A DNA stretch of 64,000 nt, from positions 88,021 to 152,020 of the forward strand of contig NZ_JOCA01000025.1 of assembly GCF_000718785.1 (NCBI RefSeq), read 5' to 3'. The DNA comes from Streptomyces sp. NRRL WC-3626 (GTDB lineage Bacteria > Actinomycetota > Actinomycetes > Streptomycetales > Streptomycetaceae). Each line of letters begins with the position of its first letter. The stretch's first letter is position 1. Shown piece by piece: positions 1-64,000 of this stretch. The translations under genes were made by a program, and so were the position numbers. The notes under the pieces are model-generated. The model did not search any database, was not told the DNA's origin, and saw nothing but the letters and a program-made list of their open reading frames with translations.

Positions 1-674
1 GCCGTCACGCACATCCGCCAGCCGCGGCACTTGTCCTGGTCGACGAGGACGATGCCGTCCTCGACCCGCTTGTACATGGCACCGGACGGACAGGCGGACA
101 CACAGGCCGGGTTGAGGCAGTGCTCGCACAGCCGCGGCAGGTGGAAGAGGAAGGTCTGCTCGAACTCGAACTTGACCTTCTGTGCCCACTCGCCCGACAG
201 GTTGGGGTCGGCGCCGGCGTTCTCGGGCGCACCGCCGAGGCCGTCCTCCCAGTTGGCGCCCCAGGTGATCGCGGTGGGCCTGCCGGTGAGGACCGAACGG
301 GGCCGGGCGACCGGCATGTCGGGACTGGCGGGGGCGCTGATCAGGTTGTCGTAGTCGTAGGTGACCGGCTCGTAGTAGTCCTCGAGGGACGGCAGATCGG
401 GGTTGGAGAACAGCGACAGCAGCCGCTTGACCCGGCCGCCGGAGCGCAGGACCAGGCGCCCGCGCTTGTCGAGCATCCAGCCGCCCTTCCACTGCTCCTG
501 GTCCTCGTAGCGACGGGGGTAGCCGACACCGGGCTTGGTCTCGACGTTGTTGAACCAGGCGTACTCGACACCGGTGCGGTTGGTCCACGTCTGCTTGCAG
601 GTGACCGAGCAGGTGTGGCACCCGATGCACTTGTCGAGGTTCATCACCATCGCGATCTGGGCCATCACGCGCAT
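1..674 (-). CDS. narH: Respiratory nitrate reductase beta subunit NarH (partial, runs off the left edge)
   Basis: NarH carries electrons through four Fe-S clusters from NarI to the molybdenum subunit NarG on the cytoplasmic face of the membrane. About 224 N-terminal codons are visible; the C-terminus lies beyond base 1. The first cluster motif is at residues 16-26 (C16, C19, C22, C26, in CIGCHTC). A second group, CEHCLNPAC, appears near residue 185, and the RGWRMC segment is the last part visible. The ATG at 674 follows the narG stop by two bases, as in nar operons, and the first residues match the complete NarH at 16204. NarJ and NarI would be expected further left. Identification is very secure. 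Confidence 0.96.
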   Translation of the reverse strand, partial: MRVMAQIAMVMNLDKCIGCHTCSVTCKQTWTNRTGVEYAWFNNVETKPGVGYPRRYEDQEQWKGGWMLDKRGRLVLRSGGRVKRLLSLFSNPDLPSLEDYYEPVTYDYDNLISAPASPDMPVARPRSVLTGRPTAITWGANWEDGLGGAPENAGADPNLSGEWAQKVKFEFEQTFLFHLPRLCEHCLNPACVSACPSGAMYKRVEDGIVLVDQDKCRGWRMCVT

Positions 675-676
675 TG

Positions 677-3600
677 TCAGTACTCCACTCGCTGGCTGCG
701 GCGACGGATGACGGTGACCTCGTCGCGCTGGTTGCCGGTCGGGCCGTAGTAGTTGAAGGCGTAGGTGAACTGTGCGTAGCCGCCCGCGAGATGGGTGGGC
801 TTGAGCAGCAGGCGGGTCAGTGAGTTGTGCATGCCGCCGCGCTTGCCGGTGATCTCCGTCTTCGGCACATTGATGGTGCGGTCCTGGGCGTGGTACATGT
901 ACACGGTTCCCTCGGGCATCCGGTGGGTGACCACGGCCCGGCAGGCGACGACACCGTTGCGGTTGTACGCCTCGATCCACTCGTTGTCCTTGACACCGAT
1001 CTTCTCGGCGTCCTCCAGCGACATCCAGACGACCGGTCCGCCGCGGGAGAGGTCGAGCATGTACTTGTTGTCCTGGTAGTTCGAGTGGATGGACCACTTC
1101 GAGTGCGGGGTCAGATAGCGCACCGTGACCTCGGCCCGCCCGTCCTCGTGCAGTTGCTCGTCGCCGTACGCCCGCCGGGCATTCAACGGCGGCCGGAACA
1201 CGGGTAGTTGCTCACCGAGTTCGGTCATCCAGTCGTGCTGGACGAAGAAGTGCTGGCGGCCGGTGAGGGTGTGCCAGGGCTTCTTGTGCTCGGTGTTGAT
1301 GACGAACGGGGAGTAGCGGCGCCCGCCGGTCTCCGATCCCGACCACTCGTACGACGTCATCACCGAGCGGGGCTGGGTGCGGGTGTCGGCGAACGTGATG
1401 CGCTCGGCCTCGCGTTCGGCGGCGAGGTCCACCAGGCCCTCGCTGCCGGTCTGCCGCTCCAGTTCGCGGAAGCCCTCGGTGGCCAGCCGGCCGTTGGTGG
1501 TGCCGGACAGCGCCAGGATCGCCTCGCACATGTCGGAGGCGGTGGCCAGCGAGGGCCGGCCGGCGCCCACGCCGTCGCGGACGGTGCCGCAGCGGTGGCG
1601 CAGCTCCTCGATCTCCCGGTCGGGGTGCACGGTGACGCCCTTGGTGGTGGTGCCCAGGGTGTCGAGCAGCGGACCGACGGCCCGCATCTTCTGCGCGGTG
1701 GACGCGTAGTCCCGCTCGACGACCACCAGCTTGGGCATGGTGCGCCCGGGCACCGGCTCGCACTCGCCGGTCTTCCAGTCCCGGACCACCCCGCCGGGCT
1801 GGGCGAGTTCGTCGGGGGTGTCATGCGTCAGCGGCACCGCCAGGACGTCGGTGCGCGTCCCCAGGTGGTCGGCCGCCAGATCGCTGAACCGGTCGGCGAT
1901 GGTGAGGAAGGTGTCGTAGTCGGTGCGGGCCTGCCACGGCGGGGCGATGGCCGGGGTGAAGGCGTGCACGAAGGGGTGCATGTCCGTGCTGGACAGGTCG
2001 TCCTTCTCGTACCAGGTCGCGGCCGGCAGGACGACGTCGGAGAGCAGACCGGTCGAGGTCATCCGGAAGTCCATGGTGACCAGCAGGTCGAGCTTGCCCT
2101 CGGGCGCCTCGTCCCGCCAGACCACCTCCTGCGGGCGTCCTTCCCGCGGGGTCTCCTCGGAGCGGACGTCCGCGTCCGTACCCAGCAGATGCCGCAGGAA
2201 GTACTCGTTGCCCTTGCCGGAGGAGCCCAGCAGATTCGCCCGCCACACGGTCAGCACACGCGGGAAGTTGGCCGGGTCGTCGGGGTCCTCGGCGGCGAAC
2301 CGCAGCCGCCCCGACTTGAGTTCGTCCACGATGTGCTCGGCGACCGGACGCCCCCGCGCCGCCGCCTCGTCCGCCAGGTCGAGGGGGTTGCGGTTGAAGC
2401 CGGGGTGACCGGGCGTCCAGCCGAGCCGCACGGCCTGCGCCAGACAGTCGGCGAACGTCCGGCCGGTGAGTTTCCCCTGCCCCACCGGGGAGGACAACTC
2501 GTCCGCCCCAAAGGCCTCGTACCGCCACTGGTCGGAGTTGAGGTACCAGTAGGAGGTGCCGGTCATGTGCCGGGTGGGCCGCTGCCAGTCGAAGGCGAAC
2601 GCCAGATGCTGGAAGCCGGTGAGCGGGCGCACCTTCTCCTGACCGACGTAGTGCGCCCAGCCACCGCCGTTGACACCCTGGCAGCCGGTCATGGTGGTCA
2701 GCGCCAGGAACGCCCGGTAGATGGTGTCGGAGTGGAACCAGTGGTTGGTGCCGGCCCCCATCGCAATCATGGAACGGCCGTTGGTGCGCTCGGCGTTGCG
2801 CGCGAACTCCCGTGCGATCCGGGCCGCCTGCTTCGCCGGCACGGACGTGATCGTCTCCTGCCAGGCCGGGGTGTACGGCTCCGCGGCGTCGTCGTACGAG
2901 GACGGCCAGCTGCCCGGCAGACCGGGGCGCTCGACCCCGTACTGGGCCAGCATCAGGTCGAAGACGGTGGTGACCCGGCGTCCGCCGACGGTACGCACCG
3001 GCACCCCGCGGACCATGGTCGTACCGCCCTCGGTGCCGCCCTCGTCGAAGCGGGGCAGCATGACCTCGACCGTCTCCACGGCCCGCTCCAGCAGGGACAG
3101 TTCGGGGGTCACCTCGCCGAGGTCGAGGTTCCAGCGGCCCTGCTCGCCCTTGGCCCAGCGGAAGCCGAGCGAGCCGTTCGGCACCACCGGCTCGCCCGTG
3201 GCCGCGTCGAGCAGGACGGTCTTGGCGCCGGCGTTCTCCTCCTCGTGGCCCAGGTCGGCCGCGGTCAGGAACCCGTCCGGGACCAGACCTCCGTCCGCGT
3301 GCTCGCGCAGGGTGATCAGGAACGGCGCGTCGGTGAACGTGCGCAGATAGTCCTGGAAGTAGGGCACCGTACGGTCGACGAGGAACTCCTTCAGGATGAC
3401 GTGGCCCATGGCCATCGCCAGCGCCCCGTCGGTGCCCGGATGCGGGGACATCCACTCGTCGGCGTGCTTGACGTTGTCGGCGTAGTCGGGGCTGACCGCG
3501 ACGACCTTGGTGCCGTTGTAGCGGGACTCGGTCAGGAAGTGCGCGTCGGGCGTGCGCGTGACCGGGATGTTGGAACCCCACATGATCAGATAACCGGCGT

Positions 3601-4378
3601 TCCACCAGTCCGCCGCCTCCGGCACGTCCGTCTGGTCGCCGAACACCTGCGGCGAGGCCACGGGCAGGTCGGCGTACCAGTCGTAGAACGACAGCAGGGT
3701 GCCGCCGATCAGCGACATGAACCGTGAACCGGCCGCGAAGGACGCCATCGACATCGCCGGGATCGGGGAGAAACCCGTGACCCGGTCCGGACCGTACTCC
3801 TTGACGGTGTGCACATGGGCGGCGGCGACCAGCTCGGCCACCTCGTCCCAGTCGGCCCGCACCAGCCCGCCCTTGCCGCGCGCCCGCTTGTAGGCGCGCG
3901 CCTTCGCGGGGTCACCGGTGATCTCGGCCCATGCCGCCACCGGGTCTCCGAGCCGCTTGCGGGCCTCCCGCCACAGCTTCAGCAGCACGCCACGCACATA
4001 CGGGTAGCGGACCCGGCTGGGGGAGTAGGTGTACCAGGAGAACGACGCCCCGCGCGGGCAGCCGCGCGGCTCGTACTCGGGGCAGTCCGTGCCGATCGAG
4101 GGGTAGTCGGTGGCCTGGTGCTCCCAGGTGATGATGCCGTCCTTGACATACACCATCCATGAGCAGGACCCCGTGCAGTTCACGCCGTGCGTGGAGCGCA
4201 CGACTTTGTCGTGGGACCAGCGGTCCCGGTAGAAGCCCTCCCACGCCGGGTCGCCCGTACCGAACACAGCCCGTCCGTCGGCCGACACCTCGCTGCGGGT
4301 GAGCAGCCGGCGGGCCGCCAGCGGCCAGCCTTCACCGGCGCGCTGCTCTGGCCGCCGTGCGTTCTGATCGTTCTCCAT
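677..4378 (-). CDS. narG: Respiratory nitrate reductase alpha subunit NarG (copy 1)
   Basis: Catalytic Mo-bisMGD subunit of membrane-bound nitrate reductase, reducing nitrate to nitrite in the cytoplasm with quinol-derived electrons. At 1233 aa it is full length for the family. The FS0 cluster ligands are visible as H64, C68, C72 (HGVNCTGSC) and C107 (EPRGC). The YDWYADLP segment carries the aspartate that ligates molybdenum. There is no twin-arginine signal, as expected for cytoplasmic NarG. It is the first gene of a minus-strand narGH(JI) operon and is clearly paralogous to NarG at 12486. Two DevR-like palindromes lie 38-107 bp upstream of the start, suggesting oxygen or NO control. Confidence 0.97.
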   Translation of the reverse strand: MENDQNARRPEQRAGEGWPLAARRLLTRSEVSADGRAVFGTGDPAWEGFYRDRWSHDKVVRSTHGVNCTGSCSWMVYVKDGIITWEHQATDYPSIGTDCPEYEPRGCPRGASFSWYTYSPSRVRYPYVRGVLLKLWREARKRLGDPVAAWAEITGDPAKARAYKRARGKGGLVRADWDEVAELVAAAHVHTVKEYGPDRVTGFSPIPAMSMASFAAGSRFMSLIGGTLLSFYDWYADLPVASPQVFGDQTDVPEAADWWNAGYLIMWGSNIPVTRTPDAHFLTESRYNGTKVVAVSPDYADNVKHADEWMSPHPGTDGALAMAMGHVILKEFLVDRTVPYFQDYLRTFTDAPFLITLREHADGGLVPDGFLTAADLGHEEENAGAKTVLLDAATGEPVVPNGSLGFRWAKGEQGRWNLDLGEVTPELSLLERAVETVEVMLPRFDEGGTEGGTTMVRGVPVRTVGGRRVTTVFDLMLAQYGVERPGLPGSWPSSYDDAAEPYTPAWQETITSVPAKQAARIAREFARNAERTNGRSMIAMGAGTNHWFHSDTIYRAFLALTTMTGCQGVNGGGWAHYVGQEKVRPLTGFQHLAFAFDWQRPTRHMTGTSYWYLNSDQWRYEAFGADELSSPVGQGKLTGRTFADCLAQAVRLGWTPGHPGFNRNPLDLADEAAARGRPVAEHIVDELKSGRLRFAAEDPDDPANFPRVLTVWRANLLGSSGKGNEYFLRHLLGTDADVRSEETPREGRPQEVVWRDEAPEGKLDLLVTMDFRMTSTGLLSDVVLPAATWYEKDDLSSTDMHPFVHAFTPAIAPPWQARTDYDTFLTIADRFSDLAADHLGTRTDVLAVPLTHDTPDELAQPGGVVRDWKTGECEPVPGRTMPKLVVVERDYASTAQKMRAVGPLLDTLGTTTKGVTVHPDREIEELRHRCGTVRDGVGAGRPSLATASDMCEAILALSGTTNGRLATEGFRELERQTGSEGLVDLAAEREAERITFADTRTQPRSVMTSYEWSGSETGGRRYSPFVINTEHKKPWHTLTGRQHFFVQHDWMTELGEQLPVFRPPLNARRAYGDEQLHEDGRAEVTVRYLTPHSKWSIHSNYQDNKYMLDLSRGGPVVWMSLEDAEKIGVKDNEWIEAYNRNGVVACRAVVTHRMPEGTVYMYHAQDRTINVPKTEITGKRGGMHNSLTRLLLKPTHLAGGYAQFTYAFNYYGPTGNQRDEVTVIRRRSQRVEY

Positions 4379-4416
4379 GGTCAGGAACGCTAGGCGGGGC
4401 GGACGCCCGTGACCCG

Positions 4417-4430
4417 GGGCCGGCGGTCCC
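4417..4430. promoter_or_regulatory. DevR/OsdR-like box upstream of narG
   Basis: Sequence GGGCC-GGCG-GTCCC, fitting GGGAC-N4-GNCCC with one A-to-C change in the left half. It ends 39 bp upstream of the narG ATG. The same layout is seen at 5380 and 10378. Binding by a DevR-type response regulator is inferred. Confidence 0.45.
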
Positions 4431-4470
4431 CGGCGGACGGCCTACCGGCCCTTTGCGGCCGGCCGCGACG

Positions 4471-4485
4471 GGGACCAATGGTCCC
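4471..4485. promoter_or_regulatory. Perfect GGGACC-AAT-GGTCCC palindrome
   Basis: A perfect 15-bp interrupted palindrome, extended by GAC at 4467-4469 and GTC at 4487-4489. It lies between divergent narG and the membrane-protein gene at 4805. Its gap is one base longer than the mycobacterial DosR box, so the half-sites are right but the spacing differs. It is probably an operator for the DevR/OsdR family. Confidence 0.55.
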
Positions 4486-4804
4486 TGTCGCGGGGACCGG
4501 TCGGCCGGAGAACGGGGAGCGGCCGGCGGTGCATGCTGGGCACCGACCGAACCGCGGACGCCCTGCCGTACCACCGCGTCCCGTGCCTGCCCCGGCGGCC
4601 GACATCCCCCGTATCAGGCCGCCGGAGGGTGCGGCGCGTATGGCGCGCCCGGCCGCCCGGTCCGGTCCCGCGTCCGGCCGCATCCCACCGCGGCCGGACG
4701 CGTCGTTCTCCTCCCCGTCACCGTCTTCCGCGCCCCGGGCGCCCTGCGGGGCGCCGCTCGCGCAGACCGCCCGAGAACCCATGAGCGAAGAAGGGCAACA
4801 CATC

Positions 4805-5308
4805 ATGGACGCATCACAACGTCGCGCCGGTACCCTGCTCACCGCGGTCGGCCTGGCCCTGGGCGTCGCGGGCCCGGTCATGGTGCTGCGCGGCCGCGGC
4901 GGCAGGAACGAGATCCGCAGCGAGCTCGCCGCCCAGAAGATCACCTTCCCCGAACGCGGGCTGCCCGTCGAACTCGCCGCTCGTGCCGGGTGCCGCGTGG
5001 AGACGGGCCCCGACGCGCACGCCTACGCCGACTTCATCAAGGGCAACCTCGCCCGTACCACCGGCGGCCGTACCTACGCCGAGATCACCAACGAGCTGCA
5101 CGCCGCGGGCGGTGACGACGAGGAGCTCTCCGCACTGCGCCAGACCGCGTTCATGGGCCAGTCCCTGCGCGCCTCGCTGATGTCCGCCTACCAGGCATGG
5201 CACCTCACCACCCTGGTCACCGGCCTGGGCGCCGCCCTGACCGGCGTCGGCGCAGCCCTGCTGGCCACCGCGGTCGCCCTGCCGTCCCACACCCCCGACC
5301 GTCCCTGA
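4805..5308 (+). CDS. Small membrane protein of the nitrate island, function unknown
   Basis: A 167-aa protein with a hydrophobic helix near residues 8-28 and a second at about 140-160, so both ends appear membrane-anchored around a polar middle of about 110 residues. I recognise no catalytic motif. ATG 4805 was chosen because the AAGAAGGG sequence sits about 9 bases upstream; an in-frame ATG at 4781 is less well placed. It lies divergently from narG across a DevR-like palindrome, which suggests a role linked to anaerobic nitrate metabolism, but that rests on context only. Its stop codon lies inside the first copy of a 42-bp tandem repeat. Confidence 0.75.
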   Translation: MDASQRRAGTLLTAVGLALGVAGPVMVLRGRGGRNEIRSELAAQKITFPERGLPVELAARAGCRVETGPDAHAYADFIKGNLARTTGGRTYAEITNELHAAGGDDEELSALRQTAFMGQSLRASLMSAYQAWHLTTLVTGLGAALTGVGAALLATAVALPSHTPDRP

Positions 5309-5359
5309 ACGCACGGCGCCCTGCCGTCCCACACCCCCGACCGCCCCTGAACGCACGGC
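5276..5359 (+). repeat. 42-bp tandem duplication across a stop codon
   Basis: Two adjacent 42-bp copies, 5276-5317 and 5318-5359, differ at one base (GTCCCT versus GCCCCT). The first copy contains the last codons and stop of the gene at 4805. The second is non-coding and repeats the same residues and stop in the shadow frame. This looks like a recent local duplication. Confidence 0.9.
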
Positions 5360-5379
5360 GGTTCGCCCGCCCGTGGACA

Positions 5380-5393
5380 GGGACCTTCGGCCC
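5380..5393. promoter_or_regulatory. DevR/OsdR-like box upstream of the radical SAM-nitrite reductase operon
   Basis: GGGAC-CTTC-GGCCC followed by T, a full match to GGGAC-N4-GNCCC and close to mycobacterial DosR boxes. It lies about 240 bp upstream of ATG 5633 in a 324-bp gap (5309-5632). Apart from this box and the tandem repeat, the gap shows nothing recognisable. Confidence 0.55.
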
Positions 5394-5632
5394 TCACGGA
5401 GATGACCAACGGCCGACGCGCCGGGCCCCGCCGCCGGTGGATGCTGGCGGCGACCGATCCGGAGGTGTCCCGTGCACGACCATGCCGACCGCCGTCCAGG
5501 CCGCTGCCACCGCTGCCGCTCGCGGTGGGAGCCGCGCCGGGTCCGACCCGGCCACCGTCCGGCCGCCCGCCTCGTCTGCCCCGACTCCAGGGCGGCCGGA
5601 CACAGCCTCGGCACCTGGGGGAGGGCCGCGCG

Positions 5633-6853
5633 ATGAACACAGCCGCCCACGCGGTACGACGTCAGCGGCACGACGCGGGGGAGCGCCCCTTCATCGTGAT
5701 CTGGGAGTCCACCCGGGCCTGCCCGCTGGCCTGTCTGCACTGTCGCGCCGAGGCCGTGCCCGACCGCGACCCGCGCGAGCTGGACACCGCCGCCGCGAAG
5801 GACCTGCTCCACCAGGTCGCCGGCTTCGGGCGGCCCGCCCCACTCTTCGTGATCACCGGCGGCGACCCCTTCCAGCGCCCCGACCTGACCGAACTCATCG
5901 CGTACGGCCGGGAGATCGGCGTCCGCGTCGCGGTGTCCCCGTCCGGCACGCCGACGGTGACGGCGGAGCGGCTGCGGGAACTGCGCGAGGCGGGCGCGGT
6001 CGGACTCTCACTGAGCCTGGACGGCTCCACCGCAGGCGTCCACGACACCTTCCGCGGTGTTCCCGGCGTGTTCCGCTCGACCCTGGACGCCTGGGACGCG
6101 GCGCGCGCCCTCGGCATGAAGGTGCAGATCAACACCACGGTCACCCGGCACAACCTGCACGACCTCCCCGACATCGTCCACCTGGTGGCCGAGCGCGGGG
6201 CGATGCTGTGGAGCGCCTTCTTCCTGGTGCCCACCGGACGCGGCCGGCAACTCGGCGTCCTCACCGCCGCCGAGACCGAGGACGTCCTCAACTTCGTGTA
6301 CGACGTCGGCCTCACCGTGCCGGCCAAGACCACCGAGGCCCACCACTTCCGCCGCGTCGCCCTGCAGCGCAAGGTGCTGGAGGACGCCGGCGACGACCAC
6401 GCGGCGGTGCTCGGACTCGGGCCGCTGTACGAGGAGTTGAGCGGGCGGGCGACGGAGCTGGGCCTGGACACCGGGGCACGCCGGGTGCGGCGCCCGCCGC
6501 TGGACGTCAACGCGGGCCGCGGCTTCGTCTTCATCTCGCACACCGGCACGGTCCACCCGAGCGGCTTCCTGCCGCTGGGCGCCGGAAGCGTGCGCGAGAC
6601 ACCGCTGACGGAGATCTACCGCACCTCCGAACTGTTCACCGGCCTGCGGGACGCCGACCGGCTCGGCGGCCGGTGCGGCGCGTGCGAGTTCCGCCGGGTC
6701 TGCGGCGGCTCGCGGTCACGCGCGTACGGCGTCACCGGCGACCCGTACGCCGAGGAGCCCTGGTGCGACTACCAGCCGGGCTCCTTCCCCCGCCGGCGGG
6801 AACTGGCGGCGTTGCTGGGCGGCGAGGAGAGCCGTGGACGGCAAGAACACTGA
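5633..6853 (+). CDS. Radical SAM/SPASM-type protein (NirJ/AhbD-like, TIGR04053-like)
   Basis: The 406-aa product has the radical SAM cluster motif CPLACLHC (C30, C34, C37), a GGDP motif near residue 80, and a C-terminal cysteine-rich region (CGACEFRRVCGG) near residues 345-356 that would hold an auxiliary Fe-S cluster. Such proteins modify haem precursors or ribosomally made peptides. The nearest class by eye is the NirJ/AhbD-like group often found near actinobacterial respiratory genes. ATG 5633 has GGGGGAGGG just upstream. Its 3' end overlaps the next gene (6834) by 20 bases, so the two are translationally coupled. The substrate is unknown, and a copper nitrite reductase needs no haem d1. 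Confidence 0.85.
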   Translation: MNTAAHAVRRQRHDAGERPFIVIWESTRACPLACLHCRAEAVPDRDPRELDTAAAKDLLHQVAGFGRPAPLFVITGGDPFQRPDLTELIAYGREIGVRVAVSPSGTPTVTAERLRELREAGAVGLSLSLDGSTAGVHDTFRGVPGVFRSTLDAWDAARALGMKVQINTTVTRHNLHDLPDIVHLVAERGAMLWSAFFLVPTGRGRQLGVLTAAETEDVLNFVYDVGLTVPAKTTEAHHFRRVALQRKVLEDAGDDHAAVLGLGPLYEELSGRATELGLDTGARRVRRPPLDVNAGRGFVFISHTGTVHPSGFLPLGAGSVRETPLTEIYRTSELFTGLRDADRLGGRCGACEFRRVCGGSRSRAYGVTGDPYAEEPWCDYQPGSFPRRRELAALLGGEESRGRQEH

Positions 6854-8171
6854 CCGGCCGGTGACTTCACGGCGGCCCGCCCTGTGGGGCACCGTCGCGG
6901 GCGCCGTGCTCACCGTCCTGGCCGTGCTCGCCGCCAACAGCGGCAAGGACACGGTCGCCGGCACGGCGGCGCCGGGCGCCCGCACCACGCGTACCGTCGC
7001 CGTGACCTTGGCCGGCATGCGCGTACGCCCCGCACGGATCGAGGTCGCCGCAGGCACCGTACTGCGGCTCGAGGTCACCAACTCCGACGCCCGGCGCCAC
7101 GACCTCAAGGTCGGGAACGGCCCCGCCACCCCCCTGCTCGACCGCGGCGAGACCCGCACGCTCGACCTCGGCCCGGTCACCGGCGACCGTGAGGCGTGGT
7201 GCACCCTGCCGGGCCACCGCGCGGCGGGGATGACGATGGCCATCGTCGTCACGGACGGCACGGGCGACACGGGCCACGAGGGCCACTCCACGGCCGCCGG
7301 CCCGGACCTCTCCGCGGGCTTCTCCCCCGGCTGGCAGCCACGCGACGCCGACCTGGCACCCGCGCCCGGCGGAACGGTCCACAGGACCGAACTGCGCGCC
7401 GCGCACACCACGGTCGAAGTGGCCCCGGGCGTGGAGCAGGAGAGATGGACCTTCGGCGGCACCGCACCGGGCCCCACCCTGCGGGGCAGGGTCGGCGACG
7501 TCTTCGAGATCACCCTCGTCAACGACGATCAACGCATGGGCCATGGAATCGACTTCCACGCCGGCTCCCTCGCCCCCGACGGGCCGATGCGCACCATCGA
7601 GCCCGGCGAACGCCTGGTCTACCGCTTCCGCGCCGAGAGGGCCGGGGCATGGCTGTACCACTGCGGCACCGCGCCCATGCTCCAGCACATCGGCAACGGC
7701 ATGTACGGCGCCGTCGTCATCGACCCGCCCGGACTCCCCGAGGTCGACCACGAATACCTGCTGGTCTCCTCCGAGCTCTACCTCGGCACACCCGGCAGCA
7801 CCGCGCAGGTGACCAGGATGCGTGAACACACCCCGGACGCCTGGGCGTTCAACGGTGTCGCGAACCAGTACACCGAGCGGCCCCTGAAAGCGAAGGCCGG
7901 TGAGCGGGCCCGCTTCTGGGTGGTCGCCGCCGGTCCGTCCGACGGCATCGCCTTCCATGTCGTCGGCACCGTCTTCGACACCGTGTACAAGGAAGGCGCC
8001 CACCTGCTCGAACCGCAGGATGAGGGCGGCTCGCAGGTCCTCGATCTGGCCCCGGCCCAGGGCGGGTTCGTCGAGACGACGTTCCCCGAGGCCGGTCACT
8101 ACCCCTTCGTCGACCACGACATGCGCCACGCCGAAGCCGGGGCGCACGGCATGGTGGAGGTGAGCGACTGA
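6834..8171 (+). CDS. nirK: Copper nitrite reductase-like protein with N-terminal cupredoxin domain
   Basis: A 445-aa exported or anchored protein (hydrophobic helix about 17-35). Domain 1 (about 50-140) is a cupredoxin with a complete type 1 site: H89, C123, H128, M133. Domains 2-3 follow the NirK plan: type 1 ligands H237, C277, H285, M290; type 2 ligands H242, H276 and a later VDH histidine near residue 420; and the catalytic aspartate D240 in GIDFH. Known NirK reduces nitrite to NO. By eye, the residue matching the second catalytic histidine (His255 of Alcaligenes NirK) reads as valine in the HVVGTVFD segment, so activity should be tested. It overlaps the radical SAM gene and the CopD-like gene. 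Confidence 0.85.
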   Translation: MDGKNTDRPVTSRRPALWGTVAGAVLTVLAVLAANSGKDTVAGTAAPGARTTRTVAVTLAGMRVRPARIEVAAGTVLRLEVTNSDARRHDLKVGNGPATPLLDRGETRTLDLGPVTGDREAWCTLPGHRAAGMTMAIVVTDGTGDTGHEGHSTAAGPDLSAGFSPGWQPRDADLAPAPGGTVHRTELRAAHTTVEVAPGVEQERWTFGGTAPGPTLRGRVGDVFEITLVNDDQRMGHGIDFHAGSLAPDGPMRTIEPGERLVYRFRAERAGAWLYHCGTAPMLQHIGNGMYGAVVIDPPGLPEVDHEYLLVSSELYLGTPGSTAQVTRMREHTPDAWAFNGVANQYTERPLKAKAGERARFWVVAAGPSDGIAFHVVGTVFDTVYKEGAHLLEPQDEGGSQVLDLAPAQGGFVETTFPEAGHYPFVDHDMRHAEAGAHGMVEVSD

Positions 8172-8617
8172 TGGACACCGTCGGCTGGTGGTCCCTGGTG
8201 CGGTTCGCGCATGTGGCCGGCGCCGCCCTGTGGGTCGGCGGCCAGCTCGCCCTCTCCCTGGTCGTCCTGCCGCTGGCCCGCCATCTGCTCGCCCCCGAGG
8301 CCAAGGACTCCTTCACGGCCGCCGCCGGCCGCCGGTTCGGGATGCTGACCGGAGCGGTGTTCCTGCCCGTGCAGCTGGCCACCGGCTGGGCCATGGCCTG
8401 GCACCGGGGAGTCACCTGGGCCTCGCTCGCCGAACCCGGCTACGGCCGCACCCTCGCGGCCAAACTCGCCCTGTTCGCCGTGGTGATGCTCGCCGCGGCG
8501 GGACACGGAATCGCCCACGCCGGGCATCGCACCGACCTGGCCCGGGCCCTCGCGGTCCTCTCCCTCGTCGGGTCCCTCGGTGTCGTCCTGCTCGCCACCG
8601 CCCTGCCCGCCACCTGA
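8171..8617 (+). CDS. CopD-like integral membrane protein
   Basis: A 148-aa protein with four hydrophobic segments (about residues 8-32, 55-75, 92-112, 122-145) and conserved histidines in the first (RFAHVAG) and third (GHGIAHAGH). This matches the CopD/DUF2269-like fold involved in copper transfer or haem-containing membrane proteins. Its ATG shares one base with the stop of the nitrite reductase gene, so the two are translationally coupled. A role in supplying copper or electrons to the nitrite reductase is a reasonable inference. It is the last gene of the operon. Confidence 0.75.
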   Translation: MDTVGWWSLVRFAHVAGAALWVGGQLALSLVVLPLARHLLAPEAKDSFTAAAGRRFGMLTGAVFLPVQLATGWAMAWHRGVTWASLAEPGYGRTLAAKLALFAVVMLAAAGHGIAHAGHRTDLARALAVLSLVGSLGVVLLATALPAT

Positions 8618-8677
8618 CCCGACGCACGCACCCCGCCCGACCGGACCACCCGGCCTGGACGACCTGCCCCCGAATCA

Positions 8678-8712
8678 AGGCCGCATGGCCCCCGGCAAGG
8701 GCCGGTCAACCC
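8678..8712. promoter_or_regulatory. Tandem weak DevR-like boxes upstream of the nitroreductase gene
   Basis: Two degenerate copies, AGGCC-GCAT-GGCCC (8678-8691) and GGGCC-GGTC-AACCC (8699-8712), start 21 bp apart, about two helical turns. They end 65 bp before ATG 8778. Each has two mismatches to GGGAC-N4-GNCCC. A GGCCC...GGGCC hairpin overlaps them and could instead terminate the upstream operon. Confidence 0.3.
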
Positions 8713-8777
8713 TCCTCAGCAAGCTCCCGGCGGCGCAGAGTTGACGCAACGGAGGGCAACGTGGTGAAGGAGCCGAG

Positions 8778-9782
8778 ATGCAGACCCGGGAAGTCGACGC
8801 CACAGCCGTTCAGGCCCTGCTGGCCGCCGCGGTGGCCGCACCGTCGATCCACAACACACAGCCCTGGCGGTTCGGGCTGGACCCGGACAGCAGGTCGATC
8901 CTGGTCCGTGTCGACCGGAGACGACGGCTTCCGGCCACCGATCCCCAGCTGCGCGCCCAGTACCTGTCGGTCGGCGCGGCCGTCTTCAACCTCCGGGTGG
9001 CGGCCGAGCACCTGGGCTGGCATCCCGTGGTCCGGCTCCGTCCCGCCGGGGAGGATCCCGACGTACTGGCCACGGTACGGCTGACCGGGACCGCCGTACC
9101 CGGACAGCCGTCCCTGCGCGCTCTGCACGCCGCCATCGAGCGACGTCACACCAGCCGGATGCCGTTCACCGGCCGGCCCGTGCCGGATTCGATCGTGAGC
9201 GAGATGACCGGCGCGGCCCGCGCCGAGGGCGCGCGTCTGGACGTCCCCGACATCATGGCGACCCGGCGCCTGCTGCGGCTGACGGCGGCGGCCGAGTCCC
9301 GCAACACCGTCCACTCCGCCCGCGCGGCCGAGGCACGTACCTGGATCACCGCCCCGGGAACGGACGCCGCCTACGGCATTCCCCTGACGTCCCTGGGCCC
9401 GCAGGACGCGTCCGGGCGGATTCCGGTGCGGGACTTCATCGGCGCGCTGCCCGCCCCGCACCTGCCCGCCCTGCGCTTCGAACGCCATGCCCAGGTGGCC
9501 CTGCTGTGGACGACCGACGACCGGCGCCACGACTGGCTGCGCGCCGGGCAGGCCCTGGAGCGGGTCCTGCTCACGACGACCGCGCACGGAGTGCGGACCT
9601 CGATACTGCACCAGGCCATGGAGTGGCCGGACCTGCGGGAGGCCATGGCCGGATCGAGGCGGCGCTGCCACCCCCAGGTACTGATCCGCTTCGGATACGG
9701 CCCCGAAGGCGCCCGGACGCCCCGCGCGTCCGCGGAATCCGTCCTCGAGCCCCTCACGGGCCGGGAGACGGACGCCACCTGA
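8778..9782 (+). CDS. Acg-family nitroreductase-like protein
   Basis: A 334-aa protein of the nitroreductase superfamily, resembling mycobacterial Acg (Rv2032) and its paralogues. The N-terminal segment with PSIHNTQPW is the FMN-contacting signature, and a second nitroreductase-like half follows to about residue 325. In mycobacteria such genes belong to the DosR dormancy regulon and are thought to bind or sequester FMN. The setting here, within a nitrate island with DevR-like boxes, fits that picture. It is a monocistronic plus-strand gene, convergent with the flavin-binding gene at 9812. Confidence 0.85.
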   Translation: MQTREVDATAVQALLAAAVAAPSIHNTQPWRFGLDPDSRSILVRVDRRRRLPATDPQLRAQYLSVGAAVFNLRVAAEHLGWHPVVRLRPAGEDPDVLATVRLTGTAVPGQPSLRALHAAIERRHTSRMPFTGRPVPDSIVSEMTGAARAEGARLDVPDIMATRRLLRLTAAAESRNTVHSARAAEARTWITAPGTDAAYGIPLTSLGPQDASGRIPVRDFIGALPAPHLPALRFERHAQVALLWTTDDRRHDWLRAGQALERVLLTTTAHGVRTSILHQAMEWPDLREAMAGSRRRCHPQVLIRFGYGPEGARTPRASAESVLEPLTGRETDAT

Positions 9783-9811
9783 GGGAACCGGAGCCGGGGC
9801 ACGCGTGCGCC

Positions 9812-10234
9812 TCACCGCATGCTGAGTGCCCCGTTGAGTTCACGCCCGGTGACCATCTCGGAATCGATCCGGACGAACACTTCCTCCGTGAGCGGCATCC
9901 AGGAGCTGGGGCCGGTCCGGGAAAGCCGCTCGTGCTCGGCCGGGTCGGTCACGACGGAGGCGCGCCCGGTGACCACCACACTCCAGCCGGACCTGGTCGC
10001 CGCGTCGAACTCGTCAGCCTCGAAGGCGACGACGACACCGTCGACGGCGCGCACGAGGTCCGCGGCCGGCGACGTGCGCACCAGAACCGAGCCGTCCTCG
10101 TCCAGGGAGAAGTTGATGGGCAGGACCGCGGGCAGTGCCTGCCGGGTGTACACGATGCGGCCGACCGGCACCACGGCGAGCAGGCGCAGGCACTCCTGTC
10201 GGCCGAGTGCGCGAAAGCCGTCTGACTGGAACAT
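9812..10234 (-). CDS. Pyridoxamine 5'-phosphate oxidase-fold flavin-binding protein
   Basis: A 140-aa single-domain split-barrel protein with the CLRLLAVVPVGRIVY start and FVRIDSEMVTGREL end typical of the small actinobacterial PPOX group. These bind FMN or F420 and reduce small substrates; several belong to the mycobacterial DosR regulon (Rv3131-linked and Rv2004c-type neighbourhoods). It is transcribed away from narK. A strong 32-bp palindrome begins 27 bp upstream of its ATG and probably controls it. The specific substrate is unknown. Confidence 0.85.
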   Translation of the reverse strand: MFQSDGFRALGRQECLRLLAVVPVGRIVYTRQALPAVLPINFSLDEDGSVLVRTSPAADLVRAVDGVVVAFEADEFDAATRSGWSVVVTGRASVVTDPAEHERLSRTGPSSWMPLTEEVFVRIDSEMVTGRELNGALSMR

Positions 10235-10260
10235 CAGCCCATGGTCCCCCGCGGACCCCG

Positions 10261-10292
10261 CCCGGGGTAGGGCCGACCGGCCCTACCCCGGG
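10261..10292. promoter_or_regulatory. 32-bp palindrome with 14-bp perfect arms containing a DevR-like core
   Basis: The arms (10261-10274 and 10279-10292, CCCGGGGTAGGGCC and its complement) flank GACC. The core 10270-10283 reads GGGCC-GACC-GGCCC, one change from GGGAC-N4-GNCCC. It lies just upstream of the flavin-binding gene on the minus strand. It is likely an operator; an RNA hairpin is possible, but it is not placed as a terminator. Confidence 0.55.
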
Positions 10293-10377
10293 CCTCCGCT
10301 CGCGACGACCGGCCCGGGCACCCGGCCGGGGACAGGGACGTCCGGGGCCGCGGGAGGGGCCTGTCCGTCCGCCCACA

Positions 10378-10391
10378 GGGACTCATGGCCC
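10378..10391. promoter_or_regulatory. DevR/OsdR-like box upstream of narK
   Basis: GGGAC-TCAT-GGCCC, a full match to GGGAC-N4-GNCCC, placed 131 bp upstream of the narK ATG and about 145 bp upstream of the divergent flavin-binding gene. Confidence 0.5.
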
Positions 10392-10522
10392 ATGCCGCCG
10401 GCGTGCCCGGATTGCGGACAGTGGTCATGGGACGCAGTCGGGCGGGCGAGGGGCCTGCCGCGGATGTGCGGTCCCGGTGGTGCCCGCTCACCACCCCTGC
10501 TCGAGGAGAGGGAACGGACAAC

Positions 10523-11794
10523 ATGGTCCAGTCGTTGAAGCCGAAGAGTGAAAACACATCGCCGGGTGCTCCCGTGCCCGGCCGGGCGTGGCTGATGCTG
10601 GCCCTGGCGACGATCGGTTTCGCCGTCAACTTCTGGGCGTGGGCGCTGCTGAGCCCGCTGGGCCCGCGCTTCAAGACCGGCCTCGACCTGTCGTCGTTCG
10701 AACAGTCGCTGCTGGTGGCGGTCCCCGTCGTCGTCGGCTCCCTCGGGCGTGTCCCGGTGGGCGCGCTCACCGACCGGTTCGGCGGACGGGTGATGTTCCC
10801 GATCGTGTCCGCCGTCACCATCGTGCCGGTGCTCTATCTCGGCCTGGCCGGGCACTCCTCCCTCGCCGCCCTGCTGGCCGGCGGGTTCTTCCTCGGCATC
10901 GGCGGCACCGCCTTCGCCGTCGGCGTGCCCCTCGTCAACTCCTGGTTCCCGCCCGAGCGGCGCGGTCTGGCCATCGGCGTCTTCGGCGCGGGCATGGGAG
11001 GCACCGCGATCAGCGCCCTGACCACGGTGAAGCTGGTCGACGCGAACAGCATGGCGACGCCGTTCCTGATCACCGCGGGGGCGCTGGCCGTGTACGCGGT
11101 GGCCGCCGCGCTGCTGCTGCGTGACGCACCCGGCCGTACCGTGCCGGCCGAGCCGCTGGCCCGCCGTCTCGCCTCGACCCTGCGCCTCGGCATCACCTGG
11201 CAGGCGTCCGCCCTGTACGCGGTCGCGTTCGGCGGCTACGTCGCCTTCTCCGTCTACCTGCCCACCTACCTCAAGACCGGCTACGGCCTCACCCAGGCCG
11301 ACGCCGCGAACCGGATGGCCGGATTCGTGCTGCTGGCGGTGGCGATGCGCCCGATCGGCGGCTGGCTGTCGGACCGGCTGGGTCCGGTCCGGGTACTGGC
11401 CGGCTCGCTGGGCGTCGTCGTGGCCGGCGCGGTGGCGCAGTCCTTCACCCCGGCGCTGGCCCCGGTGGGCACCATCGCCTTCCTCGCCATGGCCGCCGCG
11501 CTCGGCGCCGGCAGCGGGGCGACCTTCGCCCTGGTCGCCCAGCGGACCCCGGCCGACAAGGTCGGCTCCGTCACCGGCGTGGTCGGTGCCGCCGGCGGAC
11601 TGGGCGGCTTCCTGCCCCCGCTGGTGATGGGCTCCCTGTACGGAGAGTACGGCACCTACGCGGCGGGCCTCGCCCTCCTCGCGGTCGTGGCCGCCGCCGC
11701 ACTGGCCTACACCCTCACCGGCGTCCGGGGCGGCGACCGGGCACCGCGCACCGGCCGCGGACGCCGGCAGCGCACCGCACAGACCGCCGGCTGA
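10523..11794 (+). CDS. narK: NarK-type nitrate/nitrite transporter (MFS)
   Basis: A 423-aa major facilitator protein with about 12 membrane segments. The NarK family signatures are visible: the glycine-rich stretch from residue ~130 with VGVPLVNSWFPPERRGLAIG and the GVVGAAGGLGGFLPPL segment in helix 11. It moves nitrate into and/or nitrite out of the cell to serve the NarGHI active site. ATG 10523 was chosen over earlier in-frame starts because GAGGAGAGGGAA lies at the right distance. It precedes the hemerythrin gene by 57 bp, probably in one operon, and carries a DevR-like box upstream. Confidence 0.95.
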   Translation: MVQSLKPKSENTSPGAPVPGRAWLMLALATIGFAVNFWAWALLSPLGPRFKTGLDLSSFEQSLLVAVPVVVGSLGRVPVGALTDRFGGRVMFPIVSAVTIVPVLYLGLAGHSSLAALLAGGFFLGIGGTAFAVGVPLVNSWFPPERRGLAIGVFGAGMGGTAISALTTVKLVDANSMATPFLITAGALAVYAVAAALLLRDAPGRTVPAEPLARRLASTLRLGITWQASALYAVAFGGYVAFSVYLPTYLKTGYGLTQADAANRMAGFVLLAVAMRPIGGWLSDRLGPVRVLAGSLGVVVAGAVAQSFTPALAPVGTIAFLAMAAALGAGSGATFALVAQRTPADKVGSVTGVVGAAGGLGGFLPPLVMGSLYGEYGTYAAGLALLAVVAAAALAYTLTGVRGGDRAPRTGRGRRQRTAQTAG

Positions 11795-11851
11795 CACCGG
11801 CGGGCGGACGGACACCACGGACCTGCCGGACAAGGTGAAGGAGAACCGACG

Positions 11852-12328
11852 ATGTGCGAGTACTGCGGCTGCCAGTCCCTGGCGTCCATCGACGAACTGA
11901 CCCGCGAGCACGACGAGGTCGTCCGCCTGATCAGCCACCTGCGCCCCGCCCACCGGAGCGGGGACATCGCCCGGATGGCCGAGCTGGCCCGCCGCATCAC
12001 CACCGTGCTCGTCCCCCACACCCGGGTCGAGGAGCACGGTCTGTTCCCCGCGATGGCCGCCGACTTCCCCGACCAGATCGCCGCCCTGGAGGCCGAGCAC
12101 CGGCAGGTCGAGTCGGTGCTCGCCGAGGCCGCCGACGGCGTCACCCCGGCGGACCCGGCCTGGCCCGACCGTCTGCTGGAGTCCATGGCCATGCTGCGCG
12201 ACCACATCCTCAAGGAACAGGACGGCGTCTTCCCCGCGGCGCTCGCCACCCTCGGCACCGAGGAGTGGGAAGCGGTCGACAAGGTCCGCGCGGAGGCAGG
12301 CACCGCCCTGCCCCGGCCGGCCTCCTGA
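11852..12328 (+). CDS. Hemerythrin HHE-domain protein
   Basis: A 158-aa four-helix protein with di-iron ligands in family spacing: H20, H56-E60, H83 and H118-E122. A short cysteine motif, CEYCGC, starts the protein. Bacterial hemerythrin-like proteins bind O2 or NO or repair Fe-S clusters, and an NO- or oxygen-handling role fits next to narK and a nitrite reductase. AAGGTGAAGGAGAA immediately upstream is a strong ribosome binding site. It ends 157 bp before the second narG. Confidence 0.9.
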   Translation: MCEYCGCQSLASIDELTREHDEVVRLISHLRPAHRSGDIARMAELARRITTVLVPHTRVEEHGLFPAMAADFPDQIAALEAEHRQVESVLAEAADGVTPADPAWPDRLLESMAMLRDHILKEQDGVFPAALATLGTEEWEAVDKVRAEAGTALPRPAS

Positions 12329-12393
12329 TCCCACCGACGGTGCGCCGTCCCTCTCGATCGAAGGGCCCGTTTCGCGTGATCCTGGTGCGGCTG

Positions 12394-12424
12394 TTGACCT
12401 TCCCGGGGACAGGAGTCGTAGAGT
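12394..12424 (+). promoter_or_regulatory. Candidate HrdB-type promoter of narGHJI
   Basis: TTGACC (12394-12399) and TAGAGT (12419-12424) are separated by 19 bp, slightly long for the vegetative consensus. The -10 matches TAGAPuT exactly. It lies 62 bp upstream of the narG start. No clear DevR-like box was found in the 157-bp gap, so this operon may be controlled differently from the first one. Confidence 0.4.
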
Positions 12425-12485
12425 CGTTGCGGCCAGACTTGATCACGACTCGGACGGGCCCGCGTGCCCGGGACGGGGTGGCACG

Positions 12486-15400
12486 GTGGGCACGGAGACC
12501 GGTCGGACACCGGCAGGCATGGACGGCGAGCTGGCGGAGGCGCTCGTCCGCAGCCGCCGCTTCTTCACCCGGGCGGAGGTCTCCGACGACCTGCGCACCC
12601 TGCACCGCAAGGGCGGCAGACAGGCGGACGAGTTCTACCGGGACCGCTGGTCCCACGACAAGGTGGTCCGCTCCACCCACGGTGTGAACTGCACGGGTTC
12701 CTGCTCCTGGAAGGTGTACGTCAAGGACGGCATCATCACCTGGGAGGCGCAGCAGACCGACTACCCGTCCGTCGGCCCGGACCGCCCCGAGTACGAGCCG
12801 CGCGGCTGCCCCCGGGGGGCGGCCTTCTCCTGGTACACCTACTCGCCCACCAGGGTGCGCTACCCGTACGTCCGCGGCGTCCTGCTGCGGATGTACCGCG
12901 AGGCCAGGGAGCGGCTCGGCGACCCGGTCGCGGCCTGGGCCGACATCGTGTCCGACCCCGAGAAGGCGCGCCGCTACAAACGGGCGCGCGGCAAGGGCGG
13001 CCTGGTGCGGGCTAGCTGGGACGAGGCGGTGGAGATGATCGCCGCCGCGCACGTCCACACGATCAAGGAGTACGGTCCCGACCGGCTGGCCGGGTTCTCA
13101 CCGATCCCGGCGATGTCGATGGTCTCGCACGCGGCCGGGGCCCGCTTCTACTCGCTGCTCGGCGGGGCGATGCTGTCGTTCTACGACTGGTACGCCGACC
13201 TGCCGGTCGCCTCGCCGCAGATGTTCGGCGACCAGACGGACGTACCGGAGTCGGGGGACTGGTGGGACGCCGGCTATCTGATCATGTGGGGTTCGAACCT
13301 GCCGGTGACCCGCACTCCGGACGCCCACTGGATGGTCGAGGCCCGTTATCGCGGCCAGAAGGTCGTCGTCGTGTCGCCGGACTACGCGGACAACGTGAAG
13401 TTCGCCGACGAGTGGCTCGCCGCCCAGCCCGGCACCGACGGCGCGCTGGCGATGGCCATGGGGCATGTGATCCTCAAGGAGTTCTTCGTCGACCGGGCCA
13501 CTCCGTACTTCACCGACTACGTCAGGAAGTTCACGGATCTGCCCTTCCTGGTCGCCCTCGAGGAGGCGGAGGGTGAACCGGGCACCTACCGGCCCGGCAA
13601 GTTCCTGACCGCCGCCGACCTCGGCGGCGAGCACGCGGAGGCCGAGCACGCGGAGTTCCGTACCGTGCTGCTGGACGAGGCCACCGGCCGGCCCGTCGTC
13701 CCGAACGGCACGCTCGGCGACCGCTACGGCGACTCGGGCGCCGGCAAGTGGAACCTCGACCTCGGCGAGACCCGGCCCCTGCTGTCCGCCGAGGGCGGTG
13801 AGGAGACACCGGTCGCGGTCGAACTGCCCCGCTTCGACGCCCTCGACGGCGGCGCGGACCGGCTGCGGCGCGGCGTGCCCGTACGCCGGGTCGCCGGGCG
13901 GCTGGTCACCACGGTCTACGACCTGCTGCTGGCCCAGTACGGCGTCGTCCGCGACGGCCTGCCCGGCCGGTGGCCCGCCTCCTACGACGACGCGAGCGAG
14001 CCGTACACCCCCGCCTGGCAGGCCGCCCTCACCGGGGTGGACGCGGGGAAGGCGGCCAGGATCGCCCGGGAGTTCGCGGCCAACGCGGAGGAGTCCGGCG
14101 GCCGTTCGATGATCGTCATGGGGGCGGGGACGAACCACTGGTTCCACTCCGACACCATCTACCGGGCCTTCCTTACCCTGACGACCCTCACCGGCTGCCA
14201 GGGCGTCAACGGTGGCGGCTGGGCGCACTACGTCGGCCAGGAGAAGGTGCGCCCCCTCACCGGTTACTCCACGATCGCGACCGCCGCCGACTGGAACCGC
14301 CCGGCCCGGCTGATGATCCAGACGGCCTACTGGTATCTGCACGGCGACCAGTTCCGCTACGACCCGTTCTCCGCCGACACGCTCGCCGCGGCCGGTGCGG
14401 GAGGCCCGTTCGCCGGGAAGACCACGGCGGACGTGATCGCGCAGTCGGCACGGATGGGCTGGATGCCGTCGTATCCGACCTTCGACCGCAACCCCCTCGA
14501 CCTCGCCGACGAGGCCGAGACGGCGGGCCGCACCGTGGGCGAACACGTGGTGGAGGAACTGAAGGCGGGACGGCTCGGGTTCGCGGGCGAGGACCCCGAC
14601 GCGCCGCGCAACTTCCCGCGCGTGCTGACCGTGTGGCGGGCCAATCTCCTGGGCTCCTCGGCCAAGGGAAACGAGTACTTCCTCAAGCACCTGCTCGGCA
14701 CCGACTCCTCCGTACGCGCCACGGAGGCGCCCCCCGGGGCGCGGCCGCGGGACGTGGTCTGGCGGGAGGAGGCCCCCGAGGGCAAACTCGATCTGCTGCT
14801 CACCCTCGACTTCCGCATGACGAGCACCACCGTCTTCTCCGACGTGGTGCTGCCCGCCGCCACCTGGTACGAGAAGCACGATCTGTCCAGCACCGACATG
14901 CACCCCTTCGTGCACGCCTTCAATCCGGCGATCTCCCCGCCCTGGCAGACCCGCACGGACTGGGACGCCTTCCACACCATCGCCCGCGAGTTCAGCCGGC
15001 AGGCCGCGGAGCATCTTGGCGTACGCAAGGACGTGGTGGCCGCGCCGCTGCTGCACGACACCCCGGACGAACTGGCGAACCCGCACGGCAGGGTGCGTGA
15101 CTGGAAGGCGGGGGAGTGCGAGCCGGTTCCCGGCCGCACCATGCCCAAGCTGATCACCGTGGAGCGCGACTACGGCGCCGTCGCCGACAGGATGGGCGCG
15201 CTCGGCCCGCTGCTGGACACCCTGGGCGCCACCACCAAGGGCGTCACCTTCAGACTGGAACGCGAACTCGATTACCTGCGGCACAAGAACGGCACGGTAC
15301 GCGGCGGGGCGGCCGACGGCCGTCCGTCGATCGCCCGCGATGTGCACGCCTGCGAGGCGATCCTCGCGATGTCGGGCACCACGAACGGGCATCTGGCCAC

Positions 15401-16202
15401 GCAGGGCTTCCACACCGTCGAGGCACGCACCGGGACCCGGCTGGCGGATCTGGCCGCCGAGCACGAGGGCAAACAGATCACCTTCGCCGACACCCAGGCC
15501 GCCCCCGTGCCGGTCATCACCTCCCCGGAATGGTCGGGTTCGGAGACCGGCGGACGCCGCTACTCGCCGTTCACCGTCAACGTCGAGCGGCTCAAACCCT
15601 GGCACACCCTCACCGGCCGCCAGCACTTCTACCTCGACCACGACTGGATGAGCGCACTCGGTGAGCAACTCCCCGTCTACCGGCCCCCGTTGAACATGAA
15701 CGCGCTCTTCGGCGAGCCCTGCATCGGCGATACCGGCGAACTCGGCGTCACCGTGCGCTACCTCACCCCGCACAACAAGTGGTCGATCCACTCCGAGTAC
15801 CAGGACAACCTGTTCATGCTGTCGCTGTCCCGGGGCGGACCGACGATCTGGATGAGCACCCAGGACGCGGCCAAGGCCGGGGTGAAGGACAACGACTGGG
15901 TCGAGGCGGTCAACCGCAACGGCGTGGTCGCCGCCCGCGCGATCGTCTCGCACCGGATGCCGGAGGGCACGGTCTACATGCACCACGCCCAGGACCGGCT
16001 GATCGACGTGCCCCGCACCGAGACCACGGGCCGCCGGGGCGGCATCCACAACTCCCTCACCCGGCTGCTGATCAAACCGAGCCATCTCATCGGCGGCTAC
16101 GCGCAGTTGTCGTACGCCTTCAACTACCTCGGCCCGACCGGCAACCAGCGCGACGAGGTCACCGTCGTCCGGCGCCGTACGAACCAGGAGGTGGAGTACT
16201 GA
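12486..16202 (+). CDS. narG: Respiratory nitrate reductase alpha subunit NarG (copy 2)
   Basis: Full-length 1238-aa Mo-bisMGD catalytic subunit. FS0 ligands are H65, C69, C73 and C108, and the molybdenum-binding YDWYADLP segment is intact. It is the first gene of a complete narGHJI operon. It differs from copy 1 mainly in the N-terminus and in the insert at about 350-450, so the two are diverged paralogues. GTG 12486 gives the longest product; ATG 12519 is an alternative, and neither has a strong ribosome binding site. narH starts two bases after the stop. Confidence 0.97.
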   Translation: MGTETGRTPAGMDGELAEALVRSRRFFTRAEVSDDLRTLHRKGGRQADEFYRDRWSHDKVVRSTHGVNCTGSCSWKVYVKDGIITWEAQQTDYPSVGPDRPEYEPRGCPRGAAFSWYTYSPTRVRYPYVRGVLLRMYREARERLGDPVAAWADIVSDPEKARRYKRARGKGGLVRASWDEAVEMIAAAHVHTIKEYGPDRLAGFSPIPAMSMVSHAAGARFYSLLGGAMLSFYDWYADLPVASPQMFGDQTDVPESGDWWDAGYLIMWGSNLPVTRTPDAHWMVEARYRGQKVVVVSPDYADNVKFADEWLAAQPGTDGALAMAMGHVILKEFFVDRATPYFTDYVRKFTDLPFLVALEEAEGEPGTYRPGKFLTAADLGGEHAEAEHAEFRTVLLDEATGRPVVPNGTLGDRYGDSGAGKWNLDLGETRPLLSAEGGEETPVAVELPRFDALDGGADRLRRGVPVRRVAGRLVTTVYDLLLAQYGVVRDGLPGRWPASYDDASEPYTPAWQAALTGVDAGKAARIAREFAANAEESGGRSMIVMGAGTNHWFHSDTIYRAFLTLTTLTGCQGVNGGGWAHYVGQEKVRPLTGYSTIATAADWNRPARLMIQTAYWYLHGDQFRYDPFSADTLAAAGAGGPFAGKTTADVIAQSARMGWMPSYPTFDRNPLDLADEAETAGRTVGEHVVEELKAGRLGFAGEDPDAPRNFPRVLTVWRANLLGSSAKGNEYFLKHLLGTDSSVRATEAPPGARPRDVVWREEAPEGKLDLLLTLDFRMTSTTVFSDVVLPAATWYEKHDLSSTDMHPFVHAFNPAISPPWQTRTDWDAFHTIAREFSRQAAEHLGVRKDVVAAPLLHDTPDELANPHGRVRDWKAGECEPVPGRTMPKLITVERDYGAVADRMGALGPLLDTLGATTKGVTFRLERELDYLRHKNGTVRGGAADGRPSIARDVHACEAILAMSGTTNGHLATQGFHTVEARTGTRLADLAAEHEGKQITFADTQAAPVPVITSPEWSGSETGGRRYSPFTVNVERLKPWHTLTGRQHFYLDHDWMSALGEQLPVYRPPLNMNALFGEPCIGDTGELGVTVRYLTPHNKWSIHSEYQDNLFMLSLSRGGPTIWMSTQDAAKAGVKDNDWVEAVNRNGVVAARAIVSHRMPEGTVYMHHAQDRLIDVPRTETTGRRGGIHNSLTRLLIKPSHLIGGYAQLSYAFNYLGPTGNQRDEVTVVRRRTNQEVEY

Positions 16203-16203
16203 G

Positions 16204-17883
16204 ATGCGGGTCATGGCACAGATGGCGATGGTGATGAACCTCGACAAGTGCATCGGCTGCCACACCTGTTCAGTCACCTGCAAACAGGCATGGACCAACC
16301 GCGCCGGAGTCGAGTACGTCTGGTTCAACAACGTCGAGACCCGGCCCGGCCAGGGCTACCCCCGCCGCTACGAGGACCAGGAGAAGTGGCGCGGTGGCTG
16401 GGAGCTGAACAAGCGCGGCAATCTCGCGCTGAAGGCCGGCGGCCGCTTCAAGAAGCTCGTCACGATCTTCTCCAACCCCGTCCTCCCGTCCCTCGACGAC
16501 TACTACGAGCCCTGGACGTACGACTACGAGACCCTGACCAACGCCCCGCTGCAGGAGCACACCCCGGTCGCCCGCCCCAAGTCCCTGATCACCGGCAAGG
16601 ACATGAAGATCTCCTGGTCGGCGAACTGGGACGACGACCTCGGCGGATCCGCCGAACACGGCGAGAAGGACGTCCTCCTCAACGAGGTCTCCGAGAAGAT
16701 CAAGTTCGAGTTCGAGCAGACCTTCATGTTCTATCTGCCGCGCATCTGCGAGCACTGCCTCAACCCCTCGTGCGCGGCCTCCTGTCCCTCCGGCGCGATC
16801 TACAAGCGCGAGGAGGACGGCATCGTCCTCGTCGACCAGGACCGCTGCCGCGGCTGGCGGATGTGCGTCACGGGCTGCCCGTACAAGAAGGTGTACTTCA
16901 ACCACCGCACCGGCAAGGCCGAGAAGTGCACCTTCTGCTTCCCCCGCGTCGAGGTCGGCCTGCCCACCGTCTGCTCCGAGACCTGCGTCGGCCGGCTGCG
17001 CTACATCGGGCTCGTCCTCTACGACGCCGACCGCGTCCTGGAAGCCGCCTCCACCCCCGACGACACCGGCCTGTACGAGGCCCAGCGGCAGGTCTTCCTC
17101 GACCCGTACGACCCACAGGTCATCGCGGCGGCGGAGAAGGCGGACATCCCCCGGGACTGGATCGAGGCCGCCCAGCGGTCCCCGGTCCACGCCCTCATCA
17201 ACACCTACAAGGTGGCCCTGCCGCTGCACCCGGAGTACCGCACCCTGCCCATGGTCTGGTACATCCCGCCGCTCTCCCCGGTCGTCGACGCCGTACGGGA
17301 CACCGGCCGGGACGCCGAGGACCACCGCAACCTCTTCGCCGCCGTCGACGCCCTGCGCATCCCGGTCGACTACCTCGCCCAGCTCTTCACCGCGGGCGAC
17401 CCGGCACCCGTGGACGCGGTCCTGCGCCGGCTGGCCGCCATGCGCGCCTACATGCGGGACATCAACCTCGGCCGCGAACCCGACGCCTCCATCCCCGAGA
17501 CCGTCGGCATGGGCGAGGAACAGCTGTACGACATGTACCGGCTGCTGGCCCTGGCGAAGTACGACGAGCGGTACGTCATCCCGCCCGCCCACGCCGAGCA
17601 GGCCCACCAGCTCGAGGAGTTGGCCACCGAGTGCAGCCTGGACTACGAGGGCGGCCCCGGCATGGGCGGCTCCGGCCCCTTCGGTGAGTCCTCCGGCGGC
17701 GCGGCACCGATCGCGGTGGAGAACTTCCACGCCCTGCGCCACCGGCAGACCTCCGACACCGCCGCCGCCCCCACCGACAAGGACACCCGCGTCAACCTCC
17801 TCAACTGGGACGGCAAGGGTTCCCCGCCCGGACTCTTCCCGGACCGGCCGGCCGACGACGGGAAGGGTGAGCCGAAGCCATGA
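16204..17883 (+). CDS. narH: Respiratory nitrate reductase beta subunit NarH
   Basis: Complete 559-aa iron-sulphur subunit. The ferredoxin-type motif CIGCHTC opens at residue 16. CEHCLNPSCAASC lies near 183-195, and CRGWRMCVTGCPYKK and CTFCFPR follow near 215-245. Tryptophan in the CRGWRMC group replaces the usual cysteine, as in true NarH, whose [3Fe-4S] cluster has this substitution. The C-terminal 60 residues are low-complexity and variable. It overlaps narJ by four bases. Confidence 0.97.
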   Translation: MRVMAQMAMVMNLDKCIGCHTCSVTCKQAWTNRAGVEYVWFNNVETRPGQGYPRRYEDQEKWRGGWELNKRGNLALKAGGRFKKLVTIFSNPVLPSLDDYYEPWTYDYETLTNAPLQEHTPVARPKSLITGKDMKISWSANWDDDLGGSAEHGEKDVLLNEVSEKIKFEFEQTFMFYLPRICEHCLNPSCAASCPSGAIYKREEDGIVLVDQDRCRGWRMCVTGCPYKKVYFNHRTGKAEKCTFCFPRVEVGLPTVCSETCVGRLRYIGLVLYDADRVLEAASTPDDTGLYEAQRQVFLDPYDPQVIAAAEKADIPRDWIEAAQRSPVHALINTYKVALPLHPEYRTLPMVWYIPPLSPVVDAVRDTGRDAEDHRNLFAAVDALRIPVDYLAQLFTAGDPAPVDAVLRRLAAMRAYMRDINLGREPDASIPETVGMGEEQLYDMYRLLALAKYDERYVIPPAHAEQAHQLEELATECSLDYEGGPGMGGSGPFGESSGGAAPIAVENFHALRHRQTSDTAAAPTDKDTRVNLLNWDGKGSPPGLFPDRPADDGKGEPKP

Positions 17884-18533
17884 GAAGGAAGACCACCCGC
17901 ACCCAGCCCTGGCACCCCCACGCCTGGCAGGTCCAGTCCCTGCTGCTCGCCTACCCGGACGAGCAGTTCGAGCAGCGCCTGGCCCTGGCGGCCCGGGTCG
18001 CCGCCACCCTCCCGGAACCCGTCGCCCACCCCTTGCTCCGCTTCACCGCCCACGCCGGACGGACGGCCGGCGCCGATCTGGCCACCGCCTACGTCGCCAC
18101 CTTCGACCACCGCAAACGCTGCTGCCCCTATCTGACGTACTACGCCCACGGTGACACCAGGAAGCGCGGCCTCGCCCTGCTGCGGCTGAAACAGACGTAC
18201 GCCGCGGCCGGCCGGCGCCTGACCGACGACGAACTGCCCGACCACCTCGCCGTCGTCCTGGAGTTCGCCGCCACGGACCCCGGGGCCGGACACCGCCTCC
18301 TCACCGAGCACCGTGCCGGCCTGGAACTGCTGCGCCTGGCCCTGACCGACGACGCCGCACCCTGGGCGCACGTCCTGGACTCCGTCTCGGCCACCCTGCC
18401 CGCCCTCGCCGGCGACGACCGCGAAGCCGTCCTGCGCCTCGCCGCTCAGGGCCCGCCCGAGGAACAGGTCGGCCTCGACCCCTACGCGTCGCCCGTGTTC
18501 CTGCCCGACCCCGTCGTAGGAGGCCCCCGATGA
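17880..18533 (+). CDS. narJ: Nitrate reductase assembly chaperone NarJ
   Basis: A 217-aa all-helical chaperone needed to load the molybdenum cofactor into NarG before membrane attachment; it is not part of the final enzyme. The segment CCPYLTYYAHGDTRKRG near residue 80 is the TorD/NarJ family signature. It overlaps narH at its start and narI at its end (ATGA-type overlaps), so it is strictly co-translated. Confidence 0.95.
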   Translation: MRRKTTRTQPWHPHAWQVQSLLLAYPDEQFEQRLALAARVAATLPEPVAHPLLRFTAHAGRTAGADLATAYVATFDHRKRCCPYLTYYAHGDTRKRGLALLRLKQTYAAAGRRLTDDELPDHLAVVLEFAATDPGAGHRLLTEHRAGLELLRLALTDDAAPWAHVLDSVSATLPALAGDDREAVLRLAAQGPPEEQVGLDPYASPVFLPDPVVGGPR

Positions 18534-19297
18534 CCGCGCCCGCGCAGCCCCTCACCCTGGCGGTCGGGACCGGCACCGGCGGCATCCTGCTCTGGGTCGT
18601 CCTGCCCTATGTGGCCCTCGCCGTGTTCGTGCTCGGCCACATCTGGCGCTACCGCTACGACAAGTTCGGCTGGACCACCCGCTCCTCCCAGCTGTACGAA
18701 CGGCGCCTGCTGCGCATCGGCAGCCCCCTGTTCCACTTCGGCATCCTCGTCGTGCTCCTCGGCCACATCGGCGGCCTCGTCATCCCCAAGAGCTGGACCG
18801 AGGCGGCCGGGATCAGCGAGCACATGTATCACATTGGCGCGGTCGTCCTCGGCACCATCGCGGGCGTCGCCACCCTGGGCGGACTTGCCATCCTGATCTA
18901 CCGGCGCCGCACCGTCGGCCCCGTCTTCTCCGCCACGACCCGCAACGACAAGGCCATGTACGTCTCCCTCACGGTGACCATCGGGCTCGGCCTGTCCGCC
19001 ACGGTGGCCGCGAACCTCGTCGGCGGAGGATACGACTACCGCGAGACGATCTCCCCGTGGTTCCGCTCGATCTTCTACTTCCAGCCCGACCCGGACCTGA
19101 TGACCGGCGCCCCGGTGCTGTTCCAGCTGCACGCGATCAGCGCCCTGCTGCTCTTCGCGGCCTGGCCGTTCACCCGGCTCGTCCATATGCTCACCGCGCC
19201 GCTGGGTTACCTCACCCGCCCGTACATCGTCTACCGCAGCCGTGACAGCCGCCTCGGCACCCGGCCGCCGCGCCGCGGCTGGGAACGCGTGGGGTGA
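18530..19297 (+). CDS. narI: Nitrate reductase gamma subunit NarI (cytochrome b)
   Basis: A 255-aa membrane cytochrome b with five hydrophobic segments that takes electrons from menaquinol and passes them to NarH. Candidate haem ligands appear as two histidines in the N-terminal half (GHIWRY and LLGHIGG) and two in the last pair of helices (QLHAIS and RLVHML). It ends convergently with the sensor kinase gene, the two stop codons being 8 bp apart within one palindrome. Confidence 0.96.
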   Translation: MTAPAQPLTLAVGTGTGGILLWVVLPYVALAVFVLGHIWRYRYDKFGWTTRSSQLYERRLLRIGSPLFHFGILVVLLGHIGGLVIPKSWTEAAGISEHMYHIGAVVLGTIAGVATLGGLAILIYRRRTVGPVFSATTRNDKAMYVSLTVTIGLGLSATVAANLVGGGYDYRETISPWFRSIFYFQPDPDLMTGAPVLFQLHAISALLLFAAWPFTRLVHMLTAPLGYLTRPYIVYRSRDSRLGTRPPRRGWERVG

Positions 19298-19305
19298 ACG
19301 GCCGT

Positions 19306-19308
<3 letters not shown>
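19295..19308. other. 14-bp perfect palindrome holding both convergent stop codons
   Basis: TGAACGGCCGTTCA contains the narI stop (19295-19297, plus) and the kinase stop (19306-19308, minus) at its two ends. The stem is short and lacks a T-tract, so it could be only a weak bidirectional terminator. Confidence 0.6.
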
Positions 19309-21453
<2,145 letters not shown>

Positions 21454-22044
21454 TTAGTGGATCCTGTCCGGCCCGGGGCCGCCCTGGTGGCGTTCGTAGT
21501 GCCGGCGGGTCTTCGCGCGGTTGCCGCAGGCCGCCATGGAGCACCACCGGCGGCGTCCGTTCCTGGACGTGTCGTAGAACCGCAACCGGCAGTCGGGGTT
21601 GGCGCACTTGCGGATGCGGTCGGCCCCCTCCTCCAGCAGCCGCAGATAGACCTCGGCCGTACGCCAGGCGGCGAGCCAGCCGGGAGTGTCGGTCTCGACG
21701 ACCGTCTCCGGGCCCTCCGTGCCCAGCAGATGCCGAACGCGCCCGTGGGCCAGCGTGTCGTTGAGCATCTCCCTGGACCGCTCGAGGCCGTGCCCCTCGC
21801 TGGTCACGAGCGAGTTCAGCGCGGTCCGCGTGGCCAGCAGCGCGCCGAGGGTCTCCTGGGTGTCGGGCGCGACGTCGGCGAGGCCGGCGGACGAGAGCCA
21901 GACCGCGAGTCCGCCGGGGCGTTCCAGCAGGTCATGAGCGCCACTGTCGTCGGTCCAGCGCGTGTTCAGCAGATCCAGCGGCAAGGGCTCCCCGAGCAGA
22001 GGGCGCGGGTCCGCGCCGACGGCCTGGGCTGGCTGGGTGTTCAT
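21454..22044 (-). CDS. CGNR zinc-finger (ABATE-domain) transcriptional regulator
   Basis: A 196-aa protein with an N-terminal ABATE domain (about 15-140) and a C-terminal CGNR zinc finger: C-ANPDC around 150, then C-SMAAC and CGNRAKTRRHYER. These are putative stress-linked regulators that usually adjoin the gene they control. ATG 22044 is supported by AAAGGG 7-8 bases upstream. It is transcribed divergently from the VOC-family gene at 22222 across a palindrome-rich spacer, which probably carries its own operator. Confidence 0.9.
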   Translation of the reverse strand: MNTQPAQAVGADPRPLLGEPLPLDLLNTRWTDDSGAHDLLERPGGLAVWLSSAGLADVAPDTQETLGALLATRTALNSLVTSEGHGLERSREMLNDTLAHGRVRHLLGTEGPETVVETDTPGWLAAWRTAEVYLRLLEEGADRIRKCANPDCRLRFYDTSRNGRRRWCSMAACGNRAKTRRHYERHQGGPGPDRIH

Positions 22045-22090
22045 GCGGTGCCCTTTCGTGTCGGGGGCCATGCCATCACACCCATGAAGC

Positions 22091-22162
22091 ATAACCGGCT
22101 AAGCAACTTTCATCGGTTGACGCCGGGAGCGTCAACCGTTAATTTGAAATTGACCGGTTAGG
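22091..22162. promoter_or_regulatory. Operator cluster between the CGNR regulator and the VOC gene
   Basis: Contains a perfect inverted repeat, CGGTTGACGC (22114-22123) and GCGTCAACCG (22129-22138), with 5 bp between. It is flanked by AACCGGCTAAG (22093-22103) and GACCGGTTAGG (22152-22162), which share the ACCGG(C/T)TA core. A TTGACG -35-like hexamer lies inside the left arm. Binding by the CGNR protein is inferred from position. Confidence 0.5.
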
Positions 22163-22221
22163 CGGGGATGCCTTGCTCATCCCCGCTGGCCGGACGTACC
22201 CACCTCCTGGAAGGAACTCTC

Positions 22222-22686
22222 ATGACCACCCCTCCGTCCCCTGCCACCCTCAAGACCGGCCACATCGGCCTCAGCGTCACCGATCTCGACCGCTCGCTGC
22301 CGTTCTACGCCCGCGTCTTCGGCTTCGAGACCCTCGCCGAAGGCAAGGAGGACACCCGCCGGTGGGCGTTCCTCGGCCGCGGCGACGACCTCGTCGTCAC
22401 CCTCTGGCAGCAGAGCGAGGACGGCTTCGCCACCGGCACCGCCGGCCTGCACCACCTCTCCTTCCAGGTGGACACCCTCGACGAGCTCGCCGCGACCGAG
22501 GCGGTGCTGCGCGAACTGGACACGGACTTCGTCCACGACGGCATCACGGCGCACGCCGAGGGCGCCGCGTCGGGCGGCATCTTCTTCCGTGACCCCGACG
22601 GCATTCGTCTCGAGGTCTTCGTGCCGACCGGTGCACAGGGCGCGCCCGCCCCCGCCGGACAGGAGCCCACCTGCGGGTTCTTCTAG
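22222..22686 (+). CDS. VOC (glyoxalase/bleomycin-resistance fold) family protein
   Basis: A 154-aa protein with two beta-alpha-beta-beta-beta modules. Candidate metal ligands are the early histidine in TGHIGLSV, a mid-protein HH in LHHLSFQV and the glutamate in IRLEVF, the usual VOC pattern for a metal-dependent lyase or dioxygenase. The substrate cannot be deduced. ATG 22222 follows GGAAGGAAC. It is probably the target gene of the divergent CGNR regulator. Confidence 0.88.
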   Translation: MTTPPSPATLKTGHIGLSVTDLDRSLPFYARVFGFETLAEGKEDTRRWAFLGRGDDLVVTLWQQSEDGFATGTAGLHHLSFQVDTLDELAATEAVLRELDTDFVHDGITAHAEGAASGGIFFRDPDGIRLEVFVPTGAQGAPAPAGQEPTCGFF

Positions 22687-22844
22687 CACAGCCACGGCGC
22701 AGGGAGGTCCCGGCCCGCACCGGACGACGGGTGCGCGAGCCTTCCGGCGCACGGAGACGAGCTGTCGTCCGGGCGCGGCCCCGACACCCGGGGGACGCGC
22801 CCTCCCCGTCAGCGCGTGACACGCCGACACCGTGAGGAGCAGAC

Positions 22845-23741
22845 ATGAAGCCGTTCCACCGCGGCGAACTGGCCGTGCAGGAGAGAGCCGGTCTGAGTGA
22901 ACGGGCCAGGGCGGTCTCGGCCGCCATCATGACCGAGATCCCGGCCGTGGCCGCGGACTTCCTGGCCGAGCAGCCGGTGCTTTTCATCGGCGCGGCCGAC
23001 AGCAGCGGGAACGTCTGGTCCTCGCTCCTGACGGGGGAACCCGGATTCATCACCGTCAGCGGCCCCTCCTCCCTGAGCGTCGCCGCCACCCCCTCGACCG
23101 GCGACCCCCTGCACCGCACACTCGCCGAGCCGGCCCGCCTCGGCATGATCGCCCTGCAGCCCGGCACACGGCGGCGCATGCGCATGAACGGCACGGCACG
23201 CCCCACCGACGGCGGTCTGGAGATCCGGCTCGAGCAGATCTACGCCAACTGCCCGAAGTACATCCAGAAGAGGGAGCCTCACTGGCAGCCGGCCGCTCCC
23301 GGCGAGCCCCGTGAAGGTGGTGCGCTCACCGGCGAGGACATCACGCTCGTCGAGAACACCGACACCTTCTTCATCGCCACGACGGACACGGACGGCAACG
23401 CCGACGCTTCGCACCGCGGCGGCGACCCGGGCTTCCTCGAAGCCCTGAGCCCCCACCGTCTGCGCTGGCCCGACTACGTCGGCAACTCGATGTTCAACAC
23501 CTTCGGAAACCTCGAAGTCAATCCCCGCGCAGGCCTGTTGATCCCCGACTGGACCACAGGAACCCTGCTGCACCTGACCGGCATGGCGGCCGTGGACTGG
23601 GACCCGGACCACGCGGCCGCCCTGCCGGGAGCGCAGCGCGTCGTGGACTTCACCGTCGAGCGCCTGATCCGTATCGACCACGCCTCCCCGCTGCGCTGGA
23701 GCGCTCCCCAGTTCTCCCGCTTCAACCCCCCGACCAGGTAA
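22845..23741 (+). CDS. PPOX-type flavin-binding protein of the ferredoxin-linked redox operon
   Basis: A 298-aa split-barrel protein of the pyridoxamine 5'-phosphate oxidase superfamily. Two barrel-like halves are visible: LFIGAADSSGNVWSSLLTG near 45-65 and FFIATTDTDGNADASHRGG near 170-190. Between them is an EQIYANCPKYIQKR segment typical of FMN-binding pyridoxamine-like oxidoreductases. It is the first gene of a tight operon with a ferredoxin (12-bp gap) and a ferredoxin reductase, which suggests it accepts electrons from that chain. The substrate is unknown. Confidence 0.85.
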   Translation: MKPFHRGELAVQERAGLSERARAVSAAIMTEIPAVAADFLAEQPVLFIGAADSSGNVWSSLLTGEPGFITVSGPSSLSVAATPSTGDPLHRTLAEPARLGMIALQPGTRRRMRMNGTARPTDGGLEIRLEQIYANCPKYIQKREPHWQPAAPGEPREGGALTGEDITLVENTDTFFIATTDTDGNADASHRGGDPGFLEALSPHRLRWPDYVGNSMFNTFGNLEVNPRAGLLIPDWTTGTLLHLTGMAAVDWDPDHAAALPGAQRVVDFTVERLIRIDHASPLRWSAPQFSRFNPPTR

Positions 23742-23753
23742 AGGAACAAGCAC

Positions 23754-23972
23754 ATGACCGAGTCTCCCTTCACCGGTCTCGAAGTGATCGTCGACATGGG
23801 CCTGTGCGAGAGCCATGGCCAGTGTGTCTTCGCCGCACCGCAGGTGTTCGCCTTCGACGAGGACGACGTCCTGGTGTACGAGCCCGACCCGGACGTCTCC
23901 CAGTACGAGAAGGCCGTCGCCGCCGCGGCCGCATGTCCGGTGCGTGCGATCCGTATCGAGAGCACACGATGA
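23754..23972 (+). CDS. Ferredoxin with CxxHxxC-type cluster site
   Basis: A 72-aa ferredoxin of the type that serves cytochromes P450 and related oxidases. Cluster ligands are C in GLCESHGQC (C18 and C24, with H21 in place of the middle cysteine) and C in AAACPVRAI near residue 62. The CxxHxxC variation is known in Streptomyces ferredoxins carrying [3Fe-4S] or unusual [4Fe-4S] clusters. No P450 gene is nearby, so its partner is probably the flavin protein upstream. Its stop overlaps the reductase start. Confidence 0.93.
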   Translation: MTESPFTGLEVIVDMGLCESHGQCVFAAPQVFAFDEDDVLVYEPDPDVSQYEKAVAAAAACPVRAIRIESTR

Positions 23973-25183
23973 CCGAGCAGCCGACGCGCATGGTCGTCGT
24001 CGGTGCCTCACTCGCGGGGCTGAACGCGGCGCGCGCCCTGCGAGACCAGGGACACGCGGGCCCCATCACGTTGATCGGCGAGGAACCCCATGCCCCCTAC
24101 GACAGACCACCCTTGTCGAAGGGGTTCCTCGTCTCCGGCGCGGACCACACGTCACTGGCCCTGGCGGACACAGCCGTCCTCGGGCTGACGGAACTTTACG
24201 GCCGACGGGCGGTCCACCTCGATACCGGCGAGCACACGGTGCATCTGGACGACGGCGGGAGTGTCCCGTACGACGGTCTCGTCATCGCCACCGGTGCCGG
24301 GGCCCGCTCCTGGCCCGGCCCGCTTCCTGCCACAGGTGTCCACACCCTCCGCACCCTCGACGACGCCACGGCGCTCAGACGTGACCTCGGCACCGGGCCA
24401 CGACGTGTCCTCGTCGCCGGTGGCGGCTTCATCGGAAGCGAAGCCGCGGCGACCGGCGCGGAGTTGGGGCACGACGTGACCCTCGCCATCCGAGGGCCGG
24501 CGCCACTGCACCGGGTACTGGGGGAGGACGCGGCATCGTTCCTCTCGGACCTCCACCACACGGCAGGCGTATCGGTCCGGCCGTTCACCACGCTCACCGG
24601 GCTGCAAGGCGGCCGGCGCGTCACCTCGGTCACCCTCGACGGAGCATGCCAGGTGAACGCGGACACCGTACTCCTCGCCCTGGGAGCCGTTCCCCACACC
24701 GACTGGCTCACCGCGTCGGGCCTGCGGCTGGACGGAGGACTGGTCACCGACGTCCACACACGCGCCGTGGGAACGGACGGCCGGCCACATCCCACGATCG
24801 TCGCGGCGGGCGATGTCACACGGTTTCCCCATCCTCACGCATCGGGACTCCTCAGCCTCGGTCACTGGAGCAACGCGGTGGAACAGGCGCGCATCGCGGC
24901 GCGCACACTCCTCCACCCTCGTGCCCCCTCGGTCTACCGGCCTGTCGCGTCCTTCTGGTCGACCCAGTACGGCGTCCGCTTCCGTGCGGTGGGCCTGCCG
25001 AGGGAGGCCGACGAGTCCGTCACCCGTGAATACGACATCGGGCGCCGGCGCCTCAACGTCGCCTACTGCCGCGACGGACGGCTCGTGGGAGCACTCACGG
25101 CAAACCGTGCGGCGCACATCGCGCGGTACCGGGAACAGCTCGCAAGGGACTTGGAAACCCCCGTCGAAGCGCGTTCCGCATGA
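23969..25183 (+). CDS. FAD-dependent ferredoxin/rubredoxin reductase
   Basis: A 404-aa pyridine-nucleotide disulphide reductase-fold enzyme. The FAD-binding GASLAGLNAARAL motif is at residues 12-24, the APYDRPPLSK segment near 45, the NAD(P)H-binding GGGFIGSEAA near 155, and the second FAD motif TIVAAGDVTRF near 280. It passes electrons from NAD(P)H to the ferredoxin encoded just upstream; the ATGA overlap shows translational coupling. Confidence 0.93.
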   Translation: MTEQPTRMVVVGASLAGLNAARALRDQGHAGPITLIGEEPHAPYDRPPLSKGFLVSGADHTSLALADTAVLGLTELYGRRAVHLDTGEHTVHLDDGGSVPYDGLVIATGAGARSWPGPLPATGVHTLRTLDDATALRRDLGTGPRRVLVAGGGFIGSEAAATGAELGHDVTLAIRGPAPLHRVLGEDAASFLSDLHHTAGVSVRPFTTLTGLQGGRRVTSVTLDGACQVNADTVLLALGAVPHTDWLTASGLRLDGGLVTDVHTRAVGTDGRPHPTIVAAGDVTRFPHPHASGLLSLGHWSNAVEQARIAARTLLHPRAPSVYRPVASFWSTQYGVRFRAVGLPREADESVTREYDIGRRRLNVAYCRDGRLVGALTANRAAHIARYREQLARDLETPVEARSA

Positions 25184-25208
25184 CCACGGCAGCAGGACAG
25201 GGGCGAGG

Positions 25209-25580
25209 ATGAGAATCAAGGAGCTCGCGGACCGGGTCGGTGTCTCCACGCGTCTTCTGCGCTACTACGAAGAGCAGGGCCTTCTCGCACCGCGCCGTGA
25301 GGAGAACGGCTACCGATGCTACGACGAGGCGGCCGTGCGGCGGGTCGAGCACATTCGTGGACTGCTGAGAGCCGGACTGACCACGGAGATCATCCGAGAG
25401 GTTCTGCCCTGCTTGGCCGCCGCCGCGAAATCCGAGTACGGCGACCCGGATTTCGTGCGCCGGATCGCAGCCGAAAGGGAGCGGCTGCGGGAGCGCGTCA
25501 CCGTCCTGACGCGGAACCTCCAGGCCATGGACGAGTACCTGAGCGCCGTCTCCCGGGCATCAGCCGCCGAGGTCGCCTGA
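25209..25580 (+). CDS. MerR-family transcriptional regulator
   Basis: A 123-aa regulator with a winged-helix N-terminus (MRIKELADRVGVSTRLLRYYEEQGLL pattern, residues 1-26), the NGYRCYDEAAVRRV wing and a coiled-coil dimerisation helix at about 80-112. There is no long effector domain and no cysteine cluster of the metal-sensing or SoxR kind. It starts 26 bp after the reductase gene and precedes a drug-efflux-type MFS gene, so it may control either. The ATG is preceded by AGGGGCGAGG. Confidence 0.92.
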   Translation: MRIKELADRVGVSTRLLRYYEEQGLLAPRREENGYRCYDEAAVRRVEHIRGLLRAGLTTEIIREVLPCLAAAAKSEYGDPDFVRRIAAERERLRERVTVLTRNLQAMDEYLSAVSRASAAEVA

Positions 25581-25700
25581 CCGGCTTGCCTTCTCATCGA
25601 TGTCAAGGTTGCAGCATCGACTCGGCACCGCGTTCGCGGTGCGTCGAGACCCTGGCAGATCGCCGAACTCCGGCTTGGATGTGCCAGAGAAGAAGGAAAA

Positions 25701-26930
25701 GTGACCAAGGTGCAGGACACGATCGTGCGGTCGCAGCGAGAGGACCGCCTCCCCATCGCAGCACTCGTCTCGCTCTTCACGGCAGGCTTCATCACCACGC
25801 TCACCGAGGCCCTGCCCGCCGGAGTGCTCCCCCGGATGAGCGATGCGCTCGACGTCTCCGAGTCGGTGGCAGGCCAGACGGTGACCATCTACGCCGTCGC
25901 CACGATGCTCACGGCGATCCCCGTGGCGGTCGCCACGGCGAACTGGCCCAGACGGCGTCTCCTCGTCGTCGCGCTCGCCGGATTCCTCGTCGCCAACCTT
26001 GTCACAGCGTTCTCCGCCGACTACACCCTCACCATGGTGGCGAGGTTCGTCGCCGGTGCGGCGTCAGGCGTGACATGGAGCATCCTAGGCGGCTATGCAC
26101 AGCGCATCGCGCCGGACGCGGTGAAGGGCAGGGCCATGGCCTTCGCCTTCGCCGGTACCCCCGTGGCTCTCGCCCTGGGGGTACCGGTCGGAGCGTTCCT
26201 CGGGCAGATCGTGGGCTGGCAGCTCACCTTCGGCCTGATGTCGGTGCTGGCCGCGGTGCTCATCGTCTGGACGCTGTGGAAGCTGCCCGACGTCCCCGGC
26301 CAGGAGGCGGCCGAGCGGCTTCCCCTGCGCAGTCTCCTCCGCATCCGGGGCCTTCGCACCATCCTGATCGTCACGGGCGTGTACGTGCTCGCCCACACCG
26401 TCCTCTACACGTACATCGCACCCGTGCTGGCGGGAGTCGGTCTCGCGGACCAGGTGCAGTGGATTCTGCTCGTCTTCGGTATCGCCTCCATCCTGAGCAT
26501 CTGGCTCACGGGTGTGTTCGTCGACCGGCATCACCGCCGCCTGACCCTGCTCAGTACGGCGCTCTTCGCACTGGCGGCGGTCGCGCTGACTCTCTGGGCA
26601 CGGACCGCGATCGTGGACTATGCCGCGGTGGCGGCATAGGGGCTGGCGTTCGGCGGGGCCGCGACGCTGTTCCAGGGCGCGCTGATGGCGGCGGCTCGTG
26701 AACACGCCGACGCGGCACAGCCGTTGATGGTCACGATGTGGAACGGCGGGATCGGCCTCGGCGGCCTGATCGGCGGGGTCCTCCTCGCCGGCCTCGGTTC
26801 CGCGTCGCTCATGACCGTGGTGGCGGTCCTCGTCATCCTCACGCTGGCCGTCGTCGTCTCCGCGCGAACCTACGCGTTCCCCGGGTCACGTCCCGAAGAC
26901 TCGGCGAAGCCGATCGACGCATCGAGCTGA
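25701..26930 (+). pseudogene. DHA1-type MFS efflux transporter broken by an in-frame amber codon
   Basis: GTG 25701 with AGAAGGAAAA upstream opens a 12-helix efflux-type transporter. The frame stops at TAG 26637-26639 after 312 residues, then continues in the same frame to TGA 26928-26930 with 97 more residues of obvious transporter sequence (FGGAATLFQGALMAAARE, NGGIGLGGLIGG). The position follows AAVAA and precedes GLAFG, where a tryptophan would fit, so a TGG-to-TAG change explains it. Either this is a recent nonsense mutation, a sequence error or a read-through codon. Only the last three helices are cut off, but a protein without them is unlikely to work. Confidence 0.85.
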
Positions 26931-28470
26931 CCTCGAGGGTACGGCGGGGGGGGGGGGGGCGGGGGGGGCGGCGGGGGCCGGGCGTGCGCGGGGGGGGGGC
27001 GCCGCCGGCGGGCCGGCGCGGGGGCGCCAGATCGACACGACGGCGCTGACCGTACGACAACTCGCCCATGCGCGAACCCAGTTCCGCCGGCCTGAAGAGG
27101 CCGAGGGAGAGCAGGGCGTCGGCGTGTTCGTCGGCGGCGCCCACACGGCCCAGCCCGAACGCCTCGGCCACCGCCAGATCCGGTGGCCACGGCGTCTCGT
27201 CCTGGCGCAGATGTCCCACCCGGCCCGGCACCCGCACCGTGCCCTCGTCCGGCCGCAGTTCACCGGCGAGCAGCTTCAGCAGCGTGGTCTTGCCGGCGCC
27301 GTTGGGACCGGTGACGAGAAGCCGGCCGCCCCGGCCGAGAGTGAGGGAACCGAGACGCAGGCGCTCACCCACGCGCACCTCCGCCAGCTGGACGGCGGGG
27401 AGTTGTGCGGTAGCGGTCTCCATGCTGTCCCCGACGTCCCCCGGGATCCCCAAGTGCACGCTGAAGGCCAGCGGGTCCGGCGGAGGTGCCACCGGGTTCG
27501 AGGTCAGCCGCTCCACCCGCTCGCGGGCGTTGCGGACGCGGGCCATGGCGCCGTGCGCCCGGCCACGGGCCCGGAAGCCGCCGTGGCCGAAGTTGGCCAG
27601 TGCCGCCTTGCGCGGGATGGCGCCGAGGCGGGCCGCCTGGCCAATGGCCAGGCGCTCGTTGCGGGCCAGCTCGGACCGCCAGTCCGCGTACTCCTGGAAC
27701 CGGCGGCGGCGCTCCGCCGCCTTCGCCGCGCGGTAGCCGGCATACCCGTCGCCGTACCGGGTGACTCTCCCCGCCTCGGCCTCCAGGACCGTGGTGGTCA
27801 GGCGTTCCAGGAAGACGCGGTCGTGGGTGACCACGAGTACCGTGCCGCAGTGCGCCCGCAGTTGTGCCTCCAGCCACTCCACGGCGTGGTCGTCCAGGTC
27901 GTTCGTCGGCTCGTCCAGAAGCAGCAGCTCCGGCCGGCCGGCGAGGACACCGGCCAGGGCGAGACGGGAGCGCTCACCGCCGGAGAGGGTCCCGAGGCGG
28001 CGCCCACGGCCCAGAGCCGGCAGGCCGAGGTGGTGCAGCGCGATGTCCACCCGGTGATCGGCGTCGTAGCCGCCCCGGGCCTCAAGGCGTGCGAGGAGTA
28101 CGGCGTAGGCGGCGAGCGCCGCCCGGTTCTCGCCGTCACCGAGCGCCTGCTCGGCCCGGCGCAACTCCGCCTCCAGAGCACGCAGGTCGGCCAGGGCCAG
28201 GTCGACGGCGTCCTGGACGGTGGCGGTCGGAGGGAGGGGGATGCTCTGCGGCAGATGGCCGACACCCCCCGCGGCGGTCACGGCCACCTCGCCGCCGTCG
28301 GGGCTCTCCTGACCGGCGATCAGCCTCAGCAGGGTGGACTTCCCGGCGCCGTTGTCACCGATCAGCCCTGCCTTCTCACCCTGCTTCAGCGTGAAGGAGA
28401 CCTGGTCGAGGACGGTGCGGCCGGGGTAGCGCTTGGTGACGTGGCACAGGGTGACTTGTGAGGTGTGCAT
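26839..28470 (-). pseudogene. ABC-F ATPase (antibiotic-resistance type), 3' end lost in a G-rich junction
   Basis: The homologous part is 27025-28470, about 482 codons. ABC1 has Walker A GDNGAGKST, signature LSGGERSRLAL and Walker B LLLLDEPTNDL. The linker and ABC2 follow with Walker A GPNGAGKTT and signature LSYGQRRRVDL. Directly after VDLA the sequence becomes P/R/G-only and never reaches Walker B or the H-loop of ABC2, because it enters the G-tract at 26944-27022 and then the antisense of the MFS gene. Such ABC-F proteins protect ribosomes from macrolides, lincosamides or streptogramins. ATG 28470 is backed by GGAGGG. The frame stays open to 26839, but a functional protein is unlikely. Confidence 0.8.
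26944..27022. repeat. Extreme G-rich tract at the MFS/ABC-F junction
   Basis: Nearly all G, with runs of about 14, 8, 5 and 10 or more G separated by single C or short GC units, ending in GGCGCGGGGGCGCC. Nothing else in the window looks like this. It coincides exactly with the point where ABC-F homology ends. It may be an assembly or sequencing artefact, or a real deletion junction. Confidence 0.85.
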
Positions 28471-28721
28471 GTTCGGGTCCCTCCTGGCCGCGTGGGCTTC
28501 AGCCCCGGGCCGGACAGCTGTGGACGATTGCACGGCGAGGCGCGGCGAAGGCGGAGCAGAGCTCTACGCGTCCGGCGCCGGTGATGTCACAGGGAACCCA
28601 TACGGAGGACCGTACGGCACGGCGGGCGATTTGGCAAGACGGTCCGTCTCGTATCGCTGTGGGTGCGGGCGTGGAGGTGGCGGGCGCCGGTGCCCAGGTG
28701 AACTGATTATGATCTTGGGCT
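28471..28721. other. Divergent spacer between the ABC-F and small coiled-coil genes
   Basis: About 250 bp. ABC-F resistance genes are often controlled by ribosome-mediated attenuation, but I could not identify a leader peptide with overlapping hairpins. A small CCGTACGG palindrome occurs near 28609. Nothing else is recognisable. Confidence 0.35.
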
Positions 28722-29003
28722 ATGTCTGTGCAGAGCTCTGAGAAGATCCCTTCCCGCAAACAGAGGCTTCAGGAGAAGCAGCGCCGCCAGTTGGCGGTGG
28801 TCGACACCGTGGACAAGGCCGAGGCGAAGGTCCGCAAGGCCGAGGTCGAACTGGCCGGGGCGGTAGCCGAGGCGGTGCAGGTGTTCGGCGACGAGCAGGC
28901 CGCCTCCGAGGGGCTCGACATGCCGGTCGAGGTGATCCGGCGCCTCGTCGGCATGGCGCAGGAGGAAGCGGCCGGCTCCGGCGACACCGCCGGAGCCCTC
29001 TGA
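28722..29003 (+). CDS. Small coiled-coil protein, conserved-hypothetical type
   Basis: A 93-aa hydrophilic protein. Residues 10-52 form a strongly charged helix with heptad character (KQRLQEKQRRQLAVVDTVDKAEAK region), followed by an alanine-rich helix and a MPVEVIRRLVGMAQEE segment resembling the recognition part of small helix-turn-helix proteins. I recognise no named family. It looks like a common Streptomyces orphan, possibly DNA-binding. The ATG is read just after a TGATTATGATCTT stretch, so the mRNA may have a very short leader. Confidence 0.7.
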   Translation: MSVQSSEKIPSRKQRLQEKQRRQLAVVDTVDKAEAKVRKAEVELAGAVAEAVQVFGDEQAASEGLDMPVEVIRRLVGMAQEEAAGSGDTAGAL

Positions 29004-29198
29004 GTTCGCCGTTGGGCGGTCGTGCGCGCGGCTCCGGTCCTCTTGCCCGAACGGCCGCCGGACGGACGGCGGTTGCTCACATCGGGCCGCGTGCGGCCCC
29101 GCGGTTCGCGCGCCACGCGGAGAGGTCCCGCCGCCCCCACCGCACGCGCGGTGACGAGCCGGAGGCGCGCCGGGCGGGACCGGCCCGGCGCGCACGCT

Positions 29199-29942
29199 TC
29201 ATTCCGGCTGCCAGATCCGGGACAGGGCCTCAGGGCTGAGTACTTGCTCCGGTGAGCCCTGGGCGACCAGCCGTCCGTCGCTGAGGAGCAGACAGGCGTC
29301 GGCCGAGCGGGCGGCCTCCAGGTCGTGCGTGGCCTGGACGACGGTCGTGCCGTCGGCGACCAGGTCCGTCAGGAGGGTCGTGATCCGCGCCCGGGCTTCG
29401 GGGTCCAGCCCGGTGGTCGGCTCGTCCAGCAGCAGCAGGTCGGACTGCTGGGCGAGGCCCTGGGCGATCAGCACGCGCTGGCGCTGCCCGCCGGACAGCT
29501 CGCCGAGTTGGCGGGCGGCGAGGCCCAGGACGCCCAGCCGCTCCATGGCGGAGTCGACCACGGTCCGGTCGTGGCGGGTCAGCCGCCGCCACAGCCCCCG
29601 CTGCCCCCAACGGCCCATCTCCACGGTCTGTCGCGCGGTGAGCGGCAGCGCGTCGCCGACGGCACCACGCTGCGGGACGAAGGCCGGCGGACGGCCGGGT
29701 GCGTAAGTGAGCTGCCCGGATGTGGCATCGATCACTCCGGCGAGGACACCGAGGAGTGTGGACTTGCCGCTCCCGTTCGGTCCGACGAGCGCCGTCATCG
29801 CCAACGCCCGTATGTCGGCAGTGAGTTGGCGCAGTACAAGCCTGCCCGGATAGCCCGCTTCCAGACCGGTGACGCGAACGCGCTGATCGTTCGCTTCGGC
29901 ATCGGGGGATTCGAGGCGGTGTTTGTTGAACATGATTGTCAT
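29199..29942 (-). CDS. aztA: Zinc ABC transporter ATPase AztA
   Basis: A 247-aa ABC ATPase with Walker A GPNGSGKST, Q-loop near PAFVPQR, signature LSGGQRQRVLIAQGL, Walker B LLLLDEPTTGLD and H-loop QATHDLE. It belongs to the metal (Zn/Mn) chelate importer group. It energises the permease encoded divergently at 29958. ATG 29942 and ATG 29933 are both possible; neither has a ribosome binding site, and both lie within or next to the Zur-like box, so translation may be leaderless. Confidence 0.92.
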   Translation of the reverse strand: MTIMFNKHRLESPDAEANDQRVRVTGLEAGYPGRLVLRQLTADIRALAMTALVGPNGSGKSTLLGVLAGVIDATSGQLTYAPGRPPAFVPQRGAVGDALPLTARQTVEMGRWGQRGLWRRLTRHDRTVVDSAMERLGVLGLAARQLGELSGGQRQRVLIAQGLAQQSDLLLLDEPTTGLDPEARARITTLLTDLVADGTTVVQATHDLEAARSADACLLLSDGRLVAQGSPEQVLSPEALSRIWQPE

Positions 29943-29950
29943 TGTAGTGT
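29922..29950. promoter_or_regulatory. Zur-like box inside a leaderless-type promoter
   Basis: TGAACATGATTGTCA (29927-29941) read on the minus strand is TGACAATCATGTTCA. It differs from the Streptomyces Zur consensus TGAAAATCATTTTCA at two positions as I align it. It fills the spacer of a candidate plus-strand promoter, TTTGTT (29922-29927)-N17-TAGTGT (29945-29950), whose -10 ends 7 bases before the aztB ATG. A Zur-Zn block of both divergent genes follows naturally. Confidence 0.7.
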
Positions 29951-29957
29951 TCGCCGT

Positions 29958-30842
29958 ATGGAGTGGTTGACGGCCCCTTTCGAAGTGGCCTTTGTGCAGC
30001 GGGCCCTGTGGGCCGGGATTCTGGTGTCGGCGATCTGCGCCCTCGCGGGGACATGGGTGGTGCTGAGGGGGATGGCCTTCCTCGGTGACGCCATGTCCCA
30101 CGGCCTGCTGCCGGGCGTCGCGATCGCCGCACTGCTCGGAGGCAACCTGCTGGTGGGGGCGGTGGCGAGCGCGGCTGTCATGACGGCGGGTGTCACCGCC
30201 CTCGGCCGCACTCCGAGGCTGTCCCAGGACACCGGTATCGGCCTGCTGTTCGTCGGCATGCTGTCGCTCGGCGTCATCATCGTGTCCCGCTCGCAGTCCT
30301 TCGCCGTGGACCTCACCGGGTTCCTCTTCGGTGACGTACTCGCCGTACGCGAGAGCGATCTGGCCCTCCTCGGGCTGGCGCTGCTGCTGGCGCTGGCCGT
30401 CTCGGCCCTCGGTCACCGGGCCTTCCTGGCGCTGGCGTTCGACGAGCGCAAGGCCAGGACGCTCGGCCTGAGGCCCGGGCCGGCGCACGCCGTGCTCCTC
30501 GGCCTGCTGGCCCTGGCCATCGTGGCCTCCTTCCACATCGTGGGAACGCTGCTCGTCCTCGGCCTGCTCATCGCCCCGCCGGCGGCGGCCCTGCCCTGGG
30601 CGCGCGGCGTGCGGGGCGTCATGGTCCTCGCGGCGCTCCTCGGCGCGGCCGCCACCTTCGGCGGCCTGCTGCTCTCCTGGCATCTGAGCACCGCGGCCGG
30701 CGCGACCGTCTCGGCTCTCGCCGTCAGCCTCTTCTTCCTGTCCCACCTGGCATCCGGGATACGACACAGGCGCCGCGCGGACATCCCCCGGCCCGCCGCC
30801 GACCCCGGGCATGCCCCCACGACCCGACCGAACGAAACCTGA
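29958..30842 (+). CDS. aztB: Zinc ABC transporter permease AztB
   Basis: A 294-aa ZnuB/MntB-family permease with about eight membrane segments. The conserved GDAMSHGLLPGVAIA segment near residue 45 is the family signature. It forms the channel through which zinc released by AztC enters the cell. ATG 29958 directly follows a -10-like TAGTGT, so a leaderless transcript is likely. The next gene begins within 11 bp of the stop. Confidence 0.93.
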   Translation: MEWLTAPFEVAFVQRALWAGILVSAICALAGTWVVLRGMAFLGDAMSHGLLPGVAIAALLGGNLLVGAVASAAVMTAGVTALGRTPRLSQDTGIGLLFVGMLSLGVIIVSRSQSFAVDLTGFLFGDVLAVRESDLALLGLALLLALAVSALGHRAFLALAFDERKARTLGLRPGPAHAVLLGLLALAIVASFHIVGTLLVLGLLIAPPAAALPWARGVRGVMVLAALLGAAATFGGLLLSWHLSTAAGATVSALAVSLFFLSHLASGIRHRRRADIPRPAADPGHAPTTRPNET

Positions 30843-30852
30843 GGCGATCCCC

Positions 30853-32085
30853 TTGTTCGTCCGAAAACACGTCACCTCCCTGACACCGGTACTCCTCTCC
30901 GCTGTTCTGCTGACCGCGAGCTGCGCCGCCCACGACGACGAGCCCGGACCCGGGACCGGATCAAAGGGTGCTTCCCCCACCCCCCACGGCCATGTCGACG
31001 GCGCCACCGAGGCGGCCGAGCAGCAGTCCCGGCTCATCCTCGGCGACCGCGCCACCGGCGAGACCCGGGTACTGGACCTCGTCACCGGCAAGGTCCACGA
31101 GACAGCACGCAGAGCAGGGGTCACCGGACTCACCACGGACGGCCGCTACGGCTACTTCCACGGCACCGACGGCATCCACGTCCTCGACAGCGGCGCGTGG
31201 ACGGTCGACCACGGAGACCACGTGCACTACTACCGCGCGAAGATCCAGGAGACCGGCGAACTCCCCGGCGGCACCGGCACGAGCGTCCGCAGCGACGCGG
31301 GCGTGACCGTGGTGACGGACACCCGCGGAAGAGCGGGTGTGCACCCCCGCTCCGACTCAGCGACGGGCACACCCGTCCGGCTTCCCGGCAGCTACGCCGG
31401 GGCCGTGGTCCCGTACGCGGAACACCTGATCGCCCTGACACGCGACGGCGACGGTCCCGCGCGGGTCGTCGTGCTCGACCGGTCGGGCAAGCGCGTCGCC
31501 TCCCCGGCGTCCGAGTGCGAGGACCCGCGGGGCGACGCGGTCACCCGGCGGGGAGTCGTCCTCGGTTGCGCCGACGGCGCCCTGCTCGTCCACGAGGACG
31601 ACGGCGGGTTCACCGCCGAGAAGATCCCGTACGGCGAGGACGTGCCGGAAGAGGAGCGGGCGACGGGGTTCCGCCACCGTCCGGGCAGCACCGCCCTCAC
31701 CGCCCCCGCGGGGAAGAACGCCGTCTGGGTCCTGGACGTGACCCGACACGCCTGGACCAGGGTGGAGACCGGCCAGGTGATCGCCGCGAACACCGCGGGC
31801 GAGGGAGCACCGCTGGTCGTCCTGGAGGACGACGGAGCCCTGCACGGCTACGACATGTCCAGCGGCAGGGAGACCGCCGTCACCGATGCCCTGCTGAAGG
31901 ACGTCCCGAAGGCGGTGACCGGCGGCACAACGGCACCGGTGATCGAGATCGACCGGAGCCGGGCCTACCTCAACGACCCGTCGGGCAGGCGCGTGTACGA
32001 GATCGACTACAACGACGGCCTCCGCGTCGCCCGCACGTTCGATCTGGACGTCCGGCCGTCCCTCATGGTGGAGACGGGCCGATGA
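30853..32085 (+). CDS. aztD: AztD-like zinc metallochaperone lipoprotein (first copy)
   Basis: A 410-aa lipoprotein with lipobox LLTASC near residue 26 and a beta-propeller-like body of repeated short strands (e.g. GVTGLTTDGRYGYFHGTDGIHVLD). AztD proteins bind zinc outside the membrane and hand it to AztC. I chose TTG 30853, preceded by TGAGGCGA and just after the aztB stop; ATG 30811 would overlap aztB by 32 bases. Its stop overlaps the aztC start. It is paralogous to the gene at 33121, and having two copies in one operon is unusual. Confidence 0.85.
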   Translation: MFVRKHVTSLTPVLLSAVLLTASCAAHDDEPGPGTGSKGASPTPHGHVDGATEAAEQQSRLILGDRATGETRVLDLVTGKVHETARRAGVTGLTTDGRYGYFHGTDGIHVLDSGAWTVDHGDHVHYYRAKIQETGELPGGTGTSVRSDAGVTVVTDTRGRAGVHPRSDSATGTPVRLPGSYAGAVVPYAEHLIALTRDGDGPARVVVLDRSGKRVASPASECEDPRGDAVTRRGVVLGCADGALLVHEDDGGFTAEKIPYGEDVPEEERATGFRHRPGSTALTAPAGKNAVWVLDVTRHAWTRVETGQVIAANTAGEGAPLVVLEDDGALHGYDMSSGRETAVTDALLKDVPKAVTGGTTAPVIEIDRSRAYLNDPSGRRVYEIDYNDGLRVARTFDLDVRPSLMVETGR

Positions 32086-33032
32086 GCATGCGCGCGAGGG
32101 CCGCGCGAGTGCGCGCCCTGTTGCTGACCCTGGTCGCCTTCCTCGTTCTCGCCGCCACGGCGACCGGCTGCACGGGCGGCGGCGACGACCGGCCCCGGAT
32201 CGTGGTGACGACCAACATCCTCGGTGACATCACCCGCGAGATCGCCGGCGACGAGGCGGGCGTCAGCGTCCTGATGAAGCCCAACGCCGACCCGCACTCC
32301 TTCGGCCTGTCGGCCGTGCAGGCCGCCGAGCTGGAGAACGCCGACCTGGTCGTCCACAACGGCCTGGGCCTGGAGGAGAACGTACTGCGGCATGTGGAGG
32401 CGGCCCGCGCGGCGGGCGTGGCCACCTTCGCGGCCGGTGAGGCGGCCGACCCCCTCAGCTTCCACACGGGCGCCGCCGACGTGGACGGAGAGCCCGACCC
32501 GCACTTCTGGACCGATCCCGACCGTGTGCGCAAGGCCGCGGGCCTCCTCGCCGACCGGATCGTCGAGCACGTCGAGGGCGTGGACGAGAAGACGGTCCGG
32601 GACAACGCGGCCCGCTACGACGGACAACTCGGCGACCTCACCGCCTGGATGGAGAAGACGTTCGCCGCCGTCCCCGAGGACCGGCGCGCCCTGGTGACCA
32701 ACCACCACGTCTTCGGATACCTCGCCGACCGCTTCGGCCTCCGCGTGATCGGCGCGGTCGTTCCCAGCGGCACGACACTCGCCTCCCCGAGCTCCTCCGA
32801 CCTGCGCTCCCTCACGCAGGCCATGGAGGAGGCCGGCGTACGCACCGTATTCGTCGACTCCTCCCAGCCCACCCGGCTGGCGGAGGTCCTGCGCCAGGAG
32901 ATGGGCGGTGACGTGGACGTCGTCGCCCTGTACTCCGAATCCCTGACCGAGAAGGGCCAGGGCGCCGGCACCTACCTGGACATGATGCGCGCCAACACCA
33001 CGGCCATGGCCGAGGGCCTCACCGGCGACTGA
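32082..33032 (+). CDS. aztC: Zinc-binding solute-binding lipoprotein AztC
   Basis: A 316-aa cluster A-I metal-binding protein. Signal peptide and lipobox end at C30 (ATATGC). The zinc ligands expected for AztC/ZnuA are visible: H72 (DPHSF), H141 (DPHFW), H208/H209 (TNHHVFGY) and D259 (FVDSS). There is no long histidine-rich loop between H72 and H141, as in AztC, where AztD supplies zinc instead. Its start overlaps the stop of the first aztD-like gene. Confidence 0.95.
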   Translation: MSMRARAARVRALLLTLVAFLVLAATATGCTGGGDDRPRIVVTTNILGDITREIAGDEAGVSVLMKPNADPHSFGLSAVQAAELENADLVVHNGLGLEENVLRHVEAARAAGVATFAAGEAADPLSFHTGAADVDGEPDPHFWTDPDRVRKAAGLLADRIVEHVEGVDEKTVRDNAARYDGQLGDLTAWMEKTFAAVPEDRRALVTNHHVFGYLADRFGLRVIGAVVPSGTTLASPSSSDLRSLTQAMEEAGVRTVFVDSSQPTRLAEVLRQEMGGDVDVVALYSESLTEKGQGAGTYLDMMRANTTAMAEGLTGD

Positions 33033-33120
33033 ACGAACACACCCCCGCGGCCCGGCGGACCGAACGCCGACCGCTCCACCCCCTGACCCGCCCTGACCGG
33101 GGCCGGAGAGGAAACACACC

Positions 33121-34323
33121 ATGAACAAGCCCACGCGTGCCCGAATGGTCATGGGCACGGCCCTCGCCGTGGCGGCATCGATGGCACTGACCGCCTGCGG
33201 CGGCGGCACCGACGACGCCTCGACCGGCGCCGAGCCGAAGCCGACCGGGAACCGCGGGACAGCCACGGTCGCCGACCCGCTGGTCGCCTCCTACGACGGG
33301 GGACTGTACGTTCTTGACGGCGAGACCCTGGAACTGGCGAGGACCATCGAGCTGCCCGGCTTCAACCGGGTCAACCCGGCGGGCGACCAGGACCACGTCG
33401 TCATCTCCACCGACACCGGCTTCCGCGTCCTCGACGCCGCCCGCCAGACCTTCACGGAGACCGAGTTCAAGGGTTCCAAGCCCGGTCACGTCGTACGGCA
33501 CGGGGGCAGGACGGCCCTGTTCACCGACGGCACCGGGGAGGTGAACGTCTTCGACCCCGCGGACCTCGGCGGCTCCGGCCGGCCGCGGGCACGTACCTAC
33601 ACCTCCGCCGAGCCCCACCACGGAGTCGCCATCGAGCTGACCAACGGCGAACTGGTCAGCACCCTGGGCACCGAGGAGAAGCGCAGCGGCGCCCTCGTCC
33701 TCGACAAGGACGGCAAGGAGATCGCACGCGCCGAGAACTGCCCGGGAGTGCACGGCGAGGCCGCCGCCAAGGACGAGGTGGTCGCTCTCGGCTGCGAGGA
33801 CGGCGTACTGCTCTACAGGGACGGCGAGTTCACCAAGGTCGACGCCCCCGACGACTACGCACGCACCGGCAACCAGGCGGGCAGCGACGCCTCCCCGATC
33901 CTCCTGGGCGACTACAAGACCGACCCCGAGGCGGAACTGGAACGGCCCACCCGCATATCGCTGATCGACACCCGCTCCGCCACGATGAAGCTGGTCGACC
34001 TCGGCACCAGTTACTCCTTCCGCTCGCTCGCCCGCGGCCCGCACGGCGAGGCACTCGTGCTCGGCACCGACGGCGTACTCCACAGCATCGACCCGGAGAC
34101 CGGGAAGGTGGAGAAGCGGATCGAGGCGGTCGGTGCGTGGACGGAGCCCCTGGACTGGCAGCAGCCCCGGCCCACCCTGTTCGTCCGTGACCACACGGCG
34201 TACGTCTCCGACCCGGGCAAGCGCCAACTGCACGCCTTCGACCTGGAGTCGGGCAAGAAGCTGACGTCCGTGACCCTGCCGAAGAGCACCAACGAACTGT
34301 CCGGCACGGTGGCCGGCCACTGA
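33121..34323 (+). CDS. aztD: AztD-like zinc metallochaperone lipoprotein (second copy)
   Basis: A 400-aa lipoprotein with lipobox ALTAC near residue 25. The body shows propeller repeats and possible metal-binding patches: PHHGVAIE near 161-168 and NCPGVHGEA near 205-213. It follows aztC by 88 bp with GGAGAGGAAA as ribosome binding site and is the last gene of the zinc operon, closed by a strong hairpin terminator. Alignment by eye with the gene at 30853 shows the same domain order. Confidence 0.88.
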   Translation: MNKPTRARMVMGTALAVAASMALTACGGGTDDASTGAEPKPTGNRGTATVADPLVASYDGGLYVLDGETLELARTIELPGFNRVNPAGDQDHVVISTDTGFRVLDAARQTFTETEFKGSKPGHVVRHGGRTALFTDGTGEVNVFDPADLGGSGRPRARTYTSAEPHHGVAIELTNGELVSTLGTEEKRSGALVLDKDGKEIARAENCPGVHGEAAAKDEVVALGCEDGVLLYRDGEFTKVDAPDDYARTGNQAGSDASPILLGDYKTDPEAELERPTRISLIDTRSATMKLVDLGTSYSFRSLARGPHGEALVLGTDGVLHSIDPETGKVEKRIEAVGAWTEPLDWQQPRPTLFVRDHTAYVSDPGKRQLHAFDLESGKKLTSVTLPKSTNELSGTVAGH

Positions 34324-34337
34324 CCGGCCTCTCTGCC

Positions 34338-34372
34338 GCAACGCCCGCCGACCCTTTGCCGGCGGGCGTTGC
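34338..34372 (+). terminator. Hairpin terminator of the azt operon
   Basis: Perfect 13-bp arms, GCAACGCCCGCCG (34338-34350) and CGGCGGGCGTTGC (34360-34372), with a 9-base loop, 15 bp after the last azt stop. There is no U-tract, as is usual in Streptomyces. Confidence 0.75.
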
Positions 34373-34394
34373 GCACGGGTGCTAGCTTCCTCCC

Positions 34395-35024
34395 GTGGCG
34401 GAACACCAGGATGAGACCAAGGCTGCCTACGACGGCGTCGTCGAGCTCTACGCGTCGCTGTTCGCCGATCGGCTGGAGACCCACCCGTTCTCACGGAACA
34501 TGATCCGCACGTTTGCCGAACTCGTGCGCGAGACGGGCAATCCGCGGGCGGCCGACGTCGGATGCGGGCCCGGGCATCTGACGGCCATGCTGAACGAACT
34601 CGGCCTGGACGCCCGCGGTTTCGACCTTTCCCCGGGCATGGTCGACCACGCCAGGCGGGCCTGTCCAAAGCTGCGCTTCGATGAGGCGACGATGGAGTCC
34701 CTGCCGCTCGAGGACGGCACGCTCGGCGGAGTGCTGGCCCACTACTCGATGATCCACACCCCACCCGGAGAAGTGCCCGCGTTGCTCGCCGAGCAGGTGC
34801 GCGTCCTGGCGCCCGGGGGCCTGCTTCTGGTCTCGTTCTTCGCGACCGACGGACCGGAACCGATCCCCTTCGACCACAAGGTGACACCCGCCTACAGCTG
34901 GCCGGCGGACCGGTTCGCCGAACTGCTGGCCGGGGCCGGCCTCGTCACGTTCGCCCGGCTGCTGCACGACCCCGCCTCCGAACGGGGCTTCCTCGACGCC
35001 CACTTGCTCGCCCGCCGCCCCTGA
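34395..35024 (+). CDS. SAM-dependent methyltransferase (class I, UbiE/Methyltransf_25-like)
   Basis: A 209-aa Rossmann-fold methyltransferase. Motif I is DVGCGPGHLT near residues 54-63; motif II has FDLSPGMVDHAR near 77; the LPLEDGTLGGVLAHYSMIH segment covers motif III/post-I. The substrate is unknown. GTG 34395 lies 6 bases after TAGCTT (34383-34388), a -10-like hexamer, so it may be leaderless. It is convergent with the NmrA-like gene. Confidence 0.87.
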   Translation: MAEHQDETKAAYDGVVELYASLFADRLETHPFSRNMIRTFAELVRETGNPRAADVGCGPGHLTAMLNELGLDARGFDLSPGMVDHARRACPKLRFDEATMESLPLEDGTLGGVLAHYSMIHTPPGEVPALLAEQVRVLAPGGLLLVSFFATDGPEPIPFDHKVTPAYSWPADRFAELLAGAGLVTFARLLHDPASERGFLDAHLLARRP

Positions 35025-35034
35025 GGCCCCTGCG

Positions 35035-35053
35035 GGCGCCCCTTTGGGGGGCC
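35035..35053. terminator. Hairpin between convergent genes
   Basis: GGCGCCCC-TTT-GGGGGGCC forms an 8-bp stem with one mismatch between the stops of the methyltransferase and the NmrA-like gene, a plausible bidirectional terminator. Confidence 0.45.
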
Positions 35054-35060
35054 GACGAGG

Positions 35061-35957
35061 TCACGTGCCCGCGGAACCCTCCGTGAACGCGGTGGCGTGG
35101 TCGGCGACCCACTGACGAAACGTCCGGGGCGCCGTCCCCAGGATGTCGGCCACCGAACCGGTGAGGTACGCGGGCTGTCCGACCGCCGCGCTCCACGCGG
35201 TGAGCAGCATGTCGACGACCGGTCCCGGCGCCGTGCCCCGCGACACATTCCGGAACTCGTCCGGCGTCATCTCCTCGAAAGCGATCCGGATCCCCAGGGC
35301 GTCCGCGATGACGGCCACCTGCGCGGCCTGGGTGAGTGATGCGGGACCCGTGAGGACGTAGTCGCCTCCGGCGTGACCGTCCTGGCTCAGTGCCCGCGCC
35401 GCGACGGCTGCGACGTCGCGGTCGTCGACCGGCGCCGACTCGGCGGCGCCGTAGGGCCACCGGACGACCTCACCGGTCCGGATCGCGGGCGCCCACCAGG
35501 CCTGCGAGTTCGACGCGAGCATCCCCGGCCGGATGATCGTCGACCGGAGTCCGGTGGCCGCGATGAGCCGCTCGATGCCGGCGTGCAGCACGGCCACGGG
35601 ATTGGGCTGCTGGAAGAAGGGGTGCGGCGTCCTGTGCGGGGAGGAGAGGAGGACGACCCGCCGTACGTGTGCTGCCAGCCGCTCGACGACCGCCGCTGCG
35701 GTCCGGGGAGGTGCGGTCCAGACGAGGAAGACCGCACCCGCGCCCCGCAGGGCCGGGTCGAGCGACTCGGGCACGGTGAGGTCACCGCTGAACACCTCGA
35801 CCTCCGGCGGCAGGGCCGCCGTCGCCTCGGAGCGGCGGGTGAGGGCGCGCACCGGCACGCCCTCGTCGAGGAGCCGGCCGACGACGAGGCGGCCGATCCG
35901 GCCTGTCGCCCCGGTCACGAGCACGGGAGGAATGTCTGTCTGTGTCATGCCGCCCAT
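35061..35957 (-). CDS. NmrA-like NAD(P)-binding protein
   Basis: A 298-aa atypical short-chain dehydrogenase-fold protein. The nucleotide-binding motif VLVTGATGRIGRLV is at residues 12-25, and a STIIRPGM segment lies near 140. The active-site YxxxK of true dehydrogenases is absent, as in the NmrA group that acts as redox sensors or quinone reductases. It is divergent from the TetR gene at 36012 across an operator with GTTAC/GTAAC halves and is the probable target of that regulator. ATG 35957 is used; ATG 35948 is an alternative. Confidence 0.87.
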   Translation of the reverse strand: MGGMTQTDIPPVLVTGATGRIGRLVVGRLLDEGVPVRALTRRSEATAALPPEVEVFSGDLTVPESLDPALRGAGAVFLVWTAPPRTAAAVVERLAAHVRRVVLLSSPHRTPHPFFQQPNPVAVLHAGIERLIAATGLRSTIIRPGMLASNSQAWWAPAIRTGEVVRWPYGAAESAPVDDRDVAAVAARALSQDGHAGGDYVLTGPASLTQAAQVAVIADALGIRIAFEEMTPDEFRNVSRGTAPGPVVDMLLTAWSAAVGQPAYLTGSVADILGTAPRTFRQWVADHATAFTEGSAGT

Positions 35958-35987
35958 AGAAACGTTACTCGGTTAAAAAAGCAACTC

Positions 35988-36003
35988 GGTAACGAATGTT
36001 ACC
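35988..36003. promoter_or_regulatory. TetR-type operator, GGTAAC-GAAT-GTTACC
   Basis: A perfect 6-4-6 inverted repeat ending 8 bp before the TetR ATG. Further copies of the half-site (CGTTACTCGGTTA at 35963-35975 and ACTCGGTAAC overlapping the left arm) extend towards the NmrA gene, so one regulator dimer pair could shut off both divergent genes. Confidence 0.65.
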
Positions 36004-36011
36004 CTGGTCGG

Positions 36012-36608
36012 ATGAACGAGCCGACGGGGCTGCGGGCCCGCAAGCGGGAACGGACGCGGGACGCCATCGGCGCCGCGGCCGTCTCGCTGTTTCTGGAGCA
36101 CGGCTTCGACCGCGTCTCGGTCAACGACGTCGCCGCGGCCGCCGAGGTCTCCAAGCCGACCCTCTTCCGGTACTTCCCCACCAAGGAAGACCTGGTGCTG
36201 CACCGGTTCGCCGACCACCAGGGGGAAGCCGCACGCGTCGTGCGTCATCGAGAGTCCGGCGCCGAGCCGCTGGATGCCCTGCATCGTCACTTCCGCGCCG
36301 GCCTCGACCGGTACGACCCCGTCACCGGCCTCAACGATCACCCCGAGGTGGTGGCCTTCCACCGGCTGGTCTTCACCACCCCGAGCCTGGCGGGACGGCT
36401 CACGCGCTACCGGCTCGAGGACGAGGAGGCGCTGGCCGACGCCCTGGGCGAAGGCATCCGGGCACGCCTGCTGGCCGCCCAGGTGCTCGCGGTCCAGCGG
36501 GTGCTCGCCCGCACCAACTGGCAGAGGATCGCCGACGGCCGCACCGCACACGACGTCCATCCCGAGGCCGTGGCCGACGCCGGGCTGGCGTTCGCCCGGC
36601 TACGCTGA
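36012..36608 (+). CDS. TetR-family transcriptional regulator
   Basis: A 198-aa regulator. The helix-turn-helix spans residues 15-58 (RDAIGAAAVSLFLEHGF, then VAAAAEVSKPTLFRYFPTKEDLV). The C-terminal ligand domain resembles the MftR/TetR_C groups. It is divergent from the NmrA-like gene with an inverted repeat next to its own start, so autoregulation is expected. It may be leaderless, as no ribosome binding site is visible. Confidence 0.93.
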   Translation: MNEPTGLRARKRERTRDAIGAAAVSLFLEHGFDRVSVNDVAAAAEVSKPTLFRYFPTKEDLVLHRFADHQGEAARVVRHRESGAEPLDALHRHFRAGLDRYDPVTGLNDHPEVVAFHRLVFTTPSLAGRLTRYRLEDEEALADALGEGIRARLLAAQVLAVQRVLARTNWQRIADGRTAHDVHPEAVADAGLAFARLR

Positions 36609-36711
36609 CGCGGGTCACCAAGTCGTCCTGGCGGCCTACCTGTTCGCCGGCCCACGACGGTCGGGGTCTGTGCGCCCCGCCGATCCCGTCCGCACGCCCC
36701 GGGAGCGGAAG

Positions 36712-37188
36712 TCAGCTCATGACCTCGCGGGCCGCGTCCAGGAACGCGAGCCGGTTGTCCTCCAGGTAGTCCCGTACGCTCTCGCCGTCCGGCAGCCCTT
36801 CCCACACCGTTCGGTTGAGGTCGAGGAAGTACGCGCGCGCCGCGTCGTGCACGGCCAGGGGGAACTGGAGGCGGATGAGCCGTTCCGCGACCCACAGCCT
36901 GTTCATGACGTCCTGGGTCATGAGGAACCAGTCGTGTGTGTCGTCCCACCCGGAGGGCCGGCTGAGGGCGGAGCGTTCGGCCTCGGCGCCCACTTCGATG
37001 AACCGCTCCAGCAACGTCAGCCGTTCCGCCCGCCGAGCCTCGGACACGGCGATCTGCTGCCGTCGCTGTTCGGCGCGTTCCGCCGAGAGCTGGGTCCTGT
37101 GCTGCACGAGATAGGACAACGACCCGCCGAGGACGACGCCGCCCAGCGATATGAGTGCGACCCAGACCTGACCCGACATGGCCGTCAT
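36712..37188 (-). CDS. Single-pass membrane protein with coiled coil, function unknown
   Basis: A 158-aa protein: one N-terminal membrane helix (about 8-30), a charged coiled coil (about 31-65, QHRTQLSAERAEQRRQQ), then a soluble helical tail. Similar small proteins are scattered through actinomycete genomes without assigned roles. It is transcribed away from the AfsR-like gene. ATG 37188 and ATG 37179 are equally possible. Confidence 0.75.
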   Translation of the reverse strand: MTAMSGQVWVALISLGGVVLGGSLSYLVQHRTQLSAERAEQRRQQIAVSEARRAERLTLLERFIEVGAEAERSALSRPSGWDDTHDWFLMTQDVMNRLWVAERLIRLQFPLAVHDAARAYFLDLNRTVWEGLPDGESVRDYLEDNRLAFLDAAREVMS

Positions 37189-37350
37189 CGTCCCACGCCG
37201 GCGGCGAGAACCTCGTCGGTTCGGCCGAAGCCGGAACAGCTCCGACCGCCGACCCGGTTCTGGGCCGGATTATGACTTCCGGACATGGTGAGGACGGCGA
37301 TAGAGAGGGGGAGCCGTGGGGATTTCGTGAACCCGTCAAGCGGGGGGCCG

Positions 37351-40300
37351 ATGCGCATTCAGGTACTTGGGCCGGTGTCCGTCTGGAGGGACGGCGCACG
37401 GCTGGCCCTGGGCTCCCCCCAGCGTCGCGCCGTACTGGCGCTCCTGACCGCGTCCCGCGGCCGGCAACTGCCGTTCGCCGGCCTGGCGGAGGCCTTGTGG
37501 GGAGAGCGGCCACCGGCGAGCGCGCCGAACGTCGTCCAGACTCACATCAAGCACCTGCGAAGGTTGCTTGAACCCGGGCGGCCGCCCAGAGCGCCCAGCA
37601 TCGTGCTGCCCCGTGTCGGCGACGGCTATGCGCTGCGGGTCCCCGATGACGTCGTCGATCTGTCGCGCTTCCGTGCTCTGGTCGACGCGGCGGACGCGGC
37701 GCGGCGTGATGGCGATGAGGGGCGGGCCAATGCCCTGCTGGCCGAAGCGCTCGACGTGTGGCGCCAACCGCCGCTCGTCGATCTGCCGTTCCTCGCCTCC
37801 CACCCCGTGGTCGTCGCGCTGACGGGGGAGCGTGGCGGTGTGGTGGCGCAGTACGGGGATGCCATGATCGCGGCGGGAAGAAGTGCCGAGGCGCTGCACA
37901 TCCTCCAGGAGGCGGCGGCCGCGCACCCCCTGGACGAGGACGCCCAGGCCCGGCTCATCCGTGCGTACGAGTCCGTCGGCCGACGTGACCAGGCGGTCGC
38001 CGTCTATCGGCGCAGCCGCCGTCGGCTGGCCGACGAACTCGGAGTCGATCCCGGGGCCGCCCTGTCCCAGGCGCTCTCCGCCGTGCTGTACAGCCGTCCG
38101 GAGCCTCCCGCCTCCGGGCGGAGACGAGCGGCGGGTCCGGACCCTGGGCATCAAGCCGCGTACCCCGCGCGGCCACCGGCCCGCTCACCGGCGCAGTTGC
38201 CCGCCGATGTCCCCGACTTCGCCGGCCGGGAAGCCGAACTGGGTGTGCTCGACCGTCTGCTGGACACGGCGGAGGAGAACTCCACCGCGATGGCCGTCAC
38301 GGTGGTCTCCGGCACCGCCGGCGTCGGCAAGACCGCGCTGGCCGTCCACTGGGCGCACCGGGCGCGTGGCCGGTTCCCGGACGGGCAGCTCCACGTCAAC
38401 CTCCGTGGATACGATCCCGACCTCCCGATGACACCGGGCGACGCCCTGACCCGGTTCCTCACGGATCTCGGGATCCCCGGTGACGCGATTCCGCTCGACG
38501 TCGACGAACGCACGAGCCGCTACCGGACCGAGATGGCCGAGCGGCGGATGCTGGTGGTGCTGGACAACGCGTTGTCCGAGGAGCAGGTACGGCCCCTGCT
38601 TCCCGGCTCACCGTCCTGCGCCGTGCTGGTCACGAGCCGGGACAGTCTGGCCGGCCTGGTTGCCCTGCACGGTGCCCGCCGCGTCGGGCTGTCCGCTCTC
38701 GCGCGGACGGAAGCGCTGGACCTGCTTCGTACGCTCATCGGCGACCGGGTCACCACAGAGCCGGGGCCGGCCGCGCTGTTGGCCGAGCAGTGTGTGGGGC
38801 TTCCGCTGGCCCTGCGGATCGCCGCCGAACTCGCGGTGGCCCGCCCGGCGTTGCCGTTGGCGGACCTGGCAGCGGAACTGGCCGACGAGCAGCAGAGACT
38901 CGACCACCTGGACGCGGGTGGCGACCCGCGTGCCGCGCTGCAGTCCGTGTTCTCCTGGTCGTACCGGCGTCTGCCCGCCGAGGCCGCCCGTGCCTTCCGG
39001 TTGATCAGTCTGCACCCAGGACCGGAGATCGACGCTCACGCCGCCGCCGCCCTCATCGGCGAACCGCCCCGCGAGCCGGACGGGCGGCCGGACCACGCGC
39101 CGGACGGCCGGCGTGCCGCCCGCCCGGACGGGCCGGCCCATTCGGCCAGGGCGCTGACCGTGCTGGCCCGCGCCCACCTCCTCCAGCCCGTGGGCCCCGG
39201 TCGGTACAGCACGCACGACCTGCTGCGTGCCTATGGCTACCGCCTCACCCGCACGCACGATTCCGACAACGACCGGCAGGCGGCCCTGTCCCGGCTCTTC
39301 GACCACTATCTCGGTACGGCCGCGGCCGCCATGGACGCCCTGTACCCGGCCGAAGGACATCACAGGCCCGCGGTCGAGCCCGTCATGGGCGCCTCACCCA
39401 TCGCGGGCGACCCGGTCGCGGCACGAGCCTGGCTGGACGCCGAACGCCCCGCTCTCGCCGCGGTCTGCGCGATCGCCGCGGACCGCGGCGGAGGGCGGCA
39501 CGCCGTCCAGTTGGCCGCCGTGCTCTTCAGGTACCTCGACGCGGGTCATCACACCCAGGCGCTGGAGATCCACCACCATGCCCTGCGCGCCGCGGAACGA
39601 GCCGGTGACGCGAAGGGACAGGCCCACGCACTGACCAACCTCGGCTGCGTGCACTGGCGGATGGCCGACGCCGCTGCCGCCAGGGAACACCTGTCACGTG
39701 CCCTGGAGCTGCATGTGAGCACGGACGACCGTGCGGGGCAGGCCAGGGCCCTGTCCAACCTGGGCAACGTCCACTGGCGCCAGGGCCACTTCCATGAAGC
39801 CGTCCGCTGCCATCAGCAGGCGCTCACCCTGTACCGGGAGACCGCGGACCGGGTGGGGCAGGCGCGGACGCTGACCAACCTCGGCAACGTCCGGCTGCGG
39901 CTGGGCCTGCGGGGGCAGGCGGCCGACGACCAACGACAGGCCCTCGTCCTGCACGAACTCACCGGCGACCGGATCGGTCGTGCCCGCACCCTCTGTCACC
40001 TGGGCAACGCGTGTCTGGAACTGGGCCGGTGCGACGAGGCTGCCCGCTGTCAGCAACAGGCCCTCGCCCTCTTCAGGGAACTCGGCCACCCCGGCGGCGA
40101 GGCGTACGCGCTGTCCGGCCTCGGCGACGTCCTGCTGCGGCAGGGCGCGTTCGAGGCCGCGATCGAACACCATCGGCGTGCCCTCGACCTGTTCCGGGAG
40201 AACGGGGAGCACTACGGCGAGGCATCCGCGCTGAACGGGCTCGCCGAGGCGCTGTACGCCGGCGGTCGCCACGACGAGGCTCTCGCCCACTACTCCACCG

Positions 40301-40458
40301 CCGTGACGGTCGCGGCCGGCACCGGGGAACACGACCAACTGACCCGCGCCCGCGGCGGAGTCGACCGCACCCGGCACACCCTGGAACCCGGAGCCGGAGC
40401 CGCCGCGCCGACGTCACCGGGGCAACGGCCTCGTCCCGTGTCCGAACCGGCCGGGTAG
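37351..40458 (+). CDS. AfsR/SARP-family regulator with BTAD, NB-ARC and TPR domains
   Basis: About 1035 aa. An OmpR-like winged helix (about 1-95: MRIQVLGPVSVW, QRRAVLALL) is followed by the BTAD domain to about 250. The NTPase domain has Walker A GTAGVGKTAL near 320 and a VLVTSR segment near 425. At least six tetratricopeptide repeats fill the C-terminus from about 740 to 990 (ALTNLGNVH-type units). Large SARPs integrate signals to switch on secondary metabolism. ATG 37351 starts exactly at the conserved domain; upstream GTG 37327 is possible. There is no biosynthetic cluster directly adjacent, so it is an orphan or global regulator. Confidence 0.93.
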   Translation: MRIQVLGPVSVWRDGARLALGSPQRRAVLALLTASRGRQLPFAGLAEALWGERPPASAPNVVQTHIKHLRRLLEPGRPPRAPSIVLPRVGDGYALRVPDDVVDLSRFRALVDAADAARRDGDEGRANALLAEALDVWRQPPLVDLPFLASHPVVVALTGERGGVVAQYGDAMIAAGRSAEALHILQEAAAAHPLDEDAQARLIRAYESVGRRDQAVAVYRRSRRRLADELGVDPGAALSQALSAVLYSRPEPPASGRRRAAGPDPGHQAAYPARPPARSPAQLPADVPDFAGREAELGVLDRLLDTAEENSTAMAVTVVSGTAGVGKTALAVHWAHRARGRFPDGQLHVNLRGYDPDLPMTPGDALTRFLTDLGIPGDAIPLDVDERTSRYRTEMAERRMLVVLDNALSEEQVRPLLPGSPSCAVLVTSRDSLAGLVALHGARRVGLSALARTEALDLLRTLIGDRVTTEPGPAALLAEQCVGLPLALRIAAELAVARPALPLADLAAELADEQQRLDHLDAGGDPRAALQSVFSWSYRRLPAEAARAFRLISLHPGPEIDAHAAAALIGEPPREPDGRPDHAPDGRRAARPDGPAHSARALTVLARAHLLQPVGPGRYSTHDLLRAYGYRLTRTHDSDNDRQAALSRLFDHYLGTAAAAMDALYPAEGHHRPAVEPVMGASPIAGDPVAARAWLDAERPALAAVCAIAADRGGGRHAVQLAAVLFRYLDAGHHTQALEIHHHALRAAERAGDAKGQAHALTNLGCVHWRMADAAAAREHLSRALELHVSTDDRAGQARALSNLGNVHWRQGHFHEAVRCHQQALTLYRETADRVGQARTLTNLGNVRLRLGLRGQAADDQRQALVLHELTGDRIGRARTLCHLGNACLELGRCDEAARCQQQALALFRELGHPGGEAYALSGLGDVLLRQGAFEAAIEHHRRALDLFRENGEHYGEASALNGLAEALYAGGRHDEALAHYSTAVTVAAGTGEHDQLTRARGGVDRTRHTLEPGAGAAAPTSPGQRPRPVSEPAG

Positions 40459-40459
40459 C

Positions 40460-40498
40460 CCGGTGAGCCCGCCCGACAGCGGGGGACGGGCTCACCGG
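40460..40498. terminator. Hairpin terminator between convergent genes
   Basis: CCGGTGAGCCCG (40460-40471) and CGGGCTCACCGG (40487-40498) form a perfect 12-bp stem just after the AfsR-like stop and 20 bp before the stop of the DUF4394 gene. Confidence 0.7.
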
Positions 40499-40518
40499 AC
40501 CGTCCCGCCCCGACCGTC

Positions 40519-41433
40519 TCAGGGACTGGTGTCGAGGGCGACGGCCACGTCGCCGATGGGCAGCGGGAACCGCGGATCGTCGGTGGCGACGGCCGTCGCG
40601 GTGCCCGTCAGCACGTCGACGGTGTAGAACGTCGTCAGGGTGCTGTTGGGGGGCGTGACGGCGGCGAAGCCCGTGGCCGAGACGGTCTTGCCGTTGACCA
40701 GGTCGCTGTAGATGTCGAAGCCCGCGTTGGCGCCGGCGTCCACGCCGAGCTTGCCGGTCGGGGCCAGCGTGCCGTTGTTGGCCGGTGACTGGATCACGAC
40801 CTGGTCCGTGGTCGTGTTCAGATCGAACAGGGTGGTCGCCGTCTCCCCGTTCAGGTCGTTGTTGGTGTAGGCGGCGGCGGTCACCCCTCGGGAGACGTTC
40901 TCGACGCCGGGCGTGGACAGGACGGAGTCCTCGGCGGTGTGGCCGGCGGCGGGGGAGGCGCCCGCGGTCTTGTCGTCGATGTTGTGGCGAAGGTTCTGGC
41001 CGTTGTCGCTGATCACCCGCAGCCGGTTGGCGGCCGGGTTGAAGTCGACCCCGAAGTTCGTCCCGTAGAGCGGAATCGTGAGCTGGGAGACCTTCGTGAC
41101 CACGACGTCCACGGTCTGGGGCGGCGTCTGGATGGTGTAGATGCCGCCCTGATTGCCGACGCCGTACATGAGGCCGTTCTGGACGCGGAAGTCGATCCCG
41201 ACCAGGGCGGTGTCGCCGACGAGTCCCTTGACGACCCGCACCCAGTCGAGGATGTCGGGTCTGTCGGTGGTGAAGGTGGCCATCCGTGTGCCGTCGCTCG
41301 TGATCGCGAACGCCCGCAGCGACGCGACCTGGGCCTGAGCCGTACTGCTGCCCGGCGCGGTGACCGCGACCAGTGCCGTGGTGCACGCGACCGTCACGGC
41401 CGCGGCGAGCTTCTTCCTGATCCCTGTGCTCAT
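40519..41433 (-). CDS. Secreted DUF4394 protein
   Basis: A 304-aa exported protein with a Sec signal peptide (about 1-34, MSTGIRKKLAAAVTVACTTALV core, cleavage after AQA). The rest fits DUF4394, a beta-rich domain with recurring GIDFR, LYGVGNQGGIYT and DFNPAANRLRVISD segments that resembles a propeller. Function is unknown. ATG 41433 is set by GGGAGGAAG upstream. Confidence 0.85.
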   Translation of the reverse strand: MSTGIRKKLAAAVTVACTTALVAVTAPGSSTAQAQVASLRAFAITSDGTRMATFTTDRPDILDWVRVVKGLVGDTALVGIDFRVQNGLMYGVGNQGGIYTIQTPPQTVDVVVTKVSQLTIPLYGTNFGVDFNPAANRLRVISDNGQNLRHNIDDKTAGASPAAGHTAEDSVLSTPGVENVSRGVTAAAYTNNDLNGETATTLFDLNTTTDQVVIQSPANNGTLAPTGKLGVDAGANAGFDIYSDLVNGKTVSATGFAAVTPPNSTLTTFYTVDVLTGTATAVATDDPRFPLPIGDVAVALDTSP

Positions 41434-41716
41434 CGGTGCTTCCTCCCGTTGGACATGGCGTGGTGCGGGAAGCGCGGCAACGTGCCGCTGGGCCGAACCG
41501 TTGGCCGGCGGGCACAACCTACGAGCGGGCACTGGACATCCACTGGACGGTGATTGGACGGGCCCGCGCGAGCGCCTTCGCACCGATGGCGAGCACTGTC
41601 GTCACCCTGCGGGGCCGTGACCCGACGATCAGGAACGACTGCTGTCGCGTGGCTGTCCTGTCCGGAGTTCCGGGCGGTAGCTTGGTGGGAGAAAGCCCCT
41701 GAAGGAGGGCGATCCG

Positions 41717-42154
41717 ATGCCGTGGTTCGTCTGGCTGTTCGCGGCTGCGGCACTGGGTGCCGCGGAGTTCTTCACCCTGACACTGGTGTTCGGATTGCTG
41801 GCCGGTGCCGCGTTGGTCGCCGCCGTGGTCGCGGGAGTGGGCATCGGTCTTCTCGGCCAGCTCCTGGCCCTCGGCGCAGCGGCCGCGGCGGGTCTCGTCA
41901 TCGTTCGTCCCTTCGCGCTGCGGCACATGGAACAGCAGCCCCTCACCTACGAGGGCACCGACGCGCTGATCGGCAAGCGGGCCGAGGTCGTGCGGGAGGT
42001 GACCGCGACGCGGGGCCTGATCAAGCTGTCCGGCGAGGAGTGGTCGGCCCGGGCCTTCGACGAAAGCCTCGTGATCCCGGTGGGTGCGCTGGTGGACGTC
42101 ATGGAGATCGAAGGCGCCACGGCCATCGTCTACCCCCGCGAGCTCCTTCCCTGA
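41717..42154 (+). CDS. NfeD-family membrane protein
   Basis: A 145-aa protein with two to three hydrophobic segments (about 4-70) followed by a small soluble OB-fold (about 80-143, GKRAEVVREVTATRGLIKLSGEEWSAR region). NfeD proteins pair with SPFH/stomatin proteins in membrane microdomains, and the adjacent gene at 42183 is such a protein, 28 bp downstream. AAGGAGGGCGATCCG precedes the ATG. Confidence 0.9.
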   Translation: MPWFVWLFAAAALGAAEFFTLTLVFGLLAGAALVAAVVAGVGIGLLGQLLALGAAAAAGLVIVRPFALRHMEQQPLTYEGTDALIGKRAEVVREVTATRGLIKLSGEEWSARAFDESLVIPVGALVDVMEIEGATAIVYPRELLP

Positions 42155-42182
42155 GTGGTGAACACACAGCAATGGAGGCACT

Positions 42183-43283
42183 GTGGACCCGGTTGTCGTC
42201 CTCGCCCTGGTGGCGGTCATCGTCGTCGTCTTCCTCGTGGCCTCCACCGTGCGGATCGTCCCGCAGGCGCGCCGCTACAACATCGAGCGGTTCGGCCGGT
42301 ACCGCCGGACACTGCAACCCGGCCTGAACCTGGTCGTCCCGGTGGCGGACCGCATCAACACCAAACTCGACGTACGCGAGCAGGTCTACTCGTCCGACCC
42401 CAGGCCGGTGATCACCGAGGACAACCTCGTGGTGAACATCGACACCGTGCTCTACTACCAGATCACCGACCCGCGGGCGGCGGCCTACGAGGTCGCCGAT
42501 TACCTGCAGGCGATCGACCAGCTCACGGTGACCACGCTCCGGAACGTGATCGGCAGCATGGATCTGGAGGAGACGCTCACCTCGCGTGAGGAGATCAACT
42601 CCCGGCTGCGCGCCGTCCTCGACGACGCCACCGGCAAGTGGGGCATCCGGGTCAACCGCGTGGAGATCAAGGCCATCGACCCCCCGCACACCATCAAGGA
42701 GGCGATGGAGAAGCAGATGCGGGCCGAGCGTGACAAGCGTGCGGCCATCCTGCATGCCGAAGGGGAGCGGCAGGCCAAGATCCTCACAGCGGAGGGCACG
42801 AAGCAGAAGGACATCCTGGAGGCCCAGGGAGCACAGCAAGCCATGATCCTGCGGGCGGACGGCGAGGCGAAGGCGGTGGAGCTCGTCTTCCAGGCCGTCC
42901 ATCGCAATAACGCCGACCCGAAGGTCCTGGCCTACAAGTACCTGGAGACCCTGCCGCACCTGGCGAGCAGCGACAACAACACCTTCTGGGTGATCCCGGG
43001 GGAGCTGACCGAGGCGGTGCGGACCGTGACCCGTGCGTTCGGCGACGATTCGGCGGCCCCCCACACACCCGCGCGCCCCGAAGAAGCGGGCGGTGCCGGC
43101 GACACGCCGGAGGAGGGCCGGGCTCCGGAGCTCGCCGTCGGCTGGACGGCCGCGTCCGACGCCGCCGCGGCGGCCGACGAGGCCGGGAAGCAGGCCGCGG
43201 CCGCGGTGAGTGACGCCAAGGCGGAGGCGGAGGCTGCGAAGTCGCCCCAGACTCCGCGCCGGGGGGCGGCGGGAGGCGGGTGA
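42183..43283 (+). CDS. SPFH/band 7 (stomatin/prohibitin-type) protein
   Basis: A 366-aa protein: N-terminal membrane anchor (1-22), SPFH domain (about 25-210, RYNIERFGRYRRTLQPGLN and KLDVREQVYSS), a coiled coil (about 180-240, with KRAAILHAEGERQAKIL) and an alanine/glycine-rich tail from about 285. GTG 42183 follows AATGGAGGCACT. It forms an NfeD/SPFH pair with the upstream gene. Confidence 0.92.
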   Translation: MDPVVVLALVAVIVVVFLVASTVRIVPQARRYNIERFGRYRRTLQPGLNLVVPVADRINTKLDVREQVYSSDPRPVITEDNLVVNIDTVLYYQITDPRAAAYEVADYLQAIDQLTVTTLRNVIGSMDLEETLTSREEINSRLRAVLDDATGKWGIRVNRVEIKAIDPPHTIKEAMEKQMRAERDKRAAILHAEGERQAKILTAEGTKQKDILEAQGAQQAMILRADGEAKAVELVFQAVHRNNADPKVLAYKYLETLPHLASSDNNTFWVIPGELTEAVRTVTRAFGDDSAAPHTPARPEEAGGAGDTPEEGRAPELAVGWTAASDAAAAADEAGKQAAAAVSDAKAEAEAAKSPQTPRRGAAGGG

Positions 43284-43335
43284 GTCCCGCTCGGAGGTGA
43301 ACGGGACAGGTATGCGGCCGGCCCCGGGTTCGCGC

Positions 43336-45072
43336 TCAGTGCTCGCGCGCCGTCTCTTCGCAGATGATCTCGTTGCGCGGGGTGTAGCGCGTATGGAACG
43401 GCTCCCGCCTCACCTCCCGGCCGTCGGTGCGGAACACCCGCTCCACGGTGACGTCGAAGCCCTCCAGCGGGGTCTGCGGTACGCACTGCCCGTCGCCGCT
43501 CACCTTCGTCTCCGGCTGCCGTATGCCGGTGCGCGGCCCCTTGACCGAGGTGATCTCGTCGTACTTCTTCGTGCCGAGGAACGTGATGGTCACCGAGGTG
43601 TCGGTGGACTCGGCCTGGATGTAGACGGCCTTGCCCGAGTCGTTGGCGAACCTCAGATCCAGGCTGCCCCAGGCGACCGTCGCCTCACGGCCCTCGGGGT
43701 AGCGTTCGATGTAGAAGGAGTGGGCGCCGTACTCGACGGGTTTCACGCCCGCGAAGAACATCGCGTTGAAGACGGTCGTGGCCACCGCGGAGACACCTCC
43801 GCCGGGCGCCTTGGTGTACTGGTCGTCGTAGATCATGATGCCGTCGACGAAGCCGTTGGCCTTGGTGCGTTCGCCGACGGTGCGGTTGAAGCTCCAGGTC
43901 TCGTCCGGCATGACGAGGGAGCCGTTGATCAGTTCCACCGCCCGGCCGACGTTCGTCGTGCGGTAGGCGGCCGGTTCGAAGTCGACGGTGAAGGACGACA
44001 GCTTCTCGGTCAGCCCCAGCCGCGCCGCGTTCTCACGGGTGAGCTCGGGCTGGGTCCGCCGCGCGTCCACCTCGCCGGTGCGGGCGGCGCCCGATTCGGT
44101 CAGCAGGGGGAGTACGGCCTTGCCGAGAGCCTTGTCGGTGACCTCCACGGCGGATACGGCGTCCGCGGTCACCGCCACCTTGCCGCCCTCGAGCCCCAGC
44201 CGGGCGTTCCGCGGCGTGGTGGGGAGATCGTTCAGCGCGCCGGTCACCGCGGGGGCGGCACGCAGCCCCTTGGTGTCGAGCTCCGGGGTGAGCCTGCCGG
44301 TGTCGTCCGGCCGCATCGTCAGGTAGTCGTCCAGAACGGTCGGGGGGAGCGTGAACCGCTTGCCGCCCGCGGTGAGCGTGACCGGTGCGGACATCGCCGG
44401 CTGCGCGAACTCGCGCACCGCCCGCCGCACCTCTTCGGCCGTGACCTTGGGCCGGGTCTCATGTGAGGGCAGCTCCGTGACCGAGCCGGCCGAGCCGCGC
44501 AGGAATGGGGCGCGCAGGGCGTCGATCGAGGCGTCCACGTCCAGCGCGTACCCGGTACGCGGGACGGTCTGCTCGACATGCCCGCCGGTGAAGGACACGG
44601 AGCCGTTCCGGGCCTCCTGGTCGAGGCTCTTCGCCAGCTTTCCGAGAGCGGCACGGGCCTTGCTCCCGTCGACCCGCACGACCGGTTCGATCTCACCGCC
44701 CGACCGGAACAGTCCGCCGATCACGCTCACCGGATCGGCGCCCGTGGACACCGCCCGGTCGAGGGTCTCCCCGATGTCGAAGGCGAGTCCCGCACGCCGC
44801 GGGTCGACCGTGCTCTCGCGGTCGCCCAGCCGCACCGCCAGCTCCCGCGGACCGGCCGCCACCAGGTGCCGCTCCAGCTTCCGGGCCGCTTCCTCACGGG
44901 TCAGACCCCCGATGGCCACGCCGCGCACCGTGGTACCCGCCTCGATCTCACCGCCGGCGAGCAGCAGCCCGGCGAGGTACAGACCGCCGACGCCGACGGC
45001 CAGCGCACCGCCGGCCAGGGCGACGGGCGAAAGAGCGGCTGTGCGGGGGACGAAGGGTATTCGGGGGCGCAT
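43336..45072 (-). CDS. VanW-family protein with YoaR-like repeats
   Basis: A 578-aa membrane-anchored protein. One N-terminal helix (about 15-40) is followed by two or three YoaR-type beta-rich repeats (about 45-370, each with a VRGVAIGGLTREEAARKL-like unit) and a VanW domain (about 395-520: FNRTVGERTKANGFVDG, GGGVSAVATTVFNA). VanW occurs in some vancomycin resistance operons but its activity is undefined; the repeats suggest binding of cell-wall glycans. ATG 45072 is backed by AGGAG six bases upstream. Confidence 0.9.
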   Translation of the reverse strand: MRPRIPFVPRTAALSPVALAGGALAVGVGGLYLAGLLLAGGEIEAGTTVRGVAIGGLTREEAARKLERHLVAAGPRELAVRLGDRESTVDPRRAGLAFDIGETLDRAVSTGADPVSVIGGLFRSGGEIEPVVRVDGSKARAALGKLAKSLDQEARNGSVSFTGGHVEQTVPRTGYALDVDASIDALRAPFLRGSAGSVTELPSHETRPKVTAEEVRRAVREFAQPAMSAPVTLTAGGKRFTLPPTVLDDYLTMRPDDTGRLTPELDTKGLRAAPAVTGALNDLPTTPRNARLGLEGGKVAVTADAVSAVEVTDKALGKAVLPLLTESGAARTGEVDARRTQPELTRENAARLGLTEKLSSFTVDFEPAAYRTTNVGRAVELINGSLVMPDETWSFNRTVGERTKANGFVDGIMIYDDQYTKAPGGGVSAVATTVFNAMFFAGVKPVEYGAHSFYIERYPEGREATVAWGSLDLRFANDSGKAVYIQAESTDTSVTITFLGTKKYDEITSVKGPRTGIRQPETKVSGDGQCVPQTPLEGFDVTVERVFRTDGREVRREPFHTRYTPRNEIICEETAREH

Positions 45073-45668
45073 GGGTCTCCTGGACGAACGGTGAAACGTG
45101 CGCCCGACATCGCGGCAAGGTGAGTGAGGACAGTGCGCCAGGCTACCCACAACCGGACGTCAAAAGGTATATCGAAGGTCACATCGGGCCTTTTGGATCA
45201 CCGGTCCGAGCGGCGAGTGCAGGAGTGCCCGGCCTCTCATCCCGGTGCTCCGCCGCCCTCCGGATCGACCAGCCACCACGAGCGTGCGCCAGCGGTCGGA
45301 CTGGCCGGTGTCGCGCGGCCCGGCGTAACAGACCTCCTCGACGAGGTCGCCGGAGCGCAGACCGCTGCGGGTGCTGAGATCGGCCCGGACGAGGAGGGGG
45401 TCCGCGGCCTCCGGCGGCGTACGGGCGATGCCGACGACGCGCGCCCCCCGCTGCCGAGCCGGCGTGCCGTCGCCAGCCCGGCTCCCTGGCTCACGCCCGC
45501 CACCACGGCGGTGCGCCCTTCGAGATCAGTGCCGCTCATGACGCCGAGCCTGCACCCTCCCTCGCGGGGAGACTCAAGCCGCGGGTCCGGGACCGTTAGT
45601 CGGCGGACGTCCGCCGACCGGCCGACATCGGCTTGGCCGAGGCCACCCGGCCTCGCTGCCGGAGCCGG
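45073..45668. other. Degenerate region between the VanW and GlxA-type genes
   Basis: About 600 bp with no intact gene. Besides the dehydrogenase remnant described separately, its short frames lack coding character. Confidence 0.5.
45237..45539 (-). pseudogene. Short-chain dehydrogenase remnant with frameshift
   Basis: The frame begins MSGTDLEGRTAVVAGVSQGAG, a typical NAD(P)-binding GxxxGxG start, and runs as far as ARRLGSGG. It then shifts at a run of six G (near 45452). Adding one base restores ARVVGIARTP and ADLSTRSG, which also fit the family. The catalytic region is missing altogether, so this is a truncated relic. Confidence 0.7.
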
Positions 45669-46667
45669 TCAGGGGCCGTGGTGCCGGCCACCGTCCCCGA
45701 CGAGGGGTTCACGCGCACGGAATGTGCGGCGGTAGGTGTCCGGAGGGAGACCGACCGTGCGGTTGAAGTGCCGGCGCAGCGTCGTGGCGGTACCCATGCC
45801 GGTGGCCGCCGCGACGGCGTCCACGCTGTCGTCCGTGGTCTCCAGCAACTCCTGGGCGCGCCGGATCCGTTGGATCAGCAGCCACCGCAGCGGGGTGGTA
45901 CCGGTCGCCGACCTGAAGTGGCGGCCGAGGTGGCGTGAGCTCATCCGCGCCCGGCGGGCCAGGTCCTCCACGGTCAGCGGCTGGTCGAGCCGTTCCAGTA
46001 CCCAGGGGAGCAGCTCGGCGAGGGGGTGGTGATCCGGGGCGGGCATCGGCGCGGTGATGAACTGCGCCTGCCCGCCGTCCCGGTGGGGCGGCACGACCAG
46101 GCGGCGGGCGACCGCGTTGGCGGTCGCCGAGCCCCGGTCGAGGCGGACGAGGTGCAGGCACAGGTCCATGGCGGCGGCCTTGCCCGCGGAGGAGAGCACG
46201 CTGCCGTTGTCCACGTAGAGGACGTCCGGGTCCACATCGACCTCGGGATGACGGTCCGCCAGCGTCCGGGTGTGCGCCCAGTGCGTGGTCGCACGCAGAC
46301 CGTCCAGCAGGCCGGCGGCGGCCAGTACGAAGGCGCCCGTGCACAGGGACGCCACGCGAGCGCCCGCCGCGTGTGCGGCTCGCACCGCCTCGACGAGGTC
46401 GGCCGGCGGGGCCTCGTCGAGATCGGCCCAGCCGGGGACGATCACGGTGTCGGCCCGGGGGAGCCAGTCGAGTCCGCGATCGGGCTCGATCAGGAAGCGG
46501 CCGGTCCGCACCGGGCCGGGCCCGCAGACGAGGAGGCGGTACCAAGGACCCGTCACGCCGTCCGGAGCGGAGCCGAAGACCTCGTGCGCCAGGGACAGTT
46601 CGAAAGGGAGCATCCCGTCGGTGACGGCCAGGGCGACAGTGTCCATGTCGGAAAGTGTACGGGTCAT
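45669..46667 (-). CDS. GlxA-type AraC-family transcriptional regulator
   Basis: A 332-aa protein: an N-terminal DJ-1/PfpI-like class I glutamine amidotransferase fold (about 8-190, with ASLCTGAFVLAAAGLLDG carrying the nucleophile-elbow cysteine C109 that usually lacks full activity in regulators) and a C-terminal AraC helix-turn-helix pair (about 220-320, DLARRARMSSRHLGRHF). It is divergent from the reductase-like gene at 46756 and may regulate it. ATG 46667 is used; ATG 46646 is possible. Confidence 0.92.
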   Translation of the reverse strand: MTRTLSDMDTVALAVTDGMLPFELSLAHEVFGSAPDGVTGPWYRLLVCGPGPVRTGRFLIEPDRGLDWLPRADTVIVPGWADLDEAPPADLVEAVRAAHAAGARVASLCTGAFVLAAAGLLDGLRATTHWAHTRTLADRHPEVDVDPDVLYVDNGSVLSSAGKAAAMDLCLHLVRLDRGSATANAVARRLVVPPHRDGGQAQFITAPMPAPDHHPLAELLPWVLERLDQPLTVEDLARRARMSSRHLGRHFRSATGTTPLRWLLIQRIRRAQELLETTDDSVDAVAAATGMGTATTLRRHFNRTVGLPPDTYRRTFRAREPLVGDGGRHHGP

Positions 46668-46755
46668 GTCGTTCCCGACACTCGTGCGAGCCCGATCCCC
46701 CCGCGAGGATGGTCACGACGAAGCCGAACGGATCATTCGAGCGAGGGAAGCATCC

Positions 46756-47793
46756 ATGACGACGGGGACCAAGGTCGCGGTGTACGGCGCGTACGGACAC
46801 ACCGGGCGGTTCGTGGTGCGCGAGCTGCGGCGGCGCGGGTTCGTCCCGGTGCTCTCCGGCCGCGACACCGACAAGCTGAAGGAACTGGCGTACGGGACCC
46901 GGCTGCACGCCCGCCCGGCGTCGGTCGACGACTCGGCCTCGCTCGACCGGGCGCTGGCCGGCGCGGCGGCGGTGATCAACTGCGCCGGTCCCTTCGCCAC
47001 GACGGCCGCGCCGGTGATCGAGGCGGCCTTGCGAGCGGGCATCCCCTATGTGGACGTGGCCGCCGAGATCGAGGCCAACGCCGACACCTTCGCGCACTTC
47101 GCCGACCGGGCCCGGGCGGCCGGAGCGGTGGTCGTTCCCGCGATGGCCTTCTACGGAGGCCTCGGTGACCTGCTGATCACCACGGCGATGGGCGACTGGA
47201 CGGCCGCCGACGAGGCGCACGTCGCCTACGGGCTGAGCGGTTGGCACCCCACGGCCGGGACACGCACCGCGGGGGTGGTCTCCCGGGAGCGGCGGGACGG
47301 CCGCAGCGTCCGCTACCGGAACGGACGGCTGGAGTACCACCGGGACGACCTGCCCACCCTGGAATGGCCCTTCCCCGCCCCCATGGGGCCCCGGACCGTC
47401 ATCGGGGAGTTCACGATGACCGACGTCGTCACCGTCCCCAGCCACCTGTCCATCCCCGAAGTGCGGACGTACATGACGGTCGAGGCGGCGCGGGACATCG
47501 CGGCCCCGGACACCCCGGCACCGTCCGCGGCCGACGAGCGCGGACGCTCCGGGCAGACCTTCCTCGTCGACGCTCTCGTCCGCACCGGCTCCGGTGAACG
47601 GCGTGCCGCAGCGAGGGGCAGGGACATCTACGCCGTCACCGCGCCGCTCGCGGTCGAGGCGCTCGACCGGATCCTCACGGGGCGGACCAGGACGACCGGA
47701 GTCGCGTCCGCCGGCGAGATCTTCGACGCTCCCGACTTCCTGCGCGCACTGTCCCCGCACATCGACCTGGAGGTGTACGAGGCGCGCCCGTAG
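46756..47793 (+). CDS. Saccharopine dehydrogenase-like/trans-acting enoyl reductase-like protein
   Basis: A 345-aa Rossmann-fold protein with nucleotide-binding VYGAYGHTGRFVVREL at residues 9-24 and the VINCAGPFATTAAPVIEAALRAG pattern near 75, both typical of the saccharopine dehydrogenase-like group that includes mycobacterial trans-acting enoyl reductases. The substrate is unknown. GAGGGAAG precedes the ATG. Its divergent neighbour is an AraC-type regulator. Confidence 0.87.
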   Translation: MTTGTKVAVYGAYGHTGRFVVRELRRRGFVPVLSGRDTDKLKELAYGTRLHARPASVDDSASLDRALAGAAAVINCAGPFATTAAPVIEAALRAGIPYVDVAAEIEANADTFAHFADRARAAGAVVVPAMAFYGGLGDLLITTAMGDWTAADEAHVAYGLSGWHPTAGTRTAGVVSRERRDGRSVRYRNGRLEYHRDDLPTLEWPFPAPMGPRTVIGEFTMTDVVTVPSHLSIPEVRTYMTVEAARDIAAPDTPAPSAADERGRSGQTFLVDALVRTGSGERRAAARGRDIYAVTAPLAVEALDRILTGRTRTTGVASAGEIFDAPDFLRALSPHIDLEVYEARP

Positions 47794-47890
47794 CCGCCAC
47801 CACACCCTTCGGCATCGTCGGGCCGCCGGGCAGACGCGCAGTTGGAGGTTGTGGCCCTGGCGGCCGCTGACAGCGGGTGTACCGATCCCG

Positions 47891-49960
47891 TCAGCCGATG
47901 GGATCGGCCACGATGAGCTGGAACCCCGTGAAGGCCAGCTTCACGGTGTTGCGACGGGCATCGACGGTTCCGAGCGAGGCGCCGCTGAACGGGTCGGTCA
48001 AGCGGTATCTGCTCCGCTCCAGACCCCGCAACTCGACCGTCCCGTCCCATCGAGGGGCGTAGAACGCGAAGTGCAGGGCCGCCCCCTTGGCCACGACATG
48101 CGCCTCGGGCTTGTCGAAACCGATGTCGTACAGATCGCCCCGGTACTCGCCGGTGGGCAGCATGTTCTCCTCGTACAGGTTCACCCACCGGCGCCAGAGG
48201 ATCTCTCTCTCCGGCGTGAGTACGATGCCGTCGTCCGGGCCCGCCGGGTAGGTGAACTTGGTCGACAGGACGGCTCCCACACCGTAGCTGGAGGCGAAGT
48301 CGTCGCCGTTGTCGCTCAGTTCGACATGGTCGCCGGCGTAACTGCCGCCCTCGCCCATCAGCGCCTTCATCGTCTTGCCCTTAGTCCGGACCTGGTAGGA
48401 CGACAGCGGGTCCGAGCTTGGATACTGGTCGGTGTAGGGCAGGTTGTGGAAGGCGAAGGCGGTGCCGCAGGGGCACAGCTCGACGACCGCGTCGCGGTTC
48501 ACGTCGTGCGCGGCCTCGTGCACCGCCTTCCAGAACAGGGCCAGCCCCTCGGTCGATTCCTCGGGGCGGGCGTGCCCGTGTGCCGGGTTGTGACAGGGGG
48601 CGACCGCGTTGAGGTGCTGGCCGTCGATCTTGAGTCCCTCGTAGCCCCAGTCGCCGATGAACTTCCTTACCTGGGCGACGAAGTAGTCCACGGTCGGCCG
48701 GTACGCCGGGCACAGTGTCCAGGCGTCCCACCAGCTCACTCGCTGCTTGTTGCCGTCGCGGTCCAGCAGCAGCATGTCGGGGTGGTCCCGGTAGAGGTTG
48801 CTCTCAGGGTCCGCTGCCAGGGGTGCCCACCACAGACGCGGCCGCAGGCCGGCGTCCCGGATCTGCCCCGTGAAGGCGCGCATGTCCGATTCGCCCCGCG
48901 GGAACTTCTGCGGGTTGAGGTCCCAGTCACCCTCGTTGGTCTGCCAACCGTCGTCGAGCACAGCCCACTTGAGGCCGACCTCACGCACCTTGGGGAGGGT
49001 GCCGATGACCTGCTCGACGGTGAAGTCGCGCTCGTAACCCCAGGCGCACCAGACGGGCTCCACGGCGGGCCCGAGCGTTCTGGGCGCGCGCTGGCCTACG
49101 TCACTCATGTAGTCGCGATAACGCTGGAGCGGCACGAAGTGGTCACCCGGGAGAGCTGTCAGGAACGTGGTGTCCGTCGTGAGATGGCGGCCGGGCTTCA
49201 AGATCACAGGGGTGTCGCCCTCGACGGCCAGGCTCGCTCCGTCCGCCGTTCTGCGAACCGGCAGGCGCAGCATCCTGGCCACGGGTTCGACGGGCCCGAC
49301 GGAGAGGCCGGCGCCCGGGCGCCACACGGATACCAACGGGGTGCCGCCGCCGTAGTCGGAGGCGTCCATCCCGAGCGAGTTCTCCTGGCGGAACCCCTCG
49401 GTCATCGGCCGCACCCAGTCGCGGCGGTCCTCATGCGTCGTGCCCGAGAAGGTGTAGAAGCCGCGGGGGCTCTCCAGGAGTACGTGGGCTCCGCTGCGCC
49501 ACCCGGTGACGGCCAGGTCGGCGCCGGACGCGTTGGTGTAGGTCACCTTCATGACGATCATCCCGGTCAGACGCCGGAAGGAGGTCAGCTCCAGCGTCTT
49601 CCGTACGCCGGTCAGGGATTCGCCCCAGACGGTCACCTGGACGCCTGCGCCGTGCAGGGCATGCCTGGTCCTGCGGACCTTGTGCCTGCGGTAGGCGAAC
49701 TCGTCGATCGTCGTGTCGCTCAGGAGAAGGGCCTCGCCGGCGTCGAAGCGCGTCACGTCGACGCCTTCCAACGCCACCCGGCTGCGCAGTCGGTCGTCGA
49801 ACTCCAAGGTGATGGACGTGTCGCCGACCCCGACGACATCGGGATCACGGTTCGGAGCGGCGGCCGCGGCTGTGGCGTCGCCGGCCACGGCGGGGAAGGC
49901 GGCCAGGCCGGCACCCCCCAGCGCCACCTTCAGTACGCTTCGCCGGTTCATATCCGTCAT
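47891..49960 (-). CDS. Secreted GH36-type alpha-galactosidase/alpha-N-acetylgalactosaminidase
   Basis: A 689-aa exported glycosidase. The signal region MTDMNRRSVLKVALGG contains NRRSVLK, a Tat-like motif, and ends near AAAAA at 35. An N-terminal beta-sandwich (about 40-290) leads to a TIM barrel with WAVLDDGWQTNEGDW, the nucleophile Asp in LKIDGQH near 445 and the acid/base Asp in PSSDP near 516, in GH36 order. It would remove alpha-linked galactose or GalNAc outside the cell. It is divergent from the GntR gene and close to sugar-phosphate genes, so it belongs to the same module. The substrate is inferred from the AgaS-like and aldolase neighbours. Confidence 0.85.
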   Translation of the reverse strand: MTDMNRRSVLKVALGGAGLAAFPAVAGDATAAAAAPNRDPDVVGVGDTSITLEFDDRLRSRVALEGVDVTRFDAGEALLLSDTTIDEFAYRRHKVRRTRHALHGAGVQVTVWGESLTGVRKTLELTSFRRLTGMIVMKVTYTNASGADLAVTGWRSGAHVLLESPRGFYTFSGTTHEDRRDWVRPMTEGFRQENSLGMDASDYGGGTPLVSVWRPGAGLSVGPVEPVARMLRLPVRRTADGASLAVEGDTPVILKPGRHLTTDTTFLTALPGDHFVPLQRYRDYMSDVGQRAPRTLGPAVEPVWCAWGYERDFTVEQVIGTLPKVREVGLKWAVLDDGWQTNEGDWDLNPQKFPRGESDMRAFTGQIRDAGLRPRLWWAPLAADPESNLYRDHPDMLLLDRDGNKQRVSWWDAWTLCPAYRPTVDYFVAQVRKFIGDWGYEGLKIDGQHLNAVAPCHNPAHGHARPEESTEGLALFWKAVHEAAHDVNRDAVVELCPCGTAFAFHNLPYTDQYPSSDPLSSYQVRTKGKTMKALMGEGGSYAGDHVELSDNGDDFASSYGVGAVLSTKFTYPAGPDDGIVLTPEREILWRRWVNLYEENMLPTGEYRGDLYDIGFDKPEAHVVAKGAALHFAFYAPRWDGTVELRGLERSRYRLTDPFSGASLGTVDARRNTVKLAFTGFQLIVADPIG

Positions 49961-50326
49961 GTCGAGCTCTCTTTCGGCAATGTCAGGCGGCTTCGGGCTC
50001 GCCGTGCGTCAGCTGGACGGGTGGACGACGTGCGTCGGCGTGCTCGCGACCGGGCGGGCCGTCCGCGTGCAGCGGAAGTGCGACATCCGGTCTCTGATTG
50101 GTCTGCGGTCGGACACCGGGCTGAGCCGCGGTGGCGCACACGGGATCGCTGAGAGCCCCACCACGTGTCGGAGCGCTCACCGAGGGTCGTCATGACTCGA
50201 CATCGACGTCGACGGTGGCAGCGGGATGGTATCCCGAGTGGCATGCTGTGAGAACGTAGGTGGTATGCGAGTGGCATGTCAATGGTTCAACGGCGGGACT
50301 GGTGAGGAAACCGGTATGCTTCTGGT
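49961..50326. promoter_or_regulatory. Divergent regulatory spacer between the GH36 and GntR genes
   Basis: 366 bp without a supportable gene. The half next to the GntR gene (50227-50329) holds three copies of a TGGTAT...TGGCATG element, listed separately. The other half shows no clear site. Confidence 0.55.
50227..50278. promoter_or_regulatory. Two direct copies of a TGGTAT-N-GAGTGGCATG element
   Basis: Copy 1 (50227-50245) reads TGGTATCCCGAGTGGCATG and copy 2 (50261-50278) TGGTATGCGAGTGGCATG, 34 bp apart. The paired TGG(T/C)AT half-sites suggest binding sites for the HutC-type regulator encoded just downstream. Confidence 0.55.
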
Positions 50327-50329
50327 ATG
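50313..50329. promoter_or_regulatory. Operator overlapping the GntR start codon
   Basis: GGTATGCTTCTGGTATG, two GGTATG half-sites with a 5-bp gap. The second half contains the ATG start of the regulator (50327). Its first 14 bases recur as the exact reverse complement at 51441-51454 upstream of the operon. This supports autoregulation. Confidence 0.65.
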
Positions 50330-51115
50330 ACCGATGCGAGAACGCCGATGCCCAGGGGCCTGTTCGCCGACGACGTCCTCCCGCTGTACGAGCGCACAGC
50401 CGCGCGGCTGCTCGAGGACCTGCGCGCGGCCGCTGCCCGCCCCGGTGACCGGCTGCCCTCCGAGCGCGCGCTGACCACTCGGTACGAAGTCTCGCGCGTG
50501 ACACTGCGAGCCGCCCTCGCCCAGTTGGAGTCGCGAGGCATCGTGCGGCCGTCTTCGTCGCGCGGGTGGTTCGTCGCCGAGCCCGGCCTGTTCCCCGATG
50601 CCGCGGCGGCGTCCACCTCGACGGCCCCCCAGGTCCAGGGTTTCGCCGACTACGCCCAGGCCAACGGCCTGACGACGGCCGGCAAGGTGCTCTCCGCCAC
50701 CGTTCGCCCGGCCACGGTGTCCGAGGCCGAAGAGCTCCGGATCGCCCCGGGCGCCGACCTCTTCGACCTCCACCGGCTGCGCTTCCTCGACGGCCTGCTG
50801 GTGGTGCTCGAGCACAACCGGCTCCCGTTGGCGGCCTGCCCGGCCCTGGCCGACACCGACTTCAGCAGTGCCTCGCTGTACGCCACCCTGCGTGCCGCGG
50901 ACCCGCCGCAACTGCCTCGCGTCGCCGACTACTCCGTCGAGGCCCGCCACCCGACGGCGCGGGAGATCGAGTTGTTCGAGATCGGCGACACCATGCCGAT
51001 GCTCGTCGCGACCCAGTTGACGTCCAACCAGGACGCCCGCCCGATCGAACTGACCGTCCAGGTCTACCGAGGGGATCGCTACCGATTCCGGGCCTCCATC
51101 ACCAACCAGGGCTGA
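50327..51115 (+). CDS. GntR-family (HutC subfamily) transcriptional regulator
   Basis: A 262-aa regulator with an N-terminal winged helix (about 20-85, PGDRLPSERALTTRYEVSRVTLRAALAQLE) and a C-terminal UTRA ligand domain (about 105-255, ending ELTVQVYRGDRYRFRA). HutC/UTRA regulators often bind amino-sugar phosphates (for example NagR, DasR), which fits the downstream AgaS-like and kinase genes. The start codon overlaps an operator repeat and no ribosome binding site is close, so translation may be leaderless. It is divergent from the GH36 gene. Confidence 0.92.
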   Translation: MTDARTPMPRGLFADDVLPLYERTAARLLEDLRAAAARPGDRLPSERALTTRYEVSRVTLRAALAQLESRGIVRPSSSRGWFVAEPGLFPDAAAASTSTAPQVQGFADYAQANGLTTAGKVLSATVRPATVSEAEELRIAPGADLFDLHRLRFLDGLLVVLEHNRLPLAACPALADTDFSSASLYATLRAADPPQLPRVADYSVEARHPTAREIELFEIGDTMPMLVATQLTSNQDARPIELTVQVYRGDRYRFRASITNQG

Positions 51116-51136
51116 CTGATCACCGCAGGGCCTTCG

Positions 51137-51181
51137 CACCGGCCCCGCTGCCGCCGGCATCCGCGCGCAGCGGGGCCGGTG
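51137..51181 (+). terminator. Hairpin terminator of the GntR gene
   Basis: CACCGGCCCCGCTG (51137-51150) and CAGCGGGGCCGGTG (51168-51181) give a perfect 14-bp stem starting 21 bp after the stop codon. Confidence 0.75.
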
Positions 51182-51440
51182 CCATCTCGTGCTCGCGTAC
51201 GCGAAGCAGGGCGCCGGCGTCGATGAAGCGCGCTGCCCGCGCGCAACAGCCGCAGAGACTGCCGACGAGCGGTCCGCGGACCGAGGACTCCGCGCCGGTT
51301 CGGCGCCGCGCGAAGCCGCGCGCAGCGACCCCTCGATGACGTCGGCTTCCGGCGGGACGGGCCGCTTGTGCCGGCCACAGCCCACTGCGCTCGAGGACGG
51401 CCGCCCGGCCGGCGAGGAACCGTAGCGTCGGCCGTCAAAG

Positions 51441-51454
51441 ACCAGAAGCATACC
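51441..51454. promoter_or_regulatory. Operator copy upstream of the sugar-phosphate operon
   Basis: ACCAGAAGCATACC, the exact reverse complement of 50313-50326. It ends 11 bp before the -35 hexamer of the operon promoter. It probably binds the GntR regulator. Confidence 0.65.
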
Positions 51455-51465
51455 AGTAGGGCCTA

Positions 51466-51494
51466 TTGACCACTCCGCATAGGACCACTACTGT
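51466..51494 (+). promoter_or_regulatory. Candidate promoter of the sugar-phosphate operon
   Basis: TTGACC (51466-51471)-N17-TACTGT (51489-51494). Two direct GGACCACT/TGACCACT elements (51468-51474 and 51482-51489) fall within it and may be operator half-sites. Confidence 0.5.
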
Positions 51495-51732
51495 CCCACT
51501 CGAACTCCGGCCCATCGAGGTGATGGTGCTCGAAACGCACATGCGGCAAGGGGTGGGCGATGCACAGCCCGTTGGACGAGGTGCTCCGACGCCGACAGGC
51601 CGGACGGCCGCAGTGCGCCATCACGGTCGCATGTGGTCTGCCACCGGACCGCGTGGTTCTCGGCGGAAACCACCTCTGCGACGCACCGCGCGACCACGGC
51701 CGCGCTCTCCATCCGAACCAGAAGGAGCACGT

Positions 51733-52899
51733 GTGACCACGCTCCCCGGCGCGCTGTCCGTCGGCGACGGCGCTGCCCACACCGTCCGTGAGATCGCCCA
51801 GCAGCCGGCCCTGTGGAGGGAGGTCGACCGGGCCGTCACGGCCTCCCGGGCATCGCTGGACGCGTTCCTGCGTCCGCTCATGGCACGCGGCGACCTGCGC
51901 GTGGTGCTCACGGGTGCCGGCACATCCGCGTTCGCGGGACAGGTGCTCCAGCCGGCCCTGACCCGGCGCCTGGGGCGGCGCGTCGACGCGGTCCCCACCA
52001 CGGACCTCGTCGCCGACCCGCGCGGTTGCCTCGCCGAGGACCTGCCGACACTGCTGGTGTCCTTCGCGAGGTCGGGTGACAGTCCGGAGTCCGTGGCCGC
52101 CACCGCCCTGGCCGACCAGGTCCTCTCCGAGGTGCATCACCTCGTGATCACCTGCAACGAGCGGGGCCGGCTGGCGCGCGACCACGGCGAGCGGCCTCGG
52201 TCCCATGTGCTGCTGATGCCGGCCGCGTCCAACGACCGCGGCTTCGCCATGACGTCGAGCTTCACGTGCATGACGCTCGCGGCGCTGCTGGCCCTGGGCG
52301 GCGACGCGTACGACGGGGTCGCCGAACGCCTGGCCCGGGCAGCCGAGTCGGTCATCGAGGCCGGCGCCGTCGACCGCACCGTCGGCCCCCTGGTGGACCG
52401 GGATCCCGGGCGCATCGTCTTCCTCGGCAGCGGCCCGCTGAAGGGTCTCGCCGAGGAGTCGGCGCTGAAGGTGCTCGAGCTCACCGGCGGGACGCTCACG
52501 GCCGTCGGGGAGTCCTCGCTGGGCTTCCGGCACGGCCCCAAGGCGGTGCTCGACGAACGCTCCGTCGTCATCGTGTACCTGTCGAACGATACGTACACCC
52601 GCCGCTACGACCAGGACATCGTCGCGGAACTGCGCGGAGATCTTCCCGCCGGCAGTGTCGTCACGGTTTCCGCGGACGGCTCCGGCACGGGAACGGAGAG
52701 CGGAGCCGCCGACGGCTGGCCGCTGCCCGGCCTCCACGACGTCGAGGATGTCGCCCTGGCACTGCCGGCCGTGGTGTACGCCCAGCTCATCGCGCTGCGC
52801 GCCTCCCTGCGCCAGGGCCTGCGGCCCGACAACCCGTTCCCCTCGGGCGAGGTCAACCGCGTGGTGCGGGGCGTGACCCTGCACTCCCTGCAGAACTGA
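51733..52899 (+). CDS. SIS-domain sugar isomerase/deaminase (AgaS-like)
   Basis: A 388-aa protein with two SIS domains (about 45-190 and 215-370). The first has LRVVLTGAGTSAFAGQVL and SFARSGDSPESV, the second has GRIVFLGSGPLKGLAEESALKVLELT and SLGFRHGPKAVL. The order and spacing match AgaS-type galactosamine-6-phosphate isomerases rather than GlmS, because no glutaminase domain is present. It would convert an amino-sugar phosphate to a ketose phosphate. GTG 51733 follows GAAGGAGCAC. It is the first gene of the operon. Confidence 0.87.
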   Translation: MTTLPGALSVGDGAAHTVREIAQQPALWREVDRAVTASRASLDAFLRPLMARGDLRVVLTGAGTSAFAGQVLQPALTRRLGRRVDAVPTTDLVADPRGCLAEDLPTLLVSFARSGDSPESVAATALADQVLSEVHHLVITCNERGRLARDHGERPRSHVLLMPAASNDRGFAMTSSFTCMTLAALLALGGDAYDGVAERLARAAESVIEAGAVDRTVGPLVDRDPGRIVFLGSGPLKGLAEESALKVLELTGGTLTAVGESSLGFRHGPKAVLDERSVVIVYLSNDTYTRRYDQDIVAELRGDLPAGSVVTVSADGSGTGTESGAADGWPLPGLHDVEDVALALPAVVYAQLIALRASLRQGLRPDNPFPSGEVNRVVRGVTLHSLQN

Positions 52900-52948
52900 T
52901 CGAAGGCATCGAGGGCGCGGATCGAGGGCGCCGGACGGAGGTACGACG

Positions 52949-53941
52949 ATGTTCCTGGGTGTCGACGGCGGCGGTACGAAGACCGCGTTCTGCCTGGTCG
53001 ACCGGTCCGGACGGATGGTGGCGCGAGCGCAGGCGGCAAGTTCGTACTACTTCTCCCACGGCATCGGGCTCGTCGGACGGGTGCTGAAGGAAGGCGTCGA
53101 CGCCGTCTGCGCGGCGGCCGAACTGCCCCCGGCCGACATCGAGTACGCCTTCTTCGGCCTGCCCGGTCACGGGGAGGCGGCTCACGATCTGCCCACGCTG
53201 AACGCCGCACCGCGAGCGGTGCTCGGGCACGACCGCTACGCGTGCGACAACGACATGGTCTGCGGCTGGGCGGGCTCGCTCGGCGCGGTCGACGGCATCA
53301 ACGTCATCAGCGGCACCGGCTCGATGACCTACGGCGAGCGGTCGGGCCGGGGTGTACGCGTCGGCGGCTGGAGCGAGATGTTCGGCGACGAGGGATCGGC
53401 GCACTGGATCGCGGTCCGAGGCCTCAACGCCTTCTCGCGGATGAGCGACGGACGGCTCCCCGAGGGCCCGCTGGCCGAGGTGCTCCGGCGCCACCTCGAT
53501 CTCGCGTCCGGCCTCGACCTGATCGACGTCGTCCACAACCGTTGGCAGGGCGACCGGGGCCGGATCGCCGCACTCAGCCGCTCGGTGACCGAGGCGGCGG
53601 CTCTCGGCGACGAGGTCTGCGCGGCGATCCTCGCCGACGCCGGCCGGGAACTCGCCCTGCTCGTCGACGTCACCCGCGAGCGGCTGGAGTTCGGCCCGGA
53701 CGAGGCCGTCCCGGTCTCCTACTCCGGTGGCACCTTCGGCGCCGCCATGGTGCTGGAGGCGTTCACCACCGCACTGAAGAGCGGTTTCGCCGGCTACGAC
53801 CTGCGACGTCCCCTGTACGAGCCTGTCGTAGGAGCTGCCCTGTACGCGGCGAAACTCGCCGGAACCCCGCTCGACCGGCCCGCGCTCGACGCGCTGCGCA
53901 CGGCCTTCGGATCCCCCGCCTCAGGAGAGGACGACCGATGA
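52949..53941 (+). CDS. BadF/NAGK-family sugar kinase
   Basis: A 330-aa ASKHA-fold kinase. The phosphate-1 loop VDGGGTKTAFCLV is at residues 4-16, the NVISGTGSMTYG phosphate-2 loop near 112, and GGWSEMFGDEGSAHWIA near 133. These match N-acetylglucosamine kinase-like members of the BadF/BadG ATPase family. It probably phosphorylates the imported sugar at C6. GGACGGAGG lies upstream. Its stop overlaps the transporter start. Confidence 0.87.
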   Translation: MFLGVDGGGTKTAFCLVDRSGRMVARAQAASSYYFSHGIGLVGRVLKEGVDAVCAAAELPPADIEYAFFGLPGHGEAAHDLPTLNAAPRAVLGHDRYACDNDMVCGWAGSLGAVDGINVISGTGSMTYGERSGRGVRVGGWSEMFGDEGSAHWIAVRGLNAFSRMSDGRLPEGPLAEVLRRHLDLASGLDLIDVVHNRWQGDRGRIAALSRSVTEAAALGDEVCAAILADAGRELALLVDVTRERLEFGPDEAVPVSYSGGTFGAAMVLEAFTTALKSGFAGYDLRRPLYEPVVGAALYAAKLAGTPLDRPALDALRTAFGSPASGEDDR

Positions 53942-54876
53942 ACAACGGTACGAGAAGCTGGATCCTGTACGCATCGCTGCTGGTCCTGTTCTGGGGTGTA
54001 TGGGGCGCCTTCTCCAGCGAGCCGAACAGCAGGTACGGCTACCCCAACGAGATGATCTACGTCATCTGGGCCTTCACGATGCTCATCCCCGCGTACTTCG
54101 CGATGCGCGGCAACAAGTTCGACCGCCGGCCGATCGCCGCGATGTACGGGCTGATCGCGGGACTGACCGGCGCCGGCGGACAGTTGCTGCTGTTCCAGGC
54201 GCTCGCCGACGGCCCGGCGTACCTGATCTTCCCTCTGGTGTCACTCTCCCCGGTGATCACCGTCCTCATGGCGACGGTCCTGCTGCGCGAGCGCATCACC
54301 CGCCTCGCTGTCGTGGGCGTGGTGGCGGCACTGACATCGATCGTGCTGCTCAGCATTCCCAGCGGCGGGGGCGACTCCGACGCGCACGGCCCGTGGCTGC
54401 CGCTGGCCGTCCTGATCTGCGTCGCCTGGGGTGTACAGGCGTTCTGCATGCGCAAGGCCGCACTCGTCGGGGTCAACGACGCGACAACCTTCGGGTGGAT
54501 GACCATCAGCGGACTGCTGCTGGTACCGGTGGCGGTCGCGGTCATGGGCGGCTTCCCGTCCGGTGCCCCCTGGCAGGCGCCGGCACTCACCGCCGTCACC
54601 CAGGTCCTCAACGCGGTCGGCGCCCTGTTCCTGGTCATGGCGTTCAGCCGGGGCAAGGCCACGGTGGTCGCCCCCGTCACCAACGCACTGGCCCCGGTTC
54701 TGACCATCGTGCTGTCCCTGGCGGTCTATCAGACGCTGCCCAGCGTGTGGGCCGGCATCGGCATCGTGCTCGCCCTCGCGGGCTCGACCCTGATGGTCTA
54801 CAGCGACGAGAAGAGCGGCGAGAGCTCCGTGGCACCGGGTGCGGCCGACGGTGACGTGAGTCCCGCCATGCGGTAG
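53938..54876 (+). CDS. EamA/DMT-superfamily transporter
   Basis: A 312-aa membrane protein with ten hydrophobic segments in two EamA halves (about 5-140 and 155-290). This superfamily exports or imports small metabolites, including sugars in some members. It overlaps the kinase gene by four bases and is followed by the aldolase, so it seems devoted to the sugar pathway and may replace the usual ABC or PTS uptake system. Direction and substrate cannot be read from the sequence. Confidence 0.85.
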   Translation: MNNGTRSWILYASLLVLFWGVWGAFSSEPNSRYGYPNEMIYVIWAFTMLIPAYFAMRGNKFDRRPIAAMYGLIAGLTGAGGQLLLFQALADGPAYLIFPLVSLSPVITVLMATVLLRERITRLAVVGVVAALTSIVLLSIPSGGGDSDAHGPWLPLAVLICVAWGVQAFCMRKAALVGVNDATTFGWMTISGLLLVPVAVAVMGGFPSGAPWQAPALTAVTQVLNAVGALFLVMAFSRGKATVVAPVTNALAPVLTIVLSLAVYQTLPSVWAGIGIVLALAGSTLMVYSDEKSGESSVAPGAADGDVSPAMR

Positions 54877-54931
54877 CCCCGAGCACCCGAACCGACCGTC
54901 GAAGCAACAGGAAAGCGAGGGGAACACCCCC

Positions 54932-55780
54932 ATGTCCCTGGTTCCCACGCGCGAACTCGTCGAGAAGGCCGCCGCTGCCGGCCGGGCCGTGGCGGCGTTC
55001 AACGTGATCACGCTGGAACACGCCGAGGCGATCACCGCGGGAGCGGAGGCCGCGGAACGTTCGGTGATCCTGCAGATCAGCGAGAACGCCGTGCGGTTCC
55101 ACGGCGGCCGAGTCGGGCCGATCGCACGGGCCGCGGCCGAGGTCGGCACGGCCTGTGCCGTCGACGTCGCGCTTCACCTGGACCATGTGACGGACATACG
55201 GCTGCTGCACACGGCAGCCGACGCCGGGTTCTCCTCCGCGATGTTCGACGCCGGGGCGCTGCCCTACGCCGAGAACCTCGCCGCCACCAGCGCCGCGGTG
55301 CGGTGGGCTCACGGCGCGGGCCTGTGGCTGGAGGCCGAACTCGGCTATGTGGGCGGCAAGCCGGACGCCCCCGCGAGCGCCCATGCCGCCGGGGTGCGCA
55401 CCGACCCGCGGGAAGCGGCACGCTATGTCGCGGACACCGGCGTGGACGCCCTGGCCGTCGCCGTCGGCAGCAGCCACGCGATGACCGAACGCTCCGCGTC
55501 CCTGGACCACGCGCTGATCGAACGACTGCGGGACGCCGTGCGCGTGCCCCTGGTGCTGCACGGTTCGTCGGGCGTCGGCGACGACGAACTGCGCCGAGCC
55601 GTCCATGAGGGCATCGTGAAGGTCAACGTCGGCACCGCCCTCAACATCGCCTTCACCCGCGCGGTCCGCGAGACGCTGACGGCTCGGCCCGACCTCACCG
55701 ACCCCCGCCCCTACGTCGCCCGGGGCAGGGAGACGATGGCGGAGACGGTACGCACCCTGCTCGGGGTGGTGAGCGGCTGA
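54932..55780 (+). CDS. Class II fructose/tagatose-bisphosphate aldolase-like protein
   Basis: A 282-aa zinc aldolase. Key residues are visible: catalytic Asp and zinc His in ALHLDH (about 82-87), Zn ligand His in GSSHAM near 180, and a third His in VLHGSSG near 205. The phosphate loop GIVKVNVGT is near 230. The length and motifs fit GatY/KbaY-type tagatose-1,6-bisphosphate aldolases. It would cleave the final sugar bisphosphate to DHAP and glyceraldehyde phosphate. The tagatose-6-phosphate kinase and an amino-sugar deacetylase needed for a full GalNAc route are not in this window. Confidence 0.85.
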   Translation: MSLVPTRELVEKAAAAGRAVAAFNVITLEHAEAITAGAEAAERSVILQISENAVRFHGGRVGPIARAAAEVGTACAVDVALHLDHVTDIRLLHTAADAGFSSAMFDAGALPYAENLAATSAAVRWAHGAGLWLEAELGYVGGKPDAPASAHAAGVRTDPREAARYVADTGVDALAVAVGSSHAMTERSASLDHALIERLRDAVRVPLVLHGSSGVGDDELRRAVHEGIVKVNVGTALNIAFTRAVRETLTARPDLTDPRPYVARGRETMAETVRTLLGVVSG

Positions 55781-56117
55781 ACACCGCCCGTCCGCGGCGG
55801 AGACGGCCTGCGCGTGATCACCAGGGGTTGTGCGGACAGGACGGTGGACACCTGGACGGCGCGGCTCGACGCACCGGGCAGGGCGCGCTTCGCTCGTCGA
55901 CCCCACCGCGGCGGGAGTGTCGCCCGACGCGATCGCATATTGTCCGGGTCACGTCACTGACTGATGCCGCTTTCCCACATCGCTGGGCCCGGACCCCCGT
56001 TCCTGCCATCGTGATGCCCGTCGGGAAACACCGGCGCCACCGGTGAACCACCGACACTCCAGGCGCTGTTCGACCCATTCGGGTCGACGACTCACACCAG
56101 GACGAATACGGGGAACC
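55781..56117. other. Gap before the NlpC-like gene
   Basis: 337 bp without a supportable gene. I found no strong hairpin or operator here. The ribosome binding site of the next gene (GGGGAA) ends the gap. Confidence 0.4.
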
Positions 56118-57224
56118 ATGTCTCTTCGCACTCGGCTCACACGCCGCGCGCAGCTCACTCTCATCGGTCTCACCGCCGGCGGTGTCGCGGCTGCCGCGAT
56201 CGCCGTAGTACCGTCGCTCGCCGACAACGACTCCCCGGAGCCGGTGACGGTCGCCGCGCAGAAGGACGCCGCCTACGGGCCCGAACCCGAGGCCGACAGC
56301 GAGCTGGTCGCCCAGCCCAACGAGCTGACGACCATGGCCACGGCCTCGCTCTCGCCCGACACGATGATCAACCGGGCGCGTACCTGGCTCACGGCCAACA
56401 GCGGAAAGCCGGTTCCCTACAGCATGGAACGTGTCTGGAAGGACGGCTACCGCCAGGACTGCTCCGGCTACGTCTCCATGACGCTGGGACTGGGGAAGCC
56501 GGGTCTGAACACCGTCGGTCTCGCCGATTCCCGAAACGGCGTCACCAAGCGTCTCAGCAGCGTGAGTCAGCTCAAGAAGGGCGACCTGCTGATCGACTAC
56601 CGAACTGATGACGGCGACTTCCGACACGTGGTGATCTTCGAGAAGTGGGCCAACGCGTCGCACAGCGCCTACTGGGCGTACGAACAGCGCGGCACGTACG
56701 GCACGACCCACCGGCAGCTGAAGTACGGGATCGGCAACGACAATTACGACCCCTTCCGCCCGGTCAAGCTGGGTGGCGGCGGTGGCGGTGGTGGCGGCAC
56801 GCAGCCGCCGGCCCCGAGTGTCTCCTGGCCGACCCTCAAGAGCGGCTCCCAGGGCGCAGACGTGCGGTCCGCCCAACAGCTGCTGGTCTCGCGGGGTTAC
56901 ACACTCGACGCCGACGGTGTCTTCGGTCCGAAGACCCGCTCCGCGGTGATCCGGTTCCAGAACGCACAGTCCCTGACCGCCGACGGCGTCGTCGGCAAGA
57001 ACACCTGGTCCAAGCTGATCAAGACCGTGCAGTACGGCGCGTCCGGCCCGGCGGTGAAGGCGGCCCAGACACAGCTGAACGTCTACGGCTACGGTCTCAA
57101 GGTGGACGGTGCGTTCGGCGCGCATACGAAGTCGGCGGTGGTCGCCTTCCAGAAGAAGCACGGCTTGCAGGCCGACGGCGTCGTGGGCCCGCAGACGTGG
57201 CGCACCCTGCTCGGCAGCCGCTGA
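56118..57224 (+). CDS. Secreted NlpC/P60-like protein with two peptidoglycan-binding domains
   Basis: A 368-aa exported cell-wall protein. Signal peptide about 1-35. An NlpC/P60-like catalytic domain (about 80-200) has C115 in QDCSGYVS and H170 in DFRHVVIF. A linker of nine consecutive glycines (about 212-222) leads to two PG_binding_1 domains (about 228-290 and 298-365), each ending in a VVGxxTW motif. It likely cleaves peptidoglycan stem peptides. It is an isolated gene followed by a hairpin terminator. ATG 56118 was chosen over ATG 56043 because the signal peptide begins there. Confidence 0.88.
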   Translation: MSLRTRLTRRAQLTLIGLTAGGVAAAAIAVVPSLADNDSPEPVTVAAQKDAAYGPEPEADSELVAQPNELTTMATASLSPDTMINRARTWLTANSGKPVPYSMERVWKDGYRQDCSGYVSMTLGLGKPGLNTVGLADSRNGVTKRLSSVSQLKKGDLLIDYRTDDGDFRHVVIFEKWANASHSAYWAYEQRGTYGTTHRQLKYGIGNDNYDPFRPVKLGGGGGGGGGTQPPAPSVSWPTLKSGSQGADVRSAQQLLVSRGYTLDADGVFGPKTRSAVIRFQNAQSLTADGVVGKNTWSKLIKTVQYGASGPAVKAAQTQLNVYGYGLKVDGAFGAHTKSAVVAFQKKHGLQADGVVGPQTWRTLLGSR

Positions 57225-57236
57225 CCCCACCGGCCC

Positions 57237-57282
57237 TGACGGCTCCTTCCCCATCGCACCCACGGCGGGGGAGGAGCCGTCA
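57237..57282 (+). terminator. Hairpin terminator of the NlpC-like gene
   Basis: Sixteen-base arms at 57237-57252 and 57267-57282 (TGACGGCTCCTTCCCC against GGGGGAGGAGCCGTCA) pair with one mismatch, 12 bp after the stop. Confidence 0.7.
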
Positions 57283-57352
57283 CGTCTGTGCATCGGGCAG
57301 TGACGGACTTCACCGCCCGGCCGGCCGTCGCTCGCAGCACATGGAAATGACT

Positions 57353-57383
57353 CTTTCGAAAGAATGCTTTCTATGGCTAGAGT
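57353..57383 (+). promoter_or_regulatory. Operator and -10 of a leaderless ArsR-type gene
   Basis: CTTTCGAAAG (57353-57362) and GAAAG-AATG-CTTTC (57358-57371) form overlapping palindromes. TAGAGT (57378-57383) is a textbook -10 ending 6 bases before ATG 57390, so the transcript should be leaderless. The palindromes overlap the expected -35/spacer region and should repress. Confidence 0.6.
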
Positions 57384-57389
57384 GACTCC

Positions 57390-57992
57390 ATGTCCGAACA
57401 ACCGTCCCGCGTCATTGCTGATCCGCGCGCCCTGATGGCCATCGCGCATCCCCTCCGCCTACGGATCCTCGAGGCCCTGGCCCTGCACGGACCGCTGACG
57501 GCGACCGACGTCGCACATCATGTCGGCGAGAGTCCCGCGAACTGCTCCTGGCACCTGCGGCAGTTGAACAAGTACGGCTTCATCACCGAGGCGGGCGGCG
57601 GCAGCGGCCGGCAGCGGCCATGGCGCATGGTCGTCGACGCCCATCGGTGGGGGGTCGGCGAAGAGAGTCCCGAACTGGCGAGGGCCGGGGACGCCGCATC
57701 GCAGGTGCTGATCGATCTCGAGTATCGCGCCCTGCGCGAATGGCTGATGACTCGACGGCAGGAGACGCCCGAGTGGCGTGACGCCGGCTTCTTCAATCAG
57801 GCCGTGGGCTGGTGCACGCCCGAGGAGTTGGACGATCTGCGGACCAGCCTGTCCGAGCTGTTCGCGCCCTATCTGAGGCGCATCGAGGAGACTTCGGCCC
57901 GCCCGGCCGGATCTCGGCCCGTCCGGCTCATGGGGTGGGGAATCCCGGCCGCGACATCGGAACCCGGAGACGAAACGGAGGAGCGGACGTGA
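57390..57992 (+). CDS. ArsR-type winged-helix transcriptional regulator
   Basis: A 200-aa regulator with an N-terminal HTH_20/ArsR winged helix (about 12-80: LMAIAHPLRLRILEALALHGPLTATDVAHHVGESPANCSWHLRQL pattern) and a C-terminal helical domain of unknown role. No metal-binding CxC motif is seen. Its stop overlaps the GTG of the MFS gene, so it probably controls that exporter as well as itself. Confidence 0.9.
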   Translation: MSEQPSRVIADPRALMAIAHPLRLRILEALALHGPLTATDVAHHVGESPANCSWHLRQLNKYGFITEAGGGSGRQRPWRMVVDAHRWGVGEESPELARAGDAASQVLIDLEYRALREWLMTRRQETPEWRDAGFFNQAVGWCTPEELDDLRTSLSELFAPYLRRIEETSARPAGSRPVRLMGWGIPAATSEPGDETEERT

Positions 57993-59221
57993 AGAGCCTG
58001 CTGGGCAGACGCGGCTTTTGGACGATCTTCGTCGCGCTCACCGTGAGCATGCTGGCCGAGTCGGTTCTCGTCCTTGCCCTGGGGGTCTGGGTGAAGGACC
58101 TGACCGGCTCGGACGGGCTGGCAGGCGCCACCTTCCTCGCGTTGAGCGCCCCCATGCTCGTTGCTCCGCTGGCCGGTTGGGTCGTGGACCGGATTCCACG
58201 CCGGGTGATCTTCGTCGCGCTGAATCTGATCACCGCCGGCTTACTCCTTCCGTTGCTTGCGGTCCGTCAGGAATCCGATCTGTGGATCGTGTACACGGTG
58301 GCTGTCGGCTACGGCCTCTCGTACATCGTGCTCGGCGCGACGGTCAGCGCCCTGGTGCCCGAGCTGGTGCCGGCGGATCTGCTCCCCGAAGCCAACAGCG
58401 CCCTGCAGACGGTCAAGCAGGCGCTGCGGCTCCTGGGGCCCTTGATCGGGGCCGGGCTGTTCAGCCTCCTGGGAGGCGCGAAGCTGTCCGCGGTGTGCGC
58501 CGTGTGTTTCCTGGTGGCCGGCGTCGTCGGGATGTTCCTGGGTGCCGGTCAACAGGTGGTCCGGACTCCGGAGACCTCCGGCCGTCTGACCTGGTCGAGT
58601 GAAGTCAGCGCCGGGTTCAGGCACTTGGTGCGCGATCCGGTGCTGCGGAAGGTGGCCGTCTGTTCGGCACTGAGCATGATCGGTCTTGGCGTGGGGGAGA
58701 GTCTGTACTTCGCGTACGTCGATCAGGGCCTCGGCAGGGACGCGGCCTTCCTCGGAGTGCTGGTCTCGGCGCAAGGCGTCGGGGGAGTGGCAGGCGGAGT
58801 CGCCTCGGCGCGCATAGTACGGCGGTTCGGCGAGGTCGGCGCCGTAGGCATCGGTATCGCGTTGTTCGCGCTGGGGAGCCTCGCACTGGTCCAGCCGACG
58901 CTCTGGCTTGCGCTCCCTGCCTCCGTGCTGATCGGAATGGGGCTTCCGGTTTCCATGGTCGGTACGAACACGCTTCTGCAACGACGCACCCCGGCCCACC
59001 TGCTCGGCCGCGCGGCGACCGCACTGGACGCGCTCGTGAGTGGCCCTCAGGCCCTGGCGATCGGTGCGGGTGCCGTTCTCGTGGGCGTGGTGGACTACCG
59101 GCTCCTCTTCGCGGTGACCGGGGTGGCGATGGCCTGCGTCGGCGGCCAACTCTGGATTGCGCGGCGACTTGCTCAGCCGGCTGTTCCCGCCACGTCGGCC
59201 AGGGCCGACCTCCCGGGGTGA
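57989..59221 (+). CDS. MFS exporter with a TTA codon (MFS_3/enterobactin-exporter-like)
   Basis: A 410-aa MFS protein with 12 hydrophobic segments, of the MFS_3/enterobactin-exporter-like group (WVKDLTGSDGLAGATFLALSAP near 30). GTG 57989 overlaps the regulator stop. Codon 85 (58241-58243) is TTA, in GLLLPLL. In Streptomyces this makes translation depend on the bldA tRNA and is usual for genes of the secondary phase. The neighbouring NRPS locus suggests export of its product or self-resistance, but that is inference. Confidence 0.9.
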   Translation: MKSLLGRRGFWTIFVALTVSMLAESVLVLALGVWVKDLTGSDGLAGATFLALSAPMLVAPLAGWVVDRIPRRVIFVALNLITAGLLLPLLAVRQESDLWIVYTVAVGYGLSYIVLGATVSALVPELVPADLLPEANSALQTVKQALRLLGPLIGAGLFSLLGGAKLSAVCAVCFLVAGVVGMFLGAGQQVVRTPETSGRLTWSSEVSAGFRHLVRDPVLRKVAVCSALSMIGLGVGESLYFAYVDQGLGRDAAFLGVLVSAQGVGGVAGGVASARIVRRFGEVGAVGIGIALFALGSLALVQPTLWLALPASVLIGMGLPVSMVGTNTLLQRRTPAHLLGRAATALDALVSGPQALAIGAGAVLVGVVDYRLLFAVTGVAMACVGGQLWIARRLAQPAVPATSARADLPG

Positions 59222-59228
59222 CACCGGT

Positions 59229-59250
59229 GGTGTCGGGGCACGCCGACACC
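59229..59250 (+). terminator. Weak hairpin after the MFS gene
   Basis: GGTGTCGG-GGCACG-CCGACACC, an 8-bp perfect stem, 7 bp past the stop. Confidence 0.45.
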
Positions 59251-59387
59251 AGGGGTGGAGAGTCATCCGGGACACCTGCCGGCAGGGGGGCCGACGGGAT
59301 GCGAATAGGTTGCCGAAAGCGCGGCGATAGGGACCGTGCCTAGCTTCCTCTTGCTCAGATGGGTGAAACCCACAGCGAGGAGAGGCA

Positions 59388-59729
59388 ATGACAGAATCGG
59401 TCGAAGATGCCGCGGGTGCGCGCCGTACGACGCCGCGCACCCGTCATGAAGAGATTCTCCTCGGTATGTGGCAGGACGTCCTCGGCCAGTCGGCAATGAG
59501 TGTCGAGGACGACTTCTTCGTACTCGGAGGAAACTCGCTCCATGTCATCCGCCTCATCTCGCGCCTCAGCGAGCAGACGGGGGTGGATCTTCCGCTCCAG
59601 TTCGTGCACGACTACCCGACCGTCGCGGAGGGTGCGGCCCGCCTGGACGTGCTGGCGGCGAAAAGCGGGGGAGTGCTCACAGAGGATTCCGTCGCCGGCG
59701 AGTTCCACCCGTCCCATGGTGATTGGTGA
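59388..59729 (+). CDS. Stand-alone peptidyl/acyl carrier protein
   Basis: A 113-aa carrier protein. The phosphopantetheine serine is S50 in LGGNSLH, preceded by the DDFFVLGG pattern typical of NRPS carrier domains. Residues beyond about 95 form a disordered tail. It may hold an amino acid or starter unit for the synthetase. GAGGAGAGGC lies upstream. It is followed by the MbtH-like gene with a 62-bp gap. Confidence 0.93.
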   Translation: MTESVEDAAGARRTTPRTRHEEILLGMWQDVLGQSAMSVEDDFFVLGGNSLHVIRLISRLSEQTGVDLPLQFVHDYPTVAEGAARLDVLAAKSGGVLTEDSVAGEFHPSHGDW

Positions 59730-59791
59730 GGCGGTGCGGGGATGAGTAAAGCGATTCCCTCATCGACGACGACTGAACAGGGGAGAAAGCG

Positions 59792-60001
59792 ATGACGGAC
59801 AGCGGAGACCTCCGTTACCTCGTCGTACGCAACGACGAAGAGCAGTATTCGATCTGGCCCGAGGGCAGGGATCTGCCCGCGGGCTGGCACGCCGAGGGGA
59901 CATCGGGGAGCCGCGAGGAATGCCTCGAGCATATCGAGGCGGTCTGGACCGACATGCGGCCGCGCAGCTTGCGGGTCCGTATGGAATCCGCCGACGTCTG
60001 A
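59792..60001 (+). CDS. MbtH-like protein
   Basis: A 69-aa activator of NRPS adenylation domains. All invariant features are present: NDEEQYSIWP near 14-23, GWHAEG with W32, and EAVWTDMRPRSLR near 49-61. It presumably binds and solubilises the A domain of the synthetase at 60056. GGGGAGAAAG precedes the ATG. Confidence 0.96.
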   Translation: MTDSGDLRYLVVRNDEEQYSIWPEGRDLPAGWHAEGTSGSREECLEHIEAVWTDMRPRSLRVRMESADV

Positions 60002-60055
60002 CAGCGTCGGTATCCCTTATTTCCTTGATGATGAACCCGGAGTGAGAGGGCTGGA

Positions 60056-63000
60056 ATGAGCGCTTCTGGCATGGATTCGGCAAGGGGGCGGTCCGAGGGG
60101 CGCTCGGGTTCGGGCGACGGTTCGTTCCTCCCTCTCACAACGACGCAGCACGGGATATGGCTCCACGAACAACTGCTGCCGACCAATGCGGTCTACAGCG
60201 TGAACCGTGCGATATGGCTCTACGGGCCGCTCGACGTCGTGGCCCTGCGTTCGGCCTTCGAGGATGTTCTGCACCGTCATCCGGTTCTCTCCGCCGTCGT
60301 ACGGGCGGATCCGGAACCGGGCCTGCTGATGTCCAGGCCCTCCGAGAGCGCCTTCCGCGTGGTCGATCTGACCGGTTTCCCGGCCGGCGCCGTGCGCGAA
60401 CACGCCGGCGAGATGGCACGGCAGGACCTGACACGGCCCTTCGACACCGCTGCGGGGCCCCTCGTCAGGGTGCTGTTGCTCCGGCTCTCCGACGCCGAAC
60501 ACCTCTTCGTGTTGAACGGCCACCATCTGGTGCTTGACGGGATGTCGGTACGAGTGGTGGCGCGTGACATCGCCGCGGCGTACGAGCAGGTGATCACCGG
60601 CCGGCCACCACGGCCCGCGGTCCAGGCCGCCCGGTTCGCGGAACACGTCCGGACACAGGCCGACTCCGCTCCGAGCCGCGCCCCGGCCGTTGACGCGTGG
60701 GCGGAGGCGCTCAGAGGGCTGCCCGCGACACTGGACCTGCCACGGGACCGGCCCTGGCCCGCGACTCCTTCCTACTCCGCCGGCTCGGTGTCGGCGTGCA
60801 TCGACACCGAACTCGTCTCCGGCATGCGGAAGATGGCGGTGGCACAGCGGGTCACGCCCTTCACGGTGGCGCTGGCCGCCTTCTCGCTGGTGCTGAGCCG
60901 CTACAGCGGGGAGGAGCGATTCGCCCTCGGTACCACGCTCGCGGGGCGCGTCGCCGCCGAGCTGGACGAGACCGTGGGCATGCTTGCCAACACGGTGCCC
61001 CTTCCCATCGACATGTCGGGCGCTCCCACCGGCGTCGACCTGCTCCATCGCGGGCGGTCCGCCGTGCTCGAGGCTCTGAGCCGGCAGGACGTCTCGTTCG
61101 CGCAGATCGTCGAGGCGCTGCGTCCGGAGCGGATGCCGCACCGAACTCCTGTCTTCCAGGTCGCGATCCAGTACGAGGACCTGTCCGGCGAGGTCTGGTC
61201 CCTCGGCGGGCTCCGTTCCGAGAGGCTCCGGCTTCCGCAGGAACTGACCCAGTTCGAACTCACCCTCCTCGTCACGGAGGAGGCCGACGGGATCGCCCTG
61301 TCCCTGGAGTACCGCAAGGACCTCTTCGAAGCGGACGCGCTGGACCGGATGCTGAGACATCTGATCACGGTGCTGGAACGGCTGGTCGAGACACCTGAAG
61401 CCCCCGTCTCCGTGCTGTCGGCGCTTCCGGATCCGCAGCGCGATCTCGTGTTGCGGCAGTTCAACGCGGAATCGGCCGCAGCCGGGGAGCACGACGCCGA
61501 ACAGGTGGTCGGGCAGCGGATCGACCGCGTCCTGCGGCGTGTGGCCGAGGCGGGTCCGGATCGCATCGCGGTGGTCCAAGGGGCCGAGGAGTACACCTAC
61601 GGCCGGCTCTGGTCCGACAGCCGGGCCGCCGCGGCGGCCCTGCGCGCCTGTGGAGTCCGCCCCGGTGAAGCGGTCGGCCTGCTCGGCATCGCCGGCTACG
61701 AGGCCACGGTCGCCATGGCGGGGATCCTTGTCGCGGGCGGTCACTATGTGCCGCTCGACCCGACGTTCCCCGGCGACCGGGTCGTGCACATGCTGGCGGC
61801 GACCGGGGCGCGGCATCTCGTCACGGCCGCGGGCAGCGTGCCGGCCGGGGACCCGGGAGTGCGGGTGCACGCTCTAGGTGACCTCGTACGGGACGGGCGG
61901 GATGCGGCGGAGCCGGCGCCGCTGCCCGCCGGGCTCGACGGAGACCTCGCCTACGTGATCTTCACCTCGGGGACGACCGGGGCACCCAAGGCAGTGGGCG
62001 TCCCGCACCGCGGAGTCCTCGGCACCGTGTTGCGTCCCGGATCACTCCGTCACGGCCCCGACGACGGAATCCTGCTGCACCTGACGATCGCGTTCGACCC
62101 GACGGTCTACATGCTCTGGAGCGCGTTGCTCACCGGCGGGAGGGTGGTCACCCTTGACCCTGAGGCCACGTCGCTGGGCCGGCTGGCGGAGCGGATCTCC
62201 CAGCCGGACGTCACCGTGGCCGGCCTGACGCCCGCCCATTTCGCAGTCGTCGTCGACCATCACGCCGACGCCCTGCGCGGCCTGCGAAGGGTGCTGGTCG
62301 GTGGTGATGTGCTCCCCGTGCGCCAGGCGCGGCGGATGCTGGCCGCACTGCCCGGCACCGACCTGGTCAACGTCTACGGACCCACTGAGAACTCGATCAT
62401 CAGCACCGCATCACACGCGGACACCTGGGATCGGAGCGCGTCGTCCGTGCCCATCGGCCGCCCGGTTGCCGGGACGTCCTGCTACGTGCTCGACCCTCGG
62501 ATGGAGCCCGTGCCGCTCGGCGCCGCGGGCGAACTGTTCGTCGGCGGCGACAGGCTCGCCCGCGGCTACCTCGACGAGCCCGGACTGACGGCGGGGAAGT
62601 TCCTCCCCGACCCGTTCGGCGACGGGCCGGGAACCCGTATGTACCGCACCGGCGACCAGGTTCGCTGGCGCGCCGACGGACAGCTCGAATTCATCGGGCG
62701 TATGGACAGTCAGGTGAAGATCCGTGGGTACCGGGTCGAACTCGGGGAGGTCGAAGCCGCGCTCGTCGAGCACCGGGACGTCCGTCAGGCCGTGGTGACC
62801 CCCTGGGACCACCCCACCGGCGGGAAGCGCCTGGCCGCGTACCTCGTGGCCGACGGGGGCGCGGCGCTCGACGAAGCGGAAGTACGGCGTTGGCTCGCGC
62901 GCCGGCTTCCCCCGTACATGGTGCCGTCGAGTCTCCGTGTCCTCGACGAGATTCCCCTCAACCAGAACCAGAAGCCCGACCGGAAGAGGCTGCCGGCCCC

Positions 63001-63538
63001 GGATTCCGCCGGGGAGTACCGCGGTCACCGTGCACCCCGCACGGAAGCGGAGAGGACTCTGGCCGGCATCTGGAGTGACGTCCTCGGCCTCGACCGTGTC
63101 GACATCGAGGACGACTTCTTCGCCCTGGGCGGGGACTCCCTCCTCGCGATGAGGGTCGCCGCGCGGGCGACCGAGGCGGGACACCGGGTGTCGGCGCACG
63201 ATGTGTTCAGCCATCGCACGGTGGCGGGCCTGGCCGCGGTGACGGCAGGGGCGGAGCCGCAGAGCGGTCCGGCGACCCTGGTTCCCGCCGCCTCCGGCCC
63301 GGTCGGCCGGGCCTTCCCCCGGTCCGGTCTCGACCCCCGGCAGACGGGAGATCTCCTCCGGCGCATGTCCGCGGCCGACCCGCGGATCACCGTCGATGAG
63401 GTGGAGGACATCCATCCGTTGTCCCCCCTCCAGTCGGGCATGCTCTTCCACTCCCTCGACGACGCGGAATCCCGGGGATACCTGAGGCAGTTCACCTTCG
63501 AGACCCCCGACGACCTCGATCCGGCAGCCCTCGGCTAG
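60056..63538 (+). CDS. Non-ribosomal peptide synthetase, C-A-PCP-C(partial), ends at an in-frame amber codon
   Basis: 1160 aa before TAG. The first C domain (about 20-445) has HHLVLDG near 158. The A domain (about 470-990) has A3 YVIFTSGTTGAPKAV near 635, A5 NVYGPTEN near 773, A7/A8 YRTGDQVRWRADG and a final NQNQKPDRKRLP lysine motif. The PCP has S near 1028 in LGGDSLLAM. A second C domain begins near 1100 (DIHPLSPLQSGMLFH) and stops at TAG 63536-63538 after DPAALG. Reading by eye, the substrate-pocket residues are D-P-Y-G-L-G-V-I-I, which I cannot assign. The first module opens with a C domain, so the free carrier protein or a starter acyl group may donate to it. Confidence 0.92.
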   Translation: MSASGMDSARGRSEGRSGSGDGSFLPLTTTQHGIWLHEQLLPTNAVYSVNRAIWLYGPLDVVALRSAFEDVLHRHPVLSAVVRADPEPGLLMSRPSESAFRVVDLTGFPAGAVREHAGEMARQDLTRPFDTAAGPLVRVLLLRLSDAEHLFVLNGHHLVLDGMSVRVVARDIAAAYEQVITGRPPRPAVQAARFAEHVRTQADSAPSRAPAVDAWAEALRGLPATLDLPRDRPWPATPSYSAGSVSACIDTELVSGMRKMAVAQRVTPFTVALAAFSLVLSRYSGEERFALGTTLAGRVAAELDETVGMLANTVPLPIDMSGAPTGVDLLHRGRSAVLEALSRQDVSFAQIVEALRPERMPHRTPVFQVAIQYEDLSGEVWSLGGLRSERLRLPQELTQFELTLLVTEEADGIALSLEYRKDLFEADALDRMLRHLITVLERLVETPEAPVSVLSALPDPQRDLVLRQFNAESAAAGEHDAEQVVGQRIDRVLRRVAEAGPDRIAVVQGAEEYTYGRLWSDSRAAAAALRACGVRPGEAVGLLGIAGYEATVAMAGILVAGGHYVPLDPTFPGDRVVHMLAATGARHLVTAAGSVPAGDPGVRVHALGDLVRDGRDAAEPAPLPAGLDGDLAYVIFTSGTTGAPKAVGVPHRGVLGTVLRPGSLRHGPDDGILLHLTIAFDPTVYMLWSALLTGGRVVTLDPEATSLGRLAERISQPDVTVAGLTPAHFAVVVDHHADALRGLRRVLVGGDVLPVRQARRMLAALPGTDLVNVYGPTENSIISTASHADTWDRSASSVPIGRPVAGTSCYVLDPRMEPVPLGAAGELFVGGDRLARGYLDEPGLTAGKFLPDPFGDGPGTRMYRTGDQVRWRADGQLEFIGRMDSQVKIRGYRVELGEVEAALVEHRDVRQAVVTPWDHPTGGKRLAAYLVADGGAALDEAEVRRWLARRLPPYMVPSSLRVLDEIPLNQNQKPDRKRLPAPDSAGEYRGHRAPRTEAERTLAGIWSDVLGLDRVDIEDDFFALGGDSLLAMRVAARATEAGHRVSAHDVFSHRTVAGLAAVTAGAEPQSGPATLVPAASGPVGRAFPRSGLDPRQTGDLLRRMSAADPRITVDEVEDIHPLSPLQSGMLFHSLDDAESRGYLRQFTFETPDDLDPAALG

Positions 63539-64000
63539 GCGTGGACGACCGTCGTGCGCCGGCACGACGCCCTGCGCACCACGTGCGTGATCGACGACGT
63601 TCCGCAGCCGCTGCTCGTCGTCCATCGTCAACTCGTCCGTCCACTGGCGGTCGTGGACCTGACGGCGGCGCGTGATGTCACGTCCCGGCTGCGGGACGCC
63701 TTGCTGACAGAGATGGACCGTTGTGCGCTGTCGGCGTCCGTGCCCGCGCACCGGCTCGCCCTCGTCATGCTTCCCGGCGGCCGTCATCGCCTGGTCTGGA
63801 CGGTCCACCACCTGCTCGTCGACGGGTGGAGCATCTCGCTCGTCCTCGACGAACTCTTCACCCTCTATCAGGAGATGTCACACGGCGGCGGTGAGTCGCT
63901 CCTGTCGGAGGCGGTGTCGTACCGGGGGTTCGCGGAGTGGTTGGGGTCGCGTGATGCGGGGGTGGATGAGGAGTTCTGGCGGGGTGTGCTGGGTGGGGTG
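63539..64000 (+). pseudogene. Continuation of the second NRPS condensation domain after the amber codon
   Basis: The same reading frame continues for 154 codons to the window end with unmistakable condensation-domain sequence: WTTVVRRHDALRT right after the stop and the catalytic TVHHLLVDGWS near 63803-63835. The only lesion visible is the single TAG. If it were glutamine (CAG), the domain would be intact. Confidence 0.85.

Follow-up and report, generated by a model that had tools for sequence, protein, structure and literature searches.

Gene content of a nitrate and nitrite island

The window, the whole 64,000-nucleotide stretch of Streptomyces sp. NRRL WC-3626 DNA that was analysed, begins inside a nar operon that continues to the left on the same contig. 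Positions left of the window are given as negative numbers. The island comprises the following genes:

-5686..-4472, minus strand: flavohaemoglobin Hmp (Globin and NAD_binding_1 above the Pfam cut-offs)
-3741..-3049, plus strand: OsdR/DevR-type response regulator, with a receiver and a LuxR-type DNA-binding domain, closest to DevR
-3009..-2461, strand not given: VKOR, left of the window
-2395..-1637, strand not given: narI of nar operon 1, left of the window
-1640..-849, strand not given: narJ of nar operon 1, left of the window
1..674, minus strand: narH of nar operon 1, truncated at the window edge and continuing left on the contig
677..4378, minus strand: narG of nar operon 1 (TIGR01580 above cut-off)
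4781..5308, plus strand: gene without a Pfam or NCBIfam match, start uncertain
5633..6853, plus strand: radical SAM/SPASM protein of the TIGR04053 family (491 bits, cut-off 395)
6834..8171, plus strand: NirK-like three-domain copper protein, with 2dv6 as its best solved relative and with conserved copper-ligand motifs
8171..8617, plus strand: CopD-like membrane protein, a weak match (22.5 bits, below the Pfam cut-off of 32.1)
8778..9782, plus strand: Acg/Rv3131-family FMN-binding oxidoreductase (NF047509 above cut-off)
9812..10234, minus strand: pyridoxamine 5'-phosphate oxidase-like flavin protein (PF12900)
10523..11794, plus strand: NarK-family nitrate/nitrite transporter (TIGR00886 195 bits, below the cut-off of 311.7; MFS_1 above cut-off)
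11852..12328, plus strand: hemerythrin (PF01814)
12486..19297, plus strand: narGHJI operon 2, with no box directly upstream
19306..21081, minus strand: DevS-type histidine kinase with two GAF domains, HisKA_3 and HATPase, a candidate partner of the regulator

We call the copper protein "NirK-like" because it scores 159 bits against the copper nitrite reductase model TIGR02376, below the cut-off of 296.3. This score and the weak CopD match directly after the gene would fit a different multicopper oxidase, involved for example in copper handling, in which case there would be no NO loop. However, its best solved relatives, at least 36 of them, are named nitrite reductases. They are led by the three-domain enzyme 2dv6, with which it shares an N-terminal cupredoxin domain, a two-domain NirK core behind it, and the copper-ligand motifs. 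The motifs GHGIDFH, YHCGT, QHIGNGM, FHVVGT and FVDHD align with the solved enzymes, and all the residues that we take to bind type 1 and type 2 copper are present in the alignment, as are the presumed active-site Asp and His. Moreover, the gene has nar genes on either side and the same box, and we regard the oxidase alternative as improbable. The window protein differs from 2dv6 in falling below the NCBIfam NirK cut-off and in its actinobacterial branch, and its activity is a prediction.

A small ORF at 5472-5636 that overlaps the radical SAM start was evaluated for a leader- or precursor-peptide role and rejected, as coding was unsupported: pairwise differences by codon position were 615/511/578, the synonymous share in frame (0.38) equalled that of another frame, and L053 has a 4-base gap within the ORF. 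For TIGR04053, no mention was found in the open-licence literature. Hmp has both globin and reductase domains and scores 346.9 bits against NF009805, below the cut-off of 432.

OsdR-type boxes and a response regulator

The original prediction described the palindromes of this region as GGGAC-N4-GNCCC boxes. All of the sequences it named are present where it placed them, and the window boxes are better described by the published OsdR/DevR site AGGGCCGATCGGCCCT (PMC5069765). We scored sites with a matrix of the 26 predicted S. coelicolor OsdR sites in Table 1 of PMC5069765, some of which were gel-shift tested there, and with a second, independent matrix from which the SCO0204 and SCO0213-0216 sites were left out. 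The sites are as follows:

-3866, -4299 and -4354: boxes left of the window found with the matrix; -3866 scores 20.7
4416..4431: moderate OsdR-type box GGGGCCGGCGGTCCCC, score 10.6
4437..4452: moderate OsdR-type box ACGGCCTACCGGCCCT, score 12.3, absent from the original prediction
4471..4486: perfect palindrome GGGACCAATGGTCCC scoring 8.2 with the matrix, its centre 54.5 bp ahead of ATGCTGG at 4533
5379..5394: strong box AGGGACCTTCGGCCCT, score 17.5, its centre 54.5 bp ahead of ATGCTGG at 5441
8677: neighbour of the 8698 box, score 5.7, weak or noise
8698..8713: weak box AGGGCCGGTCAACCCT, score 9.7, lying ahead of the Acg-like gene
10269..10284: strongest window box AGGGCCGACCGGCCCT, score 20.7, located at -50 relative to the flavin gene and at -254 relative to narK
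10377..10392: sequence AGGGACTCATGGCCCA, score 2.1

Thus, the boxes at 5379 and 10269 are strong, those at 4416 and 4437 moderate, and those at 8677, 8698 and 10377 weak or noise; the last had been proposed as a box at 10378 and is unsupported as such. Box 5379 and the S. coelicolor SCO0216 site differ by a single base. The palindrome at 4471, supported mainly by its spacing, is perfect as predicted, but its assignment to narG is less certain: it has the same 54.5-bp spacing to a plus-strand ATGCTGG as the nirK-operon box, and so may serve the gene at 4781-5308 with or instead of narG. Between 12328 and 12486, ahead of nar operon 2, there is no site scoring at least 7.5, and a box at this place was rejected (0 of 10 relatives). 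This operon is probably read from the narK promoter.

By number of copies, the motif is at background. GGGAC-N4-GNCCC has 4 matches in the window against 4.70 expected, and RGGGMCNNNNGKCCCY with at most one mismatch has 15 against 12.25 expected. In the whole genome there are 42 copies of RGGGMCNNNNGKCCCY, fewer than the 73 of its backwards control. Background frequency across the genome is the result that the original prediction had named as refuting it, and its pattern, an inexact consensus for boxes that do exist, was rejected as an enrichment test. Such counts are what chance palindromes of a G+C-rich genome would give, in window and genome alike. The features above chance are quality, clustering and conservation. 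Two of the 42 genomic copies are AGGGCCGACCGGCCCT, both within the island (~0.04 expected from composition), and four lie within C25:84154-98304 (Poisson ~1e-6 for a stretch picked post hoc; ~7e-4 once scanning is allowed for). With the independent matrix, the five top sites in 104 kb of the contig are -3866, 10269, 5379, -4354 and -4299. Two more perfect GGGACCN3GGTCCC copies, at 4213 and 12640, occupy corresponding positions inside the two paralogous narG genes (proteins 71% identical), and were taken as coding sequence and rejected as boxes.

A top-scoring box, -3866, lies 125 bp upstream of the regulator gene. The regulator had been expected to lie elsewhere; it is in fact on the same contig, about 3 kb left of the window, and its gene is divergent from the flavohaemoglobin gene, which has two further boxes. 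Its best solved match is M. tuberculosis DevR (E 3.1e-78, 62% identity), and DevR residues D54, T82, K179, K182 and N183 are conserved in the alignment. Of these, K179, K182 and N183 are presumably DNA contacts, and D54 and T82 are likewise taken to keep their DevR roles. The next-closest regulator in the genome reaches 44%, leaving this as the only close DevR-type one. Among the matches listed, regulators of at least 80% were counted by eye in 61 of 199 genomes.

Conservation of the boxes in relatives

We counted 27 loci: 13 of the 51 in one set (the Streptomyces ones, in which one species occurs twice) and all but one of the 15 in a second. L150 was left out because its contig is as long as that of L053; species may overlap between the sets, and the Fisher tests treat the genomes as unrelated. 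A radical SAM gene is called before nirK in 24 of the 27 (the exceptions are L059, L060 and L148, in two of which nirK itself has a box scoring at least 11). Of these 24 Streptomyces loci, 21 have a box of at least 11 ahead of the radical SAM-nirK operon and three lack one. At the same threshold boxes precede narG1 in 13 of 19 (6 without) and narK in 9 of 16 (7 without). In relatives of at least 60%, to which these counts are confined, they precede the flavin protein in 12/12, hmp in 3/3 and acg in 1/16. The Acg-like gene, for which the original prediction had also claimed boxes, is therefore poorly supported as a target, whereas a DevR/OsdR-type regulon is supported for narG, for the nirK operon and for the region between the flavin-protein gene and narK. 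Before the regulator gene, a box occurs in 29 of 30 loci (our own and 29 relatives).

Taken together, copD, hemerythrin, narH1 and narG2 have a box of at least 11 in 0 of 65 cases. Other genes of the same loci have one in 16 of 134, a control set that may contain true targets (L099 is without a gene call). The presence of boxes before the same operons at a conserved position, against none before the intra-operon genes, together with the clustering and rank of the best sites, makes chance palindromes a highly improbable explanation. A(T/G)GCTG lies 53.5-55.5 bp from the box centre in 16 of 24 nirK-operon loci (shuffled controls average 0.02), a conserved spacing that may partly reflect common descent of the regions. 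In L149, L157, L159 and L161 nirK is inside operons and has no box of its own, and most non-Streptomyces loci have no box beside nirK. Within the genome, a second NirK relative (C13, 54%) has a site scoring 14.5, which lies past its 3' end rather than upstream, and a second full-length hmp (C26, 58%) has no site of at least 9 in the stretch examined.

The DevS-type kinase and a proposed NO loop

Alignment confirmed the predicted DevS-type kinase with a conserved haem histidine: H154 aligns with the histidine of HPPM at the haem-ligand position, which we take to be DevS H149. The kinase is the only full-length match in the genome and the sole two-GAF DevS-type kinase found there. The original prediction counted it as a member of the regulon. 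Its gene does lie within the island, but no site of at least 7.5 was found upstream of it, up to 28606.

Regulator and kinase are 22 kb apart, on opposite strands and in separate operons. This differs from osdR-osdK; the kinase is not in an OsdK-type operon with osdR (like SCO0203), and is 50-55% identical to kinases that come after osdR elsewhere. The OsdR regulon could be real with the window kinase not its partner, OsdR being activated by another kinase or by acetyl phosphate. The 22-kb distance is consistent with this, as are at least 12 other genomes in which a different kinase (50-55% identical) adjoins the regulator gene on the same strand. However, no other two-GAF DevS-type kinase was found in the genome; the nearest GAF proteins, rejected as rival sensors, are C17, a GAF-SpoIIE phosphatase, and C18, a single-GAF kinase beside its own regulator. 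Among the matches listed, the window kinase clade was counted by eye in 20 of 199 genomes (our own included, one partial), and it is linked to the regulator within ~11 kb, distances again by eye, in 9 of the 19 others. Genomes G013, G132 and G195 have only this clade at E 1e-120, plus a close OsdR relative. We consider a different activator unlikely. The regulon is apparently served by a kinase other than OsdK, which suggests that OsdR's kinase partner can be exchanged in evolution.

Our main reading, with a probability of about 0.8, is that the island is an extended form of the OsdR/DevR regulon of a Streptomyces. The haem-GAF kinase (19306-21081) would phosphorylate the putative OsdR orthologue, whose gene lies a short way left of the window. 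In strain NRRL WC-3626, phosphorylated OsdR would then bind the 16-bp palindromes and activate transcription of its own gene, of hmp, of nar operon 1 and of the radical SAM-nirK-copD operon, as well as of two divergent units, that of the flavin protein and narK-hemerythrin-nar2. With Nar predicted to convert nitrate to nitrite, NirK nitrite to NO, and Hmp NO to nitrate, the regulon would both produce and limit NO at low oxygen. In this soil bacterium a known low-oxygen/NO switch adjoins, and probably controls, NO-making and NO-destroying genes, and feedback by NO through the kinase haem is probable. This hints at a self-contained NO control loop.

NO activates DevS in M. tuberculosis. In S. 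coelicolor, an NO donor lowers DevS autophosphorylation (PMC4766573). The M. tuberculosis DosR/DevR-DevS/DosT system shares the regulator (62% identical), a haem-GAF kinase, a related box, and nitrate genes in the regulon (PMC8139620), whereas the nirK and hmp boxes are features of the island, and NO may act with a different sign.

Binding of OsdR to such sites is known from S. coelicolor, where narG2 is under DevSR control (PMC5069765, PMC4766573). As described for OsdR/OsdK (SCO0203/0204; PMC5069765), the same box also lies before the regulator gene, and the common targets are narK, hemerythrin, a pyridoxamine-oxidase-like gene, a nitroreductase and a nar operon. The flavin/narK box is nearly identical in position (-50/-254 here, -50/-252 at SCO0214/0213). 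In contrast to S. coelicolor, the radical SAM-nirK-copD operon, the second nar operon and hmp are added to the island here, osdR has no kinase after it, and the sole DevS-type kinase belongs to another clade. Table 1 of PMC5069765 does not include nirK or hmp among the predicted targets, the Streptomyces/OsdR passages of the review PMC8139620 do not link OsdR and nirK, and the open-licence literature matches listed contain no report that places nirK or hmp under OsdR. The best reading of these sequences is that a copper nitrite reductase and a flavohaemoglobin would extend the known OsdR regulon.

In the S. coelicolor nitrogen oxide cycle (PMC4766573), Nar likewise makes nitrite, a flavohaemoglobin removes NO and DevSR controls narG2. 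There hmpA is under NsrR, whereas here DevR-type boxes lie at both the NirK candidate and hmp. An NsrR beside hmp was looked for: of 10 Rrf2-family matches, none is on C25 and C26, the contigs of the two full-length hmp genes. NO governs antibiotic production and development in S. coelicolor, and the Discussion of that paper describes the nitrite-to-NO step as still to be elucidated (PMC4766573). The conserved operon, which has an OsdR-type box and encodes a copper nitrite reductase that looks intact, is a candidate for this step in other Streptomyces. One regulator would link the source of NO, its sink and the sensor. A fuller scenario, which we offer as speculative, is that in some Streptomyces the OsdR regulon is a self-contained NO generator and limiter. 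NirK would be the dedicated nitrite-to-NO enzyme left open in S. coelicolor, and Hmp the sink under the same regulator. A distinct kinase clade would have taken the place of OsdK, letting NO gate its own production, and an AhbD-like radical SAM enzyme would decarboxylate coprohaem, supplying haem without oxygen for cytochrome and globin parts in hypoxia.

Genomes with a different kinase adjoining the regulator gene include G007, G022, G080, G092, G118, G130, G137, G141, G151, G152, G171 and G194. Two published devR primer sites (PMC10552308) have 2 mismatches in total at the regulator described here. In a comparison of relatives grouped by identity bands and place lists, with the SCO0204 sequence itself outside it, mismatches number 0-6 in regulators of at least 86%, and six members of a 73-78% clade have 4-7, an overlapping range.

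A DevR-type regulator beside the nar-nirK island

The window (G000:C25:88021-152020) runs to the right-hand end of a contig of 152 kb in a genome of 7.9 Mb, and all of the sequences listed in the original prediction were found in it. The response regulator, which had been placed elsewhere, was recovered just left of the window when we read 40 kb leftward on the same contig (negative coordinates). Going outwards from the window edge, the genes are narH, narJ, narI, a VKOR gene, the response regulator and a divergent flavohaemoglobin gene (hmp).

-3741..-3049: response regulator gene, divergent from the flavohaemoglobin gene; the product matches M. tuberculosis DevR

The match to DevR has an E value of 3.1e-78 at 62% identity, and the second-closest regulator in the genome shares 44% identity with this protein. 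The proposed regulator family (DevR/OsdR type) was right. The regulator gene is preceded at 125 bp by a top-scoring box, and hmp by two strong boxes. Among this locus and its 29 closest fetched relatives, 29 of 30 carry a box in the 300 bp that precede the regulator gene. The qPCR primer sites that PMC10552308 gives for S. coelicolor devR have two mismatches on the C25 regulator, zero to six in regulators of at least 86% identity and four to seven in six regulators that belong to a 73-78% clade. The sequence comparison leans towards orthology with SCO0204 (OsdR), with overlapping mismatch ranges for the two groups. Genome G138 encodes two OsdR-type regulators of 92-94% identity (L154 on G138:C232, and G138:C221), one of which is 6-7 kb from nirK.

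Quality and conservation of the boxes

As a yardstick we used the predicted S. coelicolor OsdR sites given by PMC5069765 (section 7, Table 1), with the consensus AGGGCCGATCGGCCCT. The box at 5379, before the radical SAM-nirK operon, is a single base away from the SCO0216 narG2 site; the one at 10269, between the flavin gene and narK, matches the consensus at all but one base. The enrichment proposed in the original prediction failed on counts alone: its pattern occurs 4 times in the window versus 4.70 expected, a looser version 15 times versus 12.25, and RGGGMCNNNNGKCCCY has 42 copies genome-wide versus 73 for the backwards control. Box quality, unlike box count, passes beyond background. The best two of the 42 RGGGMCNNNNGKCCCY matches are identical in sequence and both lie within the island, and four of the 42 fall within one 14-kb stretch of C25. 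With an independent matrix that left out the SCO0204 and SCO0213-0216 sites, the top five sites in 104 kb of C25 were -3866, 10269, 5379, -4354 and -4299.

NirK-like relatives are encoded at 51 loci; we scanned the 13 from Streptomyces, together with 14 stretches of further Streptomyces genomes, for a box scoring ≥11 within 400 bp upstream. Such a box precedes the radical SAM-nirK operon at 21 of 24 loci, the flavin gene at 12/12, narG1 at 13/19, narK at 9/16, hmp at 3/3 and acg at 1/16. It was found at 0 of 65 copD, hemerythrin, narH1 and narG2 genes combined, and at 16 of 134 remaining genes of the same loci, which served as the comparison set. At 14 of the 24 nirK-operon loci the distance from the box centre to a downstream A(T/G)GCTG is exactly 54.5 bp (16/24 within 1 bp), versus a mean of 0.02 loci and a maximum of one with shuffled downstream sequence; shared ancestry of these regions also contributes to the similarity. 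This spacing occurs twice in the window, at 5379 and 4471. The palindrome reported at 4471 is present; its promoter faces the gene at 4781-5308, so we doubt that it belongs to narG alone. Beyond Streptomyces, the regulator encoded near nirK at four Actinomadura loci (L062, L068, L080 and L102) has 71% identity and a box scoring 18-19; at most of the remaining non-Streptomyces nirK loci, a box ≥11 was not seen beside nirK. Both nar operons are complete and lie on either side of the nirK cassette (NarG genes 677-4378 and 12486-16202), and their NarG proteins share 71% identity.

Outside the island, boxes occur 84 bp upstream of a universal stress protein gene on C22 and about 100 bp upstream of another on C26; the fetched stretches for those on C2 and C14 have no site ≥10. 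At C1:343616 (locus L018) a weaker pattern match, a palindrome, is found 37 bp ahead of the gene that precedes chdC. The chlorite dismutase-type family also contains ChdC, a haem-synthesis enzyme. Within L018, a box scoring 16.5 is located before the next gene (C1:344591). The stress-protein boxes and the chdC-region match parallel the sites predicted for SCO0200 and SCO6041 of S. coelicolor, and the matching S. coelicolor chdC is named "oxygen-generating chlorite dismutase" in Table 1 of PMC5069765. The exact 5379 box, AGGGACCTTCGGCCCT, has two further genomic copies (L036, L037): one at C6:287974, which falls inside a called gene, 115 bp ahead of the following gene, and one at C9:14972, 95 bp before the start of a called gene.

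The window kinase and its relatives

The window kinase combines a pair of GAF domains with HisKA_3 and HATPase. The first GAF domain is nearest to DevS and 2vzw (DosT), and the alignment shows a conserved histidine at the haem position, as the original prediction of a DevS-type kinase held; no box was found upstream of the kinase gene itself. The remaining GAF relatives in the genome are one phosphatase and one single-GAF kinase. Among the matches listed for 199 Streptomyces genomes, the clade of this kinase (≥64% identity) occurs in 20, including its own and one partial. In nine of the other 19 (G003, G069, G096, G101, G117, G132, G143, G149 and G163) the listed kinase lies no more than about 11 kb from an OsdR relative that is ≥80% identical. 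At least 12 other genomes have a kinase of 50-55% identity directly beside the regulator gene, as does S. coelicolor with osdK. This apparent exchange of kinases is new as far as the open-licence literature shows.

The NirK-like protein and a possible NO loop

The nearest relatives of the NirK-like protein are three-domain copper nitrite reductases, and the copper-ligand motifs are retained in the alignment; the protein scores below the NCBIfam cut-off. At E ≤1e-40 it is found in 16 of 199 Streptomyces genomes. Among the matches listed, and uncorrected for kinship, a close OsdR relative occurs in 14 of these 16 versus 47 of 183 other genomes (P 1.4e-6), and the window-type kinase in 7/16 versus 13/183 (P 2.3e-4). 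The radical SAM protein is a TIGR04053 member with AhbD as second-best model, below the AhbD cut-off. Its gene (5633-6853) also accompanies nirK in Actinomadura, Catellatospora and Streptoalloteichus loci. Before it, a 54-codon open frame (5472-5636) overlaps the radical SAM start at ATGA and includes the stretch VCPDSRAAG, conserved among relatives; the substitution pattern gives no support for it as a coding frame.

S. coelicolor OsdR binds such sites, and narG2 is controlled by DevSR (PMC5069765, PMC4766573). In that species a NO donor above 1 uM reduced DevS autophosphorylation, hmpA is under NsrR, and the origin of NO from nitrite is left open (PMC4766573). Here, one regulator's box is common to the nitrate reductase, NirK candidate and flavohaemoglobin genes, and the genes and boxes of the system are present. 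The simplest reading is a hypoxia-induced loop in which nitrate would be converted to nitrite, NO and again nitrate, with feedback through the haem of the kinase. Binding of the boxes in this strain, expression, the enzyme activities, and NO feedback with its sign are predicted on this reading. Of this system, the regulator, box and roughly half the targets were known before; what is new, as far as the open-licence literature shows, is that hmp and the conserved nirK operon also stand under the box.
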